Assembly: GCA_002746975.1 (NCBI GenBank) | Contig: NVXE01000006.1 | Coordinates: 1,109-41,873, forward strand | Length of the DNA stretch: 40,765 nt | From: Bacteroidota bacterium | GTDB lineage: Bacteria; Bacteroidota; Bacteroidia; Flavobacteriales_D; Sanyastnellaceae | Direction: 5' to 3' | Shown here: in pieces, positions 1 to 40,765 of the stretch | Layout: each line of letters begins with the position of its first letter | Position numbering within the stretch: position 1 is the first letter of the stretch | Notes under the pieces: generated by a model | Told to the model about the DNA's origin: nothing | The model's input: the letters and a program-made list of their open reading frames with translations, nothing else | Databases searched by the model: none | Program-made: the position numbers and the translations under genes

Positions 1-3000
1 CAGTTATCAGTAGCTGTAGCGGCATCCATAGGATGAGCGTCAGAACACTCCGCTGTGTAATCAGCCGGTATGCTAAGTACTGGAGCAGTCGTGTCAATTA
101 CTTGAATAGTTTGGTTAAAGTTAGTTGTGGAGCCTGTACAGTTTGTAATTCCAAGAACGCGAACAATAGAATAATCACCAGCGCATAGGCCAGGTGTAAT
201 TACTTCTGAAATTAATGAAACCGTAATATCTGCAGGATCGCAACCCATAGCACCAGAAGTGTAAACCGTAAAGTCCGTTGGAGACGAAATTGAAAGATCG
301 TCTGAACATTCAAGGGTAAGAGCAGATGGGCCATCAATAATAATAGGACAGGCATAAGACTCGAGTGTTTCTTGAGAGAAAGTAAAATCGATACGGTCAT
401 CATTTATTTGGTCTCCATTAGGGAACACTTGAACACTGAACGTACCACTTATATCACCATCAGTCGTAAGCTGCGCTAAAAGAACACGTTGATCTGCACC
501 GCTTATATTGTTTACAGTACTAGGTAAAATAGTGTACCATCCGCTTCCTATTGCATCATTAACAGAAAAGCTATTACCTGCCTCGAATGTTGTAGACCAT
601 GTACCTGGAATAAGATTCACGCTTCCACTTAAATCATCAGCAGAGGTAGTTGCGCCGATTGTTACCCAAGAGTCAAATCCGGCTTCAGGAACAACTGCTA
701 TCATCGCAGGACTTATAGAAGTTGCAAGAGATGTACCAAAGACGTTTTGGTAAAATGATGTCGTTGTATTAAGAGCTAATGGAAAAACGTCATTACCTGT
801 AACAGAGGTGATAACATCTGTAGTGTTAGGAGTAGTGATAAACACCCTATAAGTTGAAAGACCAGCTAATGAACCCGAAGTGTGAGTAGTAACAAGATCT
901 ATTTCGATTCCATATCCAGAAATAGTAGAAGTAAATATAGGAGCTAAGCAATTACAAAAATCACAAGTTCCATCATCAACTAGAGCAGTACTATCATAGT
1001 TGCAAGCACTAGAATCTAAACATCCTAGTTCTAAATAATCACAAATTGTGTTTGCGTTAGTATCAAGACAATTTCCGGCACAATCGAACCATTCTTGAGC
1101 GAAAACACATGATCCATCATCATAAACAGCAGACGCATCATAATTACATGATGTTACATCAGTACAACCACATACATATGTTCCGCAAGAACAGAAATCA
1201 CAAGACCCATCTTCAGTATTAGCATCTGCATTATAGTTACAAGCTGCTAAATCAGTACATCCTGCAATTTCAAATGTTGTGACAATAAACTGTGTGAAAG
1301 CACTAGTATTGCCACACTCGTCAATTAAGGTGTATAAGCGAGCAATCGCGCTTTGGTCTATAGCAAGACCAAGAATCAGAGCATCTGATATAGATACAGG
1401 CTCATCGATTGAACTCCATGTAGGAGACAAATCACAATCATCTGATATTGTCAAATTCGCAACAGGAAGAGTCTCACCATTTAATTCATCGACACTTAAA
1501 GCACAACTAATTCCAAAACATGGACCAGATACCACATATGGAGGCTGGTCATCAGAAATTGATATCGTATGAGTTAATAATGATTCATTTCCACTTTCGT
1601 CAGTAGCAGTGTAATCGCGAATAATCGTATAAGATTGTGTACAAGATCCAGGAAGGATTGATTCAACCATAGATATTGTTTCACCACTGCAACCTCCACT
1701 CAACAAAGTAGGCGAAGGAATTGTTAAAGGATCTGCACAAGACAAAGACAAGTTATTTATCGGAGCAAAAGTTGGCGCAGTAGTGTCAACTACAGTAATG
1801 ACCTGTGTTCCCGTAGATGAATTACCACAGTCATCAATAGCTGTGAAAATTCTAGTTATCGTATAATTTCCAGGAGCACTACCTTGTGTAGTTTGTTCTA
1901 CAACTGAAATAGTGAATGAGTCACTAACGTCTGTGGCAGTAGCTGGAAGTAAAACTATATTGTCTGAACATTCTACAGTATAGTCAGCTGGAACTTCAAG
2001 AGTCGGCCCAGTGCTATCAATAACTGTAATAATTTGTGTTCCCGTTGTAGAATTTAAACAAGGATCTGTAGCAGTAAACGTTCTATGAATTTGATAAGAA
2101 CCTATACAAGAACCAGCAACAATTGTTTCAACTAATTCGATTGTAGATTCTCCGCAATCATCTGTTGATGCGGCATTGCCAAAAAAGGCACCAGCTACAT
2201 CTTCAGATGAAATAGTCATATCAACCGGGAGGTCTAATGTTGGAGGAACTATGTCAACAACAGTAATTGTTTGATAAATAATTGATGTGTAACCTGCACA
2301 GTCAACCGCTGACCAAGAACGGAATAAAGTATAGTCGTGAATACAATTTCCGTCAACTCTTACTTCAGTTAACGTAATGATAGTAGGTGTTGGGTTAGTT
2401 GAGTAACAATCATTTCCTGCATATTGACTTTCGAAAGCCACAGCAAAAGGAGAAACGATAGCTTCAACAACTACATCTGCTAAAACAGGGACATTCCAAC
2501 CCTGTACAGTTACATCAGAAGGAGCGATTGTGAAAATAGGGCGAAGATCGTTTCCTTGGCAATCAAAGTTAGGTAAAGGAAAAGAGCAAGAGCCGGTGTC
2601 TGTAGCTAAAGCATCATAGTTACATGCTGTAGCATCTTGACAACCGATAATCTCAAATTGGTCACAAATGCCATCAGCGTCTGTATCAATTAAACAATTA
2701 CCAGAACAATCGTATCCGAAATTAGGAAAAACACAAGTATCACTTGAGTAAATAGCTGCTGAATCATAGTTACATGCATCAGGATGAGTACATCCAGCAC
2801 AAGAAGTAAATTCACAAGAGCCATCATCATTACTAGCAGTAGGATCATAGTTACAGGCCTCTAAATTCATACATCCTGAAACTTGATAAGTACAAGACCC
2901 ATCGTTATCAGTAGCAGCTGCTGAGTAGTTTATAGCAGAAACATCTGTACAACCAAGTATCTCAAATTGATCACATATACCATCGCCATCAGTGTCAATT

Positions 3001-3593
3001 AAGCAATTGCCTGAACAATCATAGCCTGTTATAGCATAAGTACAGTTTCCATCACTAATAACGGCAGTAGCATCGTAGTTACAGGCTGTGGAATCTAGAC
3101 AACCGAAAACTATACATGAAGTAAAATCACAAGACCCATCATCTTGAGTAGCATTGACGTCGTAATTACAAGCATTCGGAGACAAACATCCTAAAATTGC
3201 AGTACAAGAACCATCATCAATGGTGGCCGACATATCATAGTTAGATGCATTTGGATCCATGCACCCAGCACAAGATGTGAAATCACAAGAACCATCGCCA
3301 ACTTCAGCAGTTGGGTCATAGTTACATGCAAGAGTATTCGTACAACCTGATACTAAACATGATAAATAATCACACGAGCCATCATTAATAGCGACAGCCG
3401 GATCATAGTTACAAGCATTTGGATCTGTACACCCAAGTGAGTAGCAACTAATAAAGTCACAGCTGCCATCATTAACCGTGGCGGCGGGATCATAGTTACA
3501 GGCAACAGAAATTGTACAACCTGGTACATCCGTTTGTGCAAACATTTGAAATGAAAGCACTGATAGAAAAAGAAGTAAAATAGTACGACTCAT
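1..3593 (-). CDS. Giant secreted Cys-rich repeat / HYR-like protein (3' end cut off)
   Basis: The frame starts with ATG at 3593 and stays open to the window edge, giving at least 1197 residues. Residues 1-20 form a signal peptide ending FAQ. Residues about 25-340 hold ten copies of a motif close to GCTDPNACNYDPxAxxDDGSC. Two of these carry the extension CLIDTDxDGICDQFEI, which resembles thrombospondin type-3 calcium-binding repeats. Residues about 350-775 are Ig-like HYR-type repeats with the linker TVVDTTAPT and HYR-style TVECSD. Three more Cys-rich motifs lie at about 776-877, followed by an unassigned domain of about 200 residues and more HYR-like sequence up to the edge. It is probably a cell-surface or secreted adhesin-like protein; calcium binding is inferred. 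The sorting signal, if any, lies outside the window. No enzyme domain is visible. The same Cys-rich motif occurs in the protease at 16778-19999. Confidence 0.85.
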   Translation of the reverse strand, partial: MSRTILLLFLSVLSFQMFAQTDVPGCTISVACNYDPAATVNDGSCDFISCYSLGCTDPNACNYDPAVAINDGSCDYLSCLVSGCTNTLACNYDPTAEVGDGSCDFTSCAGCMDPNASNYDMSATIDDGSCTAILGCLSPNACNYDVNATQDDGSCDFTSCIVFGCLDSTACNYDATAVISDGNCTYAITGYDCSGNCLIDTDGDGICDQFEILGCTDVSAINYSAAATDNDGSCTYQVSGCMNLEACNYDPTASNDDGSCEFTSCAGCTHPDACNYDSAAIYSSDTCVFPNFGYDCSGNCLIDTDADGICDQFEIIGCQDATACNYDALATDTGSCSFPLPNFDCQGNDLRPIFTIAPSDVTVQGWNVPVLADVVVEAIVSPFAVAFESQYAGNDCYSTNPTPTIITLTEVRVDGNCIHDYTLFRSWSAVDCAGYTSIIYQTITVVDIVPPTLDLPVDMTISSEDVAGAFFGNAASTDDCGESTIELVETIVAGSCIGSYQIHRTFTATDPCLNSTTGTQIITVIDSTGPTLEVPADYTVECSDNIVLLPATATDVSDSFTISVVEQTTQGSAPGNYTITRIFTAIDDCGNSSTGTQVITVVDTTAPTFAPINNLSLSCADPLTIPSPTLLSGGCSGETISMVESILPGSCTQSYTIIRDYTATDESGNESLLTHTISISDDQPPYVVSGPCFGISCALSVDELNGETLPVANLTISDDCDLSPTWSSIDEPVSISDALILGLAIDQSAIARLYTLIDECGNTSAFTQFIVTTFEIAGCTDLAACNYNADANTEDGSCDFCSCGTYVCGCTDVTSCNYDASAVYDDGSCVFAQEWFDCAGNCLDTNANTICDYLELGCLDSSACNYDSTALVDDGTCDFCNCLAPIFTSTISGYGIEIDLVTTHTSGSLAGLSTYRVFITTPNTTDVITSVTGNDVFPLALNTTTSFYQNVFGTSLATSISPAMIAVVPEAGFDSWVTIGATTSADDLSGSVNLIPGTWSTTFEAGNSFSVNDAIGSGWYTILPSTVNNISGADQRVLLAQLTTDGDISGTFSVQVFPNGDQINDDRIDFTFSQETLESYACPIIIDGPSALTLECSDDLSISSPTDFTVYTSGAMGCDPADITVSLISEVITPGLCAGDYSIVRVLGITNCTGSTTNFNQTIQVIDTTAPVLSIPADYTAECSDAHPMDAATATDN

Positions 3594-3816
3594 GATTTTA
3601 GAAAGATGGAACCTTGAAATATAGTTCAAAAAAACGACAAACCACACACAAAAGTTGCATTTTCTTCGACGAGTCTTCTGTAATCCTCGACTAATGACGT
3701 CGGCAAACTGCTGACATGATACTATAATAGATTAATTATCAGGACTTTAATGCAAAAAATAATCACAAAAAAGGTGTTAATAATGATTTTTATTAAATCA
3801 TCTAATTTTAAGAGTT
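3594..3816. other. Non-coding gap upstream of the giant repeat protein
   Basis: No convincing gene is seen. This stretch should contain the promoter and leader of the minus-strand repeat protein. A short hairpin (arms GTCGGCA at 3699-3705 and TGCTGAC at 3709-3715, one mismatch) lies about 105 bases upstream of its start. A TATATTTC sequence on the minus strand, close to the start codon, loosely resembles the Bacteroidota -7 box, but I see no well-spaced -33 element. Confidence 0.4.
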
Positions 3817-3861
3817 AAAAAAAAAAATGAAACTTTCAGCAAATATTGCCGAAAATTTCAT
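3817..3861 (-). terminator. Rho-independent terminator of the RRM gene
   Basis: On the minus strand, 25 bases after the RRM gene stop, a 14-bp stem with two mismatches (ATGAAATTTTCGGC pairing with GCTGAAAGTTTCAT) encloses a short AT loop. It is followed directly by ten T residues. This is a classic intrinsic terminator oriented for the minus strand. Confidence 0.8.
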
Positions 3862-3885
3862 CTTAAATATCTTGATACAAGTAAT

Positions 3886-4425
3886 CTAAAAATCGTCTAA
3901 ATCATCTAACCATTGATTTCGATTAGACTTAGGTCTTTTTGCATGTTGTGAGCTGCGAGCACCATCAGCATATTTATCAGGACCTCCCTTCCCTTTTTTA
4001 TTAGGAGCACGTTTCTTAGTAGCATTGCTTGAAAAGGTTTTAGTTGCTCCTTGGTCACCTCTTGAATCAGAAGCCCCACTGCGACTTGTAGACGATTTAT
4101 TATCTGAATTACCATTCGGTGCTCCACCCCCACCTCTATTGAAACCTCCAGAACGTACACCACCTGGAGGTCTAGGAGCTCTAGGCTTATCTTCTGCTTC
4201 CTTAACAACCATGCGAAATCCCATGAATTCCTCCCCATTTTGGTTTTGAATAGCAGCATCACCTGCTTCTTTAGAATCCATTTCAATAAAACCGAAACAT
4301 TTTGATTGATCTGTTTCACGATCTGTTACAACTTTAACAGATACTACCCCACCGAACTGTCCGAAGTGTTCCTTCAAATCATTTTCTGTGGTCTCACGAT
4401 TGAGTTTAGCAACAAAGAGCTTCAT
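3886..4425 (-). CDS. RRM-domain RNA-binding protein with Gly/Arg-rich tail
   Basis: A 179-residue protein. Residues 1-80 form one RNA recognition motif, with RNP2-like LFVAKL at about 3-8 and RNP1-like KCFGFIEM at about 42-49. The RNP1 first glycine position carries Cys. The remainder is a low-complexity, basic Gly/Ser/Asn/Lys-rich tail, probably disordered. In Bacteroidota such single-RRM proteins are common small RNA-binding proteins, often described as cold-inducible; that role is family knowledge, not shown here. The ATG at 4425 places the RRM right at the N terminus, as usual. It stands alone, diverges from the pseudouridine synthase gene, and is followed by a strong terminator. Confidence 0.9.
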   Translation of the reverse strand: MKLFVAKLNRETTENDLKEHFGQFGGVVSVKVVTDRETDQSKCFGFIEMDSKEAGDAAIQNQNGEEFMGFRMVVKEAEDKPRAPRPPGGVRSGGFNRGGGGAPNGNSDNKSSTSRSGASDSRGDQGATKTFSSNATKKRAPNKKGKGGPDKYADGARSSQHAKRPKSNRNQWLDDLDDF

Positions 4426-4502
4426 GCAAAAAAATAAAAAAAATAAAAAATTTATGTGACAAAGTTAAATGAAGTGATTCAAGATGCAACATTTTGAGTA
4501 AG

Positions 4503-5423
4503 ATGCATCTACTTTGCAATATGACTGAGGTAATTATATCACGATGGCATCATCAACCATATGAAGCCAAATCGAAAAGACTTCAAGAAGCAGCAATAGG
4601 ACAATTTGATGAGCTACCATCAAGAAAATCTGTCAAAAAAGCAATAGTTAATGGACATGTTTTTGTTAATGGAATAAAGGGGACAACAGCAACATTTGTT
4701 AAATTAAACGATATTGTTTCTTATAATTGTTTAGAGGAAATACATGGTTTTTCTACTAAAAACATAGGCTTAAATATACCAGCTTCAGATATTGTTTGGG
4801 AAGATGATTATATCGCATGTGTAATTAAGAGAGGTGGGATTATTACCAAAGGTAATTATAAAGTAACGCTTGAAAAGCAAGCGAATAAACACCTTATTAT
4901 TAACCGCTTAATTCCAGACTCCATGCCGTCATCCATAGCCATTCACCGGCTTGACAAGGCAACTCATGGCCCTGTCCTATTTGCGAAAACATTATCTGCT
5001 GCATCAAATCTAAGTGATGCTTTTTCTAATAGAAAAATAATAAAAACCTATATTGCACTAATCGAGGGGGAACCTCTTTTTTCAAGTAGCTCGGTCCAAA
5101 TAAAATTAGATGATAAAGAGGCCATTTCTAATATTACAATCTTAGGAACTATTAAATGGCCAATTCATGTAAATGCGACTCTTGTAAAAGTACTTCCAAT
5201 AACAGGTAGAACGCACCAAATTAGACGTCATCTAGCTAGTATTGGCCACCCAATAGTTGGTGATTATTTGTACGGACAAAGCTATAAATATCATGGTCAA
5301 GGTCTTTTTCTAGCTTGCACTGGCTTGAACTTTAAGCATCCGATTACAGATGAAAGCATATTAATTGAGGTCAATTTACCTAGAAAATTTAAAAAAATTA
5401 CTCGTAAACTTTGCTTGCCTTAA
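4503..5423 (+). CDS. RluA-family pseudouridine synthase
   Basis: Converts uridine to pseudouridine in rRNA or tRNA; the target site cannot be told from sequence. The catalytic block IHRLDKATHG puts the nucleophilic Asp at residue 151 (numbered from the 4503 ATG). A second family block, GRTHQIRRHLASIGHPIVGD, lies near 230-250. The N-terminal region with SRKSVKKAIVNGHVFVNG looks like an S4 RNA-binding domain. Family members usually read T-S-G after HRLDxx, whereas this one has T-H-G-P, a mild divergence. The frame is open from a TTG at 4494, but ATG 4503 (or ATG 4521) is the more likely start. The following plsC-like gene begins about 60 bases later on the same strand, so the two may be co-transcribed. 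Confidence 0.85.
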   Translation: MHLLCNMTEVIISRWHHQPYEAKSKRLQEAAIGQFDELPSRKSVKKAIVNGHVFVNGIKGTTATFVKLNDIVSYNCLEEIHGFSTKNIGLNIPASDIVWEDDYIACVIKRGGIITKGNYKVTLEKQANKHLIINRLIPDSMPSSIAIHRLDKATHGPVLFAKTLSAASNLSDAFSNRKIIKTYIALIEGEPLFSSSSVQIKLDDKEAISNITILGTIKWPIHVNATLVKVLPITGRTHQIRRHLASIGHPIVGDYLYGQSYKYHGQGLFLACTGLNFKHPITDESILIEVNLPRKFKKITRKLCLP

Positions 5424-5483
5424 CTTCGAATTTCTTTTTAGAGAGCGATATACTTTATAAACTAGTATTTAAAGGACGAAAAT

Positions 5484-6242
5484 TTGAGACTAATTCGAGT
5501 ATTTATAAGATTAATCTTATTTCCATTATGGGCGTTATTATGTACATTCGGAATAGTTCTAATTCTTTTATTCGCTTTTTTACTTGGTCGAAAAGAGAAA
5601 GCACGTCAACGAGCAGTTCATAAGCTTTTCAGAGTATTTTTAAGAATAACACACTTGATAATGGGAGTTCGTGTATTTTGGCATGGTAAGCCGCCATCTG
5701 CACCGTCTGTAGTTATGGGTAATCATAGATCTTACTTAGATGCAGTAGTTCTACCAACATCCTTTCCCGTTGTATTTGTTGCTCGTTATGAGACAAAATC
5801 ATGGCCTATTATCGGGTGGGGAGCAACTGCTCTAGGAACTATTTGGGTTAAAAGAGATAAAAAAGAAAGTCGCAAAGCTACTAGAACAGCTGTTAAAGAG
5901 AGATTTGACAACGGATATGGTGTCGTTATCTTTCCGGAAGGAACTACACACAAAGGGCCTGAGCTATTGCCTTATCGCAAAGGTATTTTCTATACTTGCG
6001 CGGAGAATGGATTCCAAATTGCACCCGCAGCAATAGAATACAAAAATCCAAACATTGCTTGGGTGGGAAATGAATGGTTTATCCCTCATGCTTTTAGGCA
6101 TTTCGGAAGCAGATATATTGATACTCATGTAAGTTTTGGACCAGTGTTTAAAAATACAGATGCAGAAAAGCTGATTGTAGAAGTAAGGGATTGGACTCAA
6201 AAAGAGTGTTACCGGTTAAGAGGGATACTCGATAAAAATTAA
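5484..6242 (+). CDS. 1-acyl-sn-glycerol-3-phosphate acyltransferase family (PlsC-like)
   Basis: Membrane-bound acyltransferase expected to acylate lysophosphatidic acid or a related lysolipid. The catalytic NHxxxxD motif is NHRSYLD (His81, Asp86), followed by the substrate-binding FPEGTTHKG block and PLSC-type spacing. Residues about 8-35 are a hydrophobic membrane segment. No ATG exists before residue about 60, which would remove that segment, so TTG 5484 is the probable start; the upstream in-frame stop is at 5463. At 252 residues the length fits the family. It may be co-transcribed with the pseudouridine synthase gene, and ends 11 bases from the convergent TonB-receptor gene. Confidence 0.88.
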   Translation: MRLIRVFIRLILFPLWALLCTFGIVLILLFAFLLGRKEKARQRAVHKLFRVFLRITHLIMGVRVFWHGKPPSAPSVVMGNHRSYLDAVVLPTSFPVVFVARYETKSWPIIGWGATALGTIWVKRDKKESRKATRTAVKERFDNGYGVVIFPEGTTHKGPELLPYRKGIFYTCAENGFQIAPAAIEYKNPNIAWVGNEWFIPHAFRHFGSRYIDTHVSFGPVFKNTDAEKLIVEVRDWTQKECYRLRGILDKN

Positions 6243-6253
6243 TCCTTATCCAC

Positions 6254-8611
6254 TTAAAACTTATAGTCAAATTTTAGGACAAATTTCCTCGGAGAACTTA
6301 GTATTCCCGGTCTACTAGAAGTAATCTTATTTTGTAAGTTTGAAACAATAAATGAAAATCTTACATCTTCTTTAGGTGAATAAATAATTCTAGAATCTAT
6401 TGACGAAAAACCTTTGTTAAATTGCTCCCTAAAGTTTGCTAATCCTGATACTAGTTCGTTAAAATACCAATCAATTTCATCAATAAAATCCTCTTTATTA
6501 ACTGATGCCCCGAGAGTTATAGGTCCTAAATCAGCTTCAACATCAAGTTTAAAAGAACCACTATTTCTATATTTCAATAGCGACCCTGCAGTAACCAAAG
6601 AATCACGTGTGTCTCCAAAGCTGTCCATAAAATTATCAAAGTAAGATGAGAAATTGACTTGTGAGGTATCTCTAGATAGGTCACCCGCATATTGATATGT
6701 ATACCCACCAAAAACACGAACAGGAATTCCAGCAACATCTATCTCACCATTAGCAGAACATTCAAAACCTGAAATTCTACTTCTACCGATGTTAAGTGCT
6801 TGGAAATAGAACTGTAATACGCCCTCGTCTATTATTATACTTCCTAAAGAATCAACCTGAGGCCTTAGTGTATACTCAATCATATTCTCGAATTGAAGCA
6901 TAAACACAGCTACGTCTAGATATATCGCCTTATTTCCAACCACAAGCTTCTTCTTAACACCTGCTTCTAAATTAAGTCCAGATTCGCTCTGCAAATCAAC
7001 ATTTCCTATTATGTCAATACCGTCTGTGAGGTTAGCTGTAAAGAACTTTTCTGCAAGAGATGCAAATCTATAAGACTGACTGTATGATGCTCTAAAATGA
7101 GTGCCATGTGAAATTTCGTAGTTAAGCCCTGCTCTGAATACTGGTCCTGAAGACTCATCAAAAAAACCGGGATTAATATTTTGCTCCATTCTCGCACCAA
7201 ACACAGAACGTAGTCTTCCGTGATGCCCCTCTATTTGGCCAAAGACAGCTGGATTTAAAGTGATAATCGAAGCATCTGGATATATAGAACTATGAGCAGA
7301 TTGAACACTCAAAAAACTACCAAGCTGTGTCTCAAAGTGCTCATTTATCTTCTTTGAATACTTATACTCAGACATAAATAAATCGCTGGACATAGTCACC
7401 TCACCACCCGAATTATATCTTGAAGTTCTATAAAATCGGTTCGTTAACTTATGTCCTCCCCCTCTCCCATCAGTATAGCTAACCCATGGATCAATATTCA
7501 TATTAAACCACTGATCCTGACTAGCGGTTCCATTCATAGGTAAATAAGCTGATGTCTCATAATCATCCCACAAAATAAATCTTCCCATTTGTTGGTATTG
7601 TGCAATTGCACTTATTCCAAATAATACTCTACTCGGGGGGCGAAACCTAAGTTTCATACTGAAGCGCGCCCTCTGTTCGTGTCCGGATGATAAATATGTT
7701 TTATCAGATAAAATGTTACCTCCTATTACTAAGTCTACCTTATCCCAAGATTGCCTGTGTGAAATTGAAGCTCCGTTTAAAACAGGAGAATAACTATGAT
7801 CCCACCACCTCCATGATTCAACAGCGGGATCACTATAGACTCCGTTAAAAGCTTGAATATAAGTTTCTGGAGTAGATCCAGGCCAAACCGTTCTAAAATG
7901 AATTACTCCGTTCGAGGCACTAGTACCGTATAGAGATGACGCAGCACCTTTGATAACTTCTATTTGGCCCATATGCTCCATAGGTAAATAAGACCACCAG
8001 ATCTCACTTAAATCACCTGATAATAAAGGCATACCGTCTAATAAAAGCGAAACCCGTGAGCCCACTCCGTAACTATATCCACTACCACCACGAATGCTCA
8101 CCTGTGAATCCATAATAGAGACACCAGAGGTTTTAGACACTACACCTTTGAGGCCCACAGAGTTAGAATTTGAGGCCAAATATGGCTTAATAACTTCGAT
8201 AGGAACTATCTCATCTTCCACATCTCTTTCGGAAATACTTGCTGAAACTACAGCCATTCCTATCACCTGTGACTCCGCAGTTAAACGAACATTAATACTT
8301 GATTCTTTAGTTTCTAAAACTGAAGCAATATTTATCAATTTTTTAGAGTAACCCACAAATGAAAACAGCAAGTCACACATGGTATGTCCTCCAACATCAA
8401 TCTGGAAGCCACCATTAATATTAGTGGGGATTGCATAAACACTTTCTCCATCACAGACTACTTGTACTGTAACTCCAGGCAGTGAAATCTCAGAATTCAA
8501 GTCTGATACAGAGCCTCGTATAATAGTTGGCGTTTGGGCTGAAAAAGAAGTAATCCCAACTAATAGAGATACAAAAAACGCAAGTGAATTACGAGTATGA
8601 AAATTAATCAT
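6254..8611 (-). CDS. TonB-dependent outer-membrane receptor
   Basis: About 785 residues from the ATG at 8611. The frame is open back to a TTG at 8632, but the ATG gives a proper signal peptide ending FSAQ. After it comes a carboxypeptidase-regulatory-like beta-sandwich domain (about 30-115, starting IIRGSVSDLNSEISLPGVTV), then a plug domain with SIRGGSGYSYGVGSRVSLLL and the conserved IEVIKGAASSLYGTSASNGVI. A long beta-barrel follows, ending in the aromatic KFDYKF typical of outer-membrane proteins. The substrate is unknown. The gene follows the prolyl oligopeptidase lipoprotein gene with a 24-base gap, so the pair could serve peptide capture and uptake (inference). Confidence 0.9.
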   Translation of the reverse strand: MINFHTRNSLAFFVSLLVGITSFSAQTPTIIRGSVSDLNSEISLPGVTVQVVCDGESVYAIPTNINGGFQIDVGGHTMCDLLFSFVGYSKKLINIASVLETKESSINVRLTAESQVIGMAVVSASISERDVEDEIVPIEVIKPYLASNSNSVGLKGVVSKTSGVSIMDSQVSIRGGSGYSYGVGSRVSLLLDGMPLLSGDLSEIWWSYLPMEHMGQIEVIKGAASSLYGTSASNGVIHFRTVWPGSTPETYIQAFNGVYSDPAVESWRWWDHSYSPVLNGASISHRQSWDKVDLVIGGNILSDKTYLSSGHEQRARFSMKLRFRPPSRVLFGISAIAQYQQMGRFILWDDYETSAYLPMNGTASQDQWFNMNIDPWVSYTDGRGGGHKLTNRFYRTSRYNSGGEVTMSSDLFMSEYKYSKKINEHFETQLGSFLSVQSAHSSIYPDASIITLNPAVFGQIEGHHGRLRSVFGARMEQNINPGFFDESSGPVFRAGLNYEISHGTHFRASYSQSYRFASLAEKFFTANLTDGIDIIGNVDLQSESGLNLEAGVKKKLVVGNKAIYLDVAVFMLQFENMIEYTLRPQVDSLGSIIIDEGVLQFYFQALNIGRSRISGFECSANGEIDVAGIPVRVFGGYTYQYAGDLSRDTSQVNFSSYFDNFMDSFGDTRDSLVTAGSLLKYRNSGSFKLDVEADLGPITLGASVNKEDFIDEIDWYFNELVSGLANFREQFNKGFSSIDSRIIYSPKEDVRFSFIVSNLQNKITSSRPGILSSPRKFVLKFDYKF

Positions 8612-8635
8612 AAGGGCAATATACCTGCACAATTT

Positions 8636-10765
8636 TTAATGATGGTTTAATTCATGAAAAAGAAATGCCCATTTATCCGCTTGCTCGTCAATAACTTTCG
8701 AAGTGGGCTTACCGGCACCATGACCAGCATTAGTTTCAATCCTTATAAGAACTGGATTGTCCCCTTGATGAGCGGCTTGAAGTCTCGCTGCAAATTTGAA
8801 TGAATGAGCTGGAACCACTCTATCGTCGTGATCCGATGTAGTAATCATAGTACTTGGATATGAAGTGCCATCTACGATATTGTGAACTGGAGAAAACGAA
8901 AGAAGATTAATGAAATCTGTAGATGAGCTATCGGCACAACCATATTCAGGAATCCATCCCCAACCGATTGTAAACTTGTGATACCTAAGCATATCCATAA
9001 CTCCTACTCCAGGAAAAGCAACTGATGCGAGATCTGGTCGTTGTGTCATAACAGCTCCTACTAATAAACCTCCGTTAGAGTGTCCCTCAATAGCTAATTT
9101 GTTTGAAGAAGTATACTTTTCCGATATTAAATACTCCGCAGCCGCAATAAAATCATCAAATACATTCTGCTTATTGAGTAGCATTCCTGCTCTGTGCCAA
9201 TCCTCACCAAACTCTCCACCACCCCTTAAATTAGGCATTGCATAGACTCCGCCACGTTCTAAAAAAACTATATTTGAAGCACTAAAACTTGGTGTCAAGC
9301 TAATATTAAACCCTCCATAAGCGTATAGAAGTGTTGGGTTATTTCCATTGAGCAAAAGCCCCTTTCTGTGAACTATAAACATTGGGATTTCTGTTCCGTC
9401 TTTAGACTTATACCAAACCTGTTTTGTTTCATATCCCTCTGGTTTAAATCTCACATCTGGAGCACTAAACAATTCACTCTTTTTTGATTTCGTTTCGAAA
9501 CGATATATAGACGTTGGGTGAGTAAACGACGTAAATGCGTAGAAAACTTCATCGGCGCCCATTTTACCCCCAAACCCTCCCACTGTTCCAACAGAACTAG
9601 GTAATTCAAGTTCGTATGGATTCTCGCCATTAAGGTCATATTGAACTACTGCGTGACACGCATTTCGAAGTGATATAGCGAACAAACTTCCCGCGCTTGC
9701 GACAACCGACTCGAGCAAATGTTCAGACTCAGGAATTACATCAACCCATGAGCTTCTATCTGCCATGCTACCTTTCGTCTCAACAGAAATGAGTCGATAC
9801 TTAGGAGAGTCAATGTCTGTTAGTAATAAAATATGCCCATCGACGTGCTCTACTACGGAGCTATGATCGTCAAATCCGTCAACAATAACTTCCCAATCAG
9901 CATCTTTATCTTCTAGATTCTTAATAAATAAGCTATTTCCGTCAGTACCTGTAGAAATATTTAAAACCAAATACTTATTATCTTCTGTCGCATATGCGAA
10001 ATGATATCTGTTCGGCTCATTTTCGTCCATAAAAACAAGTTCATCCTCAGACTGATCAGTTCCTAACTTATGGAAATAAACACTGTGAAAGGTATTTTCC
10101 GCACTTAAAGCACTTCCTTTTGGTTCTGGATATCTACTGTAATAGAAACCATCTCCTACCCAACTTGTACCACTAAACTTTACCCATTTCAAGATGTCTT
10201 CTAACTCCTTTCCTGTTTCGATTTCCATAACATGGATTTCTTGCCAATCAGACCCTGCCTCACTTTTAATAACTGAAATATACTTTCCATCATCAGACGC
10301 TCCTCCGAGTGAAGCCGTTATAGTACCATCCTCGCTCAATGAGTTTGGATCGAGAAAAACACGTTCCTCTCCTCCAATCTTATCAAAAATGTAAACTACG
10401 CTTTGGTCTTGCAAACCATCATTTCTAGTAATAAAGTACTTATCACCCACCTTACGTGGAACGCCAACCTTCTCATAATTGAATAGCGTCTCATAACGAG
10501 AGTGCAACACATTTCTAAGAGGCATTGCGTCTAAGTACTTACGTGTCACTTCATTTTGTTCCTTTACCCACTTCTCAACCTCAGGATCTCTATCATCTTC
10601 GAGCCAACGATAAGGATCTGATACCGCAACGCCCCAAATCGTATCCACTTGATTAACAATTCTAGTTTGAGGGTAAATTATCTCTCCTGGTTTCATTACA
10701 AAAGATGAAGGCTCGCCACATGATAATAGTGCCATGAAGCAAAAAGTAAATATGATAACACGCAT
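8636..10765 (-). CDS. Prolyl oligopeptidase (S9A) family lipoprotein
   Basis: Serine peptidase of 709 residues expected to cleave after proline in short peptides. Residues 1-16 are a lipoprotein signal with lipobox ALLSC (Cys16), so it is probably lipid-anchored in the envelope. The middle is the beta-propeller that restricts substrate size. The C-terminal alpha/beta-hydrolase domain has the nucleophile in GHSNGG (Ser563), the acid within DHDDRVVP (about 645-648) and His682 in NAGHGAGKP, matching the known prolyl oligopeptidase order and spacing. It is transcribed first, ahead of the TonB receptor. Its start codon abuts the start of the divergent BNR-repeat gene. Confidence 0.93.
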   Translation of the reverse strand: MRVIIFTFCFMALLSCGEPSSFVMKPGEIIYPQTRIVNQVDTIWGVAVSDPYRWLEDDRDPEVEKWVKEQNEVTRKYLDAMPLRNVLHSRYETLFNYEKVGVPRKVGDKYFITRNDGLQDQSVVYIFDKIGGEERVFLDPNSLSEDGTITASLGGASDDGKYISVIKSEAGSDWQEIHVMEIETGKELEDILKWVKFSGTSWVGDGFYYSRYPEPKGSALSAENTFHSVYFHKLGTDQSEDELVFMDENEPNRYHFAYATEDNKYLVLNISTGTDGNSLFIKNLEDKDADWEVIVDGFDDHSSVVEHVDGHILLLTDIDSPKYRLISVETKGSMADRSSWVDVIPESEHLLESVVASAGSLFAISLRNACHAVVQYDLNGENPYELELPSSVGTVGGFGGKMGADEVFYAFTSFTHPTSIYRFETKSKKSELFSAPDVRFKPEGYETKQVWYKSKDGTEIPMFIVHRKGLLLNGNNPTLLYAYGGFNISLTPSFSASNIVFLERGGVYAMPNLRGGGEFGEDWHRAGMLLNKQNVFDDFIAAAEYLISEKYTSSNKLAIEGHSNGGLLVGAVMTQRPDLASVAFPGVGVMDMLRYHKFTIGWGWIPEYGCADSSSTDFINLLSFSPVHNIVDGTSYPSTMITTSDHDDRVVPAHSFKFAARLQAAHQGDNPVLIRIETNAGHGAGKPTSKVIDEQADKWAFLFHELNHH

Positions 10766-11947
10766 ATGTTCATTTTTTCATCAAATATAACTTTTTCATT
10801 TTCTTTTATCGTCATATCTTTAGCATTAACGCTTAACCAAAAAATCCAAGTAGTGCAAGTAATTAATATTCATAGAAAATACCTTTCCCTGATTTCCTTT
10901 TCAATAGGGATCATTAGTTCTCTTGTAGCCCAAAGCGACCTTCCCTCCCAAACTCCATTTAAGTCAAGTATTCGTGCTCTATCTGTTATAAATAACGAAA
11001 GTGCTGTCTTTGCAGGTTCTGGCGGCTTAGTAGGATACACTGTTGATGGGGGGATAACATGGGATACTACACGTTTATCGGTTACTTCATCTTATGATTC
11101 TACCTTCTCTCCCTCTTTTAGATCGTGTGCGGTAGTAGACAATTATCTTATCGCAGTTTCAATATCATCTCCTGGGTTTATTATCAGAGCCCCATTACAT
11201 GACCTTTCAAATACTGAAATAGTTTTAGAAAGTCATGAGCCTAGTACCTTTTGGGATTCTGTGAATTTTTGGGATGAGAAAGAAGGGATTATGATGGGGG
11301 ACCCTAAAGACGATTGTTTATCAATATACATTACAAGAGATGGAGGAGTAAACTGGGAAAAGGTAGATTGTTCAATCATTCCTCCCACAATTATTGGAGA
11401 AGCTGCATTTGCAGCAAGTAATGGTAACATCGCCTGTTATGAGAATGATGCGTGGATAGCTACTGGCGGTGTCGCTTCGAGGGTATTTCACACCTCAGAT
11501 AGAGGCCATACTTGGAATGTGGCGGAAACTCCACTAATTCAAGGCGGCACAATGACTGGAGCCTTCGCTATAGATTTCAAAAGTTCTAAAATCGGTATCG
11601 CAATTGGTGGTGACTGGGAAAATCAAAGCTCGAACTCAGGCAATATCGCTTTTACATCCGATGGCGGCCTAACTTGGGAACTACTATCTGAAAACCGAGG
11701 ACCGGGTTATAGGTCGTGCGTCATTTGGAGGCCGGGCACATATAAAGAATGTGTCGCAATAGGTACTAAAGGAATTGATTATTCACTAGATGATGGCTTA
11801 ACATGGTCGCACATTTCCGATGAAGAGTACTATACAGGTCGATTTTCCCCTAACGGTAAATATCTATGGTTAGCAGGCAATAAAGTGGTTTCGCGATATG
11901 TTTGGTCTGATTTACGAGATTCCTTAATTAAATTTAGACATGAGTAA
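10766..11947 (+). CDS. Secreted BNR/YCF48-like beta-propeller protein
   Basis: Repeated blades contain the BNR (Asp-box-like) signature: VDGGITWDT, RDGGVNWEK, SDRGHTWNV, SDGGLTWEL and LDDGLTWSH. These suggest a 5- to 7-bladed propeller resembling sialidase-like and photosystem-assembly YCF48 folds. Similar Bacteroidota proteins are often labelled 'oxidoreductase' without proof. A hydrophobic segment ending SSLVAQ (about residues 39-56) looks like the true signal peptide. The ATG at 10766 would put 35 extra residues, themselves hydrophobic, in front and abuts the divergent gene, so a start at GTG 10853 is a real alternative. It overlaps the next gene by 8 bases, suggesting translational coupling. 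Function unknown. Confidence 0.75.
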   Translation: MFIFSSNITFSFSFIVISLALTLNQKIQVVQVINIHRKYLSLISFSIGIISSLVAQSDLPSQTPFKSSIRALSVINNESAVFAGSGGLVGYTVDGGITWDTTRLSVTSSYDSTFSPSFRSCAVVDNYLIAVSISSPGFIIRAPLHDLSNTEIVLESHEPSTFWDSVNFWDEKEGIMMGDPKDDCLSIYITRDGGVNWEKVDCSIIPPTIIGEAAFAASNGNIACYENDAWIATGGVASRVFHTSDRGHTWNVAETPLIQGGTMTGAFAIDFKSSKIGIAIGGDWENQSSNSGNIAFTSDGGLTWELLSENRGPGYRSCVIWRPGTYKECVAIGTKGIDYSLDDGLTWSHISDEEYYTGRFSPNGKYLWLAGNKVVSRYVWSDLRDSLIKFRHE

Positions 11948-13214
11948 ACCTACTTTAGACTCTATTCATAGTCTTCTACTTGCTGTTGAGACCAAAATGG
12001 GAATTGAAATCACTTGTACAAGAGATTGTGAAGTATTAGCTCAAGAAATGATTCGATTTGACAGGAGATTCGTTTTAAGTGTAAGCACACTTAGAAGGAT
12101 ATTCGGACTCATTAAAAGTAAAAACCCTCCTTCACTTACTACGCTAAATTCATTAGCTAGATATACTGGGGCAGCAAGCTATTCAAAATGGGAGTTGACG
12201 AATAATAAAGATAAACCTTTTATTAATTCTGATGACATTCAAGTTAATAGCCCTGTTAATGAGAATACCCCATCAACGAATACTGAGGTGATTTTTGATA
12301 CTATCAAATCATTAAAAAACTTTTTAAATTATTTCGAAAAAGATGAAGATTTTCAAATATCATATCAAAATTTAAAAACCGTAAGGGATTTATCTTTATT
12401 TCTTTATCGAATGCAAGCCTTTCCTGAATGGATGTGGAGGCGAGCAAATAGAAACCCTAAAGCAAGATTGTTTGTAGAAACGTATCCGCCTTATGATTTT
12501 TTAAGCAGTTTCGGAAGAAAAATGATGATTGACTTTCTTGAGACATCAAACACTACTGAGTCAGATATTTTTGCACATTCATTATTAGCTACAGGTAGTT
12601 TATTTGAAGGTAAACCATTTTCAATTTCTATAAGAAATCTACCATTCCTAGGAAAACTTGACTCTACTATTCATCCTAAACCTCAAGCACGAGTATTTGG
12701 CATAAATCTTGTTGCGTTAAAATATGACTTTAGAAATATTGAAAATCAAAATATAGACTTTAGACAGGCAATAAAAGATGGTCTAGAAAATGAACTTGAA
12801 ATTTGGCCAGTATGGTCTTCTGCGCAATGTTCGTTTAAATTAATAATTTCGAAATGGATAATACTTTCTTGTGATATGGAACTACTAACCATTTTAAATA
12901 AAACACTTGATGGTCATAGAAATAAGCTATTAATTGACTTTCGCAACAAATTAGATGATACGACTTTAGATGTATATCAATCATGGTGTTTATACCTGAT
13001 AGGCGAAAAAAGTCAAGCTCGTTCTATAATTGATCAAATTGAATCCGTTAAATTTAGACAATATGAAGAAAGGACTAACTCTATGTTTTATTATGCATTG
13101 ACTTCAAAACTATATTCTGGAAAAAGAAAAAAATCGAGCTTAGAAGAGCTCGACTTATTAACGAATCAGACAAAGTATTTTGGACTTAGGAAAATGCTTG
13201 ATGTCTTAAATTAA
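11940..13214 (+). CDS. Unrecognised protein with HTH-like N terminus
   Basis: A 424-residue protein with no signal peptide. Residues about 30-80 (containing LSVSTLRRIFGLIKSKNPPS, then TLNSLARYTGAASYSKWE) resemble the compact helical, HTH-like N-terminal domain found on many Bacteroidota proteins of unknown function. The remainder is helical and rich in Leu, Lys and Asn, possibly TPR-like; no catalytic motif is visible. ATG 11940 overlaps the end of the BNR-protein gene (stop at 11945), so the two are probably co-translated. The pairing of a secreted propeller with a cytosolic DNA-binding-like protein is unexplained. The tandem repeats just downstream could be a binding site for it (speculative). 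Confidence 0.7.
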   Translation: MSKPTLDSIHSLLLAVETKMGIEITCTRDCEVLAQEMIRFDRRFVLSVSTLRRIFGLIKSKNPPSLTTLNSLARYTGAASYSKWELTNNKDKPFINSDDIQVNSPVNENTPSTNTEVIFDTIKSLKNFLNYFEKDEDFQISYQNLKTVRDLSLFLYRMQAFPEWMWRRANRNPKARLFVETYPPYDFLSSFGRKMMIDFLETSNTTESDIFAHSLLATGSLFEGKPFSISIRNLPFLGKLDSTIHPKPQARVFGINLVALKYDFRNIENQNIDFRQAIKDGLENELEIWPVWSSAQCSFKLIISKWIILSCDMELLTILNKTLDGHRNKLLIDFRNKLDDTTLDVYQSWCLYLIGEKSQARSIIDQIESVKFRQYEERTNSMFYYALTSKLYSGKRKKSSLEELDLLTNQTKYFGLRKMLDVLN

Positions 13215-13290
13215 TTCGAAATTCTTGATCAAGAGGGCCCCATTGTATTCATCAACAGTATAAAAATAGATATAACATCTAACTTATTCA

Positions 13291-13330
13291 ACTATTGAAC
13301 TGTATTGAACTACTTTGAACTACTTTGAGA
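13291..13330. repeat. Four tandem 10-bp repeats upstream of the patatin gene
   Basis: The 10-base units read ACTATTGAAC, TGTATTGAAC, TACTTTGAAC and TACTTTGAGA in direct succession. The last ends 18 bases before the ATG of the patatin-like gene. The period is close to one DNA helical turn, as in multi-site operators. No known regulator binding site is recognised. Confidence 0.7.
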
Positions 13331-13348
13331 ACATTATAATATATAAAT

Positions 13349-14191
13349 ATGAAATTTGACGCATTAGTATTAGAAGGAGGTAGTTTAAAATGTGCTTTCA
13401 CTGCTGGTATACTAGACGTATTGCTAGATGCAGACTATCCCGAATTCCAATTCTACTATGGAGTTTCGAGTGGCTCTATGGCTATGTCATATTACATCGC
13501 AAAACAAAGAAAAAACTTCATTAAAGTAACGAGGGCATTAGTTGAAAATCCTGACTTCTTAAGTTATAGAAACACTTTTTCAGAACAAGGGTTAATGAAT
13601 CTTGATTTTTTAAAGGGGTATGTAAATGATACTTTTCCTTTCGATGAAGCAGCTGCGGATCTTTACAGCAAAGGCAAAACCGTTTGTATAGTAGCTACTG
13701 ATTATCATACAGGAAAACCTCACTACTTAAAACCACGTGAAGGAAAGTGGTTAAACTACATGATGGCTTCTGCCACACTTCCTATTATTACTAAAGGAAA
13801 AACTAATGTTGATGGAACTTGGATGTTTGACGGTGGCTATTCTGATGGCATTCCCATAAAAAAAGCTATTTCTGATGGAGCAAAGAGTATATTAGTTATT
13901 AGAACACGTCCCTCTAAAATTAAAATTGACAAAAGTTACGTCTCTCTTATGGCGGAGTACTGGAATTACAATAATGACAGTATCTCTGATCTCTTTTCTC
14001 GTGGATATAAACGTTATAACAAATGCGTTGATTTCCTTAATGGCCCAAAACCCGCTGGTATAAATTGGCATCAAATTGCACCTCCTACAGAATTACGAGC
14101 TGATGGATTCTATTTACACGTACAAGATGTAGATGCGGATTATCGTTTGGGCTTAGAAATGGGAATGAATTTCTTAAGCCAAATGAGATAG
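13349..14191 (+). CDS. Patatin-like phospholipase
   Basis: A predicted cytosolic lipid acyl hydrolase of 280 residues. The Ser-Asp dyad is present: nucleophile Ser40 in GVSSG (38-42) and Asp161 in DGG (161-163). The usual Gly-rich oxyanion loop (GGGxRG) is altered to GGSLKCAFTAG (10-20), with Lys where Arg is usual. The overall pattern is closest to the small bacterial YjjU-type patatins; substrate unknown. The 134-base gap in front holds four 10-bp direct repeats. The stop lies 3 bases from the stop of the convergent nitroreductase gene. Confidence 0.88.
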   Translation: MKFDALVLEGGSLKCAFTAGILDVLLDADYPEFQFYYGVSSGSMAMSYYIAKQRKNFIKVTRALVENPDFLSYRNTFSEQGLMNLDFLKGYVNDTFPFDEAAADLYSKGKTVCIVATDYHTGKPHYLKPREGKWLNYMMASATLPIITKGKTNVDGTWMFDGGYSDGIPIKKAISDGAKSILVIRTRPSKIKIDKSYVSLMAEYWNYNNDSISDLFSRGYKRYNKCVDFLNGPKPAGINWHQIAPPTELRADGFYLHVQDVDADYRLGLEMGMNFLSQMR

Positions 14192-14194
14192 TTG

Positions 14195-14968
14195 CTAGTG
14201 CTTTATAACAATGTGCTTGCTCTCAAATCTAAACCTATCACCAAAGACACCTCCTTGTGCTCTTTTTCCTGCAGAAATAGCCATGGTTATACCTGCTTGA
14301 CGAGGTACACCTAAGAGTTTCTTCACTCTTTTTGAATCCAAGCCTTCCATGGGACAGGTATCAAACCCATGAGCACGCATTGCTAGCATAAAATGAGCAC
14401 AAGCCAGAGCAGTACTTTTATGCCCCCAAACTTGCATCCCCCATCTTCCCATCGGCTCTCTCGGTGTAGGCTTTCTTATCCCTCTTATATTATAAAAAAG
14501 CCATTTAAAAGGAGCCGCAAGGCCTAAAAAACCTGTGGTGTAAATCATAGGGGTTATTTTCCTAAAATACTGATATGCTTTTTCAGGCATATCTCCCCTC
14601 CTATCAAACTCGTCTAACATCCACTGATTATTTCTCTTCCAAAGATCAGGTCTAGCAACAAATACGAACAACTCTTTAGCTGTAGAAGCTGCTGGCTGCC
14701 CTAAACATAGCCTTACAAGTTCCTTCTTCTTAACCGCATCAACTACGTGGTGTATTTCCCAAGCTTGTAAATTTGAAGAATTAGGCGCCTTAAGTGCTGC
14801 GTCTAAACATTGATCTATGACTTCTTGAGGAATGGAATCGTTAGAAAAAAAGCGAACACTGCGTCTCGAATTAACAACATCATGAAATGCCTTTGAATCA
14901 GTTATAGGTGCTTCAATAGATGGGCGAGATTTCTCTTCGGGCGCCTCAAACATTTTTACTTTAACCAT
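14195..14968 (-). CDS. Nitroreductase-family FMN enzyme
   Basis: A 257-residue flavin oxidoreductase of the nitroreductase fold. It shows the N-terminal FMN-phosphate motif SRRSVRFF (about 33-40), APNSSNLQAWE (about 60-70) and, near the C terminus, the GFDTCPMEGLD block followed by GITMAISAGKR. The physiological substrate is not evident; family members reduce nitro groups, quinones or enones with NAD(P)H. It is the last gene of the operon cdd - nupC - nitroreductase (gap of 12 bases after nupC), but a role in nucleoside metabolism is not established. Confidence 0.88.
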   Translation of the reverse strand: MVKVKMFEAPEEKSRPSIEAPITDSKAFHDVVNSRRSVRFFSNDSIPQEVIDQCLDAALKAPNSSNLQAWEIHHVVDAVKKKELVRLCLGQPAASTAKELFVFVARPDLWKRNNQWMLDEFDRRGDMPEKAYQYFRKITPMIYTTGFLGLAAPFKWLFYNIRGIRKPTPREPMGRWGMQVWGHKSTALACAHFMLAMRAHGFDTCPMEGLDSKRVKKLLGVPRQAGITMAISAGKRAQGGVFGDRFRFESKHIVIKH

Positions 14969-14980
14969 TATAGTTGAATA

Positions 14981-16225
14981 TTATAACGACAAGAATAACC
15001 CAGCTATGGTAGCTGACATTAGATTAGACAGCGTACCTGCAACAACAGCTAATAAACCGAATTTAGCAATCTCTGTACGACGTGAGGGAGCTATCCCGCC
15101 TAAGCCACCAAGCAAAATCGCAATGGAACTAAGGTTAGCAAATCCGCACAGTGCGAAAGCAACTATCGCTTTAGACTTTTCTGAAAGAATCAAAGTTGTA
15201 TCTTCAGCTAGGTATGGCATGAAGTCTAGATATGCTACGAATTCATTGACAACAAGTTTTTGGCCTATAAAAGATCCAACAATATTCGCTTCATGCCAAG
15301 GGACACCTATCAAAAAAGCGAGAGGGCTGAATAAATATCCTAGAATAAGTTCTAATGTTAGATTCGGAAATCCAAACCAGCCTCCTACTCCACCAAATAT
15401 TCCATTTACAAGTGCAATTAGGCCTACAAAAGCTAACAGCATTGCTCCCACATTTAGTGCTAATTTCAGCCCTGCTCCTGCACCAGAAGCGGCCGCATCA
15501 ATAACATTTGCAGGCTTTTCGTCTCCGTAATCTTCGCTATGTTCATCTTCCGATTTTGTGTCTCCCTTATCTGTTTCGGGCATTATTAATTTCGCGAAAA
15601 GAAGTCCTCCTGGAGCTGCCATAAATGATGCTGCAATTAAATAATGTAATGGCACACCCATAGAAGCATATCCCGCCAAAACACTTCCAGCTACTGAGGC
15701 TAACCCTCCACACATTACAGCAAAAAGCTCAGACTTAGTCATTGTTTTAATGAACGGCTTAACTACAAGAGGTGCTTCTGTTTGACCTACAAAAATATTA
15801 GCTGTTGCAGACAGTGACTCTGTACGAGAGGTTCCCAGCAACTTACTCAGAGCTCCTCCAAGAACGTTAATTACCCACTTCATTATGCCCAAATAATACA
15901 GCACGCTAATAAGCGACGAGAAAAAGATTATAACAGGAAGAACACGTAATGCAAAAATAAAACCATTATCAAAAGTTGCGGTTAAATTCCCAAACAAGAA
16001 GTTAATACCATCATTACCGTATGCAATAACTTTAGATACAGCATCTGAAATACCTTCTAAAACTATTTTTCCATAAGATGAGTAGAGAACGAAAGCACCA
16101 AAAGCAAATTGCAAAGAGAAAGCTCCTATTACTGTTCTCAGATTAATCGCTTTCCTATCCTTAGACAAAAGAACCGCAATTCCTATCAGAACCACCATCC
16201 CCACCAGACTCATTAAAATTTCCAT
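14981..16225 (-). CDS. nupC: Concentrative nucleoside transporter (CNT/NupC family)
   Basis: An inner-membrane symporter of 414 residues importing nucleosides with H+ or Na+. It has many hydrophobic segments, the CNT signature [20 protein letters not shown] (about 147-166), and the downstream [19 protein letters not shown] and [17 protein letters not shown] blocks. A short acidic hydrophilic loop (about 217-238) sits between membrane segments. It is preceded by cytidine deaminase with a 9-base gap, so uptake and first-step catabolism of cytidine or deoxycytidine are coupled in one operon. The symbol is given by family; the exact substrate range is not known. Confidence 0.93.
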
Positions 16226-16234
16226 GCCGTGAAT

Positions 16235-16738
16235 CTAAGTATTATCTGCCCTGAGTGCACCATCTTTCACAGTGAAAGCAAATGGAATTAAATTAATTGC
16301 ACTCTCTGAGACCAAAACAATTTCATTTCTCGCTTGCATTAAAATTTTAATTTTATTCGATTGGCGAATTTCAGATTCCAACAGAACCTGACGACAGCCC
16401 CCACAGGGTAAGAAAGCTCTCTCATTTGCAACAGGTGAAGGAGATACAATTGCAATAGCCTCTATCTCTTCGCCAGGACAAATTGCTCCTGCAGCAAATA
16501 ATGCCACGCGTTCTCCACATAACCCTGATGGATATGCAATATTTTCTTGATTACTTCCTATAACAATATCCCCAGACTTCAGCCTAACTGCAGAGCCAAC
16601 TTTAAATCCCGAATAAGGGGCGTAAGCGGTTGCAGCAGCTTCATGTGCTTTAATAAGCAATTCTGATTCTTGTTTGGTTAAATCCGCAGCTTCTACGAGT
16701 GTTAGTTTACTGCTCGCTTCCATGACTTCATAATTCAT
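16235..16738 (-). CDS. cdd: Cytidine deaminase
   Basis: Zinc enzyme deaminating cytidine and deoxycytidine to uridine and deoxyuridine in pyrimidine salvage. The zinc and catalytic residues are visible: Cys74 and Glu76 in GLCGERVALFAAG, and Cys112 and Cys115 in PCGGCRQ. The substrate-binding APYSGFKVGSA (about 40-50) and NQENIAYPSG blocks are also typical. At 167 residues it is slightly longer than the usual 130-140 because of an N-terminal extension. It is the first gene of the operon with nupC. Confidence 0.95.
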   Translation of the reverse strand: MNYEVMEASSKLTLVEAADLTKQESELLIKAHEAAATAYAPYSGFKVGSAVRLKSGDIVIGSNQENIAYPSGLCGERVALFAAGAICPGEEIEAIAIVSPSPVANERAFLPCGGCRQVLLESEIRQSNKIKILMQARNEIVLVSESAINLIPFAFTVKDGALRADNT

Positions 16739-16777
16739 CCAAGAAAGATACTATTAAAACTTGTATGCTAGGATTTC

Positions 16778-19700
16778 CTATGGGCAGAATTCGCCGAAGC
16801 TAGATAGAATATTTAGAATATCCGAAACAGTTACTACACCATCTCCATTAACATCACCTTGACAAGATGATGCACATCCGAAATCGGCGAGAATGATTAA
16901 CAAATCACCAACCTCAATCGCACCATTATTATTCAAATCAAGTGGGCAAAGACCTACTCCTTGACAATCAAAGCCTGGCAATGGATAATTGCACGTTCCT
17001 GGGTCTGTTGCAAGCGAATTAAAGTTGCAAGCTGTAATATCAGAACAACCAGGAATCTCATTCTCATCGCAAATACCATCTCCGTCTGCATCATTCAAGC
17101 ATACTCCTGCACAATCATAAATGGAGCTAATAGGGTAGGTACAAGATCCGTCATCAGTATCTGCAAGACTATCGTAGTTACAAGCATTAACATCAGTACA
17201 TCCAAGAACAGGACTGTAACAAGACCCATCATCAACAGTCGCGTTAGGATCGTAGTTAGGCGAGGTTGGATCTGTACAACCTGAAATTACAGGGGAATCT
17301 AGACAGAATGAATGATTTGCTTGAGTACCGAAAGAACCTCCAGCTACCATTTGGGCAAGGATAGTACCCGCGGCATCAACTAACTGATAATCTCCCGTTA
17401 CTCCACCGAAGCTCAATCCATCACCATAGCTATCAAAAACTGAAAGTGTGTAGCATCCATATGAAAGACAATTAGTCTCTACATAAGTTGTTTCTGCTCC
17501 AGCATAAGGTCCTCCAGACCAAACAACTAGACCACTCGCATCCGCTACAGACCAAGTCGTCTCACCAGGATAAGAATCCGTTAATAAAGTAAATGTAACA
17601 GAACCTCCTCCTAAAACTGAGAACGAAGTATTCGATACGTTGTTCGCAACATTTGCGTCTAAACCATTCGATGTTCCAAGGGCAACAGAAGCGTTAATAG
17701 TATGAGCACCAGGCCCCAAATCAATACACTGGTTTCCGTTCGGACAAACTGCAATATCAACAGAAGCCCCTGAGGGTAGTGATCCCGTCCAAGTGTTTGT
17801 TGTTACAGAGCCTCCATTGAAACTATAAGTTGTAGTGAACTCTGTTATGGTTTGGACACCTAGGTTTACAACAGTAATTACTGGGCTAACTGCAGTTCCA
17901 CAGTTAGGAGCTGTTAATCCAGAGACTCCTTGAAGTGCTATGTCCCAATCTGATCCCCCTGCACCTTGAGTAATTATTACGTTAGAGTTAGATATGTCGA
18001 AGAATACATTACCCTCTCCTTTAACCTTAAAACGGGCAGTAGTTGTTGTTATGTTTGGTATTAAAACTACTGCGGAACCATCATTAGTTACACCAGTAGC
18101 AAGCTGAGTTGGAAATGTGTAACCACCATCCGTTGATAAAAGAATCTCTACCGTAGAACAGTTAACCGGAGCCATATTTGTTCCTGCAACATCCCATGTT
18201 ATAGTTGCAAAACCGTTAGCTATTGACCCTGTATTTGGTGATGTAAGCACAAATGGTCCAGAATTTCCATCGACTGAAATAGAAATTAAATCGTCCGTAA
18301 ACGCTCCCCCACCAGCTCTATTATCTCTTACTGAACACTTAAATTGTAGCCCTCTAGAATATGTAGGCAGATGTTCACCGATAGTGACGGTACCGTTTAC
18401 AAGGTCTGAAACACGCGGAAAAACACGAGTTGTTGAAGTTGTCGAAGACCATGATCTAAATATCGGTTGATTTCCAGATGGATTTGTAAGATTATTATCT
18501 CCCGCAGCAGTAGTAGGTCCTAAATCATATTCTTCCCAATTGTAAGTAATAGGGTCTCCATCAGCATCACTACCCGAAGCTACAAGCTCAAATGGCGTAT
18601 TCGCCGGAATTGTGCTTCCTCCACCATATGCAATAACTGTAGGAATATTATTATTCGTTGCTGAAGGAACATCACATGAATTACCTCCTCCATTTACAGT
18701 GAATGCAATCATTTCATTTATACTGTGGTTATGAAAGTGATCATCTGAATTAGATTGTAAGTTGGGTGCGCAAATCCCAGCATACCCCATGATAGTAGAA
18801 GCTGAACCAGGCTCGAAAGCGGCTCCAGCAGATCTATTACAACTGTTGTTTTGAGTGTGGTTAGCTCCCCATTGATGGCCCATTTCATGAGCAACGTAGT
18901 CAATATCAAACGGGTCATTAACAGGAGAGTTTTGGCCTGTTACTCCACCAGCTTTATTACCACCACAAGGAGATTGCAAGTATGCTACACCTCCGCCACC
19001 AGTTGAAAACACGTGACCTATATCGTAATTATTAGAACCTATAACATTATCACAAGTAGTCTGGTTTTGGCCTAGCATGGAAGAACCATTACCATTAGAA
19101 TATGGATCCGAACCACTGTTTAGAAAAATCAAATTATCATTGTTTGGAACAAGAACCATTCGAATACAAACGTCTCGTTCAAATACTCCGTTAACCCTAG
19201 CCATAGATGTATTCATTGCTGAGATTACACCTAAAACTGTTCCCCCGTGAAATGTAGCATATTCACCTGTACATGCTAAAGCCAAACGGTACGTACGTAG
19301 TGTAGTTCCGTTAGACACCATCATATTTTTTTGCATCCCCATCTGTAGAATTTGCCCTTTAGAATCAAGAGTTTCAGGGGTAGAAGTTTGCTTTTTTACT
19401 TTTTTAGGAGCCAAAGAGGAAAGTCCACCATCCTTTACAATACATCCTTCGTGCTGCTTGTCCGTATTTTCATAAAAACTAGACTTCGTATAGCTAATGC
19501 ATTTGGTTAAGTCGCCTGAAGTAAAGGGGTCAATATAAACTGTTGATTTCGAGCTTAATATCATTGCATGAAAGCCCTCGGGGGTAAGGTCGAACCTAAC
19601 GATGGACGAAGGGTTATCTATCCCTTGACCTAAGTACACCTGAATCTCTGGATATTTAGCTGCAAGTTCAGGTGACATTACTGGGCTATTAACAAACGAA

Positions 19701-19999
19701 AATGATTCCATAGTTCCGTCAGGCATAGGCAACTCAATAATTACATTTGACGATTTCGCAGAAATGTTTGAGCGACTAGATTCTAATGGAGCAGCATCTA
19801 AAACTTGCTTAATGCTCTCAATATTTAATTCTATAGTTCTGTAATGAGCCGGCTGTATAGTAGGCTTTTCATCAGCCGTTCTAACCTCCACATCTGACCA
19901 ATATCCTCCTTGAGCAGAAAACTGATTAATATTAGATTGCAGTATACTTACACAAAACAAGGTTGCTATAAATATAGCTGAAGGAAATAGTCGGCGCAT
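16778..19999 (-). CDS. Secreted metzincin protease with Cys-rich repeats and dockerin-like tail
   Basis: A 1073-residue exported protease. The N-terminal signal segment is followed by a propeptide-like region (to about 230). The catalytic zinc motif HEMGHQWGANH (His371, Glu372, His375, His381) and a Met-turn in IMGYAG (Met404) place it among reprolysin-like metzincins. Ig-like or proprotein-convertase-P-like beta domains follow. From about residue 907 come three Cys-rich motifs of the GCTDVNACNYDSLADTDDGS type, shared with the protein at 1-3593. The end (about 1016-1073) has two EF-hand-like loops, DLNNNGAIEVGDLLIILADF and DVNGDGVVTVSDILNILSSF, resembling a dockerin. No standard type IX secretion tail is seen, so the dockerin-like end may replace it (inference). 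Confidence 0.9.
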   Translation of the reverse strand: MRRLFPSAIFIATLFCVSILQSNINQFSAQGGYWSDVEVRTADEKPTIQPAHYRTIELNIESIKQVLDAAPLESSRSNISAKSSNVIIELPMPDGTMESFSFVNSPVMSPELAAKYPEIQVYLGQGIDNPSSIVRFDLTPEGFHAMILSSKSTVYIDPFTSGDLTKCISYTKSSFYENTDKQHEGCIVKDGGLSSLAPKKVKKQTSTPETLDSKGQILQMGMQKNMMVSNGTTLRTYRLALACTGEYATFHGGTVLGVISAMNTSMARVNGVFERDVCIRMVLVPNNDNLIFLNSGSDPYSNGNGSSMLGQNQTTCDNVIGSNNYDIGHVFSTGGGGVAYLQSPCGGNKAGGVTGQNSPVNDPFDIDYVAHEMGHQWGANHTQNNSCNRSAGAAFEPGSASTIMGYAGICAPNLQSNSDDHFHNHSINEMIAFTVNGGGNSCDVPSATNNNIPTVIAYGGGSTIPANTPFELVASGSDADGDPITYNWEEYDLGPTTAAGDNNLTNPSGNQPIFRSWSSTTSTTRVFPRVSDLVNGTVTIGEHLPTYSRGLQFKCSVRDNRAGGGAFTDDLISISVDGNSGPFVLTSPNTGSIANGFATITWDVAGTNMAPVNCSTVEILLSTDGGYTFPTQLATGVTNDGSAVVLIPNITTTTARFKVKGEGNVFFDISNSNVIITQGAGGSDWDIALQGVSGLTAPNCGTAVSPVITVVNLGVQTITEFTTTYSFNGGSVTTNTWTGSLPSGASVDIAVCPNGNQCIDLGPGAHTINASVALGTSNGLDANVANNVSNTSFSVLGGGSVTFTLLTDSYPGETTWSVADASGLVVWSGGPYAGAETTYVETNCLSYGCYTLSVFDSYGDGLSFGGVTGDYQLVDAAGTILAQMVAGGSFGTQANHSFCLDSPVISGCTDPTSPNYDPNATVDDGSCYSPVLGCTDVNACNYDSLADTDDGSCTYPISSIYDCAGVCLNDADGDGICDENEIPGCSDITACNFNSLATDPGTCNYPLPGFDCQGVGLCPLDLNNNGAIEVGDLLIILADFGCASSCQGDVNGDGVVTVSDILNILSSFGEFCP

Positions 20000-20017
20000 T
20001 TGAATATTGGGATTGAG

Positions 20018-20036
20018 TTCTAGATATTTCTAGATA
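20018..20036. repeat. Two TTCTAGATA direct repeats 10 bp apart
   Basis: TTCTAGATA occurs at 20018-20026 and 20028-20036, each containing the palindrome TCTAGA. The copies are exactly one helical turn apart, 19-37 bases upstream of the metzincin start codon, so they could be a paired operator or leader element. The rest of the gap 20000-20113 shows nothing further. Confidence 0.5.
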
Positions 20037-20113
20037 CTAAACGCCTATATTCATAAACGGTTGCCTGAGAATGAATTTATTTTCTTACTTGCACGGATTC
20101 ACACAGAGTGTAC

Positions 20114-21217
20114 TTACTCAAACGATGGTTTATTCCAAACCTTTATTTTATCGTTAAGCTCAACACCATCAAGCACTTCTACAATTAATCCATCTGAAAG
20201 ACCTAGTACTATATCATGACGCTCATAAGTGTTTGGAGCGATTTCTACGTCAACGAAGGCCTGATGTTTATCAAATTGCACGAGAATTTCACTAACCGTG
20301 AGTACTGAATCGCGACGATCGAGCTCTACATCTGCATTAGCAGAGTAGCCCGCTCGAAGGAACTGACCTTCTTCAAGAACGACGGCAGCTTTAATTTCAA
20401 ACTGTATCGCCCCAGATTCTTCAACTCCTTTAGGTGAAATATGCTCTAATGTAGCAGGGTATGCTGACCCGTCAATAGCACCGATAGTAAGAACGATGCC
20501 CATTCCTTCGTGTAGCTTCTCCACCTCGCTTTCATCAATTTTTCCGACAAAAATTAAGTCCTTCATGTCTGCAACAGAAGCGACAGTAGTTCCATCATTG
20601 AAATTATTTGCTTCAATTACACTATTCCCCTTTTTTACAGGAACATCTAAGACCATACCGTCGATAGTAGATCTAATTAATGTATTCGACGCGCTGCCAC
20701 CCCTTGAAGTAACTCCTTCTCTTACAATTCTAAGGTTATCCTCAGCTCCAAGCACCTCCTCATTAGCTTGGTTTAAAGCAAGTTCAAATTTCTGAATTTC
20801 CATACCGGAAACAACTCCCTTCTCAAATAATTCGGCATTCCTTTCATAGGTAGTTAGAGCGTCTGCTCTTGAAATCTTAGCTCTTGAAAGTCTATTTTCA
20901 GCACTTGATAATGCAGACATATTTGGTACTATAGTAACCTCCGCAATAATATCACCTGCTTTAACTATATCACCCGCTTCAACATGTACAACTCGTACAA
21001 TCCCACTTACTTGAGGCTTTATCATTATCTCCTGACGAGGCTGAATACTACCAGAAGCAACTGTTTTGAGAACAATATCACCCATTTGCGGCGATTTAGT
21101 TTCGTAAGTAGCTAGAGTGGTTTGTTCTTTTGCATACAAGAAATCAACTGTGTAGATAGCAGCTCCCACTACTAAGACTACGAACCCTAAAAGGGTATAT
21201 AAACGACCTTTTTTCAT
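20114..21217 (-). CDS. HlyD/MacA-type periplasmic adaptor of ABC exporter
   Basis: A membrane-fusion protein of 367 residues linking inner-membrane permeases to an outer-membrane channel. Residues about 6-28 are one membrane anchor. A biotinyl-lipoyl-like half (VRVVHVEAGDIVKAGDIIAE, about 73-92) precedes a coiled-coil hairpin (about 98-165), then the second lipoyl half and beta-barrel. Its ATG overlaps the preceding permease stop by 4 bases (ATGA), so it is translationally coupled and is the last gene of the four-gene operon. An outer-membrane TolC-like partner is not in the window. Confidence 0.9.
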   Translation of the reverse strand: MKKGRLYTLLGFVVLVVGAAIYTVDFLYAKEQTTLATYETKSPQMGDIVLKTVASGSIQPRQEIMIKPQVSGIVRVVHVEAGDIVKAGDIIAEVTIVPNMSALSSAENRLSRAKISRADALTTYERNAELFEKGVVSGMEIQKFELALNQANEEVLGAEDNLRIVREGVTSRGGSASNTLIRSTIDGMVLDVPVKKGNSVIEANNFNDGTTVASVADMKDLIFVGKIDESEVEKLHEGMGIVLTIGAIDGSAYPATLEHISPKGVEESGAIQFEIKAAVVLEEGQFLRAGYSANADVELDRRDSVLTVSEILVQFDKHQAFVDVEIAPNTYERHDIVLGLSDGLIVEVLDGVELNDKIKVWNKPSFE

Positions 21218-22500
21218 TCTGTTCTTATTGCTTCAACGGGACGCACTGCGACAGCACGAAGAGCAGGTAATATGCCTGCGATAAGTCCCATCACGAGCAT
21301 AACGCCGAGGGCGATTAGCACGATATTAAGTGATACTTCTGGATTACGGAAGCTACCGCTTGCCCCATCCATAGATTTTAGTAGATCATTAACGACCTCA
21401 AGGGACGCAACTCCTAAAGAAACTCCAGCAAGACCTGAAAGAGTAGTTAGGAACATAGTTTCTGCCATGATTTGACGCATAACCGTAAAAGGAGTTGCTC
21501 CCATAGCTCTACGTATGCCTAACTCTTGAGTTCTCTCTCTGACAGTAATAAGCATAATATTCATTATACCGATTGCCCCTGCTAGAAGAGCAAGACCTCC
21601 GAAAATAAAAGAAATTAGCCTAAATGCTGCGAATATTGTTTCTATCTCTTCAAATGCCGATGCCATAGTCCAATGTCCGAACGCCCGCTTATCATCAGGA
21701 TGTACAGACTTCCTTTGCTTCATAAGACCTATTATCTCATTTGCTGCAGAATCAGCATGAATTTCTTTATCTATGAGAATTCCATACCACCCCACTTTAT
21801 CTCCTGTATGAAATGCTTTACCAAACGTAGTATAAGGAACGAAGATACTTTGATTACCTTCCTCTGCGTCCTCGCCTGTTTTATAAGTGGAGTATACACC
21901 TACGACAGTAAATAGCACTCCTTGTACGCGTATCGAACTACCTATAGGCTCTTCACCTTGTTCGTACAACAACTCTAAGACACGTTTTCCTATTACAGCA
22001 ACCTTCCTTTCTTGATCTAAATCACCATCGTTTAGATATCTACCACTAATAATTTTAACTGGGTCAATCTCGATATATCCAGGGATATCTCCATAAACAT
22101 TGAATGCCCCAGACTTCGTTCCCCTCATAATATTATTTGACCCTCTATGACCTCCTAGTTGGTTTCTAGGAGCTATCAAGGTTGCTGAAGTAGAATTTTC
22201 TCTCAGATACTCAGTGTCTGAACTATTAAAATTAAACGACCTACCTCTCTTAAATCCTTTATATGGTTTTGCCGTCCATTGAGTCCAAACAAACATCGAG
22301 TTCTTCACCCTCCCTCCCATATCACTCGTTACTCCATTTTCTAAGCCATTTGAAGCTCCAACAGTAACAACAATCATGAAAAGCCCCCAACCCACACCTA
22401 GCCCCGACAGGAACGTGCGGAAAGGATTCGTTAAGAATACTTGAAGAATCTCGAGCATTCTATCTCGATCAAATAAGTTTATTTTAGACAGAAACTTCAT
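21214..22500 (-). CDS. MacB/FtsX-type ABC transporter permease (second copy)
   Basis: A 428-residue permease with one N-terminal transmembrane helix (about 30-52), a large periplasmic MacB-type core domain (about 53-295) and three C-terminal helices. It carries the FtsX-family cytoplasmic motif TVRERTQELGIRRAMGATPF (about 322-341), which contacts the ATPase, and the terminal ALRAVAVRPVEAIRTE. No ATPase domain is fused, unlike enterobacterial MacB. It begins one base after the stop of the paralogous permease, so the two probably form a heterodimer. Substrate unknown. Confidence 0.92.
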   Translation of the reverse strand: MKFLSKINLFDRDRMLEILQVFLTNPFRTFLSGLGVGWGLFMIVVTVGASNGLENGVTSDMGGRVKNSMFVWTQWTAKPYKGFKRGRSFNFNSSDTEYLRENSTSATLIAPRNQLGGHRGSNNIMRGTKSGAFNVYGDIPGYIEIDPVKIISGRYLNDGDLDQERKVAVIGKRVLELLYEQGEEPIGSSIRVQGVLFTVVGVYSTYKTGEDAEEGNQSIFVPYTTFGKAFHTGDKVGWYGILIDKEIHADSAANEIIGLMKQRKSVHPDDKRAFGHWTMASAFEEIETIFAAFRLISFIFGGLALLAGAIGIMNIMLITVRERTQELGIRRAMGATPFTVMRQIMAETMFLTTLSGLAGVSLGVASLEVVNDLLKSMDGASGSFRNPEVSLNIVLIALGVMLVMGLIAGILPALRAVAVRPVEAIRTE

Positions 22501-22501
22501 C

Positions 22502-23728
22502 TTATTCGTCTCTTAAAGCTTCTACCGGTCTAATACTAACCGCTCTTAGAGCTGGACCTATACCACTTACGACACCCACTACTACTAATATACCCATCGC
22601 CACTAAAGCTATCCTGAAATCTACTTGAGGATTCTTAAAGTACTCATGATCTACCATGGGAGAAACAACTTCCAGTAACCAAACCCCTATAATCAAACCT
22701 ACTGACCCCGAAACAATCATTAGCGATAGAGATTCTTGAACTACTAAACCCACAACTGAGGCACTACTAGCGCCCAATGCTTTTCTTACACCTATTTCTT
22801 TCGTCCTCTCCTTAACTGCTATGGCTAGTATATTTGCTACCCCTACTGCTCCCGCGAGTAGCGTCAACAGACCTATACCCCAAATAAACAACTCAATACC
22901 CATAAATATATTTTGGTATCTCTCGTACTCTTCGTTGTTATTCTCCATCCAAACACCTCTCGGATCGTCTGGGTGTACGCCTTTTCTATCCTTGAACCAC
23001 GTTAATAACGATTCTGTCAAAGATTGAGTAGCTGTAATAGGCATAGTTCCTGTACCTAGAATAATTTGGTCTACTTTATCCGTAGACCTAAATATCTTCT
23101 GAGCAGTAGTAAAAGGTAAATAAGCCATCTGATTCTCCCATCTACTTGCAGGGTCATCAAAGGTACCCACTACCATAAACTGAACGCCACCAATTATTAA
23201 ATAAGTACCTATCGGATCATTTTCTTCATAAAGGTCTTCTATTATTTTCGTGCCAATTACTGCGACTTTCGTGTTTTCGTCAATGTCACGTTGAGAAATG
23301 AATCTACCTTTTGTAAGAACAGTGTTTTCAAGCATTTGATGATCGGGATCGACACCTCTCAAAGGAAAATTACTCTCCTTATCCTTATACTCCATTGACA
23401 TACCCCAAATTCTTACCCTCCTCGAAAAAGCTTCAACACTATCCATTTTTTGGAACATTGCATCAACATCAGAATTGAGCATCAAAATATTATGGTTTGG
23501 TTTATTTCCACGGTAGGCTAGCTGAGTTCTCCCAGAACTTACCCAAATAGAATTAACTGCATCGTCACTGAATTGATTTTTAACGCCATTCTGTAAACCA
23601 AACCCCAGTCCTTGCATTACAACAAGTATGAAAACCCCAAGCGCAATAGAAAGCCCTGTCAAAGCAGTGCGAAGCGGGTGACTTAACACCGTATTTCCTA
23701 TTTCGAGCCAGGTATCTCGGTTAAACAT
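22502..23728 (-). CDS. MacB/FtsX-type ABC transporter permease (first copy)
   Basis: A 408-residue permease with the same architecture as the following gene: N-terminal helix (about 16-40), periplasmic MacB core domain, three C-terminal helices, coupling motif AVKERTKEIGVRKALGASSA and the end ALRAVSIRPVEALRDE. It starts 11 bases after the ATPase gene stop. The two permeases are clearly paralogous but diverged, which suggests an obligate heterodimer rather than a recent duplication. Confidence 0.92.
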   Translation of the reverse strand: MFNRDTWLEIGNTVLSHPLRTALTGLSIALGVFILVVMQGLGFGLQNGVKNQFSDDAVNSIWVSSGRTQLAYRGNKPNHNILMLNSDVDAMFQKMDSVEAFSRRVRIWGMSMEYKDKESNFPLRGVDPDHQMLENTVLTKGRFISQRDIDENTKVAVIGTKIIEDLYEENDPIGTYLIIGGVQFMVVGTFDDPASRWENQMAYLPFTTAQKIFRSTDKVDQIILGTGTMPITATQSLTESLLTWFKDRKGVHPDDPRGVWMENNNEEYERYQNIFMGIELFIWGIGLLTLLAGAVGVANILAIAVKERTKEIGVRKALGASSASVVGLVVQESLSLMIVSGSVGLIIGVWLLEVVSPMVDHEYFKNPQVDFRIALVAMGILVVVGVVSGIGPALRAVSIRPVEALRDE

Positions 23729-23739
23729 TACAGTCAGAG

Positions 23740-24405
23740 TTATCTAAAATCAATTTGACCATCCACAAGGTGTATCGTTCTATCACAAAGTGCTGCGATA
23801 TCAGATTCGTGAGTTACAATAATCATTGTAATACCTTCTTTATTTACTTTCCTTAGTAAATCCATTACTTCGTGAGAAGTAGTGGAGTCTAAAGCCCCAG
23901 TGGGTTCATCTGCTAGAATCACTTTAGGTTCACCAACTAATGCTCTAGCAATAGCTACACGTTGTTTTTGGCCTCCACTCATTTGATTAGGAAGGTGATT
24001 CGCCCAATCCTCAAGTCCTACCTTCTTAAGGTATTCCATAGCTTTCAAATTCCTAACCTTTCTAGGTACGCTCTGATAGTAAAGCGGAAGAGCTACATTC
24101 TCAAGAGCTGATTTAAAGCCTATCAAGTTAAAGCTTTGAAATACAAAACCTAAAAATCTACTTCTATATTTAGCAGCTGCTCTTTCGTTTAAACCAGCCA
24201 TAGAAGTTCCCGCAAGTTCATAATCCCCACTGTCAAAATCATCTAGTAATCCCAAAATATTTAAAAGGGTAGACTTACCAGAGCCTGACGAGCCCATAAT
24301 AGCCACCATTTCACCCTTTTTTATATGGCTACTCAACCCCTTCAAAACTTCCAGTTTGTGGGAACCAGCAGTATAAGATTTTCGTATTTCTTTCAATATT
24401 ATCAC
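23740..24405 (-). CDS. LolD/MacB-type ABC transporter ATP-binding protein
   Basis: A cytosolic ATPase of 221 residues powering the adjacent permeases. It has Walker A GSSGSGKST (38-46), Q-loop VFQSFN, signature MSGGQKQRVAIARA, Walker B VILADEPTGALD and the H-loop in IIVTHE, all intact. The frame begins with GTG at 24405; no ATG lies nearby upstream. It is the first gene of the operon ATPase - permease - permease - adaptor and diverges from typA across a 142-base gap. The set resembles MacAB-type exporters for peptides, lipids or antibiotics, but the cargo cannot be told. Confidence 0.95.
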   Translation of the reverse strand: MIILKEIRKSYTAGSHKLEVLKGLSSHIKKGEMVAIMGSSGSGKSTLLNILGLLDDFDSGDYELAGTSMAGLNERAAAKYRSRFLGFVFQSFNLIGFKSALENVALPLYYQSVPRKVRNLKAMEYLKKVGLEDWANHLPNQMSGGQKQRVAIARALVGEPKVILADEPTGALDSTTSHEVMDLLRKVNKEGITMIIVTHESDIAALCDRTIHLVDGQIDFR

Positions 24406-24501
24406 GGTCGCGAAGATAGCAGACTTGAACCTTTTTAAACGTTAATTTCTGACAATGTATATATTACCCATCTATTAGGTCAAATACCACGATAAAAGTC
24501 G

Positions 24502-24509
24502 TAATTTCG
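24502..24509 (+). promoter_or_regulatory. Possible Bacteroidota -7 promoter box for typA
   Basis: TAATTTCG matches the Bacteroidota -7 consensus TAnnTTTG at seven of eight positions and lies 38 bases upstream of the typA start. I see no clear TTG at the -33 spacing, so this is a weak call. Confidence 0.3.
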
Positions 24510-24547
24510 CGCGGCCGTAGAGCTATCAAACCTACAATTATTACACT

Positions 24548-26323
24548 ATGAGCGGAATAAGAAACATTGCCATCATTGCCCACGTTGACCATGGGAAAAC
24601 TACACTTGTCGATAAAATCATTCATCGTTGCCAGGTAGTTGACCCACGTAAAGAAACGGGTGAACTTATTCTAGACAGCAACGATCTTGAACGGGAGCGC
24701 GGGATTACAATCCTTTCTAAGAATGTCAGTGCTATGTGGAAAGGCACAAAAATTAACATTATAGATACTCCTGGTCACGCGGATTTCGGTGGTGAAGTTG
24801 AACGTGTTCTGAAAATGGCCGACGCAGTAGTTCTGCTAGTAGATGCTTTTGAGGGACCTATGCCACAAACTCGTTTCGTACTTGGGAAAGCACTTGAGCT
24901 GGGACTTAAACCTATTGTCGTTGTAAACAAGGTTGATAAAGAAAACTGTACACCTGATATCGTTCATGAACAGATATTTGACTTAATGTTCAACCTTGAT
25001 GCTACAGAGGAACAGCTTGATTTCCCTACTGCATATGGTTCAGCGAAACACAACTGGATGGCTGAGGATTGGCAAAATCCAGCAGAAAACATTGATTATC
25101 TTCTTGATTTAATCGTTTCTGAAGTTCCCGAGGCCCCTTTCAATGAAGGAAATCCTCAAATGCAAATTACTTCGTTAGACTACTCAAAGTACACTGGTCG
25201 TATTGCTATTGGAAGACTATTTAGAGGGGAACTTCACACAAATAGAGACTATGCTCTATGTACAGCTGATGGAGTGAAAAAAGTTAGAGCTAAAGAACTT
25301 TTCATTTTTACAGGTCTAGGTAAAGAGAAAGTTGATAGTGTAAGGGCTGGTGATATTTGTGCAATAAATGGAATTGAGGGATTCGAAATAGGAGATACTA
25401 TTTCTGACCTTGAAAACCCCGAAGCAATTAAGCGTATTGCTGTGGATGAGCCTACAATGAGTCTAATGTTCACGATTAACACTTCTCCTTTCTTAGGAAA
25501 AGATGGTGACTACCTCACCTCTCGTCACATTCGCGAACGCCTAGATATGGAGCTTCAGAAAAACCTCGCCCTTCGTGTTGAGCCTACAGATAGTGAGGAC
25601 AAATGGAATGTTTACGGAAGAGGAATCCTTCACTTATCTGTTCTTATCGAAACTATGCGCCGTGAAGGTTACGAACTTCAGGTCGGAAAACCTCAAGTTA
25701 TCTTCAAGGAGATTGATGGGAAAAAGCATGAGCCATTCGAGACATTAGTCATTGACGTTCCTGAAACTTCTGCAGGAAAAGCAACTGAACTTGTTATGAT
25801 GCGTAAAGGCATGCTATTAGTTATGGAACCTAAGGGCGAACTGCAGCATTTGGAGTTCCGCATACCTTCTAGAGGTATCATTGGTCTTAGAAACCAAATC
25901 CTAACTGCTACATCTGGTGAAGCAATTATGACTCACCGTTTCGATAGCTACGATCTTTTTGCTGGTGAAATCTCAACAAGAATGTCTGGATCTCTTGTAA
26001 GTTCTGAATTAGGCCAAGCACGCGCATATGAAATTGACCGTCTTCAAGAGAGAGGTACTTTCTTCATAGATGCAGGTCAGGATATTTACCCAGGACAAAT
26101 AGTAGGTGAGTCTTCTCGTAATACTGATATGGAGATAAATCTCGTCCGTGGAAAGAAACACAGTAATGTACGTTCATCTGGAGCTGACAAGAGTCTCAAA
26201 ATTGTCCCTCCTAAGAAAATGTCTCTAGAAGAATACATGGAGTGGATAGCTGACAACGAGTATCTCGAGGTTACACCTAAAGCTCTTAGAGTACGTAAAG
26301 TTCCTGGAACTCGAATTCCTTAA
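24548..26323 (+). CDS. typA: Ribosome-associated translational GTPase TypA/BipA
   Basis: A 591-residue GTPase of the EF-G-like superfamily that binds ribosomes and supports 50S assembly and stress growth (family knowledge). G1 is AHVDHGKT (11-18), G3 DTPGHADF (about 76), G4 NKVD (about 129), and the switch region contains the typical RERGITI. Domain II, the EF-G-like domains III and V, and the BipA-specific C-terminal domain are all present, with the family blocks [14 protein letters not shown] and GALQHLEF-like GELQHLEF. Length is normal for the family (about 600). The gene ends 21 bases before a strong palindromic terminator. Confidence 0.97.
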
Positions 26324-26344
26324 ACTACTAATAGGCAAATTACT

Positions 26345-26384
26345 TAACAAAAAAGGTCAACCAATTGGTTGACCTTTTTTGTTA
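26345..26384. terminator. Bidirectional terminator, perfect 40-bp palindrome
   Basis: The core GGTCAACCAATTGGTTGACC (26355-26374) is a perfect palindrome, flanked by six A on the left and six T on the right. The symmetry continues to 40 bases (26345-26384). It can act as an intrinsic terminator for typA (plus) and, from the other side, for the minus-strand gene, whose stop codon occupies its last three bases. Confidence 0.85.
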
Positions 26385-26960
26385 CTTGACAATATTAAAT
26401 CCTACAGTCAAAGAAATCCTACTTCCCGTATTGTATGGAATCTCTTCCACTAAGTACTGTTCAATGACCTCATCATAATAAAAATTAGAATAGGTTAAAT
26501 TCTTTCCCGGCACGAATGAAATATTAATCGGAATATTTATCTTATCTGATTTAATAGTAAAACCAGCAGCGACTACCATCCCAAATCCAGATAATGAAAT
26601 GTTTGGTCCAAAGGCTGCTTCTAATCCTTTTTCTGACCTCATCCCAAAAAGAGATGAAATGGAAGGCAAAAACAACCCTCGTTCCATACCACCCACAAGA
26701 AAAACCCACTCCACAAGCCCTACCATACTTTCGCCATCGGCGAAACGAGTTTCAAGCTGCCATCCATATTGAGAAACTACTGATGTTGTTGAATTACCCC
26801 AACCTTCATCACCAGGTCTATTACTATTTTGGATGTAATCTGAGGTGGAACCAGGTGTGACAACAGTCATCCCAATTCGTGGGCCTGACAGTTTATCTAC
26901 TTGTGCCTGTGATACCGAATAAGCAAGTACTAAGATTAAAGTTAAAACTAAATATTTCAT
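26382..26960 (-). CDS. Small secreted protein of unknown function, beta-barrel-like
   Basis: A 192-residue protein with a clear signal peptide (about 1-19, ending SQAQ). The rest alternates short hydrophobic and polar stretches and ends SRISLTVGFNIVK, like the closing strands of a small outer-membrane or periplasmic beta-barrel. No family is recognised. It is monocistronic, converges with typA at a shared terminator, and diverges from the endonuclease-family gene across 62 bases. Its stop codon lies inside the terminator palindrome. Confidence 0.7.
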   Translation of the reverse strand: MKYLVLTLILVLAYSVSQAQVDKLSGPRIGMTVVTPGSTSDYIQNSNRPGDEGWGNSTTSVVSQYGWQLETRFADGESMVGLVEWVFLVGGMERGLFLPSISSLFGMRSEKGLEAAFGPNISLSGFGMVVAAGFTIKSDKINIPINISFVPGKNLTYSNFYYDEVIEQYLVEEIPYNTGSRISLTVGFNIVK

Positions 26961-27022
26961 ATATCTTTATACATTGGTGTTTCCCAAACATACGACTTTA
27001 AAATACTATAATAAGTACATAC

Positions 27023-28105
27023 ATGATTCGATTTTATAAAACTGTATTCTTCTTTACCTTCATGATGTGGACTGTACTCACTTCCCTAGCCCAAACTTTT
27101 GACGACCTTACCTTCGGCACGAATGACGCTTTAGAGATTGTTACTTGGAATATTGAGTGGTTTCCTAAAAATGGGACAACAACTGTAAATTACGTGAGAG
27201 ATATTATCGAAGCTATCGATGTCGATGTTTTGGCGATTCAGGAAATTGACGACACTACAGTATTTAAAGGGATGATAAACGAGCTCGAAAACTTCGACTA
27301 TGTATTAATGGACGGGTGGTTTGGAGGGCTCGTGTACGTTTATAATACAGACCGTATCGAAATAGAGGATGCTTTTGAAATCTATACTTCTTCCCAATAT
27401 TGGAATCCTCTACCTAGATCTCCCCTAGTACTTAAGTTTAAACATCTTGGGGAAACTATTTACGCAATAAATAACCACTACAAATGCTGCGGAGATGGCT
27501 ATATCGACTTATCAGATAACGGAGATGAAGAGGTGCGACGTTTAACTGCCAGTACTTTAATCGAAAATTATATTAGTGAATTTCTCCCAAACGAAAGAGT
27601 AATCGTACTGGGCGATCTAAACGATCTAATATCTGAACCTGCTTTAAACAACGTCTTTACACCGTTCTTAAACAAACCCAATGAGTACATGTTTGCCGAT
27701 ATGGGCATTGCAACAGGACCTAGCTCAGGGTGGTCTTACCCGAGTTGGCCTTCACATATCGATCATATTTTAATAACGGATGAGCTTGTAAGTGATTTTT
27801 GGGATATAAACTCAACAATAGTATCCTTAGATATTGCTTCTCACATGTCTGGGGGATGGAGTTCATACGATTATAACATCAGCGATCATAGACCTGTAGG
27901 ACTTAGAATCACACCTTCTCCCCTTTCAATAAACGAACTTTCTGGAAATACTCTGACAACAATTAACTCTGACAGGAAAGTGTTAAGTATTACGGATGTC
28001 TTAGGACGTCAATGTAATTACGAACCTGGTAAAATTCTGTTTTTTCTGTATGATGATGGGTCAGTAGATAAAATTCTAAGCTCATTTGAAAGCCAAATTG
28101 AATAA
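27023..28105 (+). CDS. Secreted endonuclease/exonuclease/phosphatase-family protein
   Basis: A 360-residue exported metal-dependent hydrolase of the EEP fold. The signal peptide ends SLAQ (about 24). Catalytic blocks in order: TWNIEWFP (Asn), IQEIDD (metal-binding Glu), GDLND, IDHILIT and the terminal SDHRPVG with the general-base His. The last 45 residues (DVLGRQCNYEPGKILFFLYD and after) resemble a short type IX secretion sorting tail, so it may be exported to the surface or medium (inference). It could be an extracellular DNase or phosphodiesterase. The last 88 bases overlap the 3' end of the gene on the opposite strand. Confidence 0.88.
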   Translation: MIRFYKTVFFFTFMMWTVLTSLAQTFDDLTFGTNDALEIVTWNIEWFPKNGTTTVNYVRDIIEAIDVDVLAIQEIDDTTVFKGMINELENFDYVLMDGWFGGLVYVYNTDRIEIEDAFEIYTSSQYWNPLPRSPLVLKFKHLGETIYAINNHYKCCGDGYIDLSDNGDEEVRRLTASTLIENYISEFLPNERVIVLGDLNDLISEPALNNVFTPFLNKPNEYMFADMGIATGPSSGWSYPSWPSHIDHILITDELVSDFWDINSTIVSLDIASHMSGGWSSYDYNISDHRPVGLRITPSPLSINELSGNTLTTINSDRKVLSITDVLGRQCNYEPGKILFFLYDDGSVDKILSSFESQIE

Positions 28106-28977
28106 CTTTCTGCACCGACGTCAACTAAGTGATGATCGTCATAGTAATTCGTTATAATTTTCGCTCCAGGCCACTGGTTACCATCTATGTAGATCCCACC
28201 CTCGAAACATTGAGGAAGAATGAAGGTTTCTTCGCATAGTTGAGGAGGGTTTAGTAAAATCGTTTGCCCACCTTTATCTCCCACTTTATTAATCATCCTA
28301 TTGATTATTTCACACACTTCGGTAGACATTTCAACTTTCAACTCTTCGCACTCTATAGATTCAATACTTTCCACTTCACTGGACACAAAGCCTAGTCCTT
28401 TATATACATCTGTCAAGTTTGATGAGACCGGTTTGAATTCAATGCCTATGTAATTAGATATTTGAAAATACCATGAAAGTAATATGTAATAAGGAACCTT
28501 TGTAGCCCAAACCATTTCAAAAATAGCACCCTTTATAGGAGTTGACGAATTCACAAGCCAATCCCTGGCAGACTCTTTATTTACGGCTTCTTCTCTATTC
28601 CATAACGCAGGGTAAACATCGACAACGAGGTACCTAGTACTTACAAAAGATAGCGCCACATCCAAAACGAAATCCGAATTACCTAAACTCTGACTAGAGC
28701 TACAAACACTAAATCCTTTTAGGCCATGAGGTATGAGAGCGTGCGGATCTATTCCTCTATAGCAAGTGCTGCTACCAACGAAAAGAAAATCCAACGTATC
28801 CGAAGGAGACATCTCCATTAACTCAGCTGTTTTCAAATTTACTTCTCCGTTGCTAGACCTCTCAGCAATGAACTGAGTTTCGACAAACGAATTGTTGAGT
28901 GAAACAACCCATAATAGCCCCCAGGACACAAATAATGAAAGCACAAATAAGAAAATACGCTGGAGGAAAGAATTCAT
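28018..28977 (-). CDS. SGNH-hydrolase-like partner of MBOAT acyltransferase
   Basis: A 319-residue protein with an N-terminal membrane anchor (about 7-27) and an extracytoplasmic domain. FLFVGSSTCYRG places the candidate nucleophile Ser in GSS (69-70), and YYDDHHLVDVGAE (280-283) supplies the Asp/His typical of SGNH/DltD-like and AlgX-like proteins. It follows the MBOAT gene by 14 bases, matching the known pairing in which the MBOAT moves an acyl group across the membrane and the SGNH protein places it on a polysaccharide. Assignment is by motif and context, so fold prediction would be needed to settle it. The 3' end overlaps the convergent endonuclease-family gene by 88 bases. Confidence 0.7.
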   Translation of the reverse strand: MNSFLQRIFLFVLSLFVSWGLLWVVSLNNSFVETQFIAERSSNGEVNLKTAELMEMSPSDTLDFLFVGSSTCYRGIDPHALIPHGLKGFSVCSSSQSLGNSDFVLDVALSFVSTRYLVVDVYPALWNREEAVNKESARDWLVNSSTPIKGAIFEMVWATKVPYYILLSWYFQISNYIGIEFKPVSSNLTDVYKGLGFVSSEVESIESIECEELKVEMSTEVCEIINRMINKVGDKGGQTILLNPPQLCEETFILPQCFEGGIYIDGNQWPGAKIITNYYDDHHLVDVGAESYSIWLSNELRILSTDPSSYRKNRILPGS

Positions 28978-28991
28978 TTGGTATAAATCAT

Positions 28992-30437
28992 TTAAAATTG
29001 AAAATAAATGAAACTAGCCTCAGACTGTAGGTTTTTCAGGCACAGCCAAGTACAGATTGCGTAAGCAAACCACCTAATGGGCAAAGCTTTACTAGAAAGC
29101 CACCATTTAGGTATTTCTCCTGAACGCTGAAACCAATCCACAATTATCATCACAGATATCCAAAAAAATACCGAATAAACTAAGAGAGTAACTGGTTTTT
29201 CAGGTGATGGTAATTCTACAAAACCCGAGATATACATAAATGCACCTGATATACTATCTGCTCGAAAAAATATCCACGCAAAACAAACCATAGCAAACGT
29301 TGAAGCCATAGAAAAAACTTCTTTTATCTTTGGTAAATAATGCCCCTCTGCGACTACATCGCTTGTGTATTTTCTATTTCTTCCAAGCAGTACAAGAGGA
29401 ATAAATAATGCTGCGTGGATGGCTCCCCACATAACAAATGTCCAGTTCGCTCCATGCCAAAATCCGCTTACTATAAAAATCACAGATACGTTTCTTAGCA
29501 TATTAAGTTTAGTCCCTCTAGATCCTCCTAGTGGTATATATAAATAATCCCTGAACCAAGTGCTTAGCGAAATGTGCCATCTGCGCCAGAACTCACCTAT
29601 GTCTCTAGAAAAATATGGAAACTTGAAATTTGTAGATAGTCTAATTCCAAATAATCGCCCTGTTCCTATTGCTATATCAGAGTAACCACTGAAATCACCA
29701 TAAATTTGGAATGCAAAATATAAAACCCCTAGCATAAGTGTGGGACCCGAAAACGATTCCGGAGAATCGAAAATAGTGTCCGCTAATTTCGCACACGAGT
29801 CTGCGACCACGACTTTTTTAAACATCCCCCAGAGCATGAGACGAAGACCGGAAATTGCAAGACCCTTGTCAAAAGTTCGAGTCCTCTCAATTTGAGGCAA
29901 TAACTTAGAGGCCCTTTCGATAGGGCCCGCTACTAGTTGGGGGAAGAAACTAACAAAAGCGGCAAAGGCGATAGGATCTTTAGTGGGTTTCAGTTTCTCC
30001 CTGTAAATATCAATGGAGTAACTCAAGGTTTGGAATGTATAAAAGCTGATTCCTACAGGTAATATTATATAAAGTGAGGACACATTCGTCTCTACTCCTA
30101 CCCCAGCCCATGCATCAACCCAACTTTCAATAAAGAAATTCGCATACTTAAAATACGCTAGTAATCCTAAGTTTGTAAAGAGTGAAACTGCTAGAAATAG
30201 TTTTTTACGAAGCTTAGAATCTTCAGAATGAATAGCTTTTCCTACATAGAAATCTACTAGAGTAGAAAAAGCAATTAGCCCCAAAAAGCGCCAATCCCAC
30301 CAGCCATAAAAAATGTAACTCGCAAGAACTAAGAATGCATTTTGGAGCTGTAGTTTTTTATCACTACGACCCATTATCCAGTACATCGCGAAGACGATGG
30401 GAAGAAATATTATGAATTCTAAAGAATTAAATAACAC
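28992..30437 (-). CDS. MBOAT-family O-acyltransferase (AlgI-like)
   Basis: A polytopic inner-membrane acyltransferase of 481 residues. It carries the family blocks PQLVAGPIERASKLLPQIE (about 172), WRRWHISLSTWFRDYLYIPL (His288) and FWHGANWTFVMWGAIHA (with the invariant catalytic His328). AlgI-type proteins O-acetylate exported polysaccharides such as alginate; the substrate here is unknown and no polysaccharide synthase is in the window. The gene sits 17 bases after glpK and 14 bases before the SGNH-like partner, so all three are probably one transcript. Confidence 0.93.
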   Translation of the reverse strand: MLFNSLEFIIFLPIVFAMYWIMGRSDKKLQLQNAFLVLASYIFYGWWDWRFLGLIAFSTLVDFYVGKAIHSEDSKLRKKLFLAVSLFTNLGLLAYFKYANFFIESWVDAWAGVGVETNVSSLYIILPVGISFYTFQTLSYSIDIYREKLKPTKDPIAFAAFVSFFPQLVAGPIERASKLLPQIERTRTFDKGLAISGLRLMLWGMFKKVVVADSCAKLADTIFDSPESFSGPTLMLGVLYFAFQIYGDFSGYSDIAIGTGRLFGIRLSTNFKFPYFSRDIGEFWRRWHISLSTWFRDYLYIPLGGSRGTKLNMLRNVSVIFIVSGFWHGANWTFVMWGAIHAALFIPLVLLGRNRKYTSDVVAEGHYLPKIKEVFSMASTFAMVCFAWIFFRADSISGAFMYISGFVELPSPEKPVTLLVYSVFFWISVMIIVDWFQRSGEIPKWWLSSKALPIRWFAYAICTWLCLKNLQSEASFIYFQF

Positions 30438-30454
30438 AGTGTAAATATGAGGAA

Positions 30455-31945
30455 TTAGAGATTAGTTACGGTACGCTTAACCGCATCATTCCAAATTTTA
30501 GTTTTTCTCATTCGCCACTCTATTGATTTTGAGGGTTTAAAAAGCTCCTCTGCCTGATTTAGGTTTGAAATATCATCAATAGTTAAATACCCTAAAGTAA
30601 TGGCTGCCATATATGCAACTCCCGCCGCTGTTGATTCCAGGTTTACAGGTCGTTCTACCTCAACACCCAGAATATTTGCTTGAAATTGCATTAAATAGTC
30701 ATTTGCTGAAGCTCCCCCATCGACTTGAAGTTTAAAGATAGATATCCCTGAATCTTCCTGCATAGCTTGTAGTACATCTTGACTTTGGAAGGCCAAAGAT
30801 TCAAGAGTAGCTCTAATAATGGACTCCCTTCCAGAATCTCTTGTGAGACCATAAATCGCGCCTCGAGCATACATATCCCAATACGGAGAGCCGATACCTG
30901 CAAAGTAAGGAACGACGATAACAGATGAGTCAGGGTTTAATGATGACTCGCGTTCCGCAATTTCTGACGAAAGTTCGACATCTTCTAGTATAGATAACCC
31001 ATCGCGCAACCATTGTAAGGCAGAACCCGCAATAAACACACTACCCTCTAGTGCATATGTAGTTACTCCATTTATTTGCCAAGCGATAGTGTTCAATAAC
31101 CCGGAAGTCGATGAAGGAATCTCCGTTCCTGTGTTCATCAACATAAAACATCCCGTTCCGTATGTGTTTTTTGCAGAGCCCGCAGTAAAACATCCCTGAC
31201 CAAAAAGTGCCGATTGTTGGTCTCCCATTATTGAAGCTATGGGTATCTCTCCAAAATCAATAGATTTGTAATGGCCAAATACACATGAAGAAGGAAAAAC
31301 TTTTGGCAAAATCTCAATTGGTACTCTTAAAAAACTCAACATTTTCTCATCCCATTTAAGAGACGTAATATCAAACATCATGGTACGAGATGCATTAGAG
31401 AAATCCGTAGCATGAACTTCCTTGTTCGTTAAATTATACAATAACCAACTATCAATAGTTCCGAAACACAGCTCACCCTTTATTGCTCTTTCCCTAGCTC
31501 CGTCAACATGATCTAATATCCACGCCACTTTAGTTCCAGAGAAATACGGGTCAATTAACAATCCTGTAGTAAGCTTTGTATATTCATCTAACCCCCTATT
31601 CTTCAACTCTTCACATACACCTGTTGTGCGTTTATCCTGCCAAACTATTGCGTTGTAAATAGGTATTCCTGTTTTTTTATCCCAAACAACACTTGTTTCC
31701 CTTTGATTAGTAATTCCAATTCCGACTACTCTCCCATTTTTCAATTCATCGCAATTAAAAATATCATCCATAACAGCATAGGTGGAGTTCAGTATTTCTA
31801 TGGGGTCGTGTTCTACCCAGCCCTGCTCAGGGAAATATTGAGGGAATTCTGTTTGGGCTATAACAAGTATATTACCTTCGGCAGAAAACAAAACTGCACG
31901 AGAACTAGTAGTACCTTGATCTATTGAAATTATGAAATCCGACAT
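30455..31945 (-). CDS. glpK: Glycerol kinase
   Basis: Phosphorylates glycerol to sn-glycerol-3-phosphate with ATP. It shows the FGGY-family N terminus SIDQGTTSSRAVLFSAEG (7-24), the glycerol-binding region with NQRETSVVW, and the ADP-binding LQVDGGASANDYLMQFQAN near the C terminus. Starting at ATG 31945 gives 496 residues, the normal length. An earlier in-frame start would overlap the divergent lipase gene and add an untypical extension. It is apparently co-transcribed with the MBOAT and SGNH-like genes, which is unusual since glpK commonly lies with glpF or glpD; neither is in the window. The divergent neighbour is a monoacylglycerol-lipase-like enzyme, which would release glycerol. Confidence 0.95.
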   Translation of the reverse strand: MSDFIISIDQGTTSSRAVLFSAEGNILVIAQTEFPQYFPEQGWVEHDPIEILNSTYAVMDDIFNCDELKNGRVVGIGITNQRETSVVWDKKTGIPIYNAIVWQDKRTTGVCEELKNRGLDEYTKLTTGLLIDPYFSGTKVAWILDHVDGARERAIKGELCFGTIDSWLLYNLTNKEVHATDFSNASRTMMFDITSLKWDEKMLSFLRVPIEILPKVFPSSCVFGHYKSIDFGEIPIASIMGDQQSALFGQGCFTAGSAKNTYGTGCFMLMNTGTEIPSSTSGLLNTIAWQINGVTTYALEGSVFIAGSALQWLRDGLSILEDVELSSEIAERESSLNPDSSVIVVPYFAGIGSPYWDMYARGAIYGLTRDSGRESIIRATLESLAFQSQDVLQAMQEDSGISIFKLQVDGGASANDYLMQFQANILGVEVERPVNLESTAAGVAYMAAITLGYLTIDDISNLNQAEELFKPSKSIEWRMRKTKIWNDAVKRTVTNL

Positions 31946-31994
31946 TCTAGCAAGAATTTTATTACCTTTTGCAAAATAAGAAGCTATAAGCGAT

Positions 31995-32807
31995 ATGCAA
32001 ACATTCGAAGTCAAAACTGGAGACGGAATTAGTTTACACGTTCAAAAATGGAACGAGATCGATAAGTGCGAAAAAACGCTATTAATAATTCACGGCCTTG
32101 GAGAACACCAAGATAGATATAAACACGTCGCTGAACATTTCGCACAAGATGGATTTGAAGTATACTCATATGATCAAAGAGGCCATGGTAAATCCGATGG
32201 ACAGAGAGGGCACTCACCCGGAATAGGAGCTAACATTGACGATTTAGAAAGGGTTATAGAAAGCATACCACACGAAAATTTATTCCTTTATGGTCATAGC
32301 TTCGGAGGAAATGTAACTGCTAACTTTATTTTGAGGAAAGACTGTGCTACATTAAGAGCCGTAGTCCTTAGTAGTGCTTGGTTTCACCTTCATGAAGACC
32401 CCTCAAAAACTGATGTTATACTAGCTACTATTATGTCTGTTATTTATCCCAAATTCACACAAAACAATCAGCTCGACTCTAACGACCTGAGCTATATAAA
32501 ACAAGTAGGAAAAGATTACGATAACGATCCACTTGTTCACGATCAAGTTTCAGCAGGTTTATTTAAAAGTTTCCATGCATCAGGAATTTGGGCTATTGAA
32601 AATGCATCACAATTATCTACCCCTACCTTCATACTACACGGTGCCGACGACCATATTATAGGTGTTAGGGGGAGTAAAGAATTTGCAAAAAATGCTGGCG
32701 ACATTGCTGAATTACACATCTATGAGAAAACAAAGCACGAACCTCACAACGACAATAAATCTAAAGAAATACTGGCTGATATATCAAATTGGCTTAAAAA
32801 CGTTTAA
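31995..32807 (+). CDS. Alpha/beta hydrolase, monoacylglycerol-lipase-like
   Basis: A serine hydrolase of 270 residues without signal peptide. LIIHGLGEHQDRYKHVAEHF contains the oxyanion HG motif. YDQRGHGKSDGQRGHSPG is typical of the MGL/lysophospholipase branch. The nucleophile is in GHSFGG (Ser102), the acid in HGADDHIIG and the His in KTKHEPHND. It probably hydrolyses monoacylglycerol or lysophospholipid to fatty acid and glycerol derivative. Its start is 49 bases from divergent glpK, a context that supports glycerolipid breakdown. The sterol-desaturase-family gene follows after 3 bases. Confidence 0.88.
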   Translation: MQTFEVKTGDGISLHVQKWNEIDKCEKTLLIIHGLGEHQDRYKHVAEHFAQDGFEVYSYDQRGHGKSDGQRGHSPGIGANIDDLERVIESIPHENLFLYGHSFGGNVTANFILRKDCATLRAVVLSSAWFHLHEDPSKTDVILATIMSVIYPKFTQNNQLDSNDLSYIKQVGKDYDNDPLVHDQVSAGLFKSFHASGIWAIENASQLSTPTFILHGADDHIIGVRGSKEFAKNAGDIAELHIYEKTKHEPHNDNKSKEILADISNWLKNV

Positions 32808-32810
32808 GTA

Positions 32811-33674
32811 ATGGGCGATATTACTAATTACGCTATTCCCTTTTTCATACTAACTCTTATTATAGAGATATCAATAAGTATATACGGAAACAAGAAATAT
32901 TACACTTCAAAAGATGCCATAGCAAGTATATCAATGGGACTTGGTAGCATCGCCACTTCTCTTCTTACAAAAGGAGCGAAATTTGGAATCTTTTCATTTA
33001 TTTATGCTTATCGCATAACAGAAATACCTATGGTTTTTTGGGGTATAGTACTCCTTATTCTCGCCGACGATTTTTCATACTATTGGTTCCACAGACTAAG
33101 CCACAGGGTACGATATTTTTGGGCTTCACACGTAGTGCATCATTCGTCCACACATTATAATTTATCTACTGCTCTTCGCCAAACTTGGACTGGTGAACTT
33201 TCTGGCTCGTTTCTATTTTACGCTTGGATGCCTTTAGTGGGCTTCGACCCTTTGTGGATATTGACGGCACAATCTATAAGCTTAATTTACCAATACTGGA
33301 TACACACCGAGGTAATCAAAGTTCTGCCAGCTCCTATTGAGTACATCTTTAATACTCCATCTCATCACAGGGTACATCACGCCAGTGATTTGAAGTATTT
33401 AGACATGAATTACGCGGGGATACTGATTATTTGGGATAGATTATTTGGAACATTTATTAAAGAATCTGAAACTCCCAAATACGGCCTGGTAACTAATATT
33501 AAAACCTATAACATTATTCGTATTGCTCTTTCCGAATGGCGCAGTGTATTTATTGATGTTTGGAACGCGCCTGGAATCTTAAACAAACTTAAATACATCT
33601 GGGGTCCTCCTGGATGGAGCCATGATGGATCACGTCTCACAACAGACCAGATGCGTAATAAGGTTCGCAAATAA
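32811..33674 (+). CDS. Sterol desaturase / fatty acid hydroxylase family membrane enzyme
   Basis: A di-iron membrane oxygenase of 287 residues with four to five hydrophobic segments. The iron-binding histidine motifs are present in order: HRLSH (HxxxH), HVVHH (HxxHH) and HHRVHH (HxxHH), plus HTE between them. Family members hydroxylate or desaturate lipids, ether lipids or carotenoids; the specific reaction cannot be told. It is tightly linked (3-base gap) to the lipase gene, so both probably act on membrane lipids. It is the last gene before the restriction-modification island. Confidence 0.9.
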   Translation: MGDITNYAIPFFILTLIIEISISIYGNKKYYTSKDAIASISMGLGSIATSLLTKGAKFGIFSFIYAYRITEIPMVFWGIVLLILADDFSYYWFHRLSHRVRYFWASHVVHHSSTHYNLSTALRQTWTGELSGSFLFYAWMPLVGFDPLWILTAQSISLIYQYWIHTEVIKVLPAPIEYIFNTPSHHRVHHASDLKYLDMNYAGILIIWDRLFGTFIKESETPKYGLVTNIKTYNIIRIALSEWRSVFIDVWNAPGILNKLKYIWGPPGWSHDGSRLTTDQMRNKVRK

Positions 33675-33854
33675 ATACTAAAGTTGGGGGTAATGCAAAA
33701 AAAGAGCCAACCGCACAAATAGCACATTTGGTTTTTTGCCGACACACAGGCAAACCATAAAAAACCAAAAGAGCTGTTTTTTAGCCTACATTCGGACAAA
33801 AAACGAAACAGAAAAAGTAACTTTACAAACTGAATAAAAGGACAAAAAATATAG
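33675..33854. other. Hairpin-rich non-coding segment at the island edge
   Basis: No gene is seen in these 180 bases. An 11-bp inverted repeat (TTTGGTTTTTT at 33727-33737, AAAAAACCAAA at 33759-33769) encloses a smaller hairpin TTTGCC / GGCAAA with loop GACACACA. It separates ordinary lipid genes from the restriction-modification operon and presumably also holds that operon's promoter. It may be an insertion boundary remnant, a terminator or a structured leader. Confidence 0.5.
33727..33769. repeat. Nested inverted repeat
   Basis: Perfect 11-bp arms at 33727-33737 and 33759-33769. Inside, TTTGCC (33735-33740) and GGCAAA (33749-33754) form an alternative 6-bp stem around GACACACA. The two stems share bases and so could be mutually exclusive structures. 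Confidence 0.65.
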
Positions 33855-35423
33855 ATGGCAAAAAAAGTAATAAAAGAGAAATCAATAGAAGAAACACTTT
33901 GGCAATCGTGTGATAAATTGAGAGGTTCAGTTGAGCCAGCAGAATACAAACACGTTGTTCTTGGACTTATCTTCCTAAAATTCGCCAGCGACAAATTTGA
34001 AGAACGCAGAAAAGAACTGATTGCAGAAGGCAAAGAGAAATATGTGGAAATGAAAGATTTCTACACTATGAAAAATGTGTTCTTTTTAGATGAAATTTCT
34101 CGTTGGAGCTACATTATCAAAAATGCCAAACAAAACGACATTTCTTTAAAAATTGATACTGCTTTAAATACCATTGAGAAAAACAATCCTGCTCTGAAAG
34201 GAGCATTGCCCGATAATTACTTTTCTCGCTTAGCCTTAGACAAAACAAAACTTGCCTCTTTATTAGACACAGTCAACGATATTGACACGCTCAAAGACAA
34301 CGGACAAGATGTTATCGGAAGAGTTTACGAATACTTTTTAGGAAAATTTGCTCTTAAAGAAAGTAGCGGAAAAGGTAAAGGAGAATTCTACACACCAAAA
34401 ACAATTGTAAACCTAATTGCCGAATTAATAGAACCATACAAAGGAATCATTTATGACCCTTGTTGTGGAACTGGCGGAATGTTTGTGCAATCCATAAAAT
34501 TTATTGAAAATCACCAAGGAACAAAAAAAGAAGTTTCTATTTACGGACAAGAAAATACGCCAACAACTTACAAATTAGCAAAAATGAATCTTGCCATTAG
34601 AGGAATTTCGGCAAACCTTGGCGAAAAACACGCAGACACTTTTGCAAACGACCAACATAAAGATCTGAAAGCTGATTACATAATGGCTAATCCACCTTTT
34701 AACCTGAAAGATTGGAGAGGCGAAAATGAACTATTGGACGACCCGCGTTGGATGGGCTACGAAGTGCCACCAAAAAGCAATGCAAATTACGGTTGGATTC
34801 TCAATATGGTTTCCAAACTTTCCGAAAATGGAGTTGCAGGTTTTATACTTGCCAACGGTGCATTATCTGGTGGCGGTGAGGAATACAAAATCCGTAGAAA
34901 ACTAATTGAAAACAATTTGGTTGAAGCCATTATCATAATTCCAAGAAACACCTTTTACACAACCGACATTAGCGTAACGCTTTGGATTCTCAACAAAAAT
35001 AAAAAAGAGAGAACCGCCCACATAAACAACACGGATAAAAAATACCGTAACCGAGAAAAAGAAATCTTGTTTATGGATTTAAGGCGTTGGGGAAGTGAAT
35101 ACGAAAAGAAGTATGTACAACTAACCGAACAAGACATTGAAAAAGTAGCTCTCAATTATCACAATTGGCAACAAACCGATTTTGAGACAATTTATAAAGA
35201 TATACCCGAGTTTTGCAAATCTGCAAGTTTTGAAGATTTAGAAGCCAACGACTTTTCCCTTGTACCAAGTAAATACATTGAGTTTGTAGACAGAGACAGC
35301 GGAATTGATTTTGATACCGAAATGAAGCGAATCCAAAAAGATTTTAAAACACTGTTGCAAGAAGAAAAAGAATCGCAAAACCAATTGATTAACGCTTTCA
35401 AAACACTTGGCTACGAGCTATGA
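33855..35423 (+). CDS. hsdM: Type I restriction-modification DNA methyltransferase subunit M
   Basis: N6-adenine methyltransferase subunit of 522 residues that, with HsdS, methylates the host target sites. An HsdM N-terminal helical domain (ETLWQSCDKLRGSVEPAEYK, about 10-29) precedes the methylase fold. GEFYTPKTIVNLIAELIEP leads to the SAM-binding motif I DPCCGTGG (201-208), and the catalytic motif IV is NPPF (279-282). All motifs are intact and the length is normal. It is the first gene of the island operon. The stop is three bases before the KilA-N start, at a 7-bp tandem repeat. Confidence 0.96.
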   Translation: MAKKVIKEKSIEETLWQSCDKLRGSVEPAEYKHVVLGLIFLKFASDKFEERRKELIAEGKEKYVEMKDFYTMKNVFFLDEISRWSYIIKNAKQNDISLKIDTALNTIEKNNPALKGALPDNYFSRLALDKTKLASLLDTVNDIDTLKDNGQDVIGRVYEYFLGKFALKESSGKGKGEFYTPKTIVNLIAELIEPYKGIIYDPCCGTGGMFVQSIKFIENHQGTKKEVSIYGQENTPTTYKLAKMNLAIRGISANLGEKHADTFANDQHKDLKADYIMANPPFNLKDWRGENELLDDPRWMGYEVPPKSNANYGWILNMVSKLSENGVAGFILANGALSGGGEEYKIRRKLIENNLVEAIIIIPRNTFYTTDISVTLWILNKNKKERTAHINNTDKKYRNREKEILFMDLRRWGSEYEKKYVQLTEQDIEKVALNYHNWQQTDFETIYKDIPEFCKSASFEDLEANDFSLVPSKYIEFVDRDSGIDFDTEMKRIQKDFKTLLQEEKESQNQLINAFKTLGYEL

Positions 35424-35432
35424 GCTATGAGC
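35415..35432 (+). repeat. 7-bp tandem repeat at the hsdM/kilA-N junction
   Basis: GAGCTAT is repeated two and a half times (35415-35421, 35422-35428, GAGC at 35429-35432). It contains the hsdM stop and two ATG triplets (35420 and 35427). Only the second is in frame with the KilA-N gene; the first encodes just seven codons. Loss of one unit would give a direct ATGA stop-start overlap. Confidence 0.7.
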
Positions 35433-36269
35433 AAAAAGAATAAAAAAATAGAGGTTCAAGGACGAGAAATAACGGTCTTTTATACAAAAGAGCAAGACTT
35501 TATCTCCTTAACGGATATTGCAAAGCGTAAATCTGATGACCCTAGTGCGGTTATTGGTAATTGGATGAGAAACAGAAATACAATTGAATTTTTAGGGATT
35601 TGGGAATCCCTTTATAACCCCGATTTTAAACCCCTCGAATTCGAGGGGTTTAGAAAACAGGCTGGATTAAATGCTTTTACGCTTTCTGCTAAAAAATGGA
35701 CTGAAACAATCAATGCTAAAGGGTTTATTGTTAAATCGGGAAGATATGGCGGGACTTATGCTCATAAAGACATTGCATTCAAATTTGCTAGTTGGATTTC
35801 AGTTGAGTTTGAACTTTATCTGATTAAAGAGTTTCAACGCTTAAAAACAGTTGAAACTAAAGAGTTAGAATGGGATGTAAAAAGGCAACTTACAAAAATT
35901 AACTACCGCATACATACCGATGCTGTAAAAGAGAATTTACTTCCCGAAAACCTTACTCCAAAACAAACAAGTATTGTTTATGCCAACGAAGCCGATGTGT
36001 TGAATATGGCACTCTTTGGAAAAACTGCTAAACAGTGGCGAGATGAAAACCCCGACAAAAAGGGAAATATTAGAGATTATGCCAATGTAAGCCAACTGGT
36101 TTGCTTGATAAATCTTGAAAACCTGAATGCCGTTTTTATTAACGATGGATACGAACAAAGTGAGCGATTGGTAAAATTGAACCAAATTGCTATTTCGCAG
36201 ATGAAAATTTTATTGCAGGATAAATCGGTAAAAATGTTAAACCCTAAAAAAGAGAATGCTGATGAATAG
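35427..36269 (+). CDS. KilA-N domain protein
   Basis: A 280-residue protein whose N-terminal part (about 15-130) is a KilA-N DNA-binding domain: YTKEQDFISLTDIAKRK, WMRNRNTIEFLGIWE, NPDFKPLEFEGFRKQAGLNA and SGRYGGTYAHKDIAFKFASW are characteristic. The C-terminal half is helical and unassigned, with WRDENPDKKGNIRDYANVSQ. KilA-N proteins occur in phages and large DNA viruses and, by family knowledge, also inside bacterial type I R-M loci; their role there is not known. It lies between hsdM and hsdS, overlapping hsdS by 14 bases, so it is made together with the enzyme. Regulation of the operon or sensing of phage DNA are possible roles (inference). Confidence 0.92.
   Translation: MSKKNKKIEVQGREITVFYTKEQDFISLTDIAKRKSDDPSAVIGNWMRNRNTIEFLGIWESLYNPDFKPLEFEGFRKQAGLNAFTLSAKKWTETINAKGFIVKSGRYGGTYAHKDIAFKFASWISVEFELYLIKEFQRLKTVETKELEWDVKRQLTKINYRIHTDAVKENLLPENLTPKQTSIVYANEADVLNMALFGKTAKQWRDENPDKKGNIRDYANVSQLVCLINLENLNAVFINDGYEQSERLVKLNQIAISQMKILLQDKSVKMLNPKKENADE
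35594..35652. repeat. Two adjacent hairpins inside the KilA-N gene
   Basis: AGGGATT / AATCCCT (35594-35600 and 35605-35611, loop TGGG) is followed by a perfect palindrome with core CCCCTCGAATTCGAGGGG (35631-35648), extending to 26 bases (35627-35652). The encoded residues (NPDFKPLEFEGFRKQ) match the KilA-N family pattern without an insertion, so this is not an inserted element. Confidence 0.75.
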
Positions 36270-37389
36270 CTATAAACGATTGGGCGATTACATACAGTTG
36301 GTGGATAAACGAAACAGAGATTTAGCGGTTACAAATCTTTTGGGTATTAATATTTTCAAGAATTATATGCCTTCTGTTGCCAATCAAACAGGACTTGATT
36401 TATCCAAATACAAAGTAGTTTCAAAAGGACAATTTGCAACTAACTTAATGCACGTCAATAGAGATGAGGTTTTACCAGTTGCATTATATACTGATGAAAA
36501 ACCTGCTCTTGTTTCACCTGCCTATAAAACTTTTGAAGTCATTGATGAAAACGAATTACTTCCTGAATTTTTAATGATGGAGTTTCAAAGACCTGAATTT
36601 GATAGAAAAGCTTGGACTTATTGCGATTCGAGTGTTAGAGGTGGTTTAGAATGGGATAGGCTTTGTGATATGGAAATTCCTGATATTAACATTGACGAAC
36701 AACGCAAATATGTAGCACTTTACAAAGGCTTGTTAAATAACCAAAAAGTATATGAAAACAGCTTGGACGATTTGCAGTTGATTTGTGATACTTATATGGA
36801 CACTTTAAAAGAAAGAGATTTACAACCAATAAGGAATTCAGTTGAATTAGTTGACAATCGGAATAATGATGGTTCAAATACAAATCTTCTCGGAATAAAC
36901 GTGAAGAAAGTTTTTATGCCTTCAAAAGCGAAAACAACCAAAGCTAATTTAGTGAAGTACAAAATTATTGAAAAAGGACAATTTGCTTATTCTGCAATGC
37001 AAGTTGGAAGAGATGAGACTGTGAGAGTTGTTCTTTATTCCAGTGATGAGTCAGCTATCATATCACCTGCATACAGTGTTTTTCAAGTAAAAAAAGAGGC
37101 TGAAATATTGCCTGAATTTCTAATGCTATGGTTTTATCGCCCAGAATTTAATAGGTATGGTTGGTTTATTAGTGATAGTAGTGTTAGAGCAAGTTTAGAA
37201 TGGGAACGATTTAGTGATATTGAAGTTCCTGTTCCCGATATAGAAATACAAAAAGCCATAGTAACCATTTATCACACTTTGGAAACTCGTAAACGGATAA
37301 ATGAGCAGTTAAAAGATAGTATCAAACCGCTTTGCCCTGTTTTAATGCGTGGGGTTGTGGAGGAACTTAAAATGGAGGAAGTTTTATGA
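36256..37389 (+). CDS. hsdS: Type I restriction-modification specificity subunit S
   Basis: DNA-recognition subunit of 377 residues that sets the bipartite target of the type I enzyme. Two target-recognition halves are visible. Half one (about 5-150) contains TNLLGINIFKNYMPS, KGQFATNLMHVNRDE and SSVRGGLEWDR. Half two (about 195-345) contains TNLLGINVKKVFMPS, KGQFAYSAMQVGRDE and SSVRASLEWER. Each is followed by a helical conserved region (about 155-190 and 335-375). The two halves are clearly homologous. The frame starts at ATG 36256 (or ATG 36262), overlapping the KilA-N gene by 14 bases, and ends by ATGA overlap with the next gene. Confidence 0.9.
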   Translation: MLMNSYKRLGDYIQLVDKRNRDLAVTNLLGINIFKNYMPSVANQTGLDLSKYKVVSKGQFATNLMHVNRDEVLPVALYTDEKPALVSPAYKTFEVIDENELLPEFLMMEFQRPEFDRKAWTYCDSSVRGGLEWDRLCDMEIPDINIDEQRKYVALYKGLLNNQKVYENSLDDLQLICDTYMDTLKERDLQPIRNSVELVDNRNNDGSNTNLLGINVKKVFMPSKAKTTKANLVKYKIIEKGQFAYSAMQVGRDETVRVVLYSSDESAIISPAYSVFQVKKEAEILPEFLMLWFYRPEFNRYGWFISDSSVRASLEWERFSDIEVPVPDIEIQKAIVTIYHTLETRKRINEQLKDSIKPLCPVLMRGVVEELKMEEVL

Positions 37390-39176
37390 AAATTAAAGAA
37401 ATAACAATTGAAAATTATAGAGGAATAAAGAATTTTCAAAAAATTCAATTATCCAATTTTACTTCTATTGTTGGAAGAAATGATTCTGGAAAGTCAATAG
37501 TTTTAAACGCAGTTGCTTCATTTTTAAATATCAAAGATTATCCTGTTACTCATTACGATTTTAATGAATTGGAAAACCCAATAACAATTGAATGTTGTTT
37601 TGAAAAAGAAAATATTGCAGAAATATTAGAAGCAAAAATTAAAACTAAAATTAAAAAGGCAGATGGTCTTGAAGAATTTTTAGTTGATATTTTGATAGAT
37701 AATCGTTTAACCATAAGAAAAATAATCAATGCACCAAAAAAAGCATTCGATAGTGAACAAATTTTGATAAGCGATTATGATTCTGATGACTTTTCTTTTT
37801 TATATGGAAAGTCTGATGATGAATTAAACCAGATTCTTGAAAAATATGGAATAGAGATACCTGTTGAAGGTAAAGGGAGAAATTCTAAAATTGAAAAAAT
37901 AAAGTATATAAAAGAGTATTGCCAAGATAATGCTATTCCTACAATAAACAGATATATAGATGATGAATACAAGGTTACCTCATTATTACCTGATGTTGAA
38001 TTATTTGTTTCTGATTACGGGTTAGAAGCGGATACTAAATTTAAATCAAATTCAGTATCTGAAATACAACTTTATTTAACAGAAGAGTCTAAGGAAGAGA
38101 AGAAACTTGCATTAGTTCAGCAGGAAATTGAAAATGAAATGCAAAAAGAAGCAACTTCTGTTAAATCATATATGCAAGATTATGTATCAAGCCTTAACAA
38201 GGTAGAAATAAAACCCACTATAAGTTGGAAAGATGCAATAAAAAGTGTGGATGTTTCTTTTCAATTTGATGGAGATGATAAACTAATTCCAATGAGTCAT
38301 AAAGGCACAGGATACAGACGTTTGTTTATGGTTGCCCGATTTAGGTACCTTGCGGAAAAGAAGAAAGGAAATAATATTGTCTATTTAATTGAAGAACCTG
38401 AAACATTTCTTCATCCTTCAGCACAAGAGGATTTAATTAATGCTTTTAATGATTTATCAGAAGATAATCAGATTTTAATATCTACTCATTCACCAGTATT
38501 TGTAGGTGCAACAGATATAAGTTCAGTTGTTTTATGCAAAAAGGAAGAGCAATCTATTTATGAAACAACCACAGAAGAAAATAAAATAGATTTTATAAAT
38601 GAAATAATTCAAGAATTGGGTGTAAAGCCATCATTTAATCTTCGTGATGATTTTGATAAAATCCTTTTTGTTGAAGGCAAAGATGATTTGGAATTTTACA
38701 AAAAGGTTACATTTGAATTGATAGGTAAAGATTTAGAAGAGAAAGTACTTATTCTTCCAGTTGGAGGAAGTAGCGTTGATAGTTTTGTTAATATATCGTA
38801 TTTCAAAAATAATGGTAGAGATTTATTCTTGATACTTGATAGCGATAAAGGATTATTAATTAGAGACCCAAGGAAACCAGAAATTCAGATTAAATCTTCT
38901 GACAACTTTAATGAGAATTTTGGAAAGTCTTATCTTTTAAAAAAATCAAATATTGAGAGCTACTTTCACCCAAGAGCTCTTGAACGAAACTATCATCACA
39001 TAAAGAATGACTCTTTACATTTTTTTGATGATGATGAAGATTTAAAAGAATTTTTCAAGGAGAAAGGAATTAACAAAAAACACAATGTTAATATTTTCAA
39101 TGAAATGACAAAGGAAGAATGGGAAGCAGTTATTGAAGAAGAGTTAGTTGAATTTTTAACAGAATTGGTTAATTAA
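37386..39176 (+). CDS. OLD-family ATPase with TOPRIM nuclease domain
   Basis: A 596-residue protein with an ABC-type ATPase and a C-terminal TOPRIM nuclease domain, as in overcoming-lysogenization-defect (OLD) enzymes and the GajA protein of Gabija. Walker A is GRNDSGKS (30-37), a signature-like region is SHKGTGYRRLFMVARF (about 305-320), Walker B is VYLIEEPETF (332-341), and the switch His is in STHSPVF. The TOPRIM residues are Glu430 in LFVEGKDD and Asp485/Asp487 in LILDSDKG, all intact. It overlaps hsdS by 4 bases and hsdR by 1 base, so it is embedded in the R-M operon. No UvrD-like GajB helicase is adjacent. An added antiphage role is inferred; DNA cleavage is family knowledge. Confidence 0.9.
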   Translation: MKIKEITIENYRGIKNFQKIQLSNFTSIVGRNDSGKSIVLNAVASFLNIKDYPVTHYDFNELENPITIECCFEKENIAEILEAKIKTKIKKADGLEEFLVDILIDNRLTIRKIINAPKKAFDSEQILISDYDSDDFSFLYGKSDDELNQILEKYGIEIPVEGKGRNSKIEKIKYIKEYCQDNAIPTINRYIDDEYKVTSLLPDVELFVSDYGLEADTKFKSNSVSEIQLYLTEESKEEKKLALVQQEIENEMQKEATSVKSYMQDYVSSLNKVEIKPTISWKDAIKSVDVSFQFDGDDKLIPMSHKGTGYRRLFMVARFRYLAEKKKGNNIVYLIEEPETFLHPSAQEDLINAFNDLSEDNQILISTHSPVFVGATDISSVVLCKKEEQSIYETTTEENKIDFINEIIQELGVKPSFNLRDDFDKILFVEGKDDLEFYKKVTFELIGKDLEEKVLILPVGGSSVDSFVNISYFKNNGRDLFLILDSDKGLLIRDPRKPEIQIKSSDNFNENFGKSYLLKKSNIESYFHPRALERNYHHIKNDSLHFFDDDEDLKEFFKEKGINKKHNVNIFNEMTKEEWEAVIEEELVEFLTELVN

Positions 39177-40765
39177 TGAAATTCACAGAAGCAAAATTAG
39201 AACAGGCTTTTATTGAGCTTTTAGGAAATGAAGATTTTCCACATTACTTGGGAAATACTATTTCCCGAGCAGATGATGAAGTATTGATTGAAGAGGATTT
39301 GAAAAACTATTTGCTTAATCGTTACAAAAAAGAACAACTTACCGAAATAGAAACCCAATCTATTATTCTTCAACTAAAAACACTTTCTTCTGCTGACCTA
39401 TACGAGAGTAACAAGAAAATAATGCGTTGGCTTGCTGATGGCTTTATTCTGAAAAGAGAAGACAGAAAACAAAAAGACATTCACATAGAACTGATTGATT
39501 ATTCAGGACTTCCACCACAAACACAAAGTCGTGATTTAGATAATATTGTAGCCGAACAAAAAGCCAAATATGGCAAAGACCATAATATCTACAAATTTGT
39601 AAATCAATTGGAGATTGTTGGTACAGAAAAACGAATTCCTGATGGCATAATTTACATAAATGGTTTGCCAATTGTGGTATTTGAATTCAAATCTGCCATT
39701 AGAGAAGAAGCCACAATACACAATGCTTACGAACAATTAACAATTCGCTATAAAAGAGATATTCCCGAACTTTTTAAATATAATGCCTTTTGTGTAATAA
39801 GTGATGGCGTAAATAATAAAGCAGGTTCATTTTTTGCCCCTTACGAATTCTATTATGCTTGGCGTAGAGTTGCAGGATTGGCAAAAGATGTAGATGGTAT
39901 TGATAGTATGTTTACCCTTGTTCAAGGTATGCTAAACCAAAATAGGTTAAGGGATATAATCCAAAACTTCATTTACATTCCTGACACTTCTAAAAAGGAT
40001 GAAAAAATAGTTTGTCGCTATCCTCAATATTATGCAGCTCGTGTGTTGTATGAGAATATTAAAAAAGCCGAAAAGCCTGATGGAGATGGAAAAGGTGGAA
40101 CTTACTTTGGAGCAACGGGAAGCGGTAAAAGTTTTACGATGTTGTATCTCACTCGACTACTAATGAAAAGTGAGCATTTTGAAAGTCCAACCATTGTACT
40201 CATAACTGACAGAACAGATTTAGACGACCAACTTTCAGGACAGTTCACAAATGCTAAAAGTTTTATTGGTGACAATAATGTAAAAAGTGTAGAAAGCAGA
40301 GCCGAGTTAAGAACCTTGCTTCAAGGTAGAAAAAGCGGTGGCGTTTTCTTAACCACTATTCACAAATTCACAGAAGACACAGAATTACTAACTGAAAGAA
40401 CTAACGTAATTTGTATTTCAGATGAAGCACATAGAAGTCAAACCAATTTAGACCAAAAAGTAAAAGTAACTTCCAATGGTGTAAAAAAGACTTTTGGTTT
40501 TGCTAAATATTTACACGATTCATTACCTAATGCCACTTTTGTAGGATTTACAGGAACGCCAATTGACGCAACTTTAGATGTTTTTGGGAAAGTAGTTGAT
40601 GCTTACACAATGACAGAATCTGTAAGAGATGAAATTACTGTACGACTTGTTTATGAAGGACGAGCAGCCAAAGTTGCTTTACACAATAGAGAATTAGAAA
40701 AAATAGAAAAGTATTATGAAGAAGCTGCGGAAGAAGGTGCTAACGAATACCAAATAGAAGAAAGT
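39176..40765 (+). CDS. hsdR: Type I restriction enzyme motor/nuclease subunit R (3' end cut off)
   Basis: The first 530 residues of the DNA-translocating and cleaving subunit; a full protein would be about 1000 residues. The PD-(D/E)xK nuclease site is seen as PDG (Asp156) and EFK (Glu170, Lys172). The helicase motor follows: Walker A GATGSGKS (312-319), ITDRTDLDDQ, DEAH (416-419) and motif III GFTGTPID. All catalytic residues visible are intact, so the gene appears functional as far as the window goes. Its ATG shares one base with the OLD-gene stop (TAATG), the tightest coupling in the operon. Confidence 0.95.
   Translation, partial: MKFTEAKLEQAFIELLGNEDFPHYLGNTISRADDEVLIEEDLKNYLLNRYKKEQLTEIETQSIILQLKTLSSADLYESNKKIMRWLADGFILKREDRKQKDIHIELIDYSGLPPQTQSRDLDNIVAEQKAKYGKDHNIYKFVNQLEIVGTEKRIPDGIIYINGLPIVVFEFKSAIREEATIHNAYEQLTIRYKRDIPELFKYNAFCVISDGVNNKAGSFFAPYEFYYAWRRVAGLAKDVDGIDSMFTLVQGMLNQNRLRDIIQNFIYIPDTSKKDEKIVCRYPQYYAARVLYENIKKAEKPDGDGKGGTYFGATGSGKSFTMLYLTRLLMKSEHFESPTIVLITDRTDLDDQLSGQFTNAKSFIGDNNVKSVESRAELRTLLQGRKSGGVFLTTIHKFTEDTELLTERTNVICISDEAHRSQTNLDQKVKVTSNGVKKTFGFAKYLHDSLPNATFVGFTGTPIDATLDVFGKVVDAYTMTESVRDEITVRLVYEGRAAKVALHNRELEKIEKYYEEAAEEGANEYQIEES

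Follow-up and report, generated by a model that had tools for sequence, protein, structure and literature searches.

An OLD-type ATPase/TOPRIM gene in the hsdS–hsdR gap of a type I restriction-modification operon: a probable exchangeable second defence module

Embedded genes in type I loci and the layout of the operon

Genes lying in either gap of a type I restriction-modification locus, between hsdM and hsdS (M-S) or between hsdS and hsdR (S-R), are already known: rlo/mlo of Campylobacter, prrC, DarTG2 and TgvAB. The rlo and mlo genes occur in type I hsd loci of Campylobacter jejuni (Miller et al. 2005, as cited in PMC5183652 and PMC2610378); these are other hsd loci in other species, and the passages describing them in the two citing papers mention neither an OLD gene nor scars of the hsdR 5′ end. 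The prrC gene of EcoprrI resembles the gene described here in that it lies within a type I operon and its product is an ABC-ATPase effector (PMC2610378, PMC12707154); PrrC, however, bears an anticodon nuclease in place of the TOPRIM region of our protein, and is known to be silenced by Hsd. DarTG2, in the type I locus of EPEC, is likewise a defence module and occupies the hsdS–hsdR interval, but its cargo is a toxin-antitoxin system and a gene for the repressor RptR lies upstream of the EPEC operon; the island containing it is described as defending experimentally (PMC12255303). TgvAB of V. cholerae VPI-2 is placed between hsdR and hsdS, and the nuclease activity of HsdR is not needed: protection is reported to be equally good with inactivated HsdR, and 10- to 100-fold lower with the tgvAB genes alone than with the whole cluster. 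It is a modification-dependent, GmrSD-type restriction system rather than an OLD nuclease (PMC11411939). OLD and GajA (of Gabija) share with our protein an N-terminal ABC ATPase and a C-terminal TOPRIM region; the difference is that our gene sits in a type I operon and has no GajB/UvrD gene.

The window (the whole stretch of 40,765 nucleotides that was analysed) ends inside an operon with the gene order hsdM, KilA-N, hsdS, OLD-type ATPase/TOPRIM gene and hsdR, all intact and nearly gapless as judged from the ORFs, Pfam and the contig:

33855–35423, forward strand: hsdM, type I adenine methyltransferase, 522 aa (Pfam N6_Mtase 332.8 bits, HsdM_N 86.6; PADLOC MTase_I 508 bits)
35427–36269, forward strand: KilA-N protein in the hsdM–hsdS slot, 280 aa (Pfam KilA-N 76.1 bits; PADLOC candidate PDC-S22, 443.1 bits)
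36256–37389, forward strand: hsdS specificity subunit, 377 aa as called (Pfam Methylase_S 33.2 bits; PADLOC Specificity_I 277.5 bits)
37386–39176, forward strand: gene of a predicted OLD-type ATPase/TOPRIM nuclease in the hsdS–hsdR slot, 596 aa (AAA_15 150.1 bits; PADLOC Old 144.4, AriA 144.6)
39176–40765, forward strand: hsdR, first 530 aa within the window (Pfam HSDR_N, SWI2_SNF2; NCBIfam hsdR 295.9 bits, cut-off 284.55)

The hsdR gene passes the window edge and is whole in the contig (1068 aa; L004 6285–9491, with a window-equivalent end of 42382); where the window ends, its ORF has a single undetermined base. HsdM, HsdS and HsdR are encoded together, a gene content that predicts a type I restriction-modification system. 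As to a possible type IC (EcoR124/EcoprrI) subtype, among solved structures HsdM matches 3khk (364 bits), 7vru (186), EcoR124II (158) and EcoKI (67), while HsdR gives five matches of 88.8–91.3 bits to HsdR chains of 1038 aa, one of them named EcoR124II.

The ORF calls reproduce the gene order of the original prediction, with its 3-base gap between hsdM and KilA-N and its overlaps of 14 bases (KilA-N/hsdS), 4 bases (hsdS/OLD) and 1 base (OLD/hsdR). The first of these overlaps is probably one of 8 bases: a further ATG of hsdS, at 36262, is its probable start because the product beginning there (MNSYK...) aligns with the start (MSYK...) of the homologue in Lutibacter litoralis (L002). From hsdM to hsdR, the ORFs of window and contig include no gene besides KilA-N, hsdS and OLD, in agreement with the earlier remark that a UvrD partner is missing.

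From comparison with related genomes, the entire operon looks like one insertion. Six congeners (L117–L122) represent the empty site: in them the genes that flank the insertion are direct neighbours and converge, with a gap of 62 bp in L117.

33675–40765, no strand assigned: the part lying in the window of what looks like one inserted island (flanking genes adjacent in six congeners)

In the 52 kb made up by window and L004, an exact 10-mer is present just twice, at 33683 and, inverted, at 42428. It was rejected as a pair of terminal inverted repeats of the island, as shuffled left flanks score higher in local alignment; a DNA hairpin to the right of hsdR was rejected as well (z −0.08).

The OLD-type protein and its relatives

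The protein resembles the OLD and GajA nucleases and is predicted to be a nuclease. Its two parts are:

37386–38504, forward strand: ABC-type ATPase domain, aa 1–373 (Pfam AAA_15 1–373; Walker A, E336/E337, H368)
38619–39173, forward strand: C-terminal TOPRIM region, aa 412–596 (invariant E430, D434, D485; VIA-align match to 6nk8)

The features of the OLD family are found in both, namely an N-terminal ABC-type ATPase with Walker A/B and H-loop, and a C-terminal TOPRIM region with conserved acidic residues. The catalytic residues had been described as intact, which holds for the Walker A motif GRNDSGKS (G30, G35, K36), E336-E337, H368, and the TOPRIM motifs E430-G431-x-x-D434 and D485-x-D487; a C-terminal alignment shows E430, D434 and D485, as well as a K and an E further on, unchanged in all its nine rows. 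The Pfam OLD-like_TOPRIM model scores 20.3 bits, under its cut-off of 23.2. A PDB search with the protein alone finds the OLD nuclease 6p74 (E 2.2e-09) and AriA (8.4e-06), with no GajA at 0.01. The profile search gives 9.7e-45 for 6p74 and 6.7e-36 for GajA, the latter value being partly circular because the alignment holds the GajA of L049.

The model of the whole protein is weak (pLDDT 64.5). Its top Foldseek row is GajA, with an E of 5.4e-14 but a TM-score of 0.32, and its VIA-align rows are heads of the SMC, Rad50 and RecF type; the absence of OLD and GajA from the best 50 of these rows carries no weight on family membership. The model of the C-terminal region has a pLDDT of 76.9, and its best VIA-align match is OLD 6nk8 (Z 10.0 over 157 residues, rmsd 5.1 Å). 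Foldseek with this region alone gives nothing at E≤0.001, the first row being GajA at 0.022.

Of the PADLOC models, AriA (144.6 bits) covers the ATPase only, the fused AriAB scores 58.8 and Old 144.4. No separate sixth gene for an AriB-type TOPRIM partner, as in PARIS (AriAB), is present in the operon (window and contig ORFs). A place in a Gabija or retron system was rejected, as the operon is without a partner gene: there is no GajB UvrD-type helicase gene beside the OLD gene, L049 having both GajA and GajB, and no reverse transcriptase gene of the kind that marks Eco8-type retrons. Rfam gives no match at gathering score in L004, and the 46.8 bits for the NCBIfam Eco8 effector model lie far under its cut-off of 250. 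Nor does the protein correspond to PrrC, since Pfam shows no AAA_13 match at E≤1 and a TOPRIM match instead.

The gene is of full length, with no stop and no frameshift, and its GC content is 27.9% vs 34–36% for the other four operon genes. L. litoralis carries an OLD gene at the same hsdS–hsdR junction, 85% identical, which rules out a chance insertion into a single locus. Between the two genes dN is 0.088 and dS 1.15 (dN/dS about 0.08), and the OLD gene looks to be under constraint. Protein divergence from L. litoralis is similar for HsdM (dN 0.088), OLD (0.088) and HsdR (0.099), a pattern consistent with co-inheritance and possibly also with functional coupling. The lower dS of OLD is unusable for dating, because the values for M and R are saturated (2.4 and 2.6) and the base composition differs.

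Close orthologues occur in 2 of 19 comparable operons, and a single genome among 114 of the window's family, its own, has an OLD match. Two relatives have no hsd gene in view, one in L003 (33%) and one in L109 (53–55%); the L109 contig starts 707 bp before the gene, so that the view upstream is limited, and the gene adjoins a reverse transcriptase gene of group UG39. A scan of viral_contigs, restricted to close relatives, confirmed no OLD relative, and the gene was rejected as a virus gene on this ground.

The hsdS–hsdR gap as a cargo slot

Comparison of related loci suggests that the S-R gap in the window's HsdR family acts as a cargo slot, with OLD as exchangeable cargo, because it holds varied genes, nearly identical HsdR proteins are accompanied by different cargo, and copies of the hsdR start are found. 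The gap is filled, by 1–6 ORFs each, in 17/19 operons and empty in two; L091 and L096 are operons without cargo. As with rlo/mlo, non-hsd ORFs lie between hsd genes and vary among related loci. In each of the 19, M, S and R are all in view. Left out of the count were L087, L088, L093 and L097 (M and S out of view or hsdR truncated), L066 (an hsdR fragment), G508, G512 and G556 (contig begins inside hsdR), places at 37% identity or less, and a 42% HsdR family (L050, L098, L099), all three members of which are free of cargo. The plasmid and E. coli loci L056–L059 and L063–L065 were kept apart; the slot is empty also in one Klebsiella plasmid locus and in the examined E. coli loci.

The cargo recognized by PADLOC includes Gabija (GajA 647, GajB 731 bits), with GajA and its partner GajB in L049, Thoeris (ThsA 599, ThsB 189), SIR2-HerA (444 and 814) and Shedu (405), and in L047 a PrrC-like AAA_13 protein (PDC-S06 888 bits, PrrC model 54). 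Pfam adds OLD-type with GmrSD_N, HipA, and SIR2 with HerA and AbiEii; one GmrSD_N protein lies in the slot of L046 and another upstream of hsdR in L088. Accessory genes of DNA-binding type (KilA-N, Bro-N, RhuM, AlbA_2/HATPase_c_4) recur in related operons, L067 having KilA-N and hsdS, with RhuM before hsdR. Six proteins encoded upstream of hsdR have no Pfam match (L090, 687 aa; L092, 211 aa; L095, 277 and 207 aa; L093, 311 aa; L057, 287 aa).

The loci L040, L041 and L043 have HsdR proteins 98.0–99.0% and HsdM proteins 91.1–95.0% identical, and differ in cargo. Between L041 and L043, 95%-identical hsdS DNA stops 12 bp past the stop codon and likeness returns 13 bp before hsdR. In some relatives, copies of the first 37–90 nt of hsdR separate cargo modules. 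At E≤1e-5, the first 300 nt of hsdR match the locus's own S-R gap in 4/19 loci, vs 0/173 internal hsdR pieces and 0/95 hsdM pieces; at E≤1e-3, internal hsdR pieces match too, in L046 and L090. A DNA scan of all 33 loci with hsdR located a second copy in six, of which five were kept (L040, L045, L059, L093, L095) and L097, whose hsdR start is missing, was excluded. In L059, copies of the hsdS 3′ end lie beside the hsdR copy at the boundary of cargo modules, and in L047 an hsdS piece (24 nt) matches inside a cargo gene. No hsdR scar is found in 15/19 loci with cargo, and neither an hsdS nor an hsdR scar in the window's own slot.

We see an even chance that the hsdS–hsdR junction of this type I family is a standing cassette-exchange site, at which recombination adds or replaces whole defence systems. 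Its homology arms would be the hsdS 3′ end and the initial 40–90 nt of hsdR, hsdR-start scars would remain between stacked cassettes, and a strain would switch its second defence while keeping M, S, R and the single operon. The hsdR scars, as a signature of cassette exchange, are the least expected part.

KilA-N, present in 1/19 compared operons, appears to occupy a second, less often used slot, M-S, apart from that of OLD. In 15/16 compared operons free of an M-S insert, hsdM and hsdS overlap by 11 or 17 nt; in the exception, L092, the called hsdS begins earlier. The hexamer AGCTAT, at 35416, 35423 and 36268, lies on both sides of the KilA-N insert and is too short for proof. The protein matches the PDC-S22 model at 443 bits; PDC-S22 and other 'embedded' defence candidates are reportedly the subject of a 2024 preprint by Payne et al. 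(cited in PMC12255303 and PMC12988326). Most PDCs are said still to await experimental validation (PMC12988326). The arrangement M, KilA-N, S is not confined to this family, since the distant type I operon L085 (M 28%) shows it too.

Role of the OLD gene

We consider it probable that the type I operon carries, in the OLD gene, an exchangeable and most likely autonomous second defence module that is co-expressed with restriction. OLD would occupy the S-R cargo slot and KilA-N the rarer M-S slot. Cargo would be gained or swapped by recombination at the hsdS 3′ end and the hsdR 5′ end, as the swapped cargo and hsdR-start copies of relatives suggest, and the overlaps point to its transcription and translation together with the hsd genes. 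The OLD protein most likely works alone: its ATPase part may sense a change upon infection, in nucleotides or DNA ends, as work on GajA and OLD leads one to expect, and then release the TOPRIM nuclease against nucleic acid, which would provide a second layer against phages escaping HsdR. KilA-N probably serves as an accessory defence factor or as a regulator that binds DNA.

The original prediction had proposed a layered defence, in which the nuclease is perhaps triggered when restriction fails or the complex is inhibited, and KilA-N is a DNA sensor or regulator. The layering itself is likely, because the S-R interval of relatives holds recognized defence systems and embedded genes protect elsewhere. 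The tie to failed restriction finds no support: the relatives in L003 and L109, with no hsd genes in view, suggest autonomy, and other cargo such as Gabija and Thoeris has sensors of its own. KilA-N and OLD as one unit had to be given up, as they sit in separate slots, L. litoralis has OLD with no KilA-N between M and S, and L067 combines KilA-N with RhuM. Rarity of OLD in like loci had been named as a sign of chance insertion; close orthologues are indeed rare (2/19), but 17/19 operons have some cargo in the slot.

A tie to restriction could take the form of a PrrC-like guard, with OLD silenced by the assembled Hsd complex and freed, leading to abortive infection, when a phage protein inhibits restriction. 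We take prrC to lie at the same position, between hsdS and hsdR, in ecoprrI. It is embedded in this type Ic locus (PMC12707154); EcoprrI is described as silencing PrrC and T4 Stp as activating it, with orthologues reported to be invariably linked to type Ic loci (PMC2610378). The PrrC-like AAA_13 protein in the same slot of L047 and the like divergence of HsdM, OLD and HsdR between window and L. litoralis would agree with such silencing. However, the slot also takes complete systems (Gabija, Thoeris, SIR2-HerA) and unrelated genes, OLD relatives at 33% and 53–55% have no hsd gene in view (L109 being cut upstream), and OLD has a TOPRIM region and no AAA_13/PrrC match; we regard silencing by Hsd as rather unlikely.

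It is distinctly improbable that OLD merely hitch-hikes, taking no active part in the strain's defence, or is a protein that has lost its partner, for example a UvrD helicase or a reverse transcriptase. The intact motifs, full length and low dN/dS of the gene argue against this, as do its overlaps with both neighbours, although a match in one of 114 family genomes would fit such cargo, and the L109 relative adjoins a reverse transcriptase gene and the L049 GajA has GajB where the window has neither. Least of all do we expect OLD and KilA-N to be accessory regulators of restriction-modification itself (HsdR activity, restriction alleviation) with no separate defence: both do belong to the operon and overlap or nearly abut their neighbours, and DNA-binding-type accessory genes recur in such operons, but KilA-N and OLD are found in 1/19 and 2/19 of those compared, and cargo-free operons (L091, L096) exist.

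Embedded genes of hsd loci have been noticed before as single cases (rlo/mlo, prrC, darTG2, tgvAB). Here, one HsdR family can be read as a cassette rack, with nearly the same M and R, varied cargo and some scars at module boundaries. If cassette exchange is true, the second defence would be changeable while M, S, R and the single operon stay. The slot is a direct place to seek new defence genes, for example among the six Pfam-less proteins upstream of hsdR, and lets one ask whether other defences are spread and switched by restriction-modification operons; with the OLD gene, a guard and an autonomous second layer could be told apart cleanly. The operon in the window would thus be one example of a known but little-mapped stacking and swapping of defences.

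The operon and its genomic setting

The five genes follow one another in the order of the original prediction, which is borne out by the ORF calls:

33855–35423, + strand: hsdM (ORF)
35427–36269, + strand: KilA-N gene (ORF; PADLOC candidate PDC-S22, 443 bits)
36256–37389, + strand: hsdS (ORF, as called)
37386–39176, + strand: OLD gene, encoding the OLD-type ATPase/TOPRIM protein (ORF)
from 39176, + strand: hsdR (ORF; whole in the contig, 1068 aa)

The 14-base overlap proposed for KilA-N and hsdS holds for the start at 36256; hsdS more likely starts at 36262, with an overlap of 8. Because of the gene overlaps, the five genes would be expected to be co-expressed.

The operon is bordered by a sterol-desaturase-like gene on the left and a glycosyltransferase-like gene on the right (both named by eye). 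The left gene has matches of 72–85% identity in six of the genus's nine other genomes, a seventh match (L123, 41%) being excluded; in all six congeners (loci L117–L122) the two flanking genes are adjacent and convergent, lying 62 bp apart in L117. Among 114 genomes of the family, only that of the window has a match to the OLD protein. The whole operon looks like one insertion. An exact inverted 10-mer lies near both edges (window 33683–33692 and window-equivalent 42428–42437); in local alignments it was not above shuffled flanks.

Variable genes between hsdS and hsdR

The search for HsdR relatives covered 295 genomes of the class, with 34 positive at E≤1e-100, and 395 genomes of the phylum, with 17 positive at E≤1e-200; the two sets overlap. 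Loci with a close HsdR and enough upstream DNA were fetched, and the Lutibacter litoralis locus L002 was added. The survey set comprises 19 loci, window included, with hsdM, hsdS and hsdR in view and HsdR at least 58% identical. Contents of the hsdS–hsdR (S–R) gap were named by Pfam and PADLOC, small ORFs of L045, L048 and L049 excepted.

Non-hsd genes (cargo) in the S–R gap of the window's relatives
L002: OLD, Bro-N, AlbA_2
L040: Y1_Tnp-like, PDDEXK_3, RhuM
L041: SIR2, HerA
L042: PDDEXK_4, AlbA_2
L043: one 188-aa ORF, sub-threshold hit only
L044: ThsA, ThsB, more TIR proteins, AlbA_2 fragment
L045: HATPase, YobI-ATPase, AlbA_2
L046: OLD-type, GmrSD_N
L047: AAA_13 (PDC-S06, PrrC-like), AlbA_2
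L048: RelA/SpoT, AAA_15, PDDEXK_4
L049: GajA, GajB, AlbA_2, RhuM
L089: HipA
L090: PDC-M36A-like (82 bits), OLD-type, unmatched 687-aa protein, AlbA_2
L092: SduA, one unmatched protein
L094: SIR2, HerA, DUF6088, AbiEii (Pfam only)
L095: HamB-like helicase, two proteins without Pfam match

This particular OLD is present in only two of the 19 loci, the window and L002; what recurs is the filled slot, which holds one to six ORFs of at least 80 aa in 17 of them and is empty in the sister loci L091 and L096. OLD-type proteins (OLD or GajA) occur in five loci (window, L002, L046, L049, L090). Three loci have an insert in the hsdM–hsdS (M–S) gap: KilA-N in the window, and a protein of the PDDEXK_3 type in both L042 and L043. 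Seven loci (L002, L042, L044 as a fragment, L045, L047, L049, L090) carry, close to hsdR within the slot, a Schlafen-type AlbA_2 protein that in most cases also has HATPase_c_4 and might regulate the cargo or hsdR.

In these relatives the cargo varies and is replaced at a fixed site. L040, L041 and L043 cluster in the HsdR tree (HsdR 98.0–99.0%, HsdM 91.1–95.0% identical) yet carry different cargo, with one related gene common to L040 and L043. L041 and L043, whose hsdS DNA is 95% identical, cease to be similar 12 bp past the hsdS stop codon and become similar again 13 bp before hsdR. The PDDEXK_3 gene of the L040 S–R slot has a 70% similar stretch in the M–S slot of L043, and the SIR2 and HerA pair sits on two well-separated HsdR branches (L041, L094).

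The first 300 nt of each hsdR were compared with its own S–R gap (E≤1e-5) in 19 cargo-bearing loci, the 17 of the survey set plus L057 and L059. In four of them a second, partial copy of the hsdR start was found between cargo modules, opening in every case at the start codon:

L040, 4644–4717: hsdR-start copy, 75 nt
L045, 10541–10617: hsdR-start copy, 77 nt; further copy at 6166–6202, 37 nt
L095, 10969–11054 of the reverse complement: hsdR-start copy, 86 nt
L059, 4463–4514, 7170–7259 and 7294–7369: copies of the hsdR start (90 nt) and the hsdS end

At the same threshold none of 173 internal 300-nt hsdR pieces and none of 95 hsdM pieces matched the gap; relaxing the limit to E≤1e-3 adds matches of internal hsdR pieces in L046 (2) and L090 (3), together with a 24-nt match of an hsdS piece within the cargo gene of L047. 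Another hsdR-start copy is present in L093, with hsdM and hsdS out of view. The scan for hsdR and hsdS copies found no such scar in the window's own slot. L059, on a Chryseobacterium plasmid, reads hsdS, hsdS-3′ copy, DUF4062 gene, hsdR-5′ copy, then a further hsdS-3′ copy, nucleotidyltransferase, S-4TM, DUF4145 and hsdR (cargo as annotated); it is two cassettes, each bounded by an hsdS end and an hsdR start. We infer that the scars were caused by recombination between operons.

Beyond these loci, a Psychrobacter plasmid carries one unmatched protein in the slot. No S–R cargo was found in a Klebsiella plasmid locus, in E. coli L058 from the plasmid collection (hsdS broken), in E. coli L063–L065 (three of 1114 genomes with a match, L065 having an IS in hsdS; one further match is an hsdR fragment only), or in the three loci of a 42%-identical HsdR family (L050, L098, L099).

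The OLD and KilA-N genes and their relatives

Pfam places AAA_15 at residues 1–373 of OLD; the TOPRIM region scores 20.3, under the cut-off of 23.2. The C-terminal region is assigned to TOPRIM because E430, D434 and D485, with a K and an E further on, are invariant in an alignment of nine rows, and because OLD proteins are the best VIA-align matches of the C-terminal model (pLDDT 76.9): 6nk8 with Z 10.0 over 157 residues (rmsd 5.1) and 6p74 with Z 9.2 over 144 residues (rmsd 3.5). Foldseek with this domain gave no row at E≤0.001, the first being GajA at 0.022. Searched against the PDB by sequence alone, the protein matched 6p74, an OLD nuclease, at E 2.2e-09 and AriA at 8.4e-06, with no GajA at 0.01; a profile that itself includes one GajA row recovers 6p74 and GajA. 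The model of the whole protein is of low confidence (pLDDT 64.5), with a GajA chain as first Foldseek row (E 5.4e-14, TM-score 0.32).

Between the window and L002, DNA similarity is unbroken from the hsdS 3′ end through OLD, and the S–OLD junction is therefore common by descent; L002 holds two extra genes between OLD and hsdR. In this comparison dN is 0.088 for OLD, 0.088 for HsdM, 0.099 for HsdR and 0.37 for HsdS, while dS is 1.15 for OLD and a saturated 2.4–2.6 for HsdM and HsdR; dN/dS of OLD is low. The GC content of OLD is 27.9% (GC3 17.6), versus 34–36% in the other four genes.

A profile search (E≤1e-40) found OLD relatives in 11 of 395 genomes, the window's included. Three of the other ten lie in the S–R slot of the window's HsdR family (L046, L048, L049), the L048 match covering the ATPase part only, and one (L113) immediately precedes the hsdM of a distant type I operon (3998–9920), which has a Fic protein in its hsdS–hsdR gap. 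In L114 the relative adjoins a UvrD-like gene; in L110, L111, L112 and L115 no neighbour matched the reference set. In L109 (708–4553) an OLD-type gene 53–55% identical to the window's is followed, 309 bp on, by a reverse transcriptase that PADLOC places in group UG39 (562 bits); the contig has 707 bp ahead of the OLD-type gene, and these match none of the hsd references used. The 309-bp gap could hold a non-coding RNA. Further relatives in L003 and L051–L055 show no hsd-reference match in the fetched stretch; L054 is truncated just upstream of its OLD-type gene, and in L055 the gene adjoins a helicase/PLD-like protein (29%). With relatives in the slot and relatives lacking hsd matches, this effector type therefore appears to occur both with and without restriction-modification genes.

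A search of 395 genomes of the class found KilA-N relatives in 67, and 20 places were examined. The gene adjoins hsdS of the window's type I family in L067 (RhuM and an hsdR start behind, hsdM out of view), lies between hsdM and hsdS of a distant type I operon in L085 and beside weak type I matches in L072, and accompanies an Eco57I-type methylase and a helicase/PLD protein in L069, the source of those references, L070 and L073; the other 14 places gave no match to hsd or methylase references. KilA-N accompanies restriction-modification genes in several settings, independently of the OLD gene. In L069 (6084–16831) it lies between the helicase/PLD protein and the methylase, with SIR2- and HerA-like genes adjoining, and this is another mixed restriction-modification and defence operon. 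Two partial KilA-N 5′ copies resembling the hsdR scars lie upstream of the full gene at L067 429–829.

Role of the embedded genes

By analogy with OLD and GajA, the protein would be a nuclease under ATP control, and its family and genomic company suggest a role in defence. It is probably an autonomous second layer of defence. A guard silenced by the Hsd proteins, as PrrC is, seems rather unlikely; it is retained because prrC lies in a type I locus, between hsdS and hsdR, and because the slot of L047 holds a PrrC-like protein. Excerpts of the review PMC12707154 describe the embedded prrC, and these and excerpts of PMC2610378 describe the silencing of PrrC by EcoprrI and its release by Stp. The TgvAB case favours autonomy instead, since the protection pattern was unchanged by inactivated HsdR; tgvAB alone gave 10- to 100-fold less protection than the whole cluster (excerpts of PMC11411939).

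Genes embedded between hsd genes are already known: in C. jejuni those between hsdR and hsdS were named rlo, and those between hsdS and hsdM mlo, in 2005 (PMC5183652, in part), and Payne and colleagues reported, in a preprint of 2024, defences embedded in other defences (as cited in parts of PMC12255303 and PMC12988326). In excerpts from the word-searched literature, which takes in few subscription papers and no preprints, no description was found of an OLD nuclease in the S–R gap or of hsdR-start scars. Four slot-side proteins have no Pfam match at E≤0.01 and no PADLOC match at E≤1e-5:

L090, 10304–12367
L095, 8116–8949 (reverse complement)
L057, 6180–7043
L093, 1639–2574

These proteins are candidate unknown defence genes.
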